Assembly: GCF_910592395.1 (NCBI RefSeq)
Contig: NC_088326.1
Coordinates: forward strand, 10,049,001-10,113,000
Direction of reading: 5' to 3'
DNA length: 64,000 nucleotides
DNA from: Lineus longissimus
Lineage: Eukaryota; Nemertea; Pilidiophora; Heteronemertea; Lineidae
Part shown: piece after piece, positions 1 through 64,000 of the stretch
Position numbering within the stretch: the first letter of the stretch is position 1
Layout of the letters: each line of letters starts with the position of its first letter
Made by a program: the position numbers and the translations under genes
The notes under the pieces: model-generated
The model's input: only the letters and a program-made list of their open reading frames with translations
What the model was told of the DNA's origin: nothing
Databases searched by the model: none

Positions 1-1654
1 GAAACTGGCCATCTCGGATGTGGTATAACTGCTCATGGCCAATATTTCTAAGTACTCTGCTCCCAGTGTATATATTTAGCGACAAGGTTATATGACAATG
101 GAATTGTTGTGTTTGATAAACAAAATCAGAACGTTTAGGGAAAGGGGAAAGCAGTCTACAAATAAATACCGGAATCTAAAAAAAAGAAAAGGTAAAAGGC
201 CACAAGCCACTCAACAATGAGTTTGTCAGTCAGGTAAAGGCTTGTGCTTTTGTGCAAAAGGTCAAATGTGGACCATAAATATTGTAAACTTTACACATCT
301 GCGCCAGGAGCTTTTCATTTTATGGGATTTCGGATTTCGCGTATATAATCTATCCGTATTTTCCAAAATATTTTGATCCGCCAAAATAAACAAATTGTAA
401 AAAAAAAAAAAAATTCTGGAAAAGTCGGGAATATTTTGTGGTGTTCAGTCTGTTCGTCAACTCGCTGTAATCGATTTACACAGAAGATCCGCCTTACTAA
501 GTTAATCAGGCAAATGTTGGTGTCAAAAACACGCTTTGAGAATGCTCACAAGAAAAATAAAATTGCATTCGTTTGAGCAACAAAACGTGGAGTTGTCATG
601 TTTGCAACTTCTATCGGATAATACTTCTCTGTCCCGGATTAGATAAAGTAACAGCAGATAACATATCACGCTCAAGACACGACTTAGCTAAAAAATAGAT
701 CAATATATTTTCAGAAAGTAAAGACTTGGTAAAGACTTATTTAAGCGTATACTCTATTTATTTTCCCAGGTCCAAAATCATCCTATGACATTCTTAGTTC
801 ATGTTCTACTTTTGTGTGCTATTTTAAGAATCTTACAATAATATCATGTGCTTTAAAATGCACATGAGATTATTGTAATATTCTTACAGTAATCTTCTGC
901 AGATCGTACATGACTAAATGTACACGAAACTAGTAAGATTTTATCTTAGAGGAATACTATTGAGAGTTTAGACCTGAGTTCGTTGACTTGAGCCTAATTT
1001 AAGGACGTGATAAAAAATCAAGGATGAGGGAAGTTACTTAAAAATCTTTTAGTTAATTGGGTACAATGTAATGGAGGGATATGGGCGATGTGACCGTGGG
1101 CGTCATTGGAAATCAAGTTGTCTAAATCGCAAGTTAAATTAGAAATCCCTTTTTCCATTACCGAAAAGATGATTAAAGGGTAACGCGTGTCAGATTTCAC
1201 CATATAATGTTTTAGCTGTTTTTGACAAATGACTATGTCACTTTCTCATAAATCGGTAAGGTTTTCGAATCGAAATGCACATTTTCTAGAAATTGATGGT
1301 TTAATCCCGCCCGGACGGCTCGTTTCGATGCCGTTTTCGTTGATGACGTCACAACATGAACATTTTCGCGGTCGCGGTGGTTTACATTCAGCGATTTTAT
1401 GATAAATCTAATCAAAAATGGAAAATTTGAGCTTTACATTTGTGATCAACAATTAAAAACGGACGTATTTCCGCAAAGTTGTAAATCACATCATAGTATC
1501 ACTTATTAAGTAAAAAAAAAAACATGTACTACGCTCAAGGCACTGTGTATTATTCATATTTCGAACCCTGAACTGAAGTCCTCTCAAAAATATATCAAGA
1601 ATACTTACATAGTAGATAAGACGCTATTTTTTAGACAATCTTGTAGACACTATG
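1..1654. other. Gene-free stretch
   Basis: AT-rich sequence with no open frame above about 70 codons, no domain and no recognisable splice structure. The only structured item is the hairpin at 826-885, listed separately. Confidence 0.5.
826..885. repeat. Short hairpin, 26-bp stem
   Basis: Arms 826-851 and 860-885 are reverse complements at 24 of 26 positions, around an 8-base loop (TTTAAAAT). The size resembles a pre-miRNA stem-loop, but a chance or fold-back origin is equally possible and no transcription evidence is visible. Confidence 0.6.
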
Positions 1655-1985
1655 AAATAATAATAATGATAATAATATAGTGAGTTCTTATATCGCTCTT
1701 ATCACTGTAATATCTACTGTCGCAAAGCGCTTTACAATCGTGGCAAACATTATTACCCAGCCTATCCAGAAAGCTTTCTGGAGAATCAAAGGCAGCCACA
1801 ATCCAGCACACAAGAGACTTTTCAGGCCAGTACTATCAAATAAATCGCCTTCTATTATGGCTGAGGAGAGACTCAGTTTACAATATTTCCACGGGATTCC
1901 GACTCGATTTTGTTTACATCTCCGTTTCATCTTAAAACGTCGACACAATCGCAATAGCCCGCCATTTATTGCCAGTTAGAAGTAC
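1655..1985 (-). mobile_element. 3' end of a CR1/L2-type LINE or derived SINE
   Basis: Read on the minus strand, the segment ends with AAGCGCTTTG, then a TATAAGAACTCACTA block, then an ATTATTATTATC-type microsatellite tail at about 1657-1680. That tail layout (AGCGCTTT ... GCGCTATATAA ... ATT repeat) is characteristic of CR1/L2-group LINE 3' ends and SINEs that borrow them. No intact reverse transcriptase frame remains; the exact 5' limit is not defined. Confidence 0.55.
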
Positions 1986-2395
1986 AAAGCCTCTTCATCG
2001 GAAACCGCTTTATCGGCTTTTGTTACCAACGGTCAGGAAACATTTCAAATTGCATTCAAGTAATAAATTCAAGTTGCTTAAATGAATATTTGCTGGACCG
2101 TACTCTTCTTCAAATTTGTTTTGTTTTTTGTTTCTTTCTTTGTCGAAAAAATCAAATCCGATATTGTTCTCATCACAACGGACATATGTTATTTTACATG
2201 CTTTCTTTCAGGTACATCTCTCCGCGCATTTCTCCTTTCTGATATGTGTTTTTGCCAATTTCACAAGAAAAATCAAAATCCAATATTGCGTTTTTCAAAC
2301 AGGAAATGCAGCGGTTGAACATACAGTAATGTTATAACTAAACTATTCTGAAACTTGCAAATCAAAATGTCGATTGCACTTATGAAATTTACTGA

Positions 2396-2955
2396 TGGAA
2401 TGGGTGGCTTTTTACTGCAGTATGTTAGTTCTTTCGCTGGTTCACCAGTAAACTATTTTTCTAAACGTGATTGATGCTATTCATTTTTGTGATAAAACGG
2501 AAACATGCTTTATTCGTTATTTCTGGTACACGCAATTCCTTGCACAAAAGACCTTTCCCACCATTTGAGTGCACGCCGAGATCCGAGTTCACAATCTTCC
2601 CGCTATATATGACGCAACGGCATTTCCATTTATCGTCGCAGTTGCGGGGTGATGAAGCGCCATCTTAGCGTGACGTCGGAAAAATCGATATCTACACCTA
2701 GACGTCACAGGGTAGATCCATGGCTCCGGGAAACGCTTTACCACTGCATCGTTCCACGTGGGAAGGGTCGACGCAAGGAGCGCTACATTTGTAACTCGGG
2801 TCAAATCGGAGTCAACATCGGAAAAGCGTGATAATTCAGTCAGATTTTGAATTTTTCCTTTTTTGTGCAATTTGTTGATGGAAATTAGAATAGGAGTTGA
2901 CTGGGCAGCCGACTGCTGGGTAACATTGCCCTTATGATGCCAATGATCCTTTAAG
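2396..2955 (+). repeat. Dispersed repeat, copy 1 (pairs with 21655-22230)
   Basis: This stretch and 21655-22230 share long collinear blocks, including GGCTTTTTACTGCAG near the left edge, TAACTCGGGTCAAATCGGAG in the middle and TTGCCCTTA ... GCCAATG at the right edge. Both copies end in TCCTTTAA. No coding signal or clear terminal inverted repeat was seen. Open frames inside it are short and not conserved between the copies, so none is annotated. Confidence 0.7.
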
Positions 2956-5344
2956 AATCAAAATGGTCTCCGAAAAAAACGCCATGGAAAACAAATTTCA
3001 GTAGCGAAGCAAATTTTATCTCTAACGCCTGGCCTTCGCATCCCTGATATCGGATAACCGCTTCTGATCTAATCGAGAACTGCAATAACGTGGCTAGGCC
3101 GCCTAATCTCGGCTAATGAAAGAACTTAGCGTTTTGGCAGGCTAAATTATTGAAATTGTCCGCAATGTCATATATATATAATGACGATGGCGAGTTATAG
3201 ATGTGTCGGGTAGTTACGCATGGCGTGGCGGAATTATGGTATCATGGCGAACGACTTGGCGGGATGGTTACATGGTTTAGGTTTGATAAATATGACGTGT
3301 AAAGTCTCAGACATTTATCAAGTTATTGGACGACAGCCCGAGGCACCCTGAGACACTGACGGAGACTAACTGCTCGCAATGGTCAACCCCGGGCACAACC
3401 ATGGCCGCTACGTGAACCTTGATATCTGATGAATGATGACTGTTCCCTAGAATTGCACAGTTGTTTTGTTGGGCTTGTCCATCACTGGCTCTTGATTTAG
3501 AAAGTTCGGGACTGATTTGAGCGGTGTCGCAGTGCAGCTATAGGAGCAGACACGAAACGCCAGCAAATTATTCAAAGCGACTTGGCAATTCACGGCCACT
3601 TTCTAAAAAAATACCATAGCTTTCTTATTAACAAAATATGAGACATCGATCAAAAAATGGTGGGCCAGTAAAAAACTGCACGTTTTTTTTTTAATGGTAT
3701 ATATATACAGGTTTAAGGACCTCGGTGTTATGTCCGTTTTATCGAAAAAGTTATTATTTCTTTTTTCATTAGCTCAGACTTACCTTGAGTTGCTTAGGAA
3801 AATAAACCAAGTTCAATCAACAGAATTTAAATCATACTCCAACATTACAAAATGCGTCAGATTTTGTCTACATCCAGGTTTGAACGGCAAACCTGTTTTA
3901 GTTGCCAAAGCAAATCTGGTAAAACAAGACACCCATAACGCATCAATGATTTAATCCTCTTTGCAGCTTAAAAACAGCGACAATATCGATAACTCCTGAT
4001 GGATTCCATTTCAATCGTTCAGCCCAGCGCTTAAGAACGTATCATGGAAGTATTATGCTTTTTTCCTCAACGTAATCCCTTTTGTATACCTTAGACATTA
4101 TTTTTCGTGTGTTCTTCGGTTTCTCTTTTATCAGTGTGAGCGTAACGCAATACCCCTACAATCGGAAGGGTCGGTGGGTGATCTAATTAAGATTACTTAA
4201 TTTGAATATTAAATCATAAACAAATAGCTGTGCAAAAACGTATCGTTGTTCGCTGGCATGAAAGCCTCGCCCTCTCACAGGTTCTACTATATTACTTTTG
4301 TACATACAAGTGGTCATACGAAGGCTTTGATTTATGATGTGAAGGTTAAAATCGTCAAGTTACGATCTACAAGTTACGTAAAATTGTGCACTTCCAAAGC
4401 AGGCAGTAGGAAGTTTTCAAAAGCCCCCGAAACGCCGACGCACACGCAATTGTTCGTCTTCTTGAACGATGTCGAACAAAAGGATCGATAATCGCTTGAT
4501 GTTTCAAGGACTTTGTAGGACAACTAAAAAGGCACCTCCCCCCCCCCCCCCCCCCCCCCCCTCAAAAAATATAATCAATAAAAGTATTGTTCTTAATCAT
4601 GTTAGAATGATGAACAATGAGGTTCCGTAAGTGTTAACAGTTCTGAGGGCTTTGCAGAATCTCACTTTTTTTCTCCATGAGCCAAGGATGCAAAAGATGC
4701 AGACCACCTCCAAGTGAAAATCTTCCACCTCCGTGACCGCCTTCGTCGCTTTCCTAAAGCCCTGTCTGACAGGACGGCTTTGCACTTAACGTGAACAGAT
4801 GTCTTCATTTTCTCTGATTGACTGCGGCGCGGAGGGTCAGCGGTCAATTAGAGGTTATCATACTGCAAGTGGAAAGTTAATTGCATTAACTACGATCGCT
4901 TATAGACTGCAACTATTCAGTTAAACATCACCCTCGGTGTGACAGAGATATAGATATAGGTGTGCTGTCAAGATCACAAGGAAAATATGTGTGTTTAAAA
5001 AAACATAAAATGATATATCATGTCGTACAATTTGACGCTTTTTATGCGCTTCATATCTACTTACAAATAATTTCCTTAAAATTAAACCAACAAGAGAATG
5101 TTAAGGTCAATTTGAGAGAGTTTGGACCCTGTCCAAAGTTAGCGCCATATGGTGCTGTTTGCCAATTGCTTACCTGCAAAGTCTACTCAAACGACTTTAT
5201 CAGATGAGATCTTAAATCTGATGTAATAGCCTTTTTAACACTACTGTGTTGACCATCATGCCATCAGCTTCCATTGTCACAATTAAAACGAGCAATACTG
5301 CCACATCCCACTCGAATCATACGCTCCTTTATCATTATAGTTCA
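2956..5344. other. Gene-free stretch
   Basis: No gene supported. It holds only short unrelated frames of 60-90 codons and a 24-base poly-C tract at 4538-4561. Confidence 0.45.
4538..4561 (+). repeat. Poly-C tract (24 bases)
   Basis: An uninterrupted run of 24 C residues. Similar C or G runs occur near 8437, 23978, 41898, 56618, 60929 and 62306. The length of such runs is unreliable in assemblies. Confidence 0.9.
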
Positions 5345-5689
5345 CTTGAAGGGAACTGGAACCGCCGAGCGATTAATTCAACTTTTCGACTTTCACCGCC
5401 CGAGAAAGTCAAACTTCCAACTTCATATTCGAGTTCAGATTTGTAGCTCCGCCCCCAGTGCCGGAGCATGCGCAGTTCAATTTGTTATTATTGAGAATCA
5501 TGTGAGAATCACGTTAGTCATGCGATCTTTCATTCATGAGTTTTCGTAGTAAATTCCATAGTAGTGACGTCACTCAATTATTGACAGCTAGGCGCCATGT
5601 TTCATTCATGCCTCGTTCTGATCACCCGATACGCGGGAAATGAAAACGAGGTCATACGAACTGGCTTGGCGGTTTCAGTTCCCTTTAAG
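5345..5689. mobile_element. MITE-like element with 22-bp terminal inverted repeats
   Basis: The left end CTTGAAGGGAACTGGAACC and the reverse complement of the right end, CTTAAAGGGAACTGAAACC, match at 20 of 22 positions over the full repeat. The 345-bp body has no transposase frame, so this is a non-autonomous DNA element. No target-site duplication could be assigned. The AAAGGGAA core resembles the ends of the elements at 15837 and 26293. Confidence 0.7.
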
Positions 5690-7326
5690 GTAAAAAAATC
5701 AATCATAGGGGCGCAAAAACCATCAAATCACATAACCACATGGTGTCACGAAACCGAGATCACACAATGAGAACAGCTGATTTAAAACATTATCATGAGT
5801 TGGAAATAGCTTTTGCGAAATTCTAACCGCGTCATTGGTGCCCCAGATGTATTTCATTTTAAAGGTTGGGCATAAAAGGAAAACGATGTAACTAGTAGCT
5901 AATGGCTTAAATAGCCGGTCTGCCCATTAAATTACTGATAATCGGATACAAAGCAACCAGACCATATAAATAATCAAATTATGTGTGTCCTTAAGGTTAA
6001 AAGTCGCCTACAGAGATTTGAATTACCTTTCCCGCAACTGTTTTTTAACCAAGCTAATTTACTTAAGTAAATAGATGTACAGCACCTAACACCCCCTCAA
6101 AGTATCAGACTGGCTTGTCATTAAAGGTATATAGAGCAAAATAAAACGTACATTTGCCATACCGTACTTATAAAGAAATAGTAAACATTCTCATTTGAAA
6201 TACTCAAGTCTGAATTTCATTTGTAAACAACAGATAAGACGATAGAGTTTATGTCTTATACTCCTTTGAAATTTTTTTGATAGAATGCAGAATGCTAAAT
6301 GGTGCTATTCCTGGGAGAAAAATGTCAGCGATAGGTTTCGGCCAACGTCTGGTGTCTTCGGTAGTGCCCAGATTTATGAATGAGAACATGCTTTCGCCTT
6401 AGGTTTTGATCGAGTTGTTCCAAAATTCCAATTTTGGAAGTTCCCTTAATGGACGATCTGACCTGATAAGGATTCCAGTCATGTTAATATTGTGAACCAC
6501 GTTCTATTATTCAGTCACTGGAGTAACTTGATTCTGGGTTTAAGCTTAGCCCGTATCACTACTACTCCCATCGAATTTTAGATTTGCTGATTCGATTGGT
6601 TAAATCCGTTTTCGTGAAGAGCATGCACTGGGGCAGTGTCCTCCTTCATATACATGAACGTACACATGTGGACGAAATGTATAACGACCTTCCCAGAAGA
6701 ATCGCATCTTAATTTGTGGCCTGGTATACGTATTTCTCCACTGAACAACAAGACGTTCCATCGACCAACACAATCCTCATCCCTTGAGCTGTCATCTTTA
6801 TATATTTCTCCTAAGGAAACAACTTGTAGAATCGTTGTTTTCGCTTTGTTTGGCAAAAACAGGGAAGCATCTAATGCAGATTCACCGGAGCTTGTAGCGG
6901 CTGTTCAAGTCAGTACGATAATAGAAAAGGTGTCTTACAGAATGAGATACTTTTAATAGTGGAAAATAGCATGTTTTCTCCAAAATTTAAAGCTGGTGCA
7001 CGGGCTCAGATTTTTAACAAGCTACCTGTTGATGAGTCAATTGGTTAAAAATTATCATCGCAACCAATATCCTGATCAGTTCGAAATCAACATCAAAGGC
7101 GTTCAGCACGAAATTTGCAGATAGAATGAAATTTACACAATTATAAATTCTGTCATTAATCAAATGAAAATGGGAGACCTGGCAGATTAAAAATAGAACC
7201 TATCAAAATTATGTTATAATTAGTTTAATGGAGAATTGGTACTTTGAAATCGACAGAGCTGTCGTGATATCATCACTGAGTAATTGCTTTCAACACAATC
7301 ATGAAAAATACGATTTGGCCTTTTCC
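5690..7326. other. Gene-free stretch
   Basis: Nothing supportable as a gene. The longest frames (about 100 codons near 6636-6956) overlap on both strands and show no domain or signal sequence. Confidence 0.4.
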
Positions 7327-7555
7327 ACTGATCTACGAGAAAAATCAACATTTTGAAGACAGCAAAATTGAGGAACCAAGCTAAGATAGAAACGCATTTC
7401 TCGCATGATCAGACTGTATGCCGCATTGTTACTGAATGTTTCTTTCAGCAACAATGCGGCATACACTCTGATCATTCGAGAAATGCTTTTCTACGCTTGC
7501 TTGGTTCCACGACTTTGCTGCCTTCAAAATGTTGTGTTTTTTTTCGTAGATCAGT
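7327..7555. repeat. Long fold-back hairpin, about 110-bp arms
   Basis: Arm 7327-7436 and arm 7444-7555 are reverse complements with scattered mismatches (by eye about 85 percent or better), separated by only 7 bases. Matching blocks include ACTGATCTACGA, CAACATTTTGAAG, GGAACCAAGC and GTATGCCGCATTGTT. Open frames here arise from the palindrome and are not treated as genes. Confidence 0.8.
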
Positions 7556-10500
7556 TTCACGATGATTGCATTCACGCGGCTTGTTACCAATCACAGTACG
7601 TAGGTTTTGACATCAAATGTGACCCACCACGGCAAAATGAGTCGCATGTCGCAAAGCAGATGAGCCTAAAATGACACCTGAACATAAAAGAAGAAATTGA
7701 TATACTCAGATTTCACAAAAGGCAGGCAATAGTGAAATGAACAACCAGTCCGTCTTAACCTGTCAAGCTCGGAGCGACATGAGACTCATTTTGCCATGGC
7801 GGGTCGCAAATAGTGTACAAAGAGGATAATGAAACGTGGCCTGCATCTGTAGCGTTATTCTCAGTACAACTCGTAGAGTTTAGTTCATATAAATATCATT
7901 ACCTACTTCATACGATATCTCGCCAACTAATGCACCGAATTCGTGATCAATGCGTTTTTTGTTGGATCAATCATTACAGCAGGCTTATAAGTTTTTCGTA
8001 ATGTATAAATTTTTAATCGGCATTTCAAAACAAATTATGTAGACTGTTTTTGGGGAGCCCTACCGGGATTTTGAACCAAAGGATGCATCGACGAACATAT
8101 TACAATGCTTGCAAATACAATTGTATTGTACGTTCTGTAGTCCAGAATAAATTGGATAATGAAGTCACCCGAGTCAAATAAATCGTTCCTGGGATAAAAC
8201 GATGAGCGCTCTCGGCCAAGGAAACGATACTGTTTAATACGCCCAAAGGACTACTCGGCAGAATTTGCCCGGAAGAGGATTATATCAATGATAAAGTAAG
8301 TGCACACGAGATTGTGGAAAGTGCTTTTTATCGCCATGGGCCAGTTGTTGAAGTAGTCTTTTTGTGTATGATGGTTGCAACGGAGAGTCGGAACGAGGTA
8401 AAATATTGTAACACGACTGGGCACGTAACTCTGTAACCCCCCCCCCCCCCCCTCAAAGGAATGAAACGGTTAAGAATTTCGGGCTGGGTAAAAAGGCATC
8501 GCGCAGGACACTAAAAACGTATAGGTTATACACAACAATTTAATGCTGGAAGAACCAAGCAAAGGCCCAGGCAGCTACCCTATTGTTGGACTGATAAAAC
8601 GGATCATCACTTTGATTTGCGCAAGGCAAACAACAGTGAAGCCAGAGGGTTGACTCTAGATATCTAATCTGTTTCCCCTATTTTGTGAAAGTCACCCACC
8701 CAGCGACTACTAGTCCGGTCTCCATTCATTTGCTTTCCCTCTTTCCTCTCATTGTTTCGACCTGACCATTCGATACATCCAGTGCGGCCTCGTATATTTC
8801 TTCGATTTTTTTCGACATTTATCCGGTTGAACACTAGCAATTCATACAATTGGATCTATGTACAATTGCTTCTTGGATCAAGCTGATGTATTAGATTCCG
8901 TATTGGTTTCCGATTACATTGGCGTGTTAGTTCAGCCGAGGTTTATATCAAATGAAATCACCATGGTCGCGTATTTGACCATTTTACCGAAATAACCTTG
9001 TACGTCAATTTTTCGTGAGGATCGTGATTTTTCTGCTGTTAATTGCTTGCTTTGTGGTAAAGATAACTTAAAAAGAAATTGATCCAACACCGCACCGGTG
9101 CAACATCGTTCCCCGAGTTCGTTGTTGCAGTTGAATTAGTCTAAAGAGACAACAACATACACATGGCATTTAAACTATTCACCTTTTAGGATCAACTCCA
9201 CAGCTTGCCGAGAATTCTATCTAAATATTGTGAATTCAAGGTGGGCTCTCCGACTTACGGATATGAGCACCAGTACCTGGAAGCGGCCTGGGAAAATTTC
9301 TTCACCGCCAAAAAAACAGCAAAATTGTGCACTCATTGGTATATTTACCGAAGTAACATGCGTCCATATCATAACTAAAACACTTGGACGTAATATGAAT
9401 TAAATGTTGAAATAAATTGACCACCGAGTTTGCAGTGCACGCGAAAATCATGCTTTTTGCATGATTTACAACCTATGTTTACTGATAAATTTACCAAAAA
9501 CGTGCGTCATCAGGTAACTGTAGGACACTTCGACGATGGCATACATTAAATTTTGAGGTAAATTAACCAACCAGTTCCTCTGTAGTGCACGCAGAAATCA
9601 GTTTGAGCATAATTTGTTATTTGTTTGTTAATCAACATGACAAGCCAGCAAGCATTTTTCACTATGCGTGGTGCAATTCTTGCTTGAATAACCTTCGTAG
9701 AAGACTCCAACAACACAATTTTCAAAATATCATTGACAAACTTTCTCATTTACAATTCAAGCACACGACGGCCAGCGCGACAAGCTTGAGGCCCATCCCG
9801 ATTCTCGGAAACCTTGGGAATTAATTCCACAGGGTGCTATTGGCGTATCCACGGAACTGATTGAGTGTATCGGTCCGTGGTTGATTTGATTAATATTTCC
9901 AGTTATGAACTATTGACTTTAGAACTGCGGGTTATCTTCATTAAACGGGTGTACAAATCTTCCCTAATGTTGTCACGAGAAGCACAGAATACTGGTATAC
10001 GCTCATTGGTTTATTAACAGACAGGTTTCCGAATTCATAGACTGGGGAATGAATGAAAGTGCGCTGCGTTCATGAGTCAGTGAAGTTATGTAGTAGAAAG
10101 TGCTATATGTCAGAACTAGCATAGTATTCAATATACGTGTATATTTCAACATCTCAGTTCATGACTTCTCACGAAGTTTAAAATACAATTCAAGTGCTTT
10201 GCTGTCCATACTTATTGGTTATTCCTTCAAGCCACTTTTACACGGCAATCCCCTATAATTTGATCAGTGACACCATAAAGTACATACAAACAGTAATAAG
10301 ACGTCTTGGGCAAATACCGTATCATATTTAATCGACTTTCGATAATAGGACAAGAGACACAAAACGAAAATACATCGCATCAAAGGATTTTGTGTTGAGG
10401 AACAAATGACCGGTGAACAGTTATATAGGATTTCTGTGCTCGATCCGCGGACTTAAGAGGTCAGTTTCCCATTCACAGCCTCCGACTTTTTTTCTACCTC

Positions 10501-11602
10501 GTCGGGGGCGTCATAGTATGCAGTCTTTACTGAACGTTTACCAGCCTACCGCTTTTAAAAGAGATAGACGGATCACCAGGTGATTCACACGTGTATTTCT
10601 ACTTCTACTCAACGTGTACATATCTCGACAAAACAAATAGCATTGGGTTTAAAAACCGGGAAACTATAAATAAGATAACTAAGAATATGCGGCAAGTCTA
10701 CGAAATTGATAACAAATTGCTTGAAACCTCCACATGATGTTGCAAGATCTTATGTTAGGTTCGGTTTCGAGGAGAGCTAGTGTAACACTAGCCCAACTTT
10801 TAATGAGTTTTTCAGCGTACTGCATTTCAGACAAAAAACGATTTTCTTACTTGCTGCCAGGTTTCAGGATGTGTACTCTCGCTAAAATAATGAGTCAGAT
10901 AGTGCCCCAATCGAATATGAAGAGTAATTTTGGGAGCAAGATTTGCACACAAATGCAACCGGCTCATCTCCAGGACTATACTGACATGTCGTTAATTGGT
11001 TGAGTTTGCTCTACATGTTTTATGCCACGTTCTGTTCACTCTAGCTCCTTTGACTTGAATTGACTTTACCTAGTAGTTATCGAGGAAACCTCCCAAATCG
11101 ACGATCAAACGATACATAATTTATGAATAAAATCGGAATCCTGACTTTGGTCGAGTGCAAAGTGACCTACCTTTGATGCACTTATTATCTTGTTCGGACC
11201 CGGTTATCTTTGAATGAACGCCAATAGCTATGTCTGATTAAATTTCGTTTCAAGCTTTGTGTTCATTAACGGGAATTACCATTAATAATCAAGGTTCTGA
11301 ATCCTTATAACATGTATAAGAGAAGTAACATGAAGCTTCTGCCCAACGCTTCTGGCGGTAGCAATGGCGTGGATAACCAATGCCCTTCCTCTATGTTTGT
11401 CAGGTCGATGACTTCGATTCGCCACTTAGAATTACTAATCAACCACTTCACTACTGTAGCCCGAAATTTCGGTCCGACGTGCGATGACACACGCTCCTGT
11501 AGACAGGTATTTTGGTATGATGACGTCATGACGCAATGTACTGCGATGTATGATGTATTACACGTCATATCGTCATTGCCAGGAATGACGCATTAGAGAC
11601 AA
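7556..11602. other. Gene-free stretch with a diverged tandem duplication
   Basis: No gene supported. Around 9400-9640 two diverged copies about 145 bp apart share the order AAATtTTGA, TAAATTgACCA, AGTGCACGC and ATCA, suggesting an old tandem duplication. A 16-base poly-C run lies near 8437. Confidence 0.35.
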
Positions 11603-11759
11603 GGGCCCGGTTGTTCCAAATCTCAAAAGTCACGTTATCCCTAACGGTTACGTTAAGTAACCTCAAGGACGTTATCTCTTTCAGTTGAACCCACTGACAT
11701 GTTCAAGTTAAGACTTAACATCTCCGTTAAAGCTAACGAGGTTTTGAACAACTCAGCCC
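11603..11759. mobile_element. MITE of the GGGCCCGGTTGTTC type
   Basis: The left end GGGCCCGGTTGTTCCAAA pairs with the right end TTTTGAACAACTCAGCCC in inverted orientation. Small palindromic elements with this terminus are common in marine invertebrate genomes. The element is 157 bp, with no coding capacity. Confidence 0.65.
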
Positions 11760-11988
11760 AGTACTCAACCGAATAACGTCAAAAATGTCCAGTAGTGTTT
11801 CGAAGTGTTTTATGACCTCATTCAGTTTCGTGTACATGTGCCTGTACATGTACATGTATTGTTTTAAAGATCTAAGTTTCTAATTCAAAATCTTTTTAAA
11901 AAATCTGAATATCACAAGGGAGAATCGTAATGCTCATGCAACGGTGAACCATTGAGTGCATGTAAAACAAGATCAAGATCAAGAGATC

Positions 11989-12073
11989 AAAAGGTATGAA
12001 GAAGGAGTAATCAGTCATGCTGTAAAGATGAAGGCTTTACAGCATGACTGATTACTCCTTCTTCATACCTTTT
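11989..12073. repeat. Perfect 39-bp inverted repeat
   Basis: Arms 11989-12027 and 12035-12073 are exact reverse complements over 39 bases with a 7-base loop (ATGAAGG). The absence of any mismatch implies recent origin, gene conversion or constraint on the stem. No promoter or terminator elements were recognised around it. Confidence 0.95.
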
Positions 12074-12329
12074 GTACTTTTATTACGTTATGTGTGCTAT
12101 CATCCTTGCATGCTTAGTTTATTACTGATTATAAGCGATAAATGTACACTTTTAAGGTAGTAATAAATAATTTTGAATTTGAATTTGAATTTGTTATTTG
12201 GGGCTATGCCGTGATATTGGTTACCTCCAATATGTTGGACATAGCGCATACGCGTTTTGCGATGAATCTGTTCATCTCGATGGTATCCCTGGTAAAAACA
12301 AACAAACAAGCTTAAGGTAAGTCCGGAGA

Positions 12330-12455
12330 CAATGGGTGATATGAATAAAGACTAGCAAATGCTTTTTTCTAAAACTCCGCGTACATTTACATTAGGCCTT
12401 TCTGTACACAATTGAATTAAAAGCATTCGCTAGTCTTTATTCATATCACCCATTG
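12330..12455. repeat. Near-perfect 37-bp inverted repeat
   Basis: Arms 12330-12366 and 12419-12455 match at 36 of 37 positions, around a 52-base spacer. It lies about 260 bp from the perfect hairpin at 11989-12073 but has a different arm sequence. Confidence 0.95.
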
Positions 12456-12995
12456 ACTGATATCAACAGAGATACATGTATTGCTAAATCTTGTCGCCTA
12501 AGCAAATTGTGCTATTCAATTAAGAAGAAAGATGATATCAGCGGGAACATTTTCAGTTTCAAATTAATAAGCTACAGGTAAATCCGATACAAAGTCTGAC
12601 TGCAACGTAGATGTCGCTCAAGCTTGTCGCCTAAGTCATCTTGAGGTATTTACTTGGTAGAAAAAACAATCTAACGATGATGAGCTAATCCTCCATCCTG
12701 GGATATTACCGGAAATGAATGGCCAGTATATCCCGCCATCTTTGTTCTTATTTACCCAGAAACAAGTGGAAGAGGAAATGAATGGCTTCCAAGTAAGCAT
12801 TGCACAAGCCACTACTTCTTCATCAAGGGACACCGTGTTAGTGACTGACGCCGGACAGCCTGGGATGTAATCCTGGACAGCCTGGTACAAGATGTAGAAC
12901 CTTAATGCCCAACATGCATTTAACATATTAAAGCAAGCAAAACACCCCAGTACATTACTTTTCAAACGTCACGCTTTCAATTAAATTGGTTTCAA

Positions 12996-13127
12996 GACAG
13001 TCATGAGAGTGGATAAACTCGGCATGATTTGGCTATAGTCCTCTGCGTGACTAGTGAAATTGACAGTCATGAGAGTGGATAAACTCGGCATGATTTGGCT
13101 ATAGTCCTCTGTGTGACTAGGGAAATT
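12996..13127 (+). repeat. 66-bp tandem duplication
   Basis: Two adjacent copies, 12996-13061 and 13062-13127, beginning GACAGTCATGAGAGTGG, differ at only a few positions (for example CTGCGTGACTAG versus CTGTGTGACTAG). This is a recent tandem duplication with no coding content. Confidence 0.95.
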
Positions 13128-15836
13128 GAGAGGCAAAAGAAATGGGCATGAAAGGAGAGCCTTTTATGCCTTAAGAATATTTTGCCGAATGATTCTACAG
13201 ATGAGTGAGTAAAAATACGGTCATTAAAGAAAACAATAAAAACGCTTTTGATATGTTTTATAAGTAGTTTTATAGGACTCGCTCTGTATTGTGGCACGTA
13301 ACTCACCACGACCGTTTGATTGATTGACACGCGGGTCTTTGCTCGAACGACAACGCCGACATCCTGATAGACCATAAGTTCCCTTCAACGAACGGGCATG
13401 CGCGAGGACAGTGGTCCTTTCGACAATTCGCATATTTGGGAACAGCTGCCTCTATATTGCGTCGCGTACGTGAGGTGCTGTCATCACAGCTTTATCATTC
13501 CCTAATTTCCTTCAGCAGCTGACTCGAACGCGGGGGTGAGACAGAACGGAATACGACATTCGTGATAAAAAGAACCAATTTTCAATTCCGCCTAGCACCT
13601 GGTTCCCATTTTCCCAATTTGTGAAAAGAAAAATTCCAACTTAGTCATGATCAGTCACTTAGTTAGATTCATAAAAAATGTACTTTTCATTTTCATCGGG
13701 TGCTTAGGTTTATAACCAGTATTTTCTGGTCATCTTCCAGGTGGATAGCGAAAAAGGTTTCTGCATATAGTAGTATGTACACCTGATGATTATCAAATCG
13801 AACTTTGCACAGCATGCCTGAGGAATATAAATAATACAACAACCCTCTTTGTTTAAATTAAATCGATTATATTGTCGTAGTTCGCTGACGGGTCCTTGTT
13901 CTCCCTCATAACGATAGAAGATCCGAGATGAACATAAGCAGTAATATATACTCTTTACGTCAATTTTCCGATATGAAGGTCACTTTAATAGACGAATTGG
14001 GAATTGAGGCGGTACACTAGGCCTCAAAGACGGGATTCCGATCCGTTCGCCTAGCTATCGCTCTCAATACTGCCTTTTAACTTACATGGCAATATTGCAA
14101 ATCGCCCAGGCCAACCTGATAAACAATATCATTCGATATTCAAAGTCTACATTATCAAACCTTACACGAGTCAAAATGCAGGTCTCGGTGATATAATGAT
14201 TTAGGCCTATGATTACTTCTTATCAGAGCTGGGCTCTACAACAATATCACTAGAAAACGGTACTTTAACGTCGGAGATGATCCGATTGACGTATGGGGGA
14301 GAGTGGGAGTCGAAGGTGTGCGCAATCTTGTACATCTGAAGAAACATTTTCTTTTTGGTATTACAAGGAGTGTCAAAAGTCGATAACAGCTTCGCTTTCT
14401 GTTGTATCATGATTGATGATATTCCATGACACGTAGCCTTCTGTCAGAATGGTCCAAGGTCATGTCCCGACTGTCTAGTCAGCTAATGAAAGGAAAGGAA
14501 AATAATAATGTTGATAGGAAATGTCAGATGAACAGTCATCACTTTTCCTTTAGCTCCTTGGTTTAAAGAACGAGTGGGACTTGTATTACAATTGTTGTCA
14601 ATATTGTCACCCATGGGTCAGCCTCCTATTTCAGATATCATCACTCATAATCTATTTCGTTTTCCGCAAGGCTGCCTGACCAGAATGGCGACGAGCTGTC
14701 CTGTAACCGACCAACCGCGTCGTTCGAGTAAACTCCTGAACATCCCGAACGTAATTTCTTTAGGGTACCCTGTGACAACATTAGTTTGTGCCCCTCCACA
14801 GGTGGGAAATCCTGATGAGATTAGAAATTTTAATATACGATTTGAATAAGTATAAGAATCACATCTGGACTTTTGGCGTGTGTGTACTACAAGGAACCTG
14901 GTACGCCTGGTGATTAATTTATCACAAGATATCATGCACATTTCCAAGTGTTCTAGATTCCTTTAATAAATTTACACATGAGCGCATACTTTGGCTGTTT
15001 TTCTTGTTATGAAAAGGCCGGTGGAAGGACTGTCTTGAGTGTAAAAAAAAAAAAATGAGCTACTCGCGATCGGTAGGCTTAGGAACCGAATCTTCATGGT
15101 GATCTGGTGATCTGTAAATTCGTGACAAATTACAAAACATATATGAGGTGTTCACCATTTCATTTTTGAAGAACTACGCATGAAACTCCGCTTCTTGTTT
15201 TCAAATCTCAAAATAAATATGACAAAAAATCGCTATTTTATTTTCTAGAAACGACCATATATTCGAGAAATCTGCAGATAACGCGAATTACAGCCTCTTT
15301 ACCGCGAGAACTAAAAAGACAGCGCCTTACATGTAATTCAACAAAACAAACCAATGAATGAGGAATTGATCTGATATTCAATATCAATGAAAAGAATAAC
15401 CACTTCAAGGTATAAGAGGGACATTGAACGCTAGAGCCATCGCATCAGCCCCGAATGTATACAGAGGCTGATCTGAAATCGTCACACTAAATCTAATTCG
15501 CTTTCTGCACCACTGCTTGCACAACACGACCAGAATGGCGATGAGTCCGAGCTGCCCTGAGCAATGTCTTCCTATTCTCTCGTCATCAATCACAATGATT
15601 TCTGTTTGGACGCATTAGGGCGTATTCGATTGGAGACGTCCCTAGTGTCCGAAGATATATCTTAATCTGGTGTGTGGATATGAACGTAAGAGAGGATGAC
15701 CTCTTTTCTTTCTTCTAGTTTCGGTTTTCATTTGGCACTATAATGGCTATGTCACGTTTCTTCCTTTGATCGGATATAAAAAAATATATCATGCACACAC
15801 CCCCACAGGGGATTGCCGTGCCATTAAGAGATGACA
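13128..15836. other. Gene-free stretch with a diverged direct repeat
   Basis: No gene supported. Segments near 14627-14705 and 15462-15560 are similar in the same order (TCAGATATC/TCTGAAATC, ATCTAtTTCG, GACCAGAATGGCGA, GAGCTGtCCTG), an old direct repeat about 840 bp apart. On the minus strand both translate into a GQL...AIL...RKR-like stretch. That is too little to call an exon. Confidence 0.35.
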
Positions 15837-16119
15837 GCAATTTAAAGCGAATTTCGTACGGGCAAAACGACCGTCCGCGCCTCCAGATCAGTCGGTATCA
15901 GATTATTTACTTCATTATCAAGTCGTACGCGAGTTCCTGAATGTAACCCTATTTCGGGCCCTATATTGTCCTCTTGTTCATCGGGCCGAATCCAGCTACA
16001 CTGTAACTGAATTGCGCCATACTTTTAAGTAGGAAATGATGAGAAGGTACGTTTTCACCGCCCGAGAAGATGTGAAAAATAGGCAAAATCGTTGGTCGTG
16101 CGAAATTCCCTTTAATTGC
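15837..16119. mobile_element. MITE with TTAAAGGGAATTTCG-type ends
   Basis: The left end GCAATTTAAAGCGAATTTCG is inverted at the right end as CGAAATTCCCTTTAATTGC. It is 283 bp with no open frame. Ends related to the element at 26293-26550. Confidence 0.65.
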
Positions 16120-18889
16120 TCAAGATACTCGTGATTGTTTAGTCACGAGCTCATGTTCACACATGTGAGTTCAAATGCTTTTTTGTCCTGCAATCGCCCC
16201 ATGAAACCAATTCTTATCACAACTACTGGCGTAAGATGAAGTGATCAGTCATAAAAGACAATGTTTATTACAAATTTAGCATGCATTATGAAAAACGCAA
16301 ATAATCACAGTGCATTCGAGCATCACTTGTTAACAATAAGTTAACCATGACCACATGTATTTCAACATTATTTAAGCACGTATTGTTTAGCCACTTGCTT
16401 CTCTTTTGTTACGCATGCTTCAGTCGTTGGTATTATTCCGACAGGTCGCCGCGAGAAATAACGTATGTACGACACGTTGTATCTTAGCCGTTTCGAGAAG
16501 CCAAACTAACGTTTTAAGCCTGAACTAAAAGATCAAGTTAACATGTAATATTCATTGCAGGATTCAGTCAGGCATGTTTATGGCATGAAATATAATATCT
16601 TTCACATAGTCCCAGTCTGTTTAGTTCATTTTAAGTTTCGCATGGTGCATCATGTTACGTTTCATTTACTCGTTTATTTTGGCTTGTTTACATCTTCATA
16701 AGCGAGCCAAATTAAGTGGGCCTCAGTGAATGAACGTGCACTTTCATTTCATGCAAATGTCAACCTTATGCTTGCAATCATATTACATCAAAACGCGATC
16801 TTCAGCTTTATGTTTAGAATGTACGGTGGCCCATAGAGGACATGCGTTTATTTTCAATATAATAGAAAAAAAAATTTTACAATGTGTTTTTTTCTCTCGA
16901 ATTACAACCGCCGTCGGATTTATTTCTCACCGCCGAAAAAATAATTTCCACCGCCGGGTAAAAAATAATAATTCCCACCAACGCCAAAGAAAATAATATC
17001 CACCGCGGTGGAAATTAATATCCACCGCGGCCTGTTTCATTTGGCTCGTTTCAACATTTACCCCTAACGAGGCCTCATGTAGTGTAAGGTACCTCAGCAC
17101 AATTTACAGACATTGATAAACAAGAAACATGATCGAAACTAAACACACATTGCTTGTACAGTGTCAAAGCTATCACCTGAAGCGGTTTTAAGTAACATAC
17201 TTGAAACTTCTGGATTCATGAAATTCAACCTCATAATAGCCTTCAAGTTGACACTTTATAGCAGGAACATTGGTAAACGTGCTGGCTTACTGAATCTGTA
17301 CACGGCATACTAGACATGCTTGATACTGGAGGGCCTTAAGGGTTGGCTAGAATCTGAAATCCAAAATCAATGAGAACTTCTTCAAAATGAAGTGAATGCC
17401 GTTATAAAACCTGGGAGGCTGTTCAATCTCTGGAAAACAAAGAACAAGTTCCCACCATTGAAATTGTCATTAACTTTGTTTTGAAAAAGAATTAATTGCT
17501 TTTAGATTTCAAGTTCTAGCCAAAATGGTGGTATGTATTGCCTACCCCTATTTTTTGGTGAATTACAGTGTTCTATCGACAACAGGCATGCCAGGCAGGT
17601 TAAAAATTGGTGATTTGCTGTCTCGTTTAATGCTACTGGTGGTTCAACAACATCACTTATCACTTATTCAATTAGTCTACATCTACATCAATAATGAATT
17701 TGTGATCATATGTCAAGTCCGTACTGTACTTATGTCGGAACAATGGTACGTCAAAGCCAGCGTATAAGTACTATGTCAAAACGTGTTTCAGATCATGGCC
17801 TCGGACGACACATGAATGGTATATATAATATACCAATGTAATGGCTTAGGTTGAGCTTATTAACAAACTAGATAGTGTCTTCTTGAGCACAAAGTAATCT
17901 TCTTATGAGGAAAAGTCTCCTTTTGTAATAATCAAATTGGTCCAGCCGTTTAACCGCCTATTTTGCCGACAGACTGCGACCATCGTTCATGCAGTATTTA
18001 TTTTCGCTCTCACAAATGGAGAATTACCGCTGGTGGGCTTATGATAACCCTTCAGGGCAGAGACATGTATTCATCCACGACCGGAAGTGTGGCATAGAGC
18101 TTATCAAAATGTCAAGTTGTGGTAAATACATGGCTGGGATGGACCAAAGTGGAATTAATTCTCAATCTGTGGTTGATTCTTACTCTACAGAGTCAGGCCA
18201 TCACAGAAATATGCTTTTTGATAATATATTTAAGAAAATGTGGTCTCACTGGTCAGTTTAGAACTTGTACTTTGACAGGGCCATATCAATGCGCCAGTGA
18301 CGTTTTGATGGATATGGTGTACGGAAATCTCTTTTTCTGAGGCAATCGGTATTGGAATGTTTTTAAACTTTATTATGCAATTGGCAAAGGGTTCTTCTTG
18401 ACACATATAAAATTTTGTGCAGATTGATTGGTCCAATGAGTACTTTTTTTACCAAAACTTATGCACAACAATGTACACGTAATGTACACAGGTTTGAATA
18501 GAGGACTCTGGCCTTCAGCTGCCATTGTTTTGATCATTTGAACTAGGCCACCGCTGGGGGAGGTAGTTTTCCCACTGTAGGCAAATAACCAATTTTAAAG
18601 AGTTTGATATGACGTGAGGAAGCGCTGGGTTTTTTTTATTTCGAACTCGGAACATCTCGAACACTGCTACCCCTTGGTTACGTGAGAAAATCTATATCTT
18701 ATATCAACAAGGTGAAACGATTACATGATATAAAGTATTACGTCAGCAGCGGCTGGATGGACCCCTGATGGCTCCGCCATTGCCTGTCAAATAATGAGAA
18801 TAGGCTATGACTCCAACTGACCCAATGCAATCACGTAATGAATGAGCCTGGGGGAGACTGGCGCTCTAAGCCCTGGTAGGCAACCGGTC
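16120..18889. other. Gene-free stretch
   Basis: No gene supported. A short region at 16905-17030 is rich in CCACCGCCG/CCACCGCGG modules alternating with AATAATA, a low-complexity mosaic. Frames of 80-90 codons near 17525 and 17989 have no domain, signal or conserved neighbour. Confidence 0.4.
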
Positions 18890-19130
18890 TAGGAGAGAAA
18901 ACTCCGAAATCAAACCGATGCATCGCCCAAGGACTGCATGTGGGGACCGCGGAGCGCTTTGCCATGTCCATTGCGAACAGTATAACAGACATAGAAAAAT
19001 TCACGGCAGGTTTGAAGACATTTCTCTTCCACCGGGTCTTTGGAAAATGATGAGAGTGGTGGCGCCTTGAGCGTGGTATACCACGGAAATGCGCCGTAGA
19101 AATACCTTATCTATTATGATATTATTATAA
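18890..19130 (+). mobile_element. Decayed 3' end of a CR1/L2-type LINE
   Basis: In broken frames the plus strand resembles the C-terminal tail of CR1/L2 polyproteins: a W..x-ALPxxxR block, then IEKFTAGLKTFLF. It is followed by a GCGCCTTGAGCG ... AATGCGC motif and a tail of TATTATGATATTATTAT. At least one frameshift separates the blocks. Not functional. Confidence 0.55.
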
Positions 19131-21654
19131 TGGAAGGTCACTGTTACACGTACAATGTGCACATTCGAACTCTTTTTCCTCACTGATACTGTCTTTGGGC
19201 GCCATATTTAAGAGGCCCGAATTCGAAGGGATGAATACCTCGCATCTACCTAATACAAAGGTTAAGTCTAGCGGATTGAACTGTGGCTCGGATAGTGGCA
19301 CAGACCTTTGACCAGAGACACCACTACTTGCAGTCTGCTACCATTGGTCGATAGGATTTTAAATGAATTGAATTGGTTGTATTACCAGACAATCGTGTTT
19401 GGGCTTTATTCATGGTATGACCGAGGCGGAGCAAATGGACAATGCCCTTTCATCACGTGGGCAAAGAAAAACCGCCCCGCATGTGGTGAACCCGATTGCG
19501 TACCCCACCCAATGTATGGACACTGTTATTTTGTATTAGCGGTATAGGAAGACGGTATACGTGAGGAAACAGAGCAGTTTCAAATTCATCAACTTGCAAT
19601 ATCGACCAGTCTCTCTTTCGACTTTTCGTTGTTTCGCTAATCTTTTTAGCAGGTTTCATTAGTCATCAACATTTGCCTGAGTGCATTGCTGTAGTAATTA
19701 CAATAATCATAAAAACCTACACGCTATCTTAACATAAAAATTAATATTCCTTACAAAGCATTGCAAGGCGTCTTTTATATGACTCTTTTCGACAATGTCA
19801 TGTATTTTCTCCCAAATTAATAAAAATATATCTATCATTACCATATAAGACAGCCTATTGCAGTTATTTTTGATACAAGGCTAAGTACCTTAGGCCTAGC
19901 TAGTCTAGTCTATATTTAAACATTCAATAACGGCATGAGATATAGGAATGAACATTAAAGGTAAATGATTTTACTTCAACCTTTTACAGAAAGGCCTAGT
20001 ATAATTACCATGTAATATACAGTTTTAAGTAAAAAAACAACAACTACAAGACCCTCTATATGCATATCACCTAAAATATTTCAGAGAAGAATGAAAAGCT
20101 CAAAATACGAGTAACCCAATATGCATGTGCTTTTTAATCGCATTTTACGGTGCTCAGCTGTAGTTCACCTCTTAAATCGATATCCATGTGATATCACTCG
20201 CTCAGTACCCGATGTCATTGATTTAAGAGATCAATTCGTGGCACCAATTTTTTTTTAGACTAGCTGAACGTTGAAAAAAAATAAACAAAATTAGTGATTA
20301 CATGCACCTCTTGTGCAGTTCATTGACTGGAGTCAGTATTATGTTCTGCAATGTTCTGCAATATCATGCAATGTTACCCATGTACCCAGCTAACATAATC
20401 AACTACCTGAGGGGAATTCGAAACTGCTAAGATCCATCAATTGAAGCGTATTCCCTCCTTCAGACCGTTCAAAATTCCCCATTTGTATAATTGAGCGTTT
20501 CGTGATAGGTTTCCTTTAAGTCGAAAATCCAGCCTAATTAGATTATTTGATTCTTAGACAAGATTTTGCTCTGTTTCATGAACTGAACATTCCTTATACG
20601 ATACTAACTATATTATTTGTTAACACCTTATCAAATGAGAAGGATCTGTAAAAAATGAATCTTATAAGAGCTCTAACAGGTTCTGCATGATGACCTGAGA
20701 AATACCACTTCAAGGTGATTACTGTACTACCAATCCCTATGATATTTTTCCTTTTTTGAGTACAAGAAAATGACTCCTACACGTCCGTTTTTGTCAATCC
20801 TCATCAAAGCCTCTTTCGACTGTGGAAGGCATATCGAATATACAAAACCATGAAAGGCGATACACTTCAATAAGACTTGACAGTGACTATCAGGTTAGCA
20901 ACCCACAATGTATACAACCTATCCCGATTGATAGAAACATGTGTTTTTGAAAGAGGAAAGAGGATATGATGTCTAAAGATAGAACAAATATCTAGGAATT
21001 TTTTTTCTTATTATTCCGTATCAGACGGCATATTTTGACTGACAAAGGAAATTATGATAGGTTTTTCTACCAAGCCAACATCACAATCATCATTGCCAGC
21101 GTCGTACCTCTGTTATGGTCTTTCGCCGGAGGGCTCTGTATAGGAATAACTGTTTGGTGGTACCATGGGCGAAGCTGGTAGTGCATAATTTCAATAAACT
21201 GTAAATTCTGTGAAGGCCTGTTCAAGTGTAATTTCACATGGAGCTATAAAACCTGATGCTTTTGATTCAGAATAGATGCGTCAGGTCTGATCCCACAGAC
21301 GCTCAATAATTCATCTCATACTATACGGAGCCTCAGAATTGTGAAGAGCCAGGAAGTTTAGTTCCAAGAAGCTCCGCACGCTGGTTTCTCACCGGAATCG
21401 AACCCGACCAATTGCGTGGTAGCCAGTGGTGGTTATGTCTGTGAACAGGAACTACCCTCTGTCTAGCAATCAACTTGGATCCTAGAAACATAACTTTATA
21501 TTGTTAGTGATATCTTTATCTCATGTACATGTAACTTGAATTGGATGATCATTTTTTGCACAACGTCTGTTTTCATGTACATGTTTCCCAAAGTAATTGT
21601 CGAATGGATGCATCGTGGTTGTAGACCATCCAAAGACGGCAGAATTTTCTTTCT
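19131..21654. other. Gene-free stretch
   Basis: AT-rich; nothing supportable as a gene. A GGTTCGATTCCGG-like block on the minus strand near 21385 resembles a tRNA B box, but no tRNA cloverleaf could be completed. Confidence 0.4.
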
Positions 21655-22230
21655 AGGAATGGTCGGCTTTTTACTGCAGTGTGTTTGTTCTTCCTCTGGT
21701 TAATCAGTAAACTATTTTTCTGAACGTGTATGATACTTTTCCAATTTTGGTTTCAGCTCTTGAAATGTAGAAAAACGCGTTATTCGTTATTTCTTATTTG
21801 TACGCACAAGTCCTCGCGCGAAAGACCTTTCCTGCCACGTGAGTGCACGCGCCGCCGAGATCCGAGATCACGTCACCCTGCTATTACGACGCAAAGTCAT
21901 TTCCATTATCGTCGCAGAAGCGGGGTAATCAAGCGCCATCAGCTTGACGTCGGAAAAATCGATATCTACGTCGTCACAGGATAGATCCATGGCTCCAGGA
22001 AGTGCCTTACTTGTGCATCGTTCCTCATGGAAAGCGCATGGAGAGTTAACTCGGGTCAAATCGGAGTCGACATCGGAAAAGCGTGATATAATTCAGTCGG
22101 ATTTAGAATCTTTTCCTTTTTTGTACAATTTGTTGATAGAACCTACTTATATTATACTGAGTAGGAGGTGACTGGGCAGCCGACAGATGGATAGGTAATA
22201 TTGCCCTTAATAATGCCAATGGTCCTTTAA
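21655..22230 (+). repeat. Dispersed repeat, copy 2 (pairs with 2396-2955)
   Basis: Collinear with 2396-2955 along nearly its whole length. The two copies differ by substitutions and small indels, consistent with an interspersed repeat family of about 560-575 bp. No open frame is common to both. Confidence 0.7.
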
Positions 22231-22740
22231 GTTGAGAAAACCCAATTAAGCAACGCGCACAAGACAGCATAGTGTGCAAAGTTTTTACCTTCTCCTGATA
22301 ACGGGGAAAGGCAATGATGATGGCCATACGCATACTAATTGAACATGTTATTTCCTGCTGAGGAACTGATTTGATCATGTTTACCTTGCATCGAATACAA
22401 AAAAACACATCTAATTATTTTGACACGCAAGCCAGAGCAACGCAATCAGTAAGTAGTTCTGGTTTAAACCTTGTAACGACCACCACTATCATCAGCTCAG
22501 ATAAAAAGTCAAAGCTTTGCACAATCCCATATGTTCGGTATTTTACATACGCGATTATAATACATGTACGTTGTTTCGGCATATGCGGGGCCTATATAGC
22601 TGTTGCGACAGGATATATATGGACAACTATGTAAAGACATTGAAAAGGGTGGATTGCAGATTCTCTTCCGCAATGTTCAGAGCTGGATAAGCCTCGAAAA
22701 ACTAGAAGACATAGTGTTTGATGAAATAGAAAGGGCTCTT

Positions 22741-22826
22741 AAAGGGACAATATATATAGGCAGCAGTCAGGCAGGCAAGATAAAGTTACATTTAGTCGCC
22801 AATAGGGGTCTCTCACATCTCACAGT
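22741..22826 (+). repeat. Solo terminal repeat of the 33255-34532 element family
   Basis: Contains AAAGGGACAATATATATAGG, then GGCAGGCAAGATAAAGTTA and GCCAATAGGGGTCTCTCAC. These are the same blocks as the left end of the element at 33255. No inverted mate was found in the next kilobases, so it is a truncated or solo copy. Confidence 0.65.
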
Positions 22827-25800
22827 ACGTCGAAATGATTCACGCTTGTATGAGGAATCCATCAGTGCTAAATCGGACATGACCCAGGGCTCTTACTGTA
22901 TGTTCGTCACCTAAAGATGGCCAAATAAGCCCTTCTGCTCCTACCTATAGTATCCGTTAAATGAGCATGATTTGTTTTCAATCTATTTTAGTGGCAATGG
23001 AAACATTGTTTTCATCGTGAAAATAATAATACAAATATAAAAATAAGTTTATTGGCGCCTTATTATAAAAAATACATTTCATGTCAGCAGAAAATACAAT
23101 AAACTCGTGCAAGTTGGAGAAAAACCTGTTTAAGAATTGTAGTGAAGGATCACGAGCATTTATCCAGCCCATGAAAATAGAAGAAGAAGTGTAGGTGTTG
23201 ACTTGTATATTATAAAAGATATTGTACAAAATATATCCGACTCTTAGACTAATAGTTAGGATCGACAATGGAGTGTGTTATGGAAGGTTTTCTAAAGAGA
23301 ATTTGGATACTTCTCTGGAAATAATTGATGCTCTTTGAATGATCAGATGGCATTGGAAAAATATAAATAAATCCTTGTCAGGAAGTTTGCCTATTGAATG
23401 ATAATTTATATGCGTTTAGAAAGTTAACAGCCTTTTCAGTGATTTCGTTGACACCTTGACAACATAGCCTATTGGAGTGCATCCAGGTGTAATATATTTG
23501 AGTCCTTCCGTTCCTGAGTATTTCTCTCATTCTAGGAGACGCTGAAAGACCCTTTTTGTCGCTAGTAAAACGTCTTGATGTCTCTTTAGCCGTCTATTGT
23601 ATGGAAACACTGGAATATTGGGGAAAACCAAAAACGTTGCTCCTTGCGAAGATCGTCTATTGTCAGTTTAAAAAAAAAATCCAATATACTTTACAGGTAA
23701 AACATGGGGGGATATGAGTGAATCGTTCTCCTTATCCCGCGTCACGGTGAAGCTGAAAGGCTAAGAAGTCAATGCAATAGAATTAAAAAGACATGAATTG
23801 ACAACAGGGACATCCTTAGTTACAGACATGACAGATATGAGTTTTTCTAATGATTTTAAAAAAGTTAAAACGTGACAAAAACAAACTAACCTGCGATAAA
23901 GTAAACATAAGTGGTTCAATTTTGATCAACGGACAACAACAAAAAAACACAAACATATACATTACACAACAATTACCCCCCCCCCCCCCTCCCGAACTAA
24001 TCTGATACGTATATTCAAATAATCCATAACTTACGCATGTTCAGGTAGAAAACCAAACTCCTCGACGCTCCAACAGAGAATGAATAAAAAAAATAATCCG
24101 ATGGAATTGATCACACACGCTGTCAAATGAAAGTATTGACAATCCAACACAACAAAATAAGTAAAACGCGATTTATCTTTAGGCTAAACTGTTCTTAAAA
24201 AGTTGATTTCCTTCGATAATGTTCTATAATCCGGCTTAGTTATAATAATCGGCAATGTTTTGTTCAGTACCGCTACAAACAATTCGGCAATAACTCTTCA
24301 GATTCCTCGAAAGAATTCTCAGAGGTGTCAAATCTTAAGAAGTCCGTTGTCGAAATATTGAATCTTTCCCTCGAGCTGATACCGGTTCGCAACCACGTGA
24401 TAGTTACATTTAGTGATAGTGACAGTGTCCAAGAAGAAATTTGTGACGTCACAGTAAAACTTGTATTCCTCGCAGGATTGGTTCTCTTTCAATGCTACAG
24501 GCAGCGGTGACAAGCCATGGTCAGAATAATAAACAGGCGCGTTTGAAAGCATTGGTGCGTCACTGTGTGGAGTTTGCTCGTTGTCAAGAAGCTGTCCTTG
24601 TCAGCCATGCGAACTCTGCCGCACTCCAGGGAGAATGCAAGCACAGGGAAGGGCGCGTGCTAAGAATAGTATGACAGGGCAGTGGAGGAAGTATCAAGCT
24701 GTTGTATGTGGCCTCCCTTCTTATTCTAAGCAGATGGTGTTGCGCCCGGTGGCCTATCGATTGTTTAGGATTCGTTTGCTCGAGCGCTGTGATCGTTTTA
24801 CTATAGCAGCTGTTATTTTGTCTAATTGTCTGCATTCACTATCATTAGTAGGAGGCTTCTTTCCAACGTCTTACCGGTTTCTCTAACTTTTTCCGGATCT
24901 ATCCGATAATTGTCATCGTCAAACTTTTCCCTAAAAGGTTGAATTTCTAGAAAATATATAATATACTAGGGGTTACCAAAATCAGGCATTAAAAAAATCA
25001 AAGGGCTATTTAGTATGCTGATCGGGGTGAGCCAAATTCTCAGAGTGACCCTTTAATTTAATGTGAATACTAATCAACCCATCTCAAGGGACCCTTTGCT
25101 TGTCAACTGGAGCGCATCGGGTTGGCGTACTCAGCCATGTTCCAAGCAGAGGAGAATTTTCCCTAATGAATCGGACAATGCTTTTTCTGACTTCTTAGCG
25201 GACTTTTGTTAGGAGAAAAAATCAGAAAAATATTGGAGTAACCGTCAAGAAGTCGGAAAAAACCTCCTTCCAGTGTGTTTAATTATTTTCGTTTGATAAA
25301 ACATTGCCTGTCTGTAAGTAACTTCTTCTAATTTTCAGCAACGAGGAGTGCCATATATTTGCGCGCAGTTATTCACGATTTATTTTATTGATACGTGTTG
25401 ATTCCATGAATACCAATTGATAAATCGTAGTAATAAATCCTGACTAGTATGAGAGTAACATCACTTATTCATTAGCATCCAGATATCTTGGCCGATGTAA
25501 AGGTCAAGACTTACGATATTGAGTGCAATCTATTTAAAGTGATAGTGTCCTCGGCGTACCAACGACCAGGGCTATACCTCCCGGAAGTACAGTCCATTAA
25601 TCATATTTCAATGCGTATCGGCTTATATTTTACAATGGACCATACCGTAGGCATTGATATGTGTACTTGTCCACCCTATACAACAAAGAATGGGGCCATT
25701 GGAATGTACTTCCTGTTAGTATAGCAAGCTCTGCTTATGACGCGCTTGTACACAGTGAATTGGCTATAACCCGGTGGCATTAAATATTCATATGCCCACC

Positions 25801-26292
25801 CGATACAACAAAGAATTGGGCCATAGGATTCGTCTTCCTGTCAGTACAGCAGGGTTTGTTTATGACGCGCTTGTCCACAGTGGTGTCATTCCTATATCTC
25901 CTGACGTATAAAAAGGCAGAACGATGCCAGGAACGACGTAGCGCTAAACGCGGACTTGGGTATGAGGTCACCATGGTGGCGGTGGATTGGGACATCCTAT
26001 GACAGCTGACATGGGAGAATTCACGTCGAAATCAGTCACTCAGGTCAAATTACCAAGGCTATGAAACCTGGCGGTGGCCATGAGAATCATTCTATATACA
26101 TGTACCCGTTGTGGTTTCTTTTCACAATGCATGTAAGATGTTTTGTGTTTTGTATTACATATCACATGCTGACCATATATTTTCATTTCCGCATTTAAAT
26201 ATGACGAAATGTAATAGGCTTGATGACGCGATGACAGCATTTCAAGTGATATCATATAGACGCAATTTCAAGGTGATTCTACATTATCAACA
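22827..26292. other. Gene-free stretch
   Basis: No gene supported. Near 23020-23100 a minus-strand segment ends in an ATTATTATT-like tail and could be another LINE 3' end, but no coding block was recognised. A poly-C run lies near 23978. Confidence 0.35.
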
Positions 26293-26550
26293 CTTAAAGG
26301 GGATTTTGCACGCTGAGCGCTTTTGCCTACTTTCCACATTTTCTCTGGCGGTGAAAATGCACATTCTAATTTTCTGTTGGGTCCGGTGCAGATCAATTAT
26401 CCTGATTCGCCCTGATGAACATGTGAACAATGGGGCCCGCAATAGTCTTCGATTCAAAAAATCGTGGAAGACTAGATTATGCATTATTGATGTGATAACG
26501 GCTGAGGCGCGCGTTGGCGATTGTATTCATCGTACGGAAATCCCTTTAAG
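26293..26550. mobile_element. MITE with CTTAAAGGGGATTT ends
   Basis: The left end CTTAAAGGGGATTTTGCACG pairs with the inverted right end CGTACGGAAATCCCTTTAAG with few mismatches. A 179-codon open frame crossing it (26111-26650) extends into the flanks, has no domain, and is treated as fortuitous. Confidence 0.65.
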
Positions 26551-29249
26551 GGTGGATGAACAACATACATTACTGGTCGTACGATTTGAAAGGTTTACCC
26601 ATCAATGCGTTAAGGTCTGTCCTTCATCGATTTTGAAGAGGGTAACGTAAAACCTGTCAATAACACCAGACCCGAGGGTCTGGGAAGCAGAGTTGACGTT
26701 ACTTCGTCTGTATCTGATGCACTACTGGATTGCTGATAAACCTGTTAAATTGAGCGAGGTAAGGTTTCGGATCAGATTAAGGGAAACTCGATCGTATTCT
26801 AAGCGTATTACCAGCTCCAGGGAACACCGTTCGTTCAAATACATTTACTGCTGGTCTAACTAGTTCTAGTCTCGATTTCTATCACCAGGCGACGCCAATA
26901 GTCAGTCATAATGCCATGCTACATGCATGCATGCTCGCGTGTTATTTGTATGCAATCGGTACGTGTATTATGTTTCCAACCGCTGCGCGTTGAAATAATT
27001 TGGGCTATGTCTTCCCTGGGTTTTTCATAGAGAGTACTAAAGGCAAGTGTGCATGCATTGTCTCAATCATCGCACATCTGCCTTACTCAGTACGCTTTCT
27101 TTGTTACTGGCACGGCATACGCAGTGGCTTGTGTCAACCACCATTGAACATGTTGAAAGTAAACAATATAAATGGCGTAAGCCTTTAAAGTGTCTTTAAA
27201 ATGGCTATGGTTTGACTCTTGCCATGGACCAAATTAATTGACTAAACATTTCGGATGATCAAACCATGTACATGTGTGGCAGTGTCTTCTAAGTCCACTT
27301 CCTACATCTAGTCAACAAGTCAACGCTATATACGATGGATAGCATGCTTTGCATATATTCTCTATCAAACAATAGCATCCCGCGAAGTTACTATTTATAG
27401 CTCACAAGGTCATTTGCATAAGATATTGATGACGTTTTAGTCACGTGACAGTCGGACATCGACACTTATTTCTACGCATTTGTGCTTATTTCAAAGTCAA
27501 TTATCTTTGACCCTGCATTGTTTTTAGCATGAATGATACCATAGAGTCAGAGAGAGAAATATTCAGAACAATTATGTAGTATTTCCAACACTTGGACATG
27601 TGCCAGATTGAATCTAACTGCCCTAGTTAGAAAGCCTGAATCCATTACGAAATCGCATGTTTGTCCGACATTGCCTGTAATTCAGCGATGGGGAAATAGA
27701 GGGCAGCAGCTGCAGTTACGTCATCTTCGCGGCATGCTATTCTCACGACCCGTTCGGACTCACAAGGCCGTCTGCCTCTAAACCAGCAAATAGTGTACAC
27801 ACCTAGGTGTGCCTCAAAATGACATGATTAAAACATGCTATACACAAGGAATAATAGTGTTCAACCACTGCAGGCAGTCGACAGAAAGCTTTGGGGGCAT
27901 AACAGATGATAACTGTTGAATGGCCTACTGCCTGAAACACAGTCTTACACATGGGGTACCAGTTGCTCATAAGAAAAAGCGTTGTTTGTTCTCGAATTGT
28001 TTTATTATTCACAGCAAACAATGAATAAGGGCGGAACACCATAAATAAGAAAAAGATAGCGCGTCGAAAACGATATCGCCGTAGTTGTTTTTCACATATA
28101 TTTATCTTGTTCGCAATTCCGAAAGAAAAGTGATGTATTCCCCTCGCGCAAACGCATCCAATCTCGGAAGGATGAATGTTCAGACATCATGCGATCGAAT
28201 TATGTAATATATAAATGTTATACATGACCGTCTGAGCAGAAGTTGCATGAAATATATTGCTCTGCACTTGCTATCGCTCTGCTTCAAATACGTCTTTTTC
28301 GTATTTATGTTGTAATGCCCAATAAAACTGTGAATGCTACTACACCACCCCCCACTCGTGTGGTTCTGTGTACACTACTATTCTTTTGACTTTTCACGAC
28401 GCCTGGACGCCATAAGCCAAATAGTCCACAAGAGAACAGTTCATAGATACTGCAGACTAGGTAACCGATCTTGGCGACGCCCATCGAATAGGTTCCAATG
28501 AACAGCCACTGAACTCTACCCACATACAATAAACCATTATAACCACAACCTTGCACATCAATAATCTACAGTACAAAACATTCCAAGATATTGAAGTTGT
28601 CTATCTTGTCCATTGTTGTTGATGACAACTAACTCTGAGACAGGCAATCACAAATGGTACGATTTAATTTAGTATGCTTATAACTGAGTTGTACATTCTA
28701 GGTCCGACCCGACATTAATCTTTTCGCGATAACGCTTGTCACAGTTGACATTTATCGGTGATGCAATTCATCCTGGTTTTTGATCAAGTGACACTATACT
28801 GGGAGCAACCTATGTTCCTGTGGAGAAAGTGTCAACGAATGCACTCCGCCTTTCGATATTTCAAACCCCTGGTAAAAAGGGTACCCTTCAGACGCAATGC
28901 AGTAGCGGCCTGGAAAACATCGCCCATCCAGAGCGTCCTGAGCTTCCACTTCCAATTGCCGGAATTTCATCAGCATTGTAGCAACAACGTTTTCAAAGCA
29001 CACATTTTCATTGGTTGTTTTGGGAAATCGGAGAAAACATGGCTACGTTTTCTATTGCATCCGCACTGCAATCGGTGATTGCCGTTATACCAGTCGTGCT
29101 TCCCCCGCTGCGGGTTTTATGAATTGTACAATAAACACTTACAAGCAGTGGGCTGACAGCGTGAACAAGGCATAAGTTTTCAACTGCCAAACCAAAGCGT
29201 TACACAGCCATAAACTTTACGGAACTCGTTTGCAATCAGTTTTATTGAA
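26551..29249. other. Gene-free stretch
   Basis: No gene supported; only short overlapping frames without motifs. Confidence 0.4.
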
Positions 29250-29480
29250 GGAAGTGACTACTTGGCAAGCCCGGCTTACCAAACAGCGACTTTTTCTTGT
29301 CCTGAATGGAGAGCCGAACTCATTAATATTAAAGGAAAGTCTCCAGCTCGCCAAACAGGGTAGATTTTTTACCTGTTTGGCAAGCCCGGCTGGCCGAACA
29401 GGGTGGCTTTTTAGTGCTGTTTGGCAAGCGGCTCTCCAAACAAGACAAAAAAAAGATGCCTGTTCGGCGAGCGGCTTGCC
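29250..29480 (+). repeat. GTTTGGC-module repeat, copy 1 (plus orientation)
   Basis: Built of short modules alternating in orientation, for example CTTGGCAAGCCCGGCTTACC, CTCGCCAAACAGG, CCTGTTTGGCAAGC, GGCCGAACAGGG and CTGTTTGGCAAGCGG, so it could fold into several hairpins. A longer, inverted copy lies at 61761-62203. Mobile or satellite-derived origin is inferred. Confidence 0.75.
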
Positions 29481-32400
29481 TTTATTGAATCATACAACAC
29501 ATATACGGGTGTGTCAAGTAATTGTAACATCAGTAGATTTGAATGTTGTTTTCTCAAGGGTTTTGTGTTTGACGTATAGGAGTTGATTCGCAGGGTGCGT
29601 TTGATGTGACTAGTATACTTCTTTGTGGTTTGACAAAGACATGCCTTTTGGAAATGGCAACCAACGCTTTAATTGTAAAAGCGCTTGCTGTGGTTAAAAC
29701 GTTGTATTGCCATTGCTGTGCTGCGAGCGCAATTTTTTTAAAGCATACATGTTGGTCCCGGAGATTTACAGAGAACTTTTAATAAAGAGTCCATCCTAAC
29801 ATTCTGAGTTTTCCCTTTTGAAATATATCCTGATGACAAAGACGATAGGTTTCCACAAAAATGTACAATGCTATAAGTATTGTTTCTTTTTCCACCGATT
29901 AATTTGAGGTTTTTGATTTTTTTTAAGGTCAAATTTCTTCACTTAACCAGCGCACACTACGCACTGGCCACTGCAGATTACTTTATCACCTCATCAACAA
30001 GTTTCCCTTCATCTTAGAACAAATGATTGGCCATGGGAAGCATGCCAGATTCATGACCTGCTTTAGGTAGACAATGAACAACTCCGAGGAACACCTGGAT
30101 GTTTCAACAGATCGGGAACGACTGGATTTGCAAACGCAAAACAGGTCATAAGCAGAAGAAAATAGAGCAACATTTGGTGAGCTTGTTCACCAATTTTGAT
30201 ATTCGAGGTTGCCAATCATAGCTTAAAGGTAGGTATTGTTTTACCTTTGTAACACAATAGAAAAAGCAAGGTGATCACATTACAGAGTTGGAGGGGTTCC
30301 ATCGGATACAAATAATTAATGCGGACCTTAACGCTTCTCAAAAAGAGCTTATCTTTTGTCCGTTTCTTTTGTGTCGTCATTTCCTCTTCCGATAACCACG
30401 AACCGATACCTTTACCAACCGTGGTTACATATGATTTACATGTACATTTAGGTTGCAACTTGTCATGGTTCTTGTCACAAAATAACTGCGATAAGTTTCA
30501 AATAAATGTGCACGGGGTGCTTTATTTGTATAGGTTTACCATATTTGCATTCGTAAGTGCTATGCACACTGGCAATTGTTAGTATTTACGACACGTTTGG
30601 TGATATCTCTGTAACAGAATTCGTTGATGCCCTGTGAAAACTAAACTGATTGGATTCTGAGGCACATCGTTACAGCAAGTGATTTGGCGCGGAGTCTAGC
30701 GTATCCACGGCAGCGATAAATATCGCATGCATACACGTCTTGGCAGTCTAAAAAACACACCACAACAGAAGACTCTCTATCTCTCTGAGGGTTGCCGTTA
30801 ATACCCAGCCAACCAACCAACAATACAATATCTGGCAAATTGTGCTATCATGATAAAGCCATTCTTTTATCTTCTAAACCAACAATTCCATTGGAGGTAA
30901 CCTGTGTACTGTTCCGGAAAGTCAAGCAAAATCCCCTAAGCTAATTCCATAGGTTCTATCCACAACTTAGAGAAACGACTCCCCAGCTTGCTGAGAATCA
31001 TGCAGGCCTTCCGCCTTGGCGAGCTGGCATGCCCAGGGAAAGGACTTTTTCAATAATGTTGAAAAACTGTGTTGTTGCTGTTGTCAACGAGACATGTTCA
31101 TCTGGCAGTTATAAACTAGGTTCTTCAGGCAGCATTTGATTGTGTATATAAATGGAGGAAAATGCAACGCCAGTTTTTAATGTAAGTGCAAAATATGCAT
31201 GATTGATTCTGTGCATGTGTTACAAAGTGACCCCATGATAATAGTGACCACATCGAAATTTAATGCACATGATGTCATAATGGCCCACGTTGGACACGTG
31301 TTAGTAAATGAACCAATGAGTGCACTTGTATATTTTGGCTGTTTTTAAGCTATGCACACATTTTCTTGGCACTTTGTAGGGCAAGCTGCTCGGTGGTTTG
31401 GAAGGCCTGCCTGGCATGCACAGGATCAAAAAAGAATTCTCGGTGAGTTGGGGAACTGACCCCGGGGTAATAAAACGTTTCCTTTGATTACTGTCTTTCT
31501 TTCTAGTTGATGTTCGTCATAGAGGCATTGCAAATACACAAAAGGTTATCAAGCCTAAAAACTTTAACAATGTGAGATCTAGGCGGTAAGTTTCTTTCCC
31601 CAAGTATAAAGTTCCACAACACCTCCGAAGCATCTTGTTTGGCTTCTTCCTCTTATGCCTCTCCTGTTATTGTTTGGTTTATAACGCATTCCTTACTGTA
31701 AACGCGTAACAATGCGGTGATTTTTTTTTACTCTGTTGTCATTCGAATCGTGTTTTTATCTGATCCAGCATCCTGCATCATCTTTTTCTCTCGTAATGAC
31801 TTTATCTACTCTGCCTTGTTTCTTCGATCTGAGACTGTTTCTAACAACTTAAGAAACTGGTGAAATTATTTGATGCAAAAGGACGTTCGACCCCAAAATG
31901 TTCCATTCTTGACACTAGAGGCGCTGATTTTGTTCCTTACAACGCCTCTAGTACAAGGTGCCAACATCTTGAAAAGCAGTACCGCGGATATAGAGAACGA
32001 ACGAATTTTTCGATTTACAAAGAGGCTATTGCATCACCACTGAGCCCATAGTCATAGTTCTCCATAAAACCACAAAACAAAAACAACCAGAAAGTGTCAG
32101 GTTTCATTTTTATTAATTTTGTTGTTTATTGATAAAATAAAACGTTTTATGAGAGGAAAAGGCACTAATTCGGCCTGAATAAGACTTACGGTCTGAACTG
32201 GTGACGTATGACGTAGGATTATCAAACCCCTGAATTCCAGTATTCCGATATCCAAGATGGCGTCAATTGATCAATTCCAGTGTGAAATATTTAAATATCG
32301 GCACTGTGCGAGTTTGAAAATGTTCAACTGGGATAGACAAGGTGTTGTCAAAGATTCCAGTCTAGGAGTTTGAATTGTCCTGGGACAGAATATCAGAGGA

Positions 32401-32954
32401 TTTTGGTATGCGCAATGGTCTCTAAGCAATTGACGGTCATGATGGCCGCTATATATAAAACAACATCATTATCCGTCAGAATACAATAGGCCGGACACAT
32501 TTTCCAGGAGGACATTTTCTACTTCTACACTGGCTTGGCATCTGTGTCGATTTCTTTGCATTGGATGAAGTTGTCTCAGATTGTTGAAACTAGGGTATGA
32601 ATACAATATGCGTGTCATGGGCAGATCCAATGTAAACCAACACAAGAACATAAGAACAGCAATCATCATCGCACAGACTTAACCTTAAAAACTCTCTCTC
32701 CGAATCCATACCCGCATCCTCCCGTCACAATGCTACGACAATATTGCTATTTTTAGAGAACTGCTCGATGTTTATGCTGATGGCGCCCTATATGAATTGC
32801 AGCTTTTTTCACAAGAAAGTTGCCAGGAAAGTGCCTTTTTCGCTGCCAACATGGACAAGTGACCTCAGACTCAGTCTCTTCAGCAACCCAGAAGTATTAA
32901 GGTAGCAGGAAGGGTTGGGCGTTTGTGGTTTCTGAGTCTGAGGGGGTTGGTGTC
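29481..32954. other. Gene-free stretch
   Basis: No gene supported. Loosely inverted blocks near 30972-31010 (ACTCCCCAGCTTGCTGAGAA) and 31430-31460 (TTCTCGGTGAGTTGGGGAA) may be the ends of a decayed element of about 490 bp; this is too diverged to delimit. Confidence 0.35.
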
Positions 32955-33016
32955 TGTTGACTGTGCTTTAAGAGAGACTAGGCATGGCGCCAGTCTCTCT
33001 TAAAGCACAGTCAACA
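32955..33016. repeat. Perfect 25-bp hairpin
   Basis: Arms 32955-32979 and 32992-33016 are exact reverse complements with a 12-base loop (AGGCATGGCGCC). The right arm plus flank (about 60 bp from 32979) recurs in direct orientation at about 33332-33391, next to the terminal repeat of the 33255 element. Confidence 0.95.
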
Positions 33017-33254
33017 GGCATTTGGTCTCAGTATTTGGGTTTTGATTGCCATGACTGTACCCCTGTAAAAGTCAGAGGAGGAGAAGTTTGGAATGATGAA
33101 AGCATTGAAGAAGAAGAAATGTTATTATTGAGGAAAGCAAAATTTATTATGAGACTAGAAGGCAGTGTCCTGACTTGATTATTTTGAAAATGGCGGTCTG
33201 AACACATTAAGAGGTGGAACATGGCATTTTATCGACTTTGAAGTGCTCCGCAGT

Positions 33255-34532
33255 TAAAGGGAGACTATAGGCAGCAGCTAGGTAGGCAAGATAAAGTCAT
33301 ACAAATTTGCCAATAGGGGTCAGTCATATCTCTAGGCATGGCGCCAGTCTCTCTTAAAGCACAGTCAACAGGCATTTGGTCTTAGTATTTGGGTAAGTAC
33401 AGAATCAAGGCAGCACAGAGAGCAATGATTGAACGATGCTGTGGACAAGTCCAAGGATACTGCATCAGTCACGACCAACTTCTCATCAGAAAGCGTCACC
33501 ACCAGCATATTCAATGTTCAGTTCCAACCTGTACCAGTCCAATGCACGCCTGTCATGGTCAGCAGTGGTCAGCTTAGCGCGATATGGAACATTCTTCCGA
33601 AACTCAAGCGAGGGAAGTCTGCTCATTTGCCTATCTCGCGCACTGCTCCTTCTTGTCAAACATCGTAGTGAAATCGTGGTACAGTGGGGCGTCCTCGAGG
33701 ATTGCAGCTGGTCGGACAGACGTGAGGTGGAATGTGGGCGGCTGCACTTCTTCGTTGATGTGCGATGGCAGATAGCACAGTTGTTGCGTTGCATGACAGC
33801 TGAAAGTGAATGTGATATCATAGAACTGAGGCGTTTGCAATGAGACTATAGGTGAAGTAGAAGCAAGGAGTGAAATGGGCCATCTTCCAGTGACTAATAT
33901 ACAGAGTAAGGGCCCTGGGTGTTGTTAGATTCAGCATTGAATGTATTCCTCGTACAAGCGTGAATAGTGTGGACATACAGTGAGAGGTGAGAGACCCCTA
34001 TTGACTACTTCTTGTAACTTTATCTTGGATATTATATTAGTATTGAACTTCTAGCCATGGAATATGAAGAAATTGAAGTTGTCGGCATGGAATATGAAAA
34101 ATTATTCAACGGTGAAAGACATTATTCCATGAGGCTTTGCCGTGATCGCAAAGGACGCGACGTGATTGGTTCACATGCTAATGAGGTATGATAATGATAA
34201 TTACCTCTATAATGCTACTTGGATAGCGACTGTGTCGTTGACTGCAACAGTGGTCTATGTCAATGTGTACCTGTAATGTCAATGAAGTATGATGAGGTGA
34301 TGACGATAGTGCAATTATTAAATATTGGCAAGAGATCATACTGCAACATAGGTCTTGTTTTTGACAGATGACTGTGCGACATTCCCATTGGTCTTGTTAG
34401 AGTCAGCGCTGCATGTATTCCTTGTACAAGCTTGAATAGTTGTGACGGACTTTGAGGGGTGAGAGACCCCTATCGGCTACTTCGTCTAACTTTATCTTGC
34501 CTACCTAGCTGCTAGCAATAGTGCCCCTTTAT
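33255..34532. mobile_element. Non-autonomous DNA transposon with about 75-bp terminal inverted repeats
   Basis: The left end (33255-33333) carries AAAGGGAGACTATAGGCAGC, TAGGTAGGCAAGATAAAGT and GCCAATAGGGGTC. The right end (34454-34532) carries the same blocks inverted. A third, partial inverted block lies at 33979-34036, and the interior is duplicated: GTTAGAtTCAGC ... TGTATTCC at 33925 and 34398, and AATTACCTcTATAAT at 34199 and 34564. Interior frames of 60-135 codons run on both strands and none resembles a known transposase. Confidence 0.65.
33540..33672. repeat. Direct repeat, copy 1 (pairs with 35506-35638)
   Basis: About 133 bp closely matching 35506-35638, including AGCTTAGCGCGATATGGAAC and CTTGTCAAACATCGTAGTG. 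In one minus-strand frame both copies stay open and read SRLPSLEF.KNVPYRAKL, whereas the plus-strand frame has a stop in copy 2. A decayed protein fragment on the minus strand is possible; no family was recognised. Confidence 0.7.
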
Positions 34533-35505
34533 CAAGACTGAAACCCACTGTGCGGGGCTAAGAAATTACCTTTATAATCCTAGTTGGATAACCACTGTGT
34601 AGATGATTTGAAGAGTGCTCTGTGGATGTGTGCCTGTAATGTCAATGAAAGTATGATGAGGTGATGACGATAGTGGAATGACGAAATATTGGAAAGAGAT
34701 CTATTCCTAGAAGAACATATGTCCTGTTTTGACTAGGTGGCGCATTTTAGAATCAGCAGTGAGCACTGTGTGTAACATGGTGGAGGCAGCGGAGATAATA
34801 ACTGTGTCGAAAGTATTGTTATAGGGCCTTCCCTAGGCCCATGGGGTTAAATTTACAATCCACGATTGAAAAGACGTAGTTTGATCGCATTCAACTATAA
34901 ATCCATTGAACAGTTGTGTTCCTTTAGTCAACCGATGACCTTTTGTTGGGCCATGATCGGGGATTGTAAACTGTAAATGTATTATGGACTGGGAGACGGG
35001 GGAAACACAAGTGAAATAGACCAAAACAAGTGATTTTGGGGCTTTGGTTTAGACGCATGCCCCACATGCGCCATGCGGGATTATACGGTTCATGTGAACT
35101 TGTTGACATCTACATGATCCAGTGCTGTTATTGGTCATGGTACATGGTAGGCCTAATCATCATGGCTATATATTTCAGGAAAAGCTCGGAGTAAAATGAA
35201 CTGCCGATGAATAATGATGTTGTTCATGTTTACCATGTTTACTAGTACATAGCCATAGGGTATGCACTGGCCAGTGCACTTTCTGAACGTCGTCATGGTC
35301 ATGTACGTGATACCGTAACCTTGCATATTTTGTTTTTTGAATGCGCATGCTTTTGGGGCAAAATCACTTGTACCAACACTAATGAATAATGTCTTCTTAT
35401 CCCTATGACTCCATACACAGTGAGGGCATTGTCCCATTCCCATCAAATGGTAACTTATTGTACCGTATTAGGGTGGAAGTTGGGGAGCAGATACCTACCG
35501 TTGCA
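34533..35505. other. Flank of the duplicated element region
   Basis: The first 220 bases continue the internal duplication of the 33255 element (GTGTGCCTGTAATGTCAATG, GATGAGGTGATGACGATAGTG). The remainder shows no gene. Confidence 0.4.
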
Positions 35506-35638
35506 CGCCTGTCATAATCAGTAGTGATGAGCTTAGCGCGATATGGAACATTCTTCAGAAACTCAAGCGAGGGAAGTCTGCTCATTAGCATATCTCGCGC
35601 ACTGCTCCTTCTTGTCAAACATCGTAGTGAAATCGTAA
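35506..35638. repeat. Direct repeat, copy 2 (pairs with 33540-33672)
   Basis: Lies 1.97 kb downstream of copy 1 in the same orientation and just outside the 33255-34532 element. Followed at 35647-35671 by a small 10-bp stem hairpin (AACGTCTGGC ... GCCAGACGTT). Confidence 0.7.
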
Positions 35639-36607
35639 TGGAAAACGTCTGGCTTTGCGCCAGACGTTGAGACTAATAAGTGAAGAACTAATAGGTAAAG
35701 AACTTCTACTTGCGCGAGACTGCTCTGATAAAATTATCATTGCAGAGACTACGGTGACGTACACATATATTTTTTACAATCAAAAATGCCCTCAAAAGAC
35801 GACATGGAATGATTATTTTATTGATATTTCCTACTATATACCTTCCAATTATCACTTTATACAAATAGATCGGCGTTAGGTCGCATGCTTTTCTTTCCTG
35901 TTGACACTATAAAGCAAAATAGTTGCAACCCCGTAAATGCGCTATAAGTCCAATAATAAGTGACGGTGACCCGTTATAAATGTTTCGCCAGCTTTGCTTT
36001 TTTGCCGCTACGCGGCGCGTTGGGCCCTTGCGTCAAGTCTTTGTATTTCAGGAAATTTTTCCGTTGAACAATGTACCTACTTTATGTTGATTATGCGTCT
36101 CTGGACTCCACTCATATAACCTAAGGATTTTTTTTTTAAATTGTTGTAACGAAGTATAGGTTAGGTAAAACACGAAATAAAACAATACCGGTAAGAGACA
36201 CGGACGCGGCCAGGAACCCTGCATGACAGATTCGCTGGTAAATGATTGTATCAGAGTTTATGCTTTGTGACACGTTGCTAATCTCTATCGCATTTGAATG
36301 CTTCCTGAAGGTCATCCATGAAACATCCATCTGACAGCAAATGACAGGTCTTTCAATGGACGACTATTCGTGAGAACATATTTTATACGCACCCCTGTCA
36401 AAGAACCATTTCGTAACTAGTATATTGCACATTACATCAACAGATGGAGCGACGTACAGAGATGCAGTCATTTCAATACAAGGGGAATCTACCCATATAT
36501 TTTACATTGTGATCGATGGAAATATACCATCATGATTAAAGGTAAAATAATCAACAACAAATTTTATTGCAACTTTAAAATAAATTGTTATACATGTTCA
36601 TGACAAT
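35639..36607. other. Gene-free stretch
   Basis: No gene supported; short frames only. Confidence 0.4.
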
Positions 36608-36865
36608 AATTGAAGGGTTTAGAAGCAGAGTGGGCTAACCCCAGTTTTCCGAATTTGTGTTATAACCATTCTGTGCAACACTATGGATACCCTTTATACA
36701 TAACAGTGATGTCTAACCCATATTAGTATTTTATGACCAGTGTTTCAAAGATTAACGGCCTTTTGAAAATGTCTTTGGGATTTTTATTTACTCAAAATAA
36801 CTTTAAAAAATATTATCTAAAAAAAAAATGGGTTAGCCTACTCTGCTTCTATAAGCCCTTCAATT
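36608..36865. mobile_element. MITE with about 35-bp terminal inverted repeats
   Basis: The left end AATTGAAGGGTTTAGAAGCA ... GTGGGCTAACCC pairs with the right end GGGTTAGCCTACTCTGCTTC ... CCCTTCAATT inverted, with a small indel. The length is 258 bp and there is no transposase. Confidence 0.75.
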
Positions 36866-39233
36866 TTGCTCGTTACCTGCGAGATGCCTTATCACAAAAG
36901 TTATCTAGTAAACGTTTATCAATTCAAAGCTCTGCTATATGGGGGACTGCTGCTTTGTCCGCTGGTGATTCGGCATCATGGGATGGCTGTTGCAAATAAA
37001 CGATAAAATCTTCTTTTCTGATTTGTGACACGCTACTAATCCCCCTCGCGTCTAGATGATTCCTTCGGGTAATCCGTTAGACTTTTACAGACAGCTAACG
37101 ATAACTCTTGACATGCAATTCTACGTGGGATTGTAGTCATGATACATAAACATCTGTCCACGGAATAAACATATAATTCGTGAAGAAAGTCTAACTGTGA
37201 TTCTTCGAATATCTTTTTCGCTTTAATAATGCAAGAATCTTGTACGAGTCCGGTATTGATATTTATTTTACTAGTTTAACCACTAGATTCGCACATGTTC
37301 TTGGCGGTAGGCATTCTCCAAAGCATACATCATATTCTAAAATATTCTCTCAGCCAGTATTAGATTCAATGTTGTTTTAGTTACCGTGCATAATACATTG
37401 ACATCGCGCAGAAAATCGGACTGAAAATTGCCGCGGCCACAGATTCGAACTCACATATTGGGGATAACATTCCAAAACATGTGTCAACCAAGGTTTTAAC
37501 CAGAAATCATGTAAGATGATCGGTCTCTGAAGTCGGGAACAGGAGAAAACCCTTAGGCAGTTTGGCCGAATGTTTCGAGCGGGATTCGAGCACGACCCGC
37601 CGGTCTCGAGTTTAGTTCAGAGACCCCAGTAGGCTGGTGTTAATTTCAAATCTATCTCACCTCGAACGGACGGCGAAGCCCTCTCAGGGCCGCATCTCTC
37701 TTTGAATGGTTAGCTTTGTATTAATATCGATAGCACTATAAACCCTTCTTAGTTTATACAGTATAAGTCAAATCACGCAGTGCGCATAAAATACTTGACG
37801 CAATCTTCAATATTTCAAATTTGCACTTGATGCGTTTCAAGAAATTCGTCGGGTGTGAAAGATTATCGCTTAAGCTCCTCTTTAACTGCAAGGTGTGCTT
37901 TTGATCTCGGATTACTTGTGGTCGTTTTACTATCAAGCCGATTACAGGGCACGCAGGAGCCGTGACAACTGTTAAGATGCACTGGTTGTATACCCCAATG
38001 TTCCAGAAAACAAATGACCCCATTGATCTTTGCAATGATGATGTTGCAGATGTCCTTAACACGATTTACTACTTAATTTTCAGGGTATGTTCAACTCAAT
38101 GCGATTTTCTTGTATGCGTACATGTCATCGCAGAGCCAAACCCTTTGTTTTGGTGTGAGTGGGACATCGCATGCGCCGTGAGATTCAAGTGGTATTTATA
38201 GGGGCGCTATCCTATAGCCCATAGGGGAAATGTAGGATAGCTAAGGCTTTCACAGCATGCGACTGCGACAAAACAGTTAAGCTTTTCGGTTTTGTATATT
38301 GCACTGCACAACCGAACGCCTTTTTTCGTCCCACGCAACACCTAAACTCCTCATATGTATAAACATCGCTCTGCCCAATTCAAGCAAAATCGCGCAGGCG
38401 AGGGTTGGGAAAAGTTTTTCTGAATTTTCCAGTAAGACGTAGCGTATGACGCAATGGTGCCTTTGGTTCATCTATGAAATAGTTTCATCAGCGTTGATTA
38501 TGAGGTCCCACGCCTCACCAGATGCTCACCGACTATTTCCTTTATCATCGGAGCGTTGACACGGTGTCGCCAACTAGAAACAGTGAACTGAAGTACAAGC
38601 AAGGAGGTTCTATAAAACGCCTTTGTTATTTACAAGTAAAAGCTATTGCGCAACATCATCGATTCGCTGATTTCTTTGTGGTGAAGGTGCGTATGTTGCG
38701 ATAAAAGGCAGAGCATGGCATTATTAACTTGCACTGAGGTTCACATAATTGTCAGATTCGGGTTTAATCAAACGAGAAGCCGCTGTCAAGAATGAGAGAT
38801 TGTGAGCTCACGGCCACAAGTATGCCCATTGTCAATGTGTAGTCAGCCATTCGGCCACTGCACGCGGTTGTCGGCATTGTTTTCAATGGTGTCGAACGCA
38901 TACATTGAGAAACGGATACATCACCAATTTGGAAAGGTATTTTGTGCCTAACGTTCTGTAGTAGAGGGTGACAAAGCATTGCATATAGCAAGCCAGCAGC
39001 AATGCTTGTTGGCTAAACTTCGCTGCAGGTTCACTCTGCCTCAAACACTACTTTTGCAGAATGTATTCTTTACTTGATACACCCTGTACTATATTTTAAG
39101 GAACTTCCCAACATGTGACTTTCTCAACTCCAGGGCTGAGACCACTATTAACTGTTCAATGGTACCGTGGTACCATGGGACAAATGTGATGAAATCTAAA
39201 AAAAAGCCCTGTCATGCCTAAATACTGCCAAAA
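36866..39233. other. Gene-free stretch
   Basis: No gene supported. A minus-strand block near 37425-37500 contains GAGTTCGAATCTG, a possible relic of a tRNA-derived SINE, without the rest of a tRNA. Confidence 0.35.
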
Positions 39234-39767
39234 GGGTTATTGTCGTCCTGGGTGATGCACAATATCACTCAGCCTCTATCTTGGTGATGCATAACATCAC
39301 CCTGGGTGACATGTGCATGCACAACATCACCCTGGGTGATCTTGTGCATTCGTTTCGCTATTGGTGACGGGGTTGTCGAATCGGCGGACGTGGAAATGTT
39401 CACGGCCAAAAAAAAAATGGCGGCCGTTCATCTGGTTCACCAGAATCAAGGCCGAACTTATTACAGGTCAATGTAATAGAACCCCAGCAATCAACTGCTG
39501 CTGAAATTATTCGTGGAGCATCAAAATAATCGATGAAAAAGAATGAAAGTGCAGTGAACTGCACAAAAAACCCGCCGTGCGCGGTCGTCTACGGTATATA
39601 GCAGAAGTACCATGCTACGATTTGACAACCTCGTCACCAATCGCGAAACGAATGCACAAGATCACCCAGGGTGATGTTGTGCATGCACAATATCACCCAG
39701 GGTGATGTTATGCATCGCCAGATAGAGCCTGGGTGATATGGTGCATCACCCAGGACGACAATAACCC
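39234..39767. mobile_element. Fold-back element with about 155-bp arms and CCTGGGTGAT modules
   Basis: Both ends are GGGTTATTGTCGTCCTGGGT (inverted at the right). The arms (39234-39390 and about 39615-39767) stay matched for about 155 bp. Each arm contains iterated near-palindromes ATCACCCTGGGTGAT and TGTGCATGCACAA. Both flanks carry CCTAAATACTG just outside the element, which looks like a long target-site duplication. No coding capacity. Confidence 0.8.
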
Positions 39768-41320
39768 TTCAGCCTAAATACTGTCGAAATGTTAGTTATT
39801 TGGTTTGCAAACATGATAAATTTTAGGCTTTTTTTATTTTGAATGATATTAACTAACACGATTCAGGTCGCTTTTGAAATAGGAACTCCTTTTCCAGATT
39901 TTACGAGGTCGGAAAGATATTCTCTCACAGGTAGTTAACAGGGCCCCGCATCGTGTCATATTCTGGCATTTCTCACAAAAACGCTTATGAAACAATTTAG
40001 AATCATTGGAACTTTCTGAAATTACCTTATGACATCGACAAGATATAGTACTATACTTCTGCAAAGTTAAATGAAAATCGCACCATTGATTTTTTTTTAA
40101 ATCACGAAAATGTATGTACACAAGTGTACTGAGCCATCCAGAGGTATTCCTTCCGTAGCCTGATCTATCTCATACGACATGTGACGGCAGTTATTAAGTT
40201 CCCATGCTGCCTCCCTTGAATTCAATGCAATATCTATTACAAAGAGCATTCATTGATTAACCTAATTGTTGTGATCACTATAAAGCATTCTTAAAATAGG
40301 TCATCCATTTATAGAGAGATGTCAAGCACTTTAGAAATTATCATCGTTTTGACTACGTTACACACAAGCCATAGAGACATGTTTAGACACCAACTGTCCT
40401 ACTTTTTTCCCAATGTCTCGATCCCTCGAACCAAGAGCTGGAAGACATCGCTTCGCGCTCAGGATATAAGCTTATAGACATGATAGAATCAGGACATTTT
40501 TGCCCGATAGGTTTTTTCCATGCGAATAACGTATCCTACAACATGTGCATTGGTGCAAACTTGGACGCAATCAGTATGTGAATGGTTTTATCTTTAGATA
40601 CTCGGAAAAAGCTGACGATAATATGATCGATAGTGCCAACCTATTTTTAATAGAGTGTCCTAAATCTTAGATATTCTCGGTAGGGTGATGCATACATGAA
40701 CCATTGTACGCGAATTCAATTCGCGTTGTTTCAGCTATTCTGATTAAGCAGGTCATTTCACACTATAGTGTGTTGACATACTCCAATTTCACCGGTCCAA
40801 GATCGGTCTTGAATATTCAATAACGCTGGATATCAAGCGTCGTCCAATGCCATTCGTTATTGTTGATCAAAATAGACACCGGGGTGGCCTCAGCAAGTTG
40901 TTCAATGGTCATGACGTCATGCTTTGGCTTGAATATGTTTTGATTTGGTAGCAATGGATCAATCGGTCTTAGCTAGGTGAAACTAGAGTTCAGTCCAGAA
41001 TACAGTTTGATCGGCTCAATGATATCAGTGTACGTGTGTAATTTCATGACAGTGCAGTCCGATTTTCATGTTGTGCCGCGGAGAATAACAATGTCAGATA
41101 TTGGCGCTCATCAGGATTATCTGAAACTTACGTATTGAATGACTGATTCAATATCTTCATTATTTCTTAATGAGTAAAGGTAAGTCTTTCCACTCTTTTT
41201 GTAGGTTTTGCCCGTCTAATGTTATCAAAAGAGAATGCTTGACATGCCTGGGAAATTTCAATGTATATACCATTCGCCGGCTGACCGTCGTTCCAGCAGG
41301 CCTTCGCCCAAAGGTAATGA
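39768..41320. other. Intergenic stretch upstream of the 42001 exon
   Basis: No gene proven. A possible small exon at 41206-41312 (acceptor TTTTTGTAG, ATG at 41232, donor AAAG/GTAATG) would end in phase 1 and so does not join in frame to the exon starting at 42001. It is left unannotated. Confidence 0.35.
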
Positions 41321-41421
41321 TGCCCTAGCATGCTCCGCGTTTTATCAACTCACGGACATCTACCGTCTCGACTACGGTAAATGTCGGTAAAAGCTGATGA
41401 AACGCGGAGCACGCTAGGGCA
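41321..41421. repeat. 101-bp inverted repeat
   Basis: Arms TGCCCTAGCATGCTCCGCG ... and its inverted copy ... CGCGGAGCACGCTAGGGCA match at 26 of 29 outer positions, and pairing continues inward through ACCGT blocks. A fold-back element next to the tandem duplication at 41471. Confidence 0.8.
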
Positions 41422-41470
41422 CTACCACCACCGTTTGGACCATCATCATCATGCCCGTGTTTCCGTGCCA

Positions 41471-41741
41471 ACTGGGGCAGGGCACAGTGTCATTGGTAAA
41501 GATTGGGTCGAATGGCCTCCGGGATGAAACACCTGCAATCTGAACGGAAGCGGTGTCATGGTAACCATCCTATTTGGTAGATACATTTCTATGATGGAGC
41601 ACTACCACCACCTACTGGGGCAGGGCACAGTGTCATCGGTAAAGATTGGGTCGAATGGCCTCCGGGATGAAAGACCTGCAAACTGAACGAAAGAGGTGTC
41701 ATGGTAACCATCCTATTTGGCAGATACATTTCTATGATGGA
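41471..41741 (+). repeat. 128-bp tandem duplication
   Basis: Copies 41471-41598 and 41614-41741 begin ACTGGGGCAGGGCACAGTGT and end ATTTCTATGATGGA, with only a few substitutions. Both are preceded by GCACTACCACCACC, at 41419 and 41599. Recent duplication in the putative intron or upstream region of the 42001 exon. Confidence 0.9.
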
Positions 41742-42000
41742 TTTTGGATGTTAGCGAATAGATACGACGAAAAGAGGGACATCTCATGCGAGGCGTCCTC
41801 CTTTTCGTCGGATCGACCAACGAGTTTTTCAGAGCGCCTCTCCCAACGAAGCAGAATAACTACTACTAAATTTAGCCCTCAGATACACGGAGGTGGTGGA
41901 GGGGGGGGGGGGGGGGGCAGCAAGGCATTGCTCAAACTGCACGTACTATTATTAATGCGAGAAGTGTCATTAAATCTAACTTACTAATAATGTTTTGCAG

Positions 42001-43662
42001 GTACGAGTAGTCGCTGAATGGTTCGAAAAGGTAGTAGACCCGACCGCGACGCAGTACGTGTGTGGGATGAATGTGGATATGAAAGGCCAGGGTTTAGCCA
42101 GAAAGAACGGAGAAATCCACATGGAGATTGACCCAGTGGATGAGGCGAAGCACTTGCGGGCCAAGGAGATATCCAAGGCTTTGGACGGGAAGGACCTAGA
42201 GCTTAGAGCGCTGATGGATACGAGTAGGATGGCGATAGGCCATGCAGAAAGGCATGACATTAATAACATAGCACGTGAAGATGTCGATATGGATGACTAT
42301 TGCTATGATTGTACTGAAAGGTTGGCTCAAATGAAGACAAGGAGTTGTGAAACAAACGGCGAATTGGCGTATTTGGAACCACAGAAAACGGTATTCGGAT
42401 ACAGCTCTTGGGGATATAGTTCAAATGAAGCTGGAGGTTCTAACGCACTGTGTAATAATAAGAGTGGAGAAAAGTTGGCACCGGGGACCGGGAAAAAGTC
42501 AAACAGATCCAAAATCGCGCCCCCTCCAAACGACAGAGCGAGTCGAAGGGTAAGAAAGCTTAAAGAAGAATGGCTGAAAGAAAGTAAAAATGGGAACAAA
42601 GGCAAGGCAGCCAATGGTAAAAAGAGTGAGCATATGGACTTCGTATTAAACGAGAATGGGGAACTTTGTATACGATATAAAGAGAAGGACCCGGGAGGTA
42701 TCGAAACGGGTCATCCCACCGTTGAGAAGTGTTTGGATATAGCAAGAGTATTCGATGCGGAAGCAGGTGATGGAGACTTGGCTGTACTTCGTGAAGGGGC
42801 TTCCGAGAGAACTTTTGAGACACAGCCTAAAGGTGGACCTAAGGAACGTGCGAAGACAGCTCCCGATAAACCAGTAACAATCGCAGACCATTCGCCCACG
42901 CCTGAAGAAATTTCGGAGGCGTTGGGACTCGATGGAGATGATTTGAGTGATGTCGATTTCGATCCAGCAATCAACGAAATCTGGTGCCGAATCTGCTTCA
43001 AATTCGACAGGGCGTCGCGTGCGAGTTACGTATGCTTCGAATGCACAGAGCGCTTCTGCGCAGCCTGTGCATGTCGGCACGAGTGCGGTATCAAGGAACG
43101 TGCTAAACAGAGGCACTGTGACTTTCATATGCACCATGTGTCGCCCCCAAAGGTGATCCAGTGCAACAAGTGCGCTGTTGTAAAGCCACTGGCAAAGCAG
43201 AAAGTTCAGAGTTTTAGCGCGAAGGGCTGGAGAACGGATCGTTTTAAAGGTACAGAAGCTTGCGACAGAAAAATAAAACAACTGCAGGATAAGCAAGTCA
43301 TCCAGTTTTGCAAGAAGAAGTTCAACTTTGACAACACAGAGCACGAGCGCATTCGCGAGCATGATGAATATCTCATGATGCGTGAACGTGAGCGTCAGGA
43401 GATGATGTGCATGCGCGAGCGGGACGAGGCGATGCGCTTGCGCAAGCGTGAGGATATGATACGCATGCGCAACTACCAGATGGAGATGCGCATGCGTGAG
43501 CGAGATGAGGAGATGCGGATGCGCCAATGCGACAGGGCGATTCAAGAGCATGAGAGTCAACTTCAGCAGACGAAGGCAGCGTTGAAGGCCATGGAAGACA
43601 GAAAAGATGCATTGGTTCGCCGAAAGGTGGCGATGATTGTTAAAAAGGAAGATGTCCTATAG
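42001..43662 (+). CDS. 3'-terminal coding exon of an unrecognised zinc-finger/coiled-coil protein (5' part missing)
   Basis: A 553-codon open exon begins after a strong acceptor (TTACTAAT branch-point-like sequence, then TTTTGCAG) and runs to TAG at 43660. There is no ATG at its start, so upstream exons are expected but were not found; the first internal ATG is at 42067. Residues are counted from 42001. Residues 1-320 are hydrophilic with Lys/Arg/Ser-rich parts. Residues 329-391 hold C-x2-C-x12-C-x2-C-x4-C-x2-C, then a later C-x2-C (388-391), the ligand spacing of treble-clef FYVE-related fingers such as those of RIM/rabphilin. Residues about 440-540 are an extreme Met/Arg/Glu repeat (MRERDE-type units), predicted coiled coil. 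The finger could bind protein or lipid; this is inference. Not recognised as any named gene. No transposase or reverse transcriptase motif was seen. Confidence 0.75.
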   Translation, partial: VRVVAEWFEKVVDPTATQYVCGMNVDMKGQGLARKNGEIHMEIDPVDEAKHLRAKEISKALDGKDLELRALMDTSRMAIGHAERHDINNIAREDVDMDDYCYDCTERLAQMKTRSCETNGELAYLEPQKTVFGYSSWGYSSNEAGGSNALCNNKSGEKLAPGTGKKSNRSKIAPPPNDRASRRVRKLKEEWLKESKNGNKGKAANGKKSEHMDFVLNENGELCIRYKEKDPGGIETGHPTVEKCLDIARVFDAEAGDGDLAVLREGASERTFETQPKGGPKERAKTAPDKPVTIADHSPTPEEISEALGLDGDDLSDVDFDPAINEIWCRICFKFDRASRASYVCFECTERFCAACACRHECGIKERAKQRHCDFHMHHVSPPKVIQCNKCAVVKPLAKQKVQSFSAKGWRTDRFKGTEACDRKIKQLQDKQVIQFCKKKFNFDNTEHERIREHDEYLMMRERERQEMMCMRERDEAMRLRKREDMIRMRNYQMEMRMRERDEEMRMRQCDRAIQEHESQLQQTKAALKAMEDRKDALVRRKVAMIVKKEDVL

Positions 43663-43741
43663 GAGATAGATGACTATTCGAAAGCGATAGAAGTGAATGT
43701 ATTGATCAGATCGATCATACAAATGGGAAACGTCATTAATA

Positions 43742-43918
43742 ATGCGCCAAATGCCAGCCAAAAATGAGCCACTGGAATACGCTGGCCTTGGACTGGGGGT
43801 CTTGGGCAAAGAACTCTTGTGGCAAACAAGATCAGTCATAGGCAAGAGGAATCAGTACATGGTCAATGTTGATGAATATCATCACTTCGTAGATCTCATG
43901 CAATTCTTTATAAGATAG
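43742..43918 (+). CDS. Possible frameshifted continuation or small downstream frame
   Basis: A 58-codon frame starting at ATG 43742 reads like real protein (for example EYAGLGLGVLGKELLWQ and NVDEYHHFVDLMQ) and lies 80 bases past the stop of the 42001-43662 exon, one frame shifted. It may be a former C-terminus cut off by a stop and frameshift, part of the 3' UTR, or chance. No homologue was recognised. Confidence 0.25.
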   Translation: MRQMPAKNEPLEYAGLGLGVLGKELLWQTRSVIGKRNQYMVNVDEYHHFVDLMQFFIR

Positions 43919-45078
43919 AGTGGACTTCTTGTTATCGTGGGCTCAACGTGGCATATCCCGGTAATCGCGTGAGAAATCGTCACACTGGCGTAGGTATAAA
44001 CTGGTGGCCAGCTTATAATATCCATCTTATTCGCCGCCATACGGATTTTAAACGAACTAATTTTCGGGGCGGAGAGCACGGTCCTTCTGTTGCCCACTTC
44101 CGTTTGCATATCAATTTCGTGTTGTTTTTTTTTGTGAAACGGCTTCAGTCAATTATGCAAAAGTATGTCTTACATGTAAACGAGTATTCTAGTTTAGGTT
44201 GTTAAAGACACTCTATGCAACACTTCAAAAGATACCATAGAATTTGCGTTTCTAAATTACATCTTTGTCAGTGATGTTCGTTCCTGTTCGTTAGTAGGTT
44301 TTACTTCATTCACACGAGGTAGGACGGTGTCGAATTAACCAACCAATTTGACGTGTTTATCATACAAAATTCCCTTGCAACCTTTGGAGAGGCATTATTG
44401 CACAGGGGGAGGGGGTTGCTAGGAGAAATCCCTGTAAAATGTACAAATTTATGTGTGTATTGATTTCTACTCATCGTTATTTCGCGGAACGTACCCCAGC
44501 ACTTATTGGACCGACCAACAAATGAAGGTTTAGTGTGTGTCTTTAATATTGTAAATACATGTATTATGGTATACGTTCCTATAATGATGATGCACCCAAT
44601 GATTAAATCAAGTATTACCTCACCCTCTGTATACTCTCAGCAATCCCCCCTGAGCCTACTTTCATCCGCGGTAACATTTATAGTTGCCAGATCGATCGTC
44701 ATCGCATAAAACTGATCGTGTTATTATTGAAAGTATACGTACTCATCGAAATAAAATATCGCGCAATAAGGGCGGCTGGTTTTATCGTTGTGATGAATTA
44801 TCTTGCTGTTCACTGAGGGACTGAGTTTTGCTGAAAATCTGTTGTTCAGGTATTCTAATAATCAAAAATATTATCAACATTAAGAACAGTTGATAGGTGT
44901 GCATATCCACTGAGGAATGATTTGACGTTCATTAACATAGGCAAATGGTGTGTTTTACTATTTTGTAAAATAAATAGTTTTTTAATTCATGCATTTATTT
45001 ATTAATTTATTCATGAATTAATTCAACCCCTCTCTTTTCCTTAATTAGCGCAAAAGCCCAATAAGGTATGCACAACAA
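43919..45078. other. Intergenic stretch
   Basis: No gene supported between the 42001 exon and the end of the minus-strand peptide gene. Confidence 0.4.
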
Positions 45079-45098
45079 GTAGAAACTATATATACGCA

Positions 45099-45104
45099 TT
45101 TATT
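45099..45104 (-). promoter_or_regulatory. Polyadenylation signal AATAAA of the minus-strand peptide gene
   Basis: AATAAA on the minus strand, 136 bases past the stop codon at 45240-45242. It would define a 3' UTR of about 150-160 bases. Confidence 0.55.
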
Positions 45105-45239
45105 TTCTTGGAGAAGTCGATTTACAAGAAACGAAGTAAAAGGGGACGCATTAAACAAATTTGTTGATTTCTGTATCACTTGGAAGGATTCGAAGCATCC
45201 CTTGGAATCCTTGTGGCATCCGGATCCGAGGGTCCATCT

Positions 45240-45331
45240 TTAGACGAAGTGACTGCCGCATGCCGGCCAATCCGTACACCAGTGCGACACTCGTAAAGTC
45301 CCCCTTGTTCCTGATGACCCCGGGATAAATT
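45240..45331 (-). CDS. Gene A last coding exon
   Basis: The acceptor ACATTTTTCAG is followed by 30 codons including the stop (TAA at 45242-45240). It encodes a Gly/Ser/Arg loop, then WCTDWPAC. Another frame of this exon is open for longer but does not fit the phase of the upstream exons. Confidence 0.65.
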
Positions 45332-46652
45332 CTGAAAAATGTTTAAAACTATATAATCGACAGTGAATGTATACAGGAGAGGGTAGTTAAAAACAAGTTG
45401 AAAAAACTAACTTGGGATGAGGCCGAATAAACCTAACCCCAAGTCATGCATCAAGTTAGTGAGTAACTGTTTTAAGATCACGTGGCCGCTCCAGGTCTCA
45501 TAATAATATCATTCTATGAGATGTTTGGCGGATATTTTGTTTTGTGTAACTACTAGGTTATATAAGGGGAAAATAACGCCATGAACTTACCGCATTGGCA
45601 ATCTTCCACGAATTTAGCTGAAGATGATAATTGGCAACAGTGAATTTATATTTCATAAACGAAAAAAAGTCAAACATTTCAGAACTCGCCATCAAAAGAA
45701 AATTGCAGTCATATCACAGCTACGGAGATTTCTAGGCCAGTTAAAAAGAAGTTCCAAGACCAGAAATTATGATAAAGATTTCAATATGATTCTTGGTTAA
45801 GATCAAATTCAGTTTGGTGTCGATGGAAATGCTAATTTCTAGAAGATTCTTTTAAGCCTTAGTATCCTTGTAAAGATTGTAAATGTTCTAATGTAAAGTT
45901 TGCTGATACATGTAGATAAGAAAATAAATAGGATCTTTAGAATCATACATTTTTTTCAGGATTCCGATCAAGACTTGTACGATTCTCAGTTGCAAGTAAT
46001 GCACACGTTCTTGTACACGTTTTTGATACGAAAATTAATATTGCGTATTTATTCGAAAACATCTAAATTTATAATGAACCGAAGTTTACCGTGTAAATGC
46101 ACTATGCGCCTACGTAGCCTCGTTTTGAATTCAGCGGTTATGGTCGCTTGGGTTGGTGGAAGCAATCAAAAAGTATCTAAAACCATATCATTCGTCATCT
46201 AATTTGAGATTTTTTAAGATAGAAATTGATATCTCACTGTCGAAATTGATTGTCTCACCAAACCCGCTCGGGTGGAGCTAAAAAGTTGGCAAAAACCTCG
46301 GCTAGGCCTCGGTTTTGGTCAACATTTTAGCTCCATCCTCGCGGTTTTAGTGCGACAACCAGTACCTCCAGTTCGTTATCAATTCCTTAAAACAAGTATA
46401 ATACATTCTGTAACAAGATTCGTGTATATTTCTAGTTACTGTAAATAACGAACACATTTTTGTAGAGAATGCATGTTTATGATACGAAAATGAATGATGT
46501 CTTTTTTTCATTTTTATAAGAATCATATCGGGATCTTCGCTTTCTAATATACTTTGAAATGTGAACTTACGACGGCACGTTGAGGAGCAAGCCTGACTGT
46601 TTGCCCAGCCGCACAAGGCAAACAACACACCGATTATTAGGATGACTCTCAT
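45240..46652 (-). CDS. Secreted six-cysteine peptide, CxC/CxxWPxC type (gene A)
   Basis: Coding exons on the minus strand are 46652-46571, 45617-45591 (27-nt microexon) and 45331-45240, all introns in phase 1, giving 66 residues. Residues 1-20 are a signal peptide (MRVILIIGVLFALCGWANSQ). The mature part, about 46 residues, has six Cys: CSSTC, then PKFVEDCQC (spanning the microexon), then WCTDWPAC near the C-terminus. The acceptor lies immediately before ATG, and a leader exon with TATA box lies upstream. Gene B on the opposite strand has the same exon plan and the same PK[FY]VxxCxC and CxxWPxC motifs, which is the main support for the splicing. A secreted, disulphide-bonded peptide is inferred; function is unknown and no named family was recognised. 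The first coding intron holds a fold-back element (46221-46386). Confidence 0.7.
45591..45617 (-). CDS. Gene A microexon (27 nt)
   Basis: Acceptor CATCTTCAG and donor GCG/GTAAGT. It encodes PKFVEDCQC in combination with its neighbours. It is the counterpart of the 33-nt microexon of gene B at 51715-51747. Confidence 0.65.
46221..46386. repeat. Fold-back element, family of 47767-47914, in gene A intron
   Basis: Arms contain CTCGGGTGGAGCTAAAA on the left and the inverted TTTTAGCTCCATCCTCG on the right, plus GAAATTGAT and ATCAATTCC at the ends. The sequence at the loop is shared with the element at 47767-47914. Confidence 0.7.
46571..46652 (-). CDS. Gene A exon 2: signal peptide and first Cys pair
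   Basis: 82 bases. The acceptor TTTTATTACAG abuts ATG, and the donor reads C/GTAAGTTC. It encodes the signal peptide and CSSTC, ending in phase 1. Confidence 0.7.
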
Positions 46653-46874
46653 CTGTAATAAAAAAAAGTACAAACAAATATAAATATTTAATTGTTACAT
46701 GTACGTAAATTAAACAGCACATGATAATTGGTGTGTATAAAGTAGACATGGGTAGTAGAACCCAGATGGCAAGTTATCTTAATTTCAGAAAAATTGCACA
46801 GATTGGTCACTTTGTGAAATCATCGACAAAGTGTCCACAACCAATATTAATAACAAAAATCACGAGCAACCTAC

Positions 46875-46905
46875 CTCGAATTCGCTTTCACTTAAGATGG
46901 TTGTT
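46875..46905 (-). other. Gene A leader exon (5' UTR, start approximate)
   Basis: It ends at the donor TTCGAG/GTAGGT (exon edge 46875). The start is placed about 30 bases downstream of the TATA box by convention. Non-coding. Confidence 0.5.
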
Positions 46906-46928
46906 TGGTGACTAGGCATCCCGTTACT

Positions 46929-46936
46929 CTTATATA
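46929..46936 (-). promoter_or_regulatory. TATA box of gene A
   Basis: TATATAAG on the minus strand, 54 bases before the leader-exon donor. Spacing from TATA to donor closely parallels gene B (about 61 versus 55 bases counted from the start of the TATA box). Confidence 0.6.
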
Positions 46937-48028
46937 CCTCATACCCTGTGCCAATAATTGAATTTGATTGCCGATTCGCGTGGGGTCACGAATCAAGAAG
47001 TCGATATAGCAATATAATTTTAATCTAAGTTAATGCGCCTCAAAATGCTACAATTAATCATCATATACTTTGTTATTCTTTGAGATAACGATGTTTATCC
47101 GGTTTTTGTAACAAGAGCCCATGAGTATAAAAGTTAAATTATCGGAATTTGTTGAAATTCGCCTTTGGCAAGTTGTCATCCTGTTGATCGCGTGATGGAT
47201 TTTAGATAAATATTTATTACCGAGAGTCCTGTGCGTGTTGGTTTGTAGGCGAGGTAAATCATAATTCTAAAGTACCTTGGTACCGTAAAGTCAACTTTTA
47301 AATGGAAAATGCATAAGCCTCGTTCTGAGAGTGGAGTGTTTTGGACACGCAACCAAGTTCCCTCGGGTTGCATTAAAATGTGGAAACCATGCACACGTCA
47401 CGTCAATGGAATTTCAGCTCACTTCAGAAGTTTGAGGCTCTCAAAACACTGCTTCAAACACAAATCAGCCAAGGAAGCATCAACCACCCTAAGTTTTTTA
47501 ATGAGCACTACACATATTTGCCGAGAAAAACGCTCCAAATAGCCCATTTGCGCGGATTTTAGCATCACTTGAGCGAGCCGATGCGGATTTCCTATGCGCG
47601 CTGTACAAAATGTACATGTCTCATTTTCTGTAACGTTGCCGTAACATAATGTAAACAACGGCGCTACCGGCGCTCCGGGCCGGCGATGGATGGAATTTGC
47701 CAAATTCGCACATATCCAAGTTATTTTCGTGGCCTATCTTTTTAAGTTTGAGGTATTTTAGAATAGAAATTGAACCCTCGGCTTCGGACCTTGGTTGAGT
47801 TACCAAGACACTCTCGGGTGGAGCTAAAATTTCGTCCAAACCCGAGCCGATTTTTAGCTCCACCCTCGAGTGTCTTGGTAACTCAACCAAGGTCCTCCGC
47901 CTCGGGTTCAATTCCTTAACTCTAGAAATTATTCTGATGGGACTGATTTACTCAGACCAGATAACAAGACATTGAATAAATGTTTGATAATTATGATACA
48001 TCTTTGATTAGGCATACTAAATAATTGG
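46937..48028. promoter_or_regulatory. Shared divergent intergenic region of genes A and B
   Basis: About 1.1 kb between two outward-facing TATA boxes. It contains a fold-back element at 47767-47914. Short open frames here are not supported. Any common control of the pair would lie here; this is inference. Confidence 0.4.
47767..47914. repeat. Fold-back element in the divergent promoter region
   Basis: The outer arms ATTGAACCC...GG and CC...GGGTTCAAT pair inverted, followed by ACCTTGGTTGAGTTACCAAG, ACACTC and GGGTGGAGCTAAAA in both arms, around a short loop. Related to 46221-46386. Confidence 0.85.
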
Positions 48029-48035
48029 TATAAAA
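48029..48035 (+). promoter_or_regulatory. TATA box of gene B
   Basis: TATAAAA, about 30 bases before the expected start of a short leader exon that ends at 48084. Confidence 0.6.
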
Positions 48036-48058
48036 TTGAGAGTTTGCAACGAACATCA

Positions 48059-48084
48059 CAGTCGAATGGCTTTCAGAAATCAAG
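48059..48084 (+). other. Gene B leader exon (5' UTR, start approximate)
   Basis: It ends at the donor ATCAAG/GTAAGA. Non-coding for the annotated product; the ATG that begins the protein is the first base of the next exon. Confidence 0.5.
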
Positions 48085-48478
48085 GTAAGAGATATTTCAT
48101 ACTGAGCGATCTTTTCAGCTTACTTCAGGTATTAGCTTGGCTCACAGAACAATAGGCCCAGTCTTGGGAGGACCTGAATTGTTCGAATTTGGTGTAAACG
48201 TAATGATTACGTTGTCGTTACCAATATACAGGCATAAATAAGAACAGAAATAAAAGAATCGGGGACGATTTGATCCCGAGAACTGGATGTAAAGCAACAC
48301 GTTAAAGGTGGAGATAATTTTTTACCAAAACCTAGGAGTCATTCTAGCAAGGTAACGATGTCGTCGCTAAACCAGTGTCACCAACCCAAACTCCATTTTT
48401 CAAAATTTAGGACAGGGACTAAACGTTGCTTTGTAGAATGCGTGTAGTATTCGGATAACAGGATTCTTTGTTTTCCAG

Positions 48479-48761
48479 ATGAGATATTTAATACTACTAG
48501 GTTTTGTTGTCGCTGGCCTCACAACTACCATGGCAGGCTCTAAACATGGTAGTGGCCAAAAAAGTGGCAGCGGTAGTTCACAGTCAACGGCGACAACAAC
48601 TCAGACAACAACAACGATTCCGACAACAACAACGATCCCGACAACAACAACGATACCGACAACAACAACGATACCGACAACAACAACGATCCCGACAACA
48701 ACAACAACGGCGACGGCATCAACAACATCAACAGCGATCCCAGGACCAACAACCACCCCTG
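48479..48761 (+). CDS. Gene B exon 2: signal peptide and Thr-rich domain
   Basis: 283 bases, 94 codons plus one base, donor CCTG/GTGAGT. It encodes the signal peptide and the mucin-like repeat. Confidence 0.8.
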
Positions 48762-51700
48762 GTGAGTTTTGACTTTGTGTTATTGAAACACAGTTTCTCG
48801 TGTTTGGTCACGTGACCTATGCAGATGATCTACACTTTTCTGAAAACATGTACACCGTATATCTTCCAAGGTTGAACGATACGATACGTTTCAGTCCCAT
48901 CCGCTTCCAATGATTATGTTAAGCCATTATTTTATGAGGCTGATGTCATAATGCATGTATAATCTTCGTAGGATTTTTAAATGGGAAGACATGTTTTCAC
49001 GACAACGACATTGATTCTTTGCTATATTTTGATTCACCCAAAAGAGTCAAATACGCCATTTTTGATTAAAAAAACTAATTTAATCAAGTTCCTTTTAACC
49101 TATACGATTGTAATCGGGAAATTCGATATGGGGTGTTGTATTTTGGCATCTGGCCTTGGCCTAGGCGTGCACTATATATATATATATATATAACGAGTCT
49201 TGTATAGCGCAGTATCCGATCCATTAGGATCGCTCAAAGCGCTGCATCACTGCTCATGAAGGCTTCAGAAAAGAGGAAATGTTTCAAGGAACGTTTGAAA
49301 GGAACAATGTCTTGGATGTTTCTGATAGTTGCTGGAAGTTTATTCCACATTTTTGGTGCACCAATAGAAAAAGCTCTAGTTCCTATTGATTGCACCTTTG
49401 CTCTGGGAGGTTGAAGGAGAGTTTCAGCTGAGGAGCGAAGGGGACGGTTAGGTGTGTAGATTGATATAAGCTCGGAGAGATAGGATGGGGCCAGACCATG
49501 GAGACATTTGAAAGTAAGGAGGAGGACCTTGTAAGCGATACGCTGTTCAACAGGGAGCCAATGTAGAGACTTGAGGACTGGGGTAATATGTGACCTCTTT
49601 CGAGACTTGGTAATAAGACGAGCCGCGTTGTTTTGCACTTACTGCAGTGGACGGACAGTAGATTTAGGCAAGCCAAGAAGAAGGGAATTGCAGAAGTCAA
49701 GTCTAGAAGTGATGAGGGCTTGAATATAGAGCCTGGTGGTGATGACCGATAGATATCTGCGGATCTTTCCAATATTGCCGATATGAAAGTATGAGGCCCT
49801 AACACAAGCACTGATGTGCTGTTTGAAAGTGAAATCACTGTCAAAAACTACACCAAGGTTTCTCGCTGAAAGAGAAGCATACACATCAGCGTCAATGATG
49901 CGGACTGATTGCAGCCTAAGCACGTCGATGTGCTTCTTGGGACCAATGAACAATAGATCTGTCTTTTCACCATTACATTTGAGAAAGTTTCTTACCAACC
50001 ATTTGTTGAGGTCGAAAACACCGGTTGACATCAAGTCACATGTGGGGCCGAGCTCAGGCAGTGTGAAAACCAGGTATAACTGACTGTCATCGGCATAAAA
50101 GTGGTAAGAAATGCTATGTGCCATGATGATAGCACCGATAGGTGTAGTATAGATGGAAAATAACAGGGGACCAAGTATGGAACCCTGAGGTACCCCACAC
50201 TTGATCATACTTGGCTTTGAAAGTTTACCCTCAACGCACACCTCCTGACACCTGCCACTAAGATAGGACGTGAACCATTTCAATGCCACCCCTGAGACTC
50301 CCATTGCACCAAGGCGATTTATCAGCTTCACATGATCCACAGTATCGAAAGCAGCGCTCATGTCCAAAAGTACTAAGAGGACACATTTCTTTTCATCGAG
50401 CGCACGAATGACATCATTATGGACACGAGTAAGCCCAGTTTCAACGCTGTGCATAGGACGATAGGCTGATTGAAAAGGTTCACGCAGATCGTTGCTATCC
50501 AAGTGTACTGATAATTGATTGGCAACTACCCTCTCAAGCACCTTTGAGAGAAAGCATAGATTGGACACCGGGCGATAGTTTTTAAGTACATCGGCATCCA
50601 ATGATGGTTTCTTAATAAGTGGATTAAGAATAGCCCTCTTGAAACTATCAGGGACAACACCACAACTGAGAGAGGAGTTGATGATTGCAATCATAACCTC
50701 AACTATACCCGGTGTACACTTTTTCAGCAAAGGTGTTGGAATGGGGTCAAGTGAACAGCTAGTAGCTCTCATTTGACCAAGGAGTTTAACAAACTCAGTG
50801 GAAGTAACAGGCTTAAACTCATCAAGCTTGGAGGAGCACAGATACTGTTCATGCACTTGCTCATCACCGTCCTGGTCAGGGAAAGACTCCCTAATCAGTT
50901 GAACCTTATTTGCAAAATATGCACTGAACCTTTCTGCAAGTTCATTGGCGCACTCATGACTCGGCAAAACGGTGTTCTTCTTGCCATAGAGTAAAGAGTT
51001 CACTGTTCTGAAAGTGTCAACAGTTGAAGATCCCTCAGCCTGCACAGCAAAATGGTCCTCCTTGGCTGTCTCAATCATTGAATCCACAAGTCTGGCTTGA
51101 TGTTTCCAAATCTGGCGATCAATTGTAAGTTTTGAGCGCCGAAATTTCCGTTCAAGTTTACGCTCAGTCTTTCTTTCCTGTACAATCTCGTCACTGAACC
51201 AAGGTGCATTGGGACGGACTGTAACGCGTTTGGACTTCGCAGGAGCATGTTGGTCAAGTGTGTTTCGGAGAACCTTGTCATAACACACAGTTAGAGTCTC
51301 AAGATCACTTTCAAGATCACTAGTATTGCATGCGGGAAAAAATGTACTGTCGGGCAGAAGTCAGAACGCACTTTTTGCGCTATCCGTATTGGTTGCAAGT
51401 ATCGGCTTTAACTGTCGTTAGAAACCAAAGCTGAGAAATGATACTCGCTCTGATCTGCAAAAACCTTTTTTCCATTACACCGTGAAGTCCTTGGCGCGTG
51501 ATGATATAAGATGCAACAATGGCGACTTATGCTGCAACTAGTAGCTCCGGTTGATTCTCATAGGCATCGGCCGGGAGTAAGAAGCCTTTTTGTATAATGG
51601 TTGGTATGACTAGGTGCAATGCTTGGCATAAAATCCCGGATGTAGAGGAAGGCCATAGATCCCAAGACCCAGAAGCTTATCATTCATACACATAAACGCA

Positions 51701-52384
51701 TTTGATTTTTTCAGAACCCCCCAAATACGTCAACAACTGTAAATGCAGTAAGTATGCTTTAAGAAATCTTCTTTGTCTGCATTTTTTTAAATACATTGTA
51801 TGTGTTTTATTAAATTACTACAATAATTTTATTGTTTGCTTATATAAGTGGATGGCGGGAAAGAGCGTTAATTGATACGAGATGGTGCCGTCCTCAAAAA
51901 CAGCGTAATATTCAATCATCAGCCAGTATATGATCCGCGTTGCATTGGTAACTGTACATATGCATTGCGATCGCGTAGTGTAATAGAAGTAAAAATGGCC
52001 GCGGGCACAGACTGATAATGGACGTAGTACAAAACATATGTCTGTAGGCATGTACATCGTATACATAGTAACATACAACAATAACAAAATTACACACACG
52101 ATGACTATTAGTCATTGGTTAATTTCAAGTTTTGAATTTCGAAGTCGAGTTTAGAATTTCGAAGTTGAGTTTTGAATCTCGAAATGAGTTTTGAATCTCG
52201 AAATCGCCAAAAAAAATAAATTTTAGGAATGTTCGCTAATCGGGAAAATTTGGCGTGTTACAGTATTTCATGTACACACCTTCTCTCTTTTACAGTACAG
52301 AACTGCAATGGGTTCAACGTCACCAATTACTGCATCCCCTGGCCGAGTTGTACCTCAAACCTCACATTTACGACGGTTCTATGA
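48479..52384 (+). CDS. Secreted mucin-like peptide with CxC/CxxWPxC tail (gene B)
   Basis: Coding exons are 48479-48761, 51715-51747 and 52296-52384, all introns in phase 1, giving 134 residues. The acceptor TTTTCCAG abuts ATG. Residues 1-19 are a signal peptide. A Gly/Ser/Lys stretch follows, then a Thr-rich tract with five TTTTIP units (about 43-72), a typical O-glycosylation substrate. The microexon supplies PPKYVNNCKC. The last exon supplies NCNGFNVTNYCIPWPSC with NVT and NLT glycosylation sequons and a TGA at 52382. Organisation and the PK[FY]VxxCxC and CxxWPxC motifs match gene A. The mature part has five Cys, an odd number, so intermolecular pairing is possible. An antisense LINE sits in the second coding-gene intron. 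Function is unknown; extracellular or mucus location is inferred. Confidence 0.72.
48605..48694 (+). repeat. 18-bp minisatellite (five units) in gene B
   Basis: Five in-frame units of ACAACAACAACGATNCCG, each coding for TTTTIP or its permutation, differing mainly at one base. A likely site of length variation between alleles. Confidence 0.95.
49173..49192 (+). repeat. (TA)n tail of the antisense LINE
   Basis: About ten TA units directly follow, on the minus strand, the GCGCTATACAAGACTCGTTA end of the LINE at 49173-51360. This places the 3' terminus of that element here. Confidence 0.75.
49234..51288 (-). pseudogene. Reverse transcriptase of a CR1/L2-group LINE, interrupted by one stop
   Basis: The frame is open from about 51360 to 49234 except for a single in-frame TAA at 49641-49639. 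Recognisable reverse transcriptase blocks are LLDMSAAFDTVDH, then GVPQGSILGPLLFSIY, then the catalytic YADD at 50097-50086. The C-terminal part after the stop has the family block LHWLPVEQRIAYK, then LTFKCLHGLAPSYLSELI and the MWNKLPATIR block. RNA-templated DNA synthesis is the family function. This copy lacks the endonuclease and has the stop, so it is not expected to be autonomous. With a single disabling change in this region, insertion seems fairly recent. Confidence 0.88.
51715..51747 (+). CDS. Gene B microexon (33 nt)
   Basis: Acceptor GATTTTTTCAG, donor TGCA/GTAAGT. It encodes PPKYVNNCKC, matching PKFVEDCQC of the gene A microexon at six of nine positions (P, K, V, C, C plus Tyr/Phe as a conservative change). 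Confidence 0.7.
52296..52384 (+). CDS. Gene B last coding exon
   Basis: Acceptor CTCTCTTTTACAG at 52295. It encodes the YCIPWPSC motif and ends at TGA 52382-52384. A second TACAG ends at 52300, five bases later, and would shift the frame. Confidence 0.68.
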
Positions 52385-52398
52385 CCTCTCTTCGCTGA

Positions 52399-54277
52399 CC
52401 TCTGATTGATCCACGGACAGGGACGGACATAAGACCCCTCGTTTCAAAGACCTCTGTATGTATGAGTATTTCTCTCTTCAATACTTGTGTGAATATGTAC
52501 ATAGAATATGAAGATTTGCGCCATTCGTTCCTTAAATAGCGTTGTGTTATTTCTTTTGTGTTTGGCATGTGTTTCTGAATATATGTGGTGGGCACATAAG
52601 CTCACCCTTTCTTTTTTGAGAGTGAATGTATACCCTAGTGACAGTCAGCGCCACGTGGTGGCGGCCGTAGTATTTCCGGTGCCATAGTATCGCAGAACCT
52701 ACATCAAATCAGAACCTGTATCAAAATCGCTTTTGAACGCTATTGACTATTGTTTAATGATCTATTTGAAGTATCACTACGCGTTTGATGGATGATGTTT
52801 TTGTATAACATCGAAAAAGGAGTAATAATAACGGTCAAGGTGCCTCATCGAGGTCTGTCGAAATATCGGTCACGTGGTCATGACGGGGGACTTGAAGCAT
52901 CAAATACAACAATGGCTATTTCGCCTCCATGTATTAAGCCACACATCAGTAATCATACGTGATGAATCCATACTTAAAAAATCATAAACTGCTCGGGGCT
53001 GCTTCGTGCCAAAATATATTTGAATTATTGATACAGTGTTTTGGCAGGGCCTGCACAGTTGCCTGGAGACGGTGCAAACTTGTCGGAGACGTCTGCTGAT
53101 ATTCACGATTAAAAGCATGTGATTAATGACGTGCATAATTATTTATTCGTTTCTTGCTTTCGAGATGATCCGCCGGCTTGAAATCTAACAAAATGTTGAT
53201 GCATTTTATGCTGATGCTTTACAACCAGTTGATCAGCTTGACGGATCACCTGGACGAGAAGTGTCAGTTTGGAGGTCTCGGGGTGACTATACAGAAAGTT
53301 ATTTGCAGGCGCGAGTAGTCGAATTGGTGTTCCCGGATGACTTTAAAGCACAGTTGGAAAAATGGGTCTAGTTTGACTTGGTCAAGTTTTCGTGACGTTA
53401 ATACTGTTTATACACGTGTACAGTGCTGATAAACTGTGAGATAGCGACGAATGTCGGCGAAACGGTGTAACCTGGTCCACTGGCTCCTACGGCATGACTG
53501 GTAGGCCCATATTCCACCTTTGAGTCAGTCATTTCAGAGTTATTGTTCAAGAGACCGAAAGGCACTGCTTGTGTGTCTTCAATCCTCTATCCAGTCATAA
53601 ATGATTAGTCGGTTGCGTGCTTTCATGTAGAAAAAAGATCATACGATGCCAGGCCCTTGACCTATGCAAATGCCGATCATGCCTATATTTGTTCTTGAAT
53701 ATACATGTTCCCAGACTACATATACAATGACAACATTATCATTTCTTGGCCAATCGATAAATTAATTTTTCTCACAGCCTCAGAATTACAAAAACACAGA
53801 GGCACCGTTTATGTAATAATGAATCACAGTGGCAAATATATTATTTGAATCGGCATTTAGAAATAATTCATGATTCGATTTTTTTATCGATAGCCGCGGT
53901 AATATATGCGTTGCCCGGTGGTTGGTTAGGGGTACACAGTTCTTCCATCGAGAGGGTGTACCGAATATTTTGTTCCGTCTCAATAAAAGTTCCCAAAGTG
54001 GTAGACACGTTTTTTTTCCAATGATGATATCTTGCGATTGACGGATACGGCGATTAGTGACGAATTTGGAATAGGACTACTTTTGTAACAGATATTGCTT
54101 CGGAAACCCGCGTTTTTTTCTTTCAAATAAGTGTTCTTTGAATTTGTCCGTGTAAAGTAATGCGTGGCCACCAGTACAACACAAATAATTTTAGTGATTC
54201 AGAGGGTTTTTCTTGCCATTGACTTCAAGTAAGTACATTATTTCTTAAGCGCCAAACTGCACGAAGGAAAGCCCCAA
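52399..54277. other. Intergenic stretch between gene B and the channel gene
   Basis: No gene supported. The 3' UTR of gene B must lie at its left end, but no clear AATAAA was found near it; ATTAAA at about 53104 is distant. Confidence 0.4.
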
Positions 54278-54283
54278 ATGTAG
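54278..54283 (+). promoter_or_regulatory. Minimal start-stop upstream frame (ATGTAG)
   Basis: ATG followed directly by TAG, 96 bases before the start codon of the channel gene. If this is in the 5' UTR it could act as a ribosome-stalling element. No TATA box was seen, and the transcript start is unknown. Confidence 0.25.
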
Positions 54284-54373
54284 AGCCGAAGTTATTCAGA
54301 ATTTCCCGGTTAATAGACGTCAAGACGAAGGACCCAAATCTTCATTCGAGAGTTTGGGGTATCATCGGTCATC

Positions 54374-55439
54374 ATGGATCAAGAAAGGACCATTAAAAAA
54401 GAAACAACAACGACAACTACCACGAAAACAATATTCCAAGTCGAGGATAATGATGCAAATGCATATAATACCCAGTATGGGACAAATTTCGGCCAGGCCG
54501 CGGGGCCAGTGTATCAGCAACCGTACCCAGTGTCTATGGATCCGCTCCCAGGCCCGAGTAAGTATAAAAATGGTTCTCAAGTCTCGGTCATGCGGCCGAA
54601 AACCGCACGAGAAAAGAAAAAAGAGAGGGACAATGATAGGGAAGACTCGGATGAAGAAACCTTCCTAACACTGACGAAGTATCTGTGTTCTACGTCATCA
54701 TCTCATGGGGTCTCACGTGCGGCTGAGTCTAAAAATATCATCAGGAGTGTGGCGTGGTCTCTCCTGTTTCTTGGATCTTTGAGTGCCTTTTGTCTGCAAG
54801 CCTCATATCTGCTCACCGATTACATGGCCATGCCCATCGACGTCAAAACAGAGATTATCACCAAGAAGAATGTGGTGTTTCCGGCGATAACCATTTGCAA
54901 CATGAACCAGATGCGGCGTTCATCATTAGAAAACTCTTCATACGCAACCCTGACCGCATTGGATAAGACAGCATCCGAACTAGCCGCAGAGAACGTTCTG
55001 GCCGCCGTTGTCAACTCCCGGAGAAAGAGAGCCATTGCAAAGGGTGAGAAACCGCCGACCTACACTGCGGACGAAGTGCTGCGGCTTCACGCGAAGATCC
55101 GATTTTTAACCGAGTTTGGCGGCAGGAAGAAGAAATTGGACGAATTCGGTACCAAGGGAGTCTGGATCCCGAAGCGGAAGAAGATTTTGAAGGAAAAAGA
55201 TTCAAAGGACATTGTGAAAACGGCAGAGGGTGGCGAGAAAAAGAAGCAGCGCTTGAAACGGGTTAAAAAAAAACGGGAAGTGCCGGACACGCCGGAAGAA
55301 CGAGCGGAAAGAAGCGATGAAGAGGAAGAGGCGTTACAGCAGGAGCAGGAGGATTACTACGGGGAGAGTTTGATGAGAAACAAGCGAAATGCAGACAGAC
55401 CAGGCAGCAATGACTACTATGACTACTATGACTACTATG
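54374..55439 (+). CDS. Channel exon 1: N-terminus, TM1 and charged insertion
   Basis: 355 codons plus one base. The donor is TATG/GTAAGG; the frame stays open to 55585 but those codons are intronic. It holds the HG motif, the first transmembrane helix, FPAITICN, both furin-type sites and a DYYDYYDYY tract at the end. Confidence 0.92.
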
Positions 55440-58400
55440 GTAAGGCTTGTTATTATTGGTGTCTATATATACCCAGGTCGAAATTCCAGCCAAGGAGATT
55501 TTATCTTGCCCAGTTTCATGTACAAGCACAATGTACAATATTTGAAAGATTCATGGAAGATTCGAATTTTACAGTAATCTTGTAAAAAACGTATATATTG
55601 ATATACACAAAACTTGATTTCGAGTCTTGATCGTTGGATGATTTTCGAGCCGGGCAATCATTAAAATTTGCTTTCCCCGGACATTGGCATTTTTTATCAA
55701 TTGAGGGCCCAAGGGTTTTGTTATTTCACGCCACGTTGCACACAAGCGAAGGCCCTGTGCTATTCATGTTGCGTGGAACTCTTCTGAAAAAGCTTTAAAC
55801 ATATTTCGACCAACGCAAATATGCACGCATACAGGTGTTTCAGCACACTGATCAGGCCCCACAGGGTTTTGAATTTTTTGCAAACCTGTTGACGGACTTT
55901 CATTTTGCTAAAAAAAACTTTAAATGACAACTACTTTTGCTCATTAGTGTGACAAATTAATCAAATCCCAGGCAACAGAAACCGATCTGACATCTGCCAG
56001 TACTAATGACTCTGACAAACTTATTAAATTCTAGGCAACTTAGACCGGTTTGACAACTGCCATTACTATTCTTGACAAATCTATCAAATTCAAGGTTACA
56101 GAAATCGATCTGACAATTCAACTGCTATTACTAACGAAAGTGACAAATCTATCATATTCCAGGCAGTAGGAACATCTCTGACAACTACTATTACTATGCA
56201 TATGAAGAATATTATCAGGAGGCAGCAGAGTTCGAAGATTATATTGGGGATTCCTTGGGAATTGACATGGACACTATGGATAATTACTACGATATGTCGA
56301 CGTACGATTTAGGTTTCGTTGACTATTCATACCTCGAGAACATCACAAAGTAAGGCCAGTAACATTAATTTTATAACCCCCTTATGCCATGCTATAGGCC
56401 TAAAATCATGTCGTACAAACAAAAATATTTATGGTTGAATACGTTAAAACTACATTTACATCAATTCTGATCCGAGATTGTAAATTTTAACCAGTATTTA
56501 TATAACTATCCCCCCCCGCCCCTCTCCCCACCACCAGTTACTCGCCATCATTGACATTGTGTGCTAGCCAACTGCTTCTTCGGTCAACTGCCATGATGAC
56601 ATCATCCTAACTATATACCCCCCCCCCCCCCCCCACCACCACCACCACCACTACCACCACCCTTGCTTCTCGCTCACCAGCCCTATTACCGAAGAGCTCC
56701 CTATCAAGACCTGAGCCTTCCCCATATTATTGTTCAAATGATTTATGGTTAAATGCGTTAACACTACATGTACATGTACATCAATTCTGATCCGAGATTG
56801 TAAATTTTAACCAGTATTTATATGATTAAAGGATTGATGATTGTTGGACTGATCGGTGTGGGATAATTTTTTTTTGTTTATCTTCAGTGATAAATCCTTT
56901 GATCAACTTCTCAAGGTGTCACAGACCTCAGATTATAGTGACGTCATGGATACTCTGCGGCCAACCAGAGAGGAGTTGAGAAATTACGGTCATCAGGGCA
57001 AAGATATGATGATTCAGTGCAGTTTCGATAAGAATACATGTAGTTTTACGTGAGTATAGGAGTTTGAAAATAAGATAATTGTGGGTCATATACCATCCTC
57101 ATTGGCGAATTCCGCTCTGGATAGTGCAGAGGAAAAATCTGGTGATGTCTGGTGGATAAGTGTTGGATAGACGTCAAAAACACTTGAAAATACATGTAAT
57201 CAGTAAAAGTAAATATTTGATAGTTCTTTTTACTATTCTATTAGTTCCTAGTGCACCGAGTGTAAAATGAGCTGTTTTTAAAAATAACTTATTTCACTTT
57301 TTTCTTATACTCGTTCGATAGGAGTATATATTATTAAACATTTAACGCCTATTTTAAGACATTCGTCGGCGTGGCTTAAATAACTATACCCGTTTTGTCG
57401 ATGAATTAAAATCATTTTTACTCAACAAAATTCACTCCAGTAGATAGGTTTCTTATAAAGGACATCGTCCTGCCTTTTCATATAATATTTGGATTTTTTT
57501 CAGAGATTTCAAACGCATAAACAACGCAAAGTATGGAAACTGTTATAGTTTCAATGTGGAGCAACCTGGGAAGTTCATAAAGAAAACCAGTAGGTTTGGA
57601 TCGCAATATGGTACGTAGAAAATGTATTTAGAGTGTGTTTATCCAAGCGATCTGATGCTCGTTCTCATAAAGTAAATTTTGAATAATTGTAATTAAAAGC
57701 AAACCTATCAGTCAGGCTCTCCGTAAAACACATAGCGGCAGTTGTTAGGTGGATTTGTTATATCTTCCCACTCAGAGGTCGGTGGAGTTTAGGGTGTAGG
57801 CTTAGCGTGTTATTTAAGCTGCTTGTTGTACAAATGAAAAACACGGAGACATTTTTTGTAGGAGAGGAGCCCTAGTTCATCTATTTGTTTCCTAAATCAC
57901 ACATTCCACTGCCCTTTCCAATTTTCGTGAGAAGATGACTGATGATCGGTGACCGCTCCCTAGTCCGAAGGCACGCTAGTCTGAATAACCGCTACTCCGA
58001 AAAGTACGTTATAAAATTCATTTTGAAAAATACCCCGTTAGTCCGATTGTCCACTAAGGCCGAAATCAGGGGTTAGTTAGGGAGTGAAGGACGAAGGTTA
58101 CATCTCATCCCGATATTACGAGTAGTGAATGAGGGGTTATGGTACGCCTACTATAAGCGGGTGTGCTATTATGTCAATTGAGCGGTTTCATATAATGAGT
58201 TAATCTATTACTGAATTGGTGTAACACGACATGATCGATATCTTGCGAAAGCATGTTTTTCTTGTCCAACAAATAAAAATCGAAACTCAGAGTCTAATTA
58301 GTAATTAATATTTATTATAACTTAGTTATGTATCTTAGCGAGGTAGTACGACCACTTTGGCCAGCGTTTCCTCGAACCCCCTCCCCGCGAGTCAATTTCA

Positions 58401-61400
58401 AAAAGTTCAAAAAGTTGTTTCGATCGCTATATGGTACGAAGAAAATGTATTTAGATTGTGTTTCTCCTAGCATTCTGATGCTTGTTCTCATAAAGTAAAT
58501 TTGGAATAAACGGTTCATAAATTGTAATTAAAAGCAAACCTATCACTCAGGCTCTCCGTACAACACACAGCGGCAGTTGTTAGGTGGAGTTGTTATATCT
58601 TCCCACTCAGAGGACAGTGGCGTGTAAGGGTGAAGGCTTAGCATGTTATTTAAGGTACTTGTACAAATGCAAAACATTCATTTTTTGTAGGAGAGGACTC
58701 AAGATCCTCCTTTGTTTCCCAAATCACACATTCCGCTGCCAATTCCAATTCAGTTTTCGTCAGAAGACTGTCTGATCAGTGACCGTCCCCTCGTACGACG
58801 GCCCACTAGTCCGAAAAGTTCGTTATAGAATTCATTTTGCAAAAGATCTCCCTATTCCAAAACGGGCATGAGTATAAAGGGTGATCCATAACATATTTCG
58901 AAACACTGACAAAGCGCCATTTTTAACAAAAATGTCATGTGTGTGTTGAACTTCGAGATGCGTATAAGGTTGCCAAATGATTGTGAATGGGAGTCGCTGC
59001 TTTAGGTCGGTCCTACAAGAATCAAAAGAAACACACAATCAACGATTGAAGTAAAAAAATTTAAAAATTTTTTTTCTGATGACTCGGTGATTATTTTATG
59101 GTGAGAAAGCTGGCCTCGCTTATTAGCGATATATATATATAACATAACATTCAGGATTACACGTTTTCCGGGTTTTTTTTTCATTTTCGGACTAGCGTGC
59201 CTTTTTCTCTCCATTTTTGTACTGGCGGGGCTTCGGACTATCGGACCTTTGGACTAGCGGGCCGTCTGATCGATATGTTCATGGATTGTGACAAAATTCA
59301 AAGCTCTTGTACAAACAACGCAAAACAAGAACACTAAATCTGGGTCAGTGGGTCAGTGGGCCAGTAGGTCAGTTAGGGAGTGAAGGACGAAGGATAGAAC
59401 TCCAACCGATGTAACAGTGGTGAACGAGGGGTCATGGTAAGCATACTAAGTGGGTGTTCCAATGTCAATCAAGCGGCCTATGCATACATCTGTCGAATTG
59501 AATTGGTGTATCACAACGGGATCGATATATTGCGAAAGCATGTTTTTCTTGTCAAATAAACACAATCGAAAACAAATCAGTCTGATTAATAATTAATACT
59601 TATTATACCTTAGTTGAGTAATAGTCGTCAAGTAAAGGATTATCGATGTTTCTTAGTTAGGTAGTACCACTTTGACCGAAAGTGTCGTGCAGCGTTTCCT
59701 TTAATCCCCTCCCCGCCCCCTTGGGGGCAAACGCACACCCATAATATTGACGCACACCATCTAACTTCACTTGTTTTCTTTCTTCAAGTCAAGATTTAAC
59801 ATACTATTGTATTATTATTACCAAGAGGTCGACATGCAATCTTCAGGATTTCACCACAACAAACTCAAATTATCAGTGATTGAAATCAACTTTCTGATGA
59901 AAATGATCATGAACGTTTCATTAGGCATGTTAGGTATATCAGCTACTTCAGGCCAAACAGAGCCCCTCGACTGTTCTATTGTGTCAACGCGAAGATCATT
60001 CAATTAACACCTCTGCCGGACCTAGGAGTTGCATTGTGTCGTTATCTTCTCTTGGCAAAAACTGACTTCGGGGGGAGTCCATTCCAAAAATTTCAAACGG
60101 TTGTTTATTATGAAAACGCATTTGAAAGCGAAATGTCTAGTTTCCACAGCATATTGTCGTGTCCATTTTTTCTTTGGCGGGCGATACGTTAGAATTACTT
60201 TTAATTTATGTTGTTTTTTTTAAATACATGTAAATGTACGTGCTAGTATCTGCTCTGCTTTTTATACATTTTGATTTGAATTTTATTTGTAGGTCTCCGG
60301 CTGACGGTCAATGTGGAAAGCGAGGAGTACGTGGGGATGTACGCCCCTGAGACGGGTATTCGTGTGGTCATTCACCCTTACGATGCCACACCATTCCCCG
60401 AGGATCAGGGAGTCAGCGCCCCGACAGGGAAAGCCACATCTATAGGAATTCGAAAGGTAATTAAAACCGGTGTGCAAGGGATAGTAGTCCTAGGGCTGAC
60501 GTGTAACAATAGCCCGCATTGCTAAATGTTTTGGTTAGGGTTAGCGGTACAATAGATCATGCTGCTTAATTGGTCAAATACAATGCTACCGGACTATGAC
60601 TCCAGGGGAACTATATCCGCTATCACACCGGCCATTTCGAAAACCAGTGCCGACTATTTTGTATCTATTGGGTCCTTTAGGATGAGACAATATGTATGAA
60701 CTTACTGGTCAAATTGGTGAGTAATATGAGCAGTAAGAAAGCAGGGTGTAGTTTTTCTCACTAGATGAAAATGACTTTCCGTCGTGAATCATGCCGATGT
60801 GACGTTTTGGGTTCTTTTTCCCATAGTTCAGTGTTCATACAATAAACAGCTAAAGAGGCCATGACCTTTGAACAGTGAATAACGAAAACAGCAAATCAAT
60901 CGGTATATTCATTCCGATAAATAGCGCGCCCCCCCCCCCCTCGGTCTTTCAGCGTTTCCACACTATGACGGAAAACACCCAGAAAGAGAAACCCTCAAAA
61001 ACGTTACACCGATGTGGTGAGAGCGTAAAGACACATATTAGCGACTTTGGGTAACTTTGCTACTGCTAATTCTAGGCCCCTTTTGAAATGTTCAAACAAA
61101 CTGTCGCAAGAGGAGTAATTTAATCAAAAAACAATGATGTTATGGAAATTATTAGATGACGGGCACTGCACTGCTAATTCTGCCCCGCTAAGAGAGGCGT
61201 ACCACTAATCAAACTCATCCATATTCGAAAGAATTTATCGGAATGAATATTCGTGAACATGGATATTACGGTCGTGCAATATCGTCTTCTTCAGTCCAGA
61301 ATGTAACGTAATGTTACCCATATCCCAGCCAATGATTAACTACATGCTTATCAAGGGACGGGTATGCCGACTTAGGACTTTGACCGATTTGTTCACCCCC

Positions 61401-63873
61401 ACCCGAACCAATCCTCAATTATCATACGTCGCGCTTCTTTTTTAGCGTCGAGTATCCCGACTTGGCACACCGTGGGGTGAATGTACGAATGGTAACGACC
61501 CAAACATCAAACTCGAGTACAAGGGATCGTATTCGGTCACGGTAGGTTATGTTCCTTCGGCTCATCGTCGCCTTTATGACCCTATCCTCGGCCAAGGTCG
61601 GGTCCTTGATTTGGTGTGGAGATCGGCAATCTGTCTTCATCTCTCACCAGTGATTGGGTGTAATTAGTAAAGCAACTTCATATGGTTCGTAGAGCACCAG
61701 CTGTGAAATAAGAGGTACTTTCCAAAAAGAGAGGTAAAAAAATAGGCCGGTCTATTTGACAGGCCGCTCGCCGAACAGGCATCTTTTGTTGTCCTGTTTG
61801 GAGAGCCGCTTGCCAAACAGCACTAAAAAGCCACCCTGTTCGGCCAGCCGGGCTTGCCAAACAGGTAAAAAATCTACCCTGTTTGGCGAGCTGGAGACTT
61901 TACAACACATTAGCCAATCGGAGAGCAATGGTGTCATATTTGAATTAATATGCGTATAATTAACAATGGCCGATTGCTCGCTTTCGATTCATTTTCTTTT
62001 ACAAAACTCCTTGTCAAAAATCGATGGAGAGGTGTATACACGAGTATGTGATTAAGTAAAATGGCTAAGGTCCTTCGCTTTAATTCCTGTATTGAATGAT
62101 AATGAGCTCTTCGAAAACTACAAATATAAATGAGTTCGGCTCTCCATTCAGGACAAGAAACAGTCGCTGTTTGGTAAGCCGGGCTTGCCAAGTAGTCACT
62201 TCCAAAAAAATAACCAAAGGATCGACATCATTGCTTACATCACGTACATGAGATCATACAAAACTTACATTTGATTTTCTGTGCCTTCGTTAGGGTTTTT
62301 TTCAGGGGGGGGGGGGGTATATCAAAGGCGTTCTTCAAAGATGGTAAAGGGACAATGTGAACTTGGGAGTTGCAATCCTACCCTGCGTCATGAATTGGCG
62401 GATGCGCACAATGACTGGACAAGGGGGCCTGATTGAGAGTAATCGTGATCGTTCAAAGAGCAAATTGGTTGTTGGTTGTTGGTTTAATACTCTGCTATTA
62501 ACCGGAGTCCTTCAATATAAATGATTGTATTGAACAGGTTGGAAGACTCTTGCTAAACGAACCATCTCCTTGAGAATTTATCAGGGAACAATTTCTATAA
62601 TTATCAACTTCACATTTTATTTTGTCAGGGCTGCATGACCAGTTGCGTTCAGTCCAGTTTGAGAGATGAATGTGGCTGTGTCGATCTTATTCTCAGTGAG
62701 AAGTCAACGCAGGAGAGGTGCAGTATAGCGAACTACACGCAGGGTATTTATACAATAGACTCCCGACGAGCAGTTCTTGAACTACATGCGGATTATAGAT
62801 TTATTGATGACGTCGCTCCCCGTGATGACTGCCATGACGGGTTGATGACAACATCATCCAACAGTTCAAACGCTTTATATTCTAAAGTCAATTCTGTAAA
62901 AATCTATAAAGTCTCTCTGCACCGATCGATGGACATCCTGCCCATAAACAGTTGTTCGCGATGACGGTTACGCACCTTGCCGACAATGTTTCTTTTTTTT
63001 AAATCGCATTTGGAAGTCCACGAAAATTAAGACGCGTAAATTTATCAGTTTTAAATTGATGTGCATAATAATATACATTGTATTTTTCTAATCCTGTCTT
63101 TCAGTGCAGTGTCGTGCAAGGGTCTATATGCTACACAGTCTCAACCAGCTGGTGTGTTACTGCCCGGATCAATGCGAGTAAGTACCTTTACAAACGACCC
63201 CGCTCGGCCTTATCCAGCTCTCGAAGTAAAATTTGGGATAGAAATAATCCCTTCCCACTCCGTCAATCAAATCGAAATTTTCTAAGGTATACATTACCCA
63301 CAAGAACACCGCGAATTTTTTTCGGATTTTAATAGACCCGTTTTGTCTTTACTAAACTCATCAATCTATCGATTACAGAGAGGAATGGTTTGAGACGACT
63401 ATTTCGCAGTCGGATTGGCCAAGTGCCCGATATTCCCCTATGATGGTTGCAAGGATGAACGAGTTCGATTATGACTCGAAGCTACTCGACCAGCTCTCTC
63501 CTGAGTACATAACGTAAGTCAATGAGAGTCACAATGGTGGATACATGATTTTCCAGTGGTGGGGTGGGAGGTCTTCAAGCACGAAGTTACGGGGTTGATG
63601 GAGGGGGAACTTGACCGCCCTCCTGCCCCCTCCTCCTTCGTGCCTTCATTTCCTCACGCCACTTGAGTGGATTCGAACAACTGTCGATATAACGGCTTCA
63701 ATGATAAAACCTTTGCGCTTCTTCGACTATCTCCCTTGATTTGACAAAGAAATTTAACAAAATAACGGTTTTGCACTGACTGTTCTTCCTTTTGCAGAAA
63801 GAACTTTGCTCGAGTCCACATATACTTTCAAGAGTTGAATTTTCACCAGATCGTCGAGTCACCAGGATACACG
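54374..63873 (+). CDS. DEG/ENaC-family sodium channel subunit (3' end beyond window)
   Basis: Trimeric, amiloride-sensitive-type cation channel of the plasma membrane. Ten exons (54374-55439, 56163-56349, 56888-57049, 57504-57610, 60293-60456, 61446-61541, 62629-62743, 63105-63177, 63379-63513, 63798-63873) give 2181 bases, exactly 727 codons, with every junction phase-compatible. Cytosolic N-terminus with the gating His-Gly motif at H111-G112; first transmembrane helix about 122-147; FPAITICN at 169-176 just outside it; GHQGKDMMIQC before KYGNCYSFN; GIRVVIHPYD...PFPEDQG; GTPWGEC; the Cys-rich thumb (CMTSC, CGC, CYCPDQC, WFETTISQSDWPSA); and KNFARVHIYFQEL before the second helix, which is not in the window. 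Residues 185-430 form a long charged, Tyr-rich insertion absent from typical members, with furin-type RRKR at 216-219 and RNKR at 335-338. The exact subfamily and ligand are not assigned. Confidence 0.95.
55951..56200 (+). repeat. Four tandem copies of the exon 2 acceptor region
   Basis: Units start GACAAA(C/T)T at 55951, 56014, 56074 and 56142. In every unit an AG lies exactly 19-20 bases after the start (55970, 56033, 56093, 56161). It is followed by a Gly-starting segment similar to the start of exon 2, with (T/C)TGACA about 15 bases later. Only the last copy is the real acceptor. A partial fifth copy (TGACAACTACTTTTGCTCAT) precedes the array. Confidence 0.8.
56163..56349 (+). CDS. Channel exon 2: Tyr/acidic extracellular segment
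   Basis: 187 bases, phase 1 in and phase 2 out; acceptor CATATTCCAG, donor CAAA/GTAAGG. It encodes a Tyr- and acid-rich stretch (NYYYYAYEEYYQEAAEFEDY) ending at YLENIT. Tyr in acidic context suggests possible sulphation; that is inference. Confidence 0.88.
56430..56828 (+). repeat. Direct repeat of about 85 bp in channel intron 2
   Basis: Copies at about 56430-56512 and 56738-56828 share CATCAATTCTGATCCGAGAT and TGTAAATTTTAACCAGTATT, and flank a C-rich and CCA-repeat tract. Confidence 0.85.
56888..57049 (+). CDS. Channel exon 3: upstream of the palm/beta-ball core
   Basis: 162 bases, phase 2 in and 2 out; acceptor TTATCTTCAG, donor TTAC/GTGAGT. It ends with the family block RNYGHQGKDMMIQCSFDKNT. 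Confidence 0.92.
57504..57610 (+). CDS. Channel exon 4: YGNCY motif
   Basis: 107 bases, phase 2 in and 1 out; acceptor GATTTTTTTCAG, donor TATG/GTACGT. It encodes DFKRINNAKYGNCYSFN, a family hallmark. Confidence 0.93.
57594..59725 (+). repeat. Segmental tandem duplication in channel intron 4
   Basis: The exon 4 end plus intron from about 57594 is repeated from about 58419 (TTTGGATCGCAATATGGTAC versus TTTCGATCGCTATATGGTAC). Collinearity continues for hundreds of bases (GCAAACCTATCA, CAGGCTCTCCGTA, GGCGGCAGTTGTTAGGTGG-like blocks). A later block at about 58074-58380 recurs at about 59368-59725 (TTAGGGAGTGAAGGACGAAG, GCGAAAGCATGTTTTTCTTG). The second unit is longer by roughly 460 bases. Confidence 0.85.
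60293..60456 (+). CDS. Channel exon 5: GIRVVIH and PFPEDQG blocks
   Basis: 164 bases, phase 1 in and 0 out; acceptor TTTTATTTGTAG, donor AAAG/GTAATT. It encodes GLRLTVN, GIRVVIHPYD and PFPEDQG, central conserved blocks of the family. Confidence 0.95.
61446..61541 (+). CDS. Channel exon 6: GTPWGEC block
   Basis: 96 bases, 32 codons, phase 0 at both ends; acceptor GCTTCTTTTTTAG, donor CACG/GTAGGT. It encodes RRVSRLGTPWGEC and a segment ending EYKGSYSVT. Confidence 0.9.
61761..62203 (-). repeat. GTTTGGC-module repeat, copy 2 (inverted, interrupted)
   Basis: The reverse complement of 29250-29480, split into 61761-61902 and about 62125-62203 by roughly 220 bases absent from copy 1. Lies in channel intron 6. 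Contains TTTGGAGAGCCGCTTGCC and CTTGCCAAACAGGTAAAA as the inverse of blocks in copy 1. Confidence 0.8.
62629..62743 (+). CDS. Channel exon 7: start of the Cys-rich thumb
   Basis: 115 bases, phase 0 in and 1 out; acceptor TTTTGTCAG, donor CAGG/GTATTT. The donor was chosen because its phase joins exon 8 in frame and continues the Cys pattern (CMTSC, CGC, then C in CSIANYTQ). The open frame continues to 62964 but is intronic. Confidence 0.85.
63105..63177 (+). CDS. Channel exon 8: CYCPDQC
   Basis: 73 bases, phase 1 in and 2 out; acceptor CTGTCTTTCAG, donor GCGA/GTAAGT. It encodes QCRARVYML and LVCYCPDQC, equivalent to the CxCxxxC element of the family. Confidence 0.92.
63379..63513 (+). CDS. 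Channel exon 9: end of thumb, post-Cys region
   Basis: 135 bases, phase 2 in and 2 out; acceptor GATTACAG, donor TAAC/GTAAGT. It encodes WFETTISQSDWPSA, matching the SxxxWP block of ENaC-type channels. Confidence 0.92.
63798..63873 (+). CDS. Channel exon 10: pre-TM2 strand
   Basis: 76 bases, phase 2 in and 0 out; acceptor CTTTTGCAG, donor ACG/GTACGT. It encodes KNFARVHIYFQELNFHQIVE, the strand that leads into the second transmembrane helix. The next exon lies beyond the window. Confidence 0.93.
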
Positions 63874-64000
63874 GTACGTCCAAAAACATCTTATAATAGG
63901 GAGTTTCAGTTGGGCAAATTTTGCGTTCGTATGACGTATTCGTATAGATTTTCACGTACATGGCGCCCCATCACAAATTACATTGCATCATACGTAAAAT

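Follow-up and report, generated by a model that had tools for sequence, protein, structure and literature searches.

A divergent gene pair of Lineus longissimus appears to belong to an undescribed family of predicted secreted Cys-rich proteins with a common C-terminal tail

Two predicted genes in the window (the whole 64,000-nucleotide stretch of Lineus longissimus DNA analysed here), gene M on the minus strand and gene P on the plus strand, are, judged from their gene models, members of a family of at least four genes on one chromosome. The other two, genes A and B, were located by searching the 391-Mb genome; on the chromosome of the window (C20), one lies 0.35 Mb away, within 9739000-9744210, and the other 6.2 Mb away, within 3905570-3911000. 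As far as could be searched, the family appears to be undescribed, and M and P appear to be its short members. The four genes have in common a hydrophobic, signal-peptide-like first exon, coding introns of phase 1 throughout and an AG (acceptor-like) directly 5' of the ATG (4/4). Each ends in a tail module of approximately 38-45 residues, which is split between a microexon of 24-33 nt carrying CxC and a last exon carrying [WY]CxxWPxC. The sequence-only reading had regarded M and P as a divergent pair of paralogues for secreted-looking Cys-rich peptides. The two genes appear real, and both their paralogy and the existence of a family are supported; however, the pair basically represents the short members of a modular family. 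The chief hint at a function comes from the six-Cys, defensin-like modules in the longer members, and these lay outside the view of that reading.

M and P lie on opposite strands and face away from each other, with their TATA boxes 1.09 kb apart. The features of gene M are as follows:

46929..46936, minus strand: TATA box (TATATAAG), sequence read directly
46875..46906, minus strand: 5' leader exon; donor GTAGGT seen after 46875, 5' end estimated from the distance to the TATA box
46571..46652, minus strand: coding exon 1, 82 nt, signal peptide and CSSTC; acceptor abuts the ATG, phase 1 at the end
45591..45617, minus strand: microexon, 27 nt, phase 1-1, codes (P)KFVEDCQC
45240..45331, minus strand: last exon, 92 nt, ending in HWCTDWPACGSHFV and the stop
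45099..45104, minus strand: AATAAA polyadenylation signal

The features of gene P are as follows:

48029..48036, plus strand: TATA box (TATAAAAT), sequence read directly
48059..48084, plus strand: 5' leader exon; donor GTAAGA seen after 48084, 5' end predicted
48479..48761, plus strand: coding exon 1, 283 nt, signal peptide, Gly/Ser stretch and Thr-rich (TTTTIP)n stalk; acceptor abuts the ATG, phase 1 at the end
48604..48705, plus strand: 18-bp tandem repeat, 5.7 copies, source of the TTTTIP run
49639..51360, minus strand: LINE-type reverse transcriptase ORF inside the first coding intron, separate from the gene
51715..51747, plus strand: microexon, 33 nt, phase 1-1, codes (E)PPKYVNNCKC
52296..52384, plus strand: last exon, 89 nt, ending in NYCIPWPSCTSNLTFTTVL and the stop

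Both genes have, where these had been placed, a TATA box, a leader exon, an acceptor running straight into ATGAGA, phase-1 coding introns, a 27- or 33-nt microexon and a last exon with [WY]CxxWPxC. Splicing was deduced from the sequence and from its recurrence across the four genes, the signal peptides of M and P were assigned by eye, and a leader exon with its TATA box was defined only in these two genes, none being identified for B. The predicted product of M (66 aa) comprises little beyond a signal peptide and the tail, its head being CSSTC only, while in that of P (134 aa) the tail is placed on the Thr-rich stalk. M has six Cys after the signal peptide and P has five, so the disulphide pairing must differ between them. 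The LINE-type ORF accounts for much of the long first coding intron of P. Approximately 2 kb downstream of P, an exon of an ASC-family (DEG/ENaC) channel starts.

The agreement in architecture between M and P had been held to exceed chance, and this was borne out. When the window was shuffled with its dinucleotides preserved and searched for a C.C microexon that has a phase-1 exon bearing C..WP.C no more than 3 kb downstream, 0 of 400 shuffles contained even one such arrangement, against two in the real window. In addition, over the 264 kb made up of the window and its surroundings, M and P are the only places with C..WP.C in any frame.

A genome-wide search with the tail pattern gave 78 places, compared with 18 for the reversed control pattern. 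In 38 of the 78, the first codon is for Trp or Tyr, and two of these are M and P themselves. Among the 31 Trp/Tyr places inspected, a C.C microexon is present at two (A and B) and absent from the other 29 within approximately 1.4 kb or more upstream. The five Trp/Tyr places left out comprise four copies of one repeat and one place with an in-frame stop. From the other 40 places, 12 were inspected with approximately 0.5 kb upstream, and no microexon was present in any; by comparison, the microexon of B is 0.7 kb upstream of its last exon. A second pattern, C.PWP.C, gave 55 places against 15 for its control, and on C20 it occurs only at A, B and P; on other chromosomes, inspection was confined to hits that the first pattern had also given. 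Members whose tail departs from W-P escape both patterns. Two other places on C20 were rejected: position 11223363 (WCNLWPEC), with no microexon or six-Cys exon in 4.1 kb upstream, was attributed to chance or decay, and position 13469038 is a minisatellite. A and B are additional loci that share the microexon and the WPxC motif, as the sequence-only reading had asked of a family, although both belong to the genome of the window itself rather than to that of a relative.

The predicted product of gene A has 258 aa from eight coding exons and contains five six-Cys modules; that of gene B has 147 aa from five coding exons and contains two. In both genes, the modules lie between the signal peptide and the tail, with one phase 1-1 exon per module, and every coding intron is of phase 1 and GT-AG. 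In each gene, the microexon is of 24 nt and phase 1, the last exon ends in CxPWPEC, and the tail carries four Cys. Leave-one-out tail profiles scored M, P, A and B at 32.2, 28.4, 40.7 and 51.6 bits, respectively, whereas the shuffled sequences reported reached at most 13.3 bits (5000 drawn each, 4805-4906 reported, Cys places not kept). In whole-genome protein searches, A and B find each other (best E 0.003 with A as the query and 7e-5 with B), chiefly via the modules, the tail matches being weak (E 0.07 and 0.12). The five six-Cys exons of A and two of B were matched by none in 300 shuffles of each region and by none on either strand of the 264 kb around the window.

Searches of known families agree with the earlier remark that the motif was not recognised as one of them. 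Neither the tail nor the modules gave a match above chance in Pfam or PDB, and NCBIfam, run for M, A and B, likewise gave none. The few family-database matches are weak: the Thr run of P matches Mucin (PF01456) with 23.7 bits and E 5e-5, below the cut-off of 34.7 bits, and the others have E 0.065 or worse. Protein-database searches with M and with the P tail yielded no candidate relative. The combined M and P alignment listed 20 proteins (best E 8.5e-4 and 1.5e-3), which were rejected: every one of the 20 contains a TTT run, and neither C..WP.C nor the looser C.{2,4}W..C occurs in any of them. As this kind of search needs shared five-residue words, such negatives say little on divergent relatives. 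No relative of the gene B protein or of the tail alignment was present in the viral contigs, and a literature text search with the tail strings PWPEC, PWPSC and DWPAC returned no title on the subject. The microexon would help to explain how the family could be missed by ordinary gene prediction and protein searches.

The six-Cys modules have a Cys spacing like that of beta-defensins, which pair their Cys 1-5, 2-4 and 3-6 and have antimicrobial activity. All five modules of A and both of B carry the pattern C..C..C..C..CC, with the spacing C-x5-9-C-x3-9-C-x10-11-C-x5-CC; like beta-defensins, they thus have six Cys, a final CC doublet and compatible spacing (6,4,9,6,0 in human beta-defensin 1). 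With human beta-defensin 1 as the single reference, picked for resemblance by eye, and with the Cys fixed in the shuffles, the similarity of module A3 was reached by 0 of 2000; modules A1 (0.0065) and A2 (0.0385) were marginal, and A4 (0.55), A5 (0.77), B1 (0.24) and B2 (0.19) were not significant, these values being uncorrected for seven modules. On the other hand, the best of the seven modules reached 14.1 bits with the beta-defensin profile PF13841, under its cut-off of 22.2, and neither whole protein gave a hit. A whole-genome search with PF13841 found neither A nor B and nothing over the cut-off, but this search is weak, as it found none in 14 control genomes either. A possible kinship with beta-defensins is thus grounded in the Cys spacing, the phase of the exons and the similarity of one or a few modules.

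Unlike beta-defensins or big defensins, A and B would form tandem chains of five or two modules closed by a four-Cys WPxC tail. A big defensin has a hydrophobic globular N-terminal domain before its Cys domain, and its Cys-rich exon has a phase-1 intron on the 5' side (PMC7203481). A and B share the latter feature, with a phase-1 intron before the module exon in 7 of 7 cases, and differ in the former, since the first six-Cys module directly follows the signal peptide with no hydrophobic N-terminal domain between.

Based on these results, we propose, with confidence that stands evenly between belief and doubt, a family of secreted, oxidised proteins with a shared tail, in which A and B are multivalent defence effectors, M a released peptide and P a mucin-borne tail. 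All four products would be secreted and oxidised, with the tail forming a small cap with two disulphides. Six of the seven modules are cationic and module A1 has no net charge; the repeat part carries a net charge of +11 in A and +8 in B, and the tails are acidic (-3 and -5). The modules of A and B may act together as a multivalent host-defence effector, for which the acidic tail could be a cap or retention piece. As A and B lack regular dibasic sites from one module to the next, nothing indicates that modules are released singly. M would be a released peptide of the tail type, and P would be a glycosylated tail that a mucin-like stalk holds in mucus or on epithelia. The family may thus have a role in defence or mucus; for M and P, a defence role would follow by association only, because neither has a six-Cys module.

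A different role for the same secreted products, which we consider unlikely, is structural or adhesive: the tail would cross-link or anchor mucus, cuticle, adhesive or egg coat, and A and B would be Cys-rich matrix proteins. This fits P, whose product has 44 Thr among its 134 residues, a Thr-rich stalk and the sub-threshold Mucin match, and the odd Cys number of P could permit intermolecular bonds. However, M has no stalk, and the mostly cationic modules with their defensin-like Cys pattern point elsewhere, although a matrix role is still compatible with them. Mucin-like glycoproteins share the Thr-rich repeat stalk with P only, and the stalk of P ends in a Cys tail.

Small secreted disulphide peptides are often ligands. 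The products might serve in signalling, as a hormone, a neuropeptide or an attractant, perhaps through a channel like the DEG/ENaC encoded next to P, but one adjoining gene is no evidence of pairing, A and B are far away and multi-module, and neither M nor P contains a dibasic site or a Gly-Lys/Arg motif for amidation; this possibility is rated still lower. KARTESH and CHUPA of the starfish Asterias rubens are, like M and P, small secreted peptides that belong to no known family and whose mature part has four Cys. They differ in the acidic stretch and convertase site that precede their four-Cys peptide and that M and P lack, CHUPA being compared by description only (PMC11891777). The same paper states that the KASH2 structure is deposited in PDB (PMC11891777); the tail profile finds no PDB sequence.

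It is improbable that the family consists of protease inhibitors whose six-Cys modules are shortened WAP-like or other inhibitor modules. CPGSKKCC in module 1 of A does resemble WAP, the only Pfam match there being WAP with E 4.2, and human beta-defensin 1 itself weakly matches WAP proteins (antileukoproteinase, E 0.33 and 0.39). The WAP core (PF00095), however, has eight Cys, with CC-x3-C-x3-C after the doublet, whereas the module exons stop within three residues after CC; the eight-Cys core lies inside none of them, and PDB gives no inhibitor match. A reading of M and P as short copies of the longer genes, in decay or unexpressed, is very improbable: both do lack six-Cys modules, and P has an intronic LINE, an expanded coding tandem repeat and, over the 716 bases 3' of its stop, neither AATAAA nor ATTAAA, but in both genes the frames are open, the splice sites are GT-AG, a TATA box is present and the tail motif is intact, and their introns outside the LINE hold no remnant six-Cys exon.

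For the shared-tail family, then, the different heads have most likely diverged by gain, loss or swap of phase-1 exons, since exons can be added, lost or swapped in frame where the coding introns are all of phase 1. It is slightly less than an even prospect that the CxC microexon and the CxxWPxC last exon constitute a new, exchangeable four-Cys C-terminal module, placed within one phase-1 exon kit on entirely different secreted heads, from the defensin-like chains through the mucin-like stalk to almost nothing. If so, an undescribed small disulphide module would be added to those of secreted animal proteins, and one genome would display how a shared tail, units of the defensin type and a mucin-like stalk are recombined via phase-1 exons; the longer members, with up to five units, would be unusual chained defensin-like proteins. 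Schistosome micro-exon genes also encode secreted peptides with in-phase microexons, but their coding region consists mostly of microexons, whereas each gene of the present family has a single one.

The two genes of the divergent pair, gene M (minus strand) and gene P (plus strand), were reconstructed by direct reading of the window from 44 to 53.5 kb.

Coding exons of the window genes
46652-46571, 45617-45591, 45331-45240; minus strand; gene M, 66 aa
48479-48761, 51715-51747, 52296-52384; plus strand; gene P, 134 aa

The gene M protein carries, in order, a hydrophobic start, judged by eye to be a predicted signal peptide, CSSTC, PKFVEDCQC and HWCTDWPAC. In the gene P protein, a predicted signal peptide is followed by a Gly/Ser stretch, a Thr-rich run underlain by an 18-bp tandem repeat, PPKYVNNCKC and NYCIPWPSC. 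The last two elements of each protein lie in the tail, a C-terminal module encoded by a microexon (CxC) and the last exon ([WY]CxxWPxC). The sequence-only reading had described TATA boxes, leader exons, acceptors adjoining ATGAGA and phase-1 coding introns in both genes, and all of these are present as stated. The polyadenylation signal AATAAA occurs in gene M; none was found in the 716 bases checked downstream of the gene P stop. Part of the long first coding intron of gene P is taken up by a LINE-type reverse transcriptase lying on the opposite strand, and the last intron of this gene holds a 20-bp tandem repeat in four copies (52128-52206). A long inverted repeat, seen by eye, lies between the genes (47776-47915), and a palindromic stretch with GGTGGAGCTAAAA / TTTAGCTCCATCC in the first intron of gene M (approximately 46237-46345) resembles it; the two possibly belong to one family of short hairpin elements.

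The agreement between the genes had also been taken to speak against chance. The window holds two instances of a phase-1 microexon ending in C.C with, less than 3 kb further on, a phase-1 exon that carries C..WP.C ahead of a stop; none of 400 dinucleotide shuffles yields one, which upholds that claim; a separate run of 60 shuffles likewise gave no such combination. C..WP.C alone occurs twice in the window, versus a shuffle mean of 0.08, and in the 264 kb comprising the window and its surroundings it is confined to the gene M and gene P sites.

The 391-Mb assembly, in which the window lies on contig C20, was searched for further members. In protein searches, neither the M protein nor the P tail retrieved any locus beyond the genes themselves, as might be expected of exons this short. 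At the DNA level, [WY]C..WP.C was searched as a pattern that lets in Cys and stop codons at the first position; it matched 78 places, versus 18 for the reversed control. Upstream DNA was examined at 31 of the 36 non-window places starting with Trp or Tyr and at 12 of the 40 others. A C.C microexon lies upstream in two of the 31 (genes A and B) and is absent within about 1.4 kb or more in the remaining 29; none of the 12, for which only about 0.5 kb was read, has one. Loci combining the microexon with WPxC, which the sequence-only reading had proposed as a check, thus exist twice more in the same genome. Among the other places, an 83-bp minisatellite (L060, G000:C16:6024560-6026400) has a unit reading WCLEWPTC or WCLKWPTC in one frame, and its agreement with the tail motif seems to be chance. 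WCNLWPEC, read at a place on the window's own chromosome (L033, G000:C20:11223190-11224790), is accompanied by neither a microexon nor a six-Cys exon in the 4.1 kb examined on its upstream side, and is either chance or a decayed relative.

Further tail-bearing genes
C20, 3.91 Mb (6.2 Mb from the window); minus strand; gene A, 8 coding exons, 258 aa
C20, 9.74 Mb (0.35 Mb from the window); plus strand; gene B, 5 coding exons, 147 aa

All coding introns of genes A and B are phase 1 with GT-AG ends, an acceptor-like AG adjoins the ATG as in genes M and P, the microexon is 24 nt long in each, and the tails close with YCLPWPEC...stop (A) and WCRPWPEC...stop (B). A MAFFT alignment of the four tails leaves four Cys, one Gly and Trp-Pro invariant. 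Leave-one-out profiling, in which each tail was scored against a profile of the other three, gave 32.2 bits for M, 28.4 for P, 40.7 for A and 51.6 for B, and no score above 13.3 bits occurred among the 4805-4906 shuffles reported of 5000 drawn per member; since the shuffles leave Cys unfixed, Cys spacing contributes to this signal. In whole-genome protein searches, A and B retrieve each other (best E 0.003 and 7e-5), chiefly through the modules described below, the tails by themselves giving E 0.07 and 0.12. The sole additional match was a minisatellite and was rejected.

Between the signal peptide and the microexon lie five six-Cys modules in gene A (A1-A5) and two in gene B (B1-B2), each encoded by one phase 1-1 exon and spaced C-x5-9-C-x3-9-C-x10-11-C-x5-CC; 300 shuffles of each region gave no six-Cys exon. 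The sequence shows the coding structure of the four genes and their relation as one family, in which modular heads are set on a common tail. Six-Cys exons are absent from both strands of the 264 kb around the window, and no module remnant was seen in the introns of M and P (LINE excluded); the window pair, in which no such module occurs, are thus short members. Both genes of the pair are present as first claimed, but the unit of interest is the wider family rather than the pair as such.

The modules agree with beta-defensins in Cys spacing and in the phase-1 exon. Against the beta-defensin profile, the best of the seven reached 14.1 bits (cut-off 22.2), and the whole A and B proteins had no Pfam match; a genome search with PF13841 listed neither gene, and the control genomes gave no match either. 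Compared with human beta-defensin 1, a reference selected by eye and identical to PDB 1e4s, A3 was equalled by none of 2000 Cys-fixed shuffles; A1 and A2 were marginal (0.0065 and 0.0385), and the other four were not significant. The modules may thus be termed beta-defensin-like by pattern and are not assigned as family members, as profiles do not confirm this.

The sequence-only reading had not recognised the motif as a described family, and in line with this neither tail nor modules matched a Pfam family or PDB sequence above chance, nor did genes A, B and M match NCBIfam. Searches of the protein database, which rely on shared exact words and are weak for such peptides, gave no credible relative. 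Text searches listed no paper on this subject with the tail motif strings, and for tandem defensin domains nothing related apart from a big-defensin review. Within the reach of these searches, the family is undescribed. The nearest published analogues met are the four-Cys peptides KARTESH and CHUPA of a starfish (PMC11891777), whose acidic stretch and convertase site have no counterpart in M and P.

The proteins would be secreted and oxidised, and the tail may act as a disulphide-held cap. The net charge is +11 in the repeat part and -3 in the tail of gene A, and +8 and -5, respectively, in gene B, although module A1 itself has a net charge of zero. An acidic tail beside cationic repeats would fit a part in masking or retention, like that of the anionic pieces in other defensin precursors. 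Gene P encodes 44 Thr in all and, within its tail, two N-glycosylation sequons, which fits a mucus or surface glycoprotein; gene M is hardly more than the tail alone. A role in defence or mucus is the leading candidate, followed by structural secretion. Signalling ranks third. Downstream of gene P, after approximately 2 kb, starts a channel gene of the DEG/ENaC family (ASC, PF00858), whose relatives include acid-sensing and FMRFamide-gated channels; that the two genes are neighbours does not by itself speak for a ligand and its receptor.

The first exon(s) of this channel gene (54317-55585, plus strand) include a long Lys/Arg/Glu-rich insert. A possible further DEG/ENaC exon (62557-62964, plus strand), for which the Cys pattern as judged by eye is the ground, has no Pfam match at E 0.001. 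A 560-aa open frame at 41980-43662 (plus strand), likewise without a Pfam family at E 0.001, contains a Cys/His-rich stretch (WCRICFKFDR...CFECTERFCAAC...) and has a charged, repetitive C-terminus.
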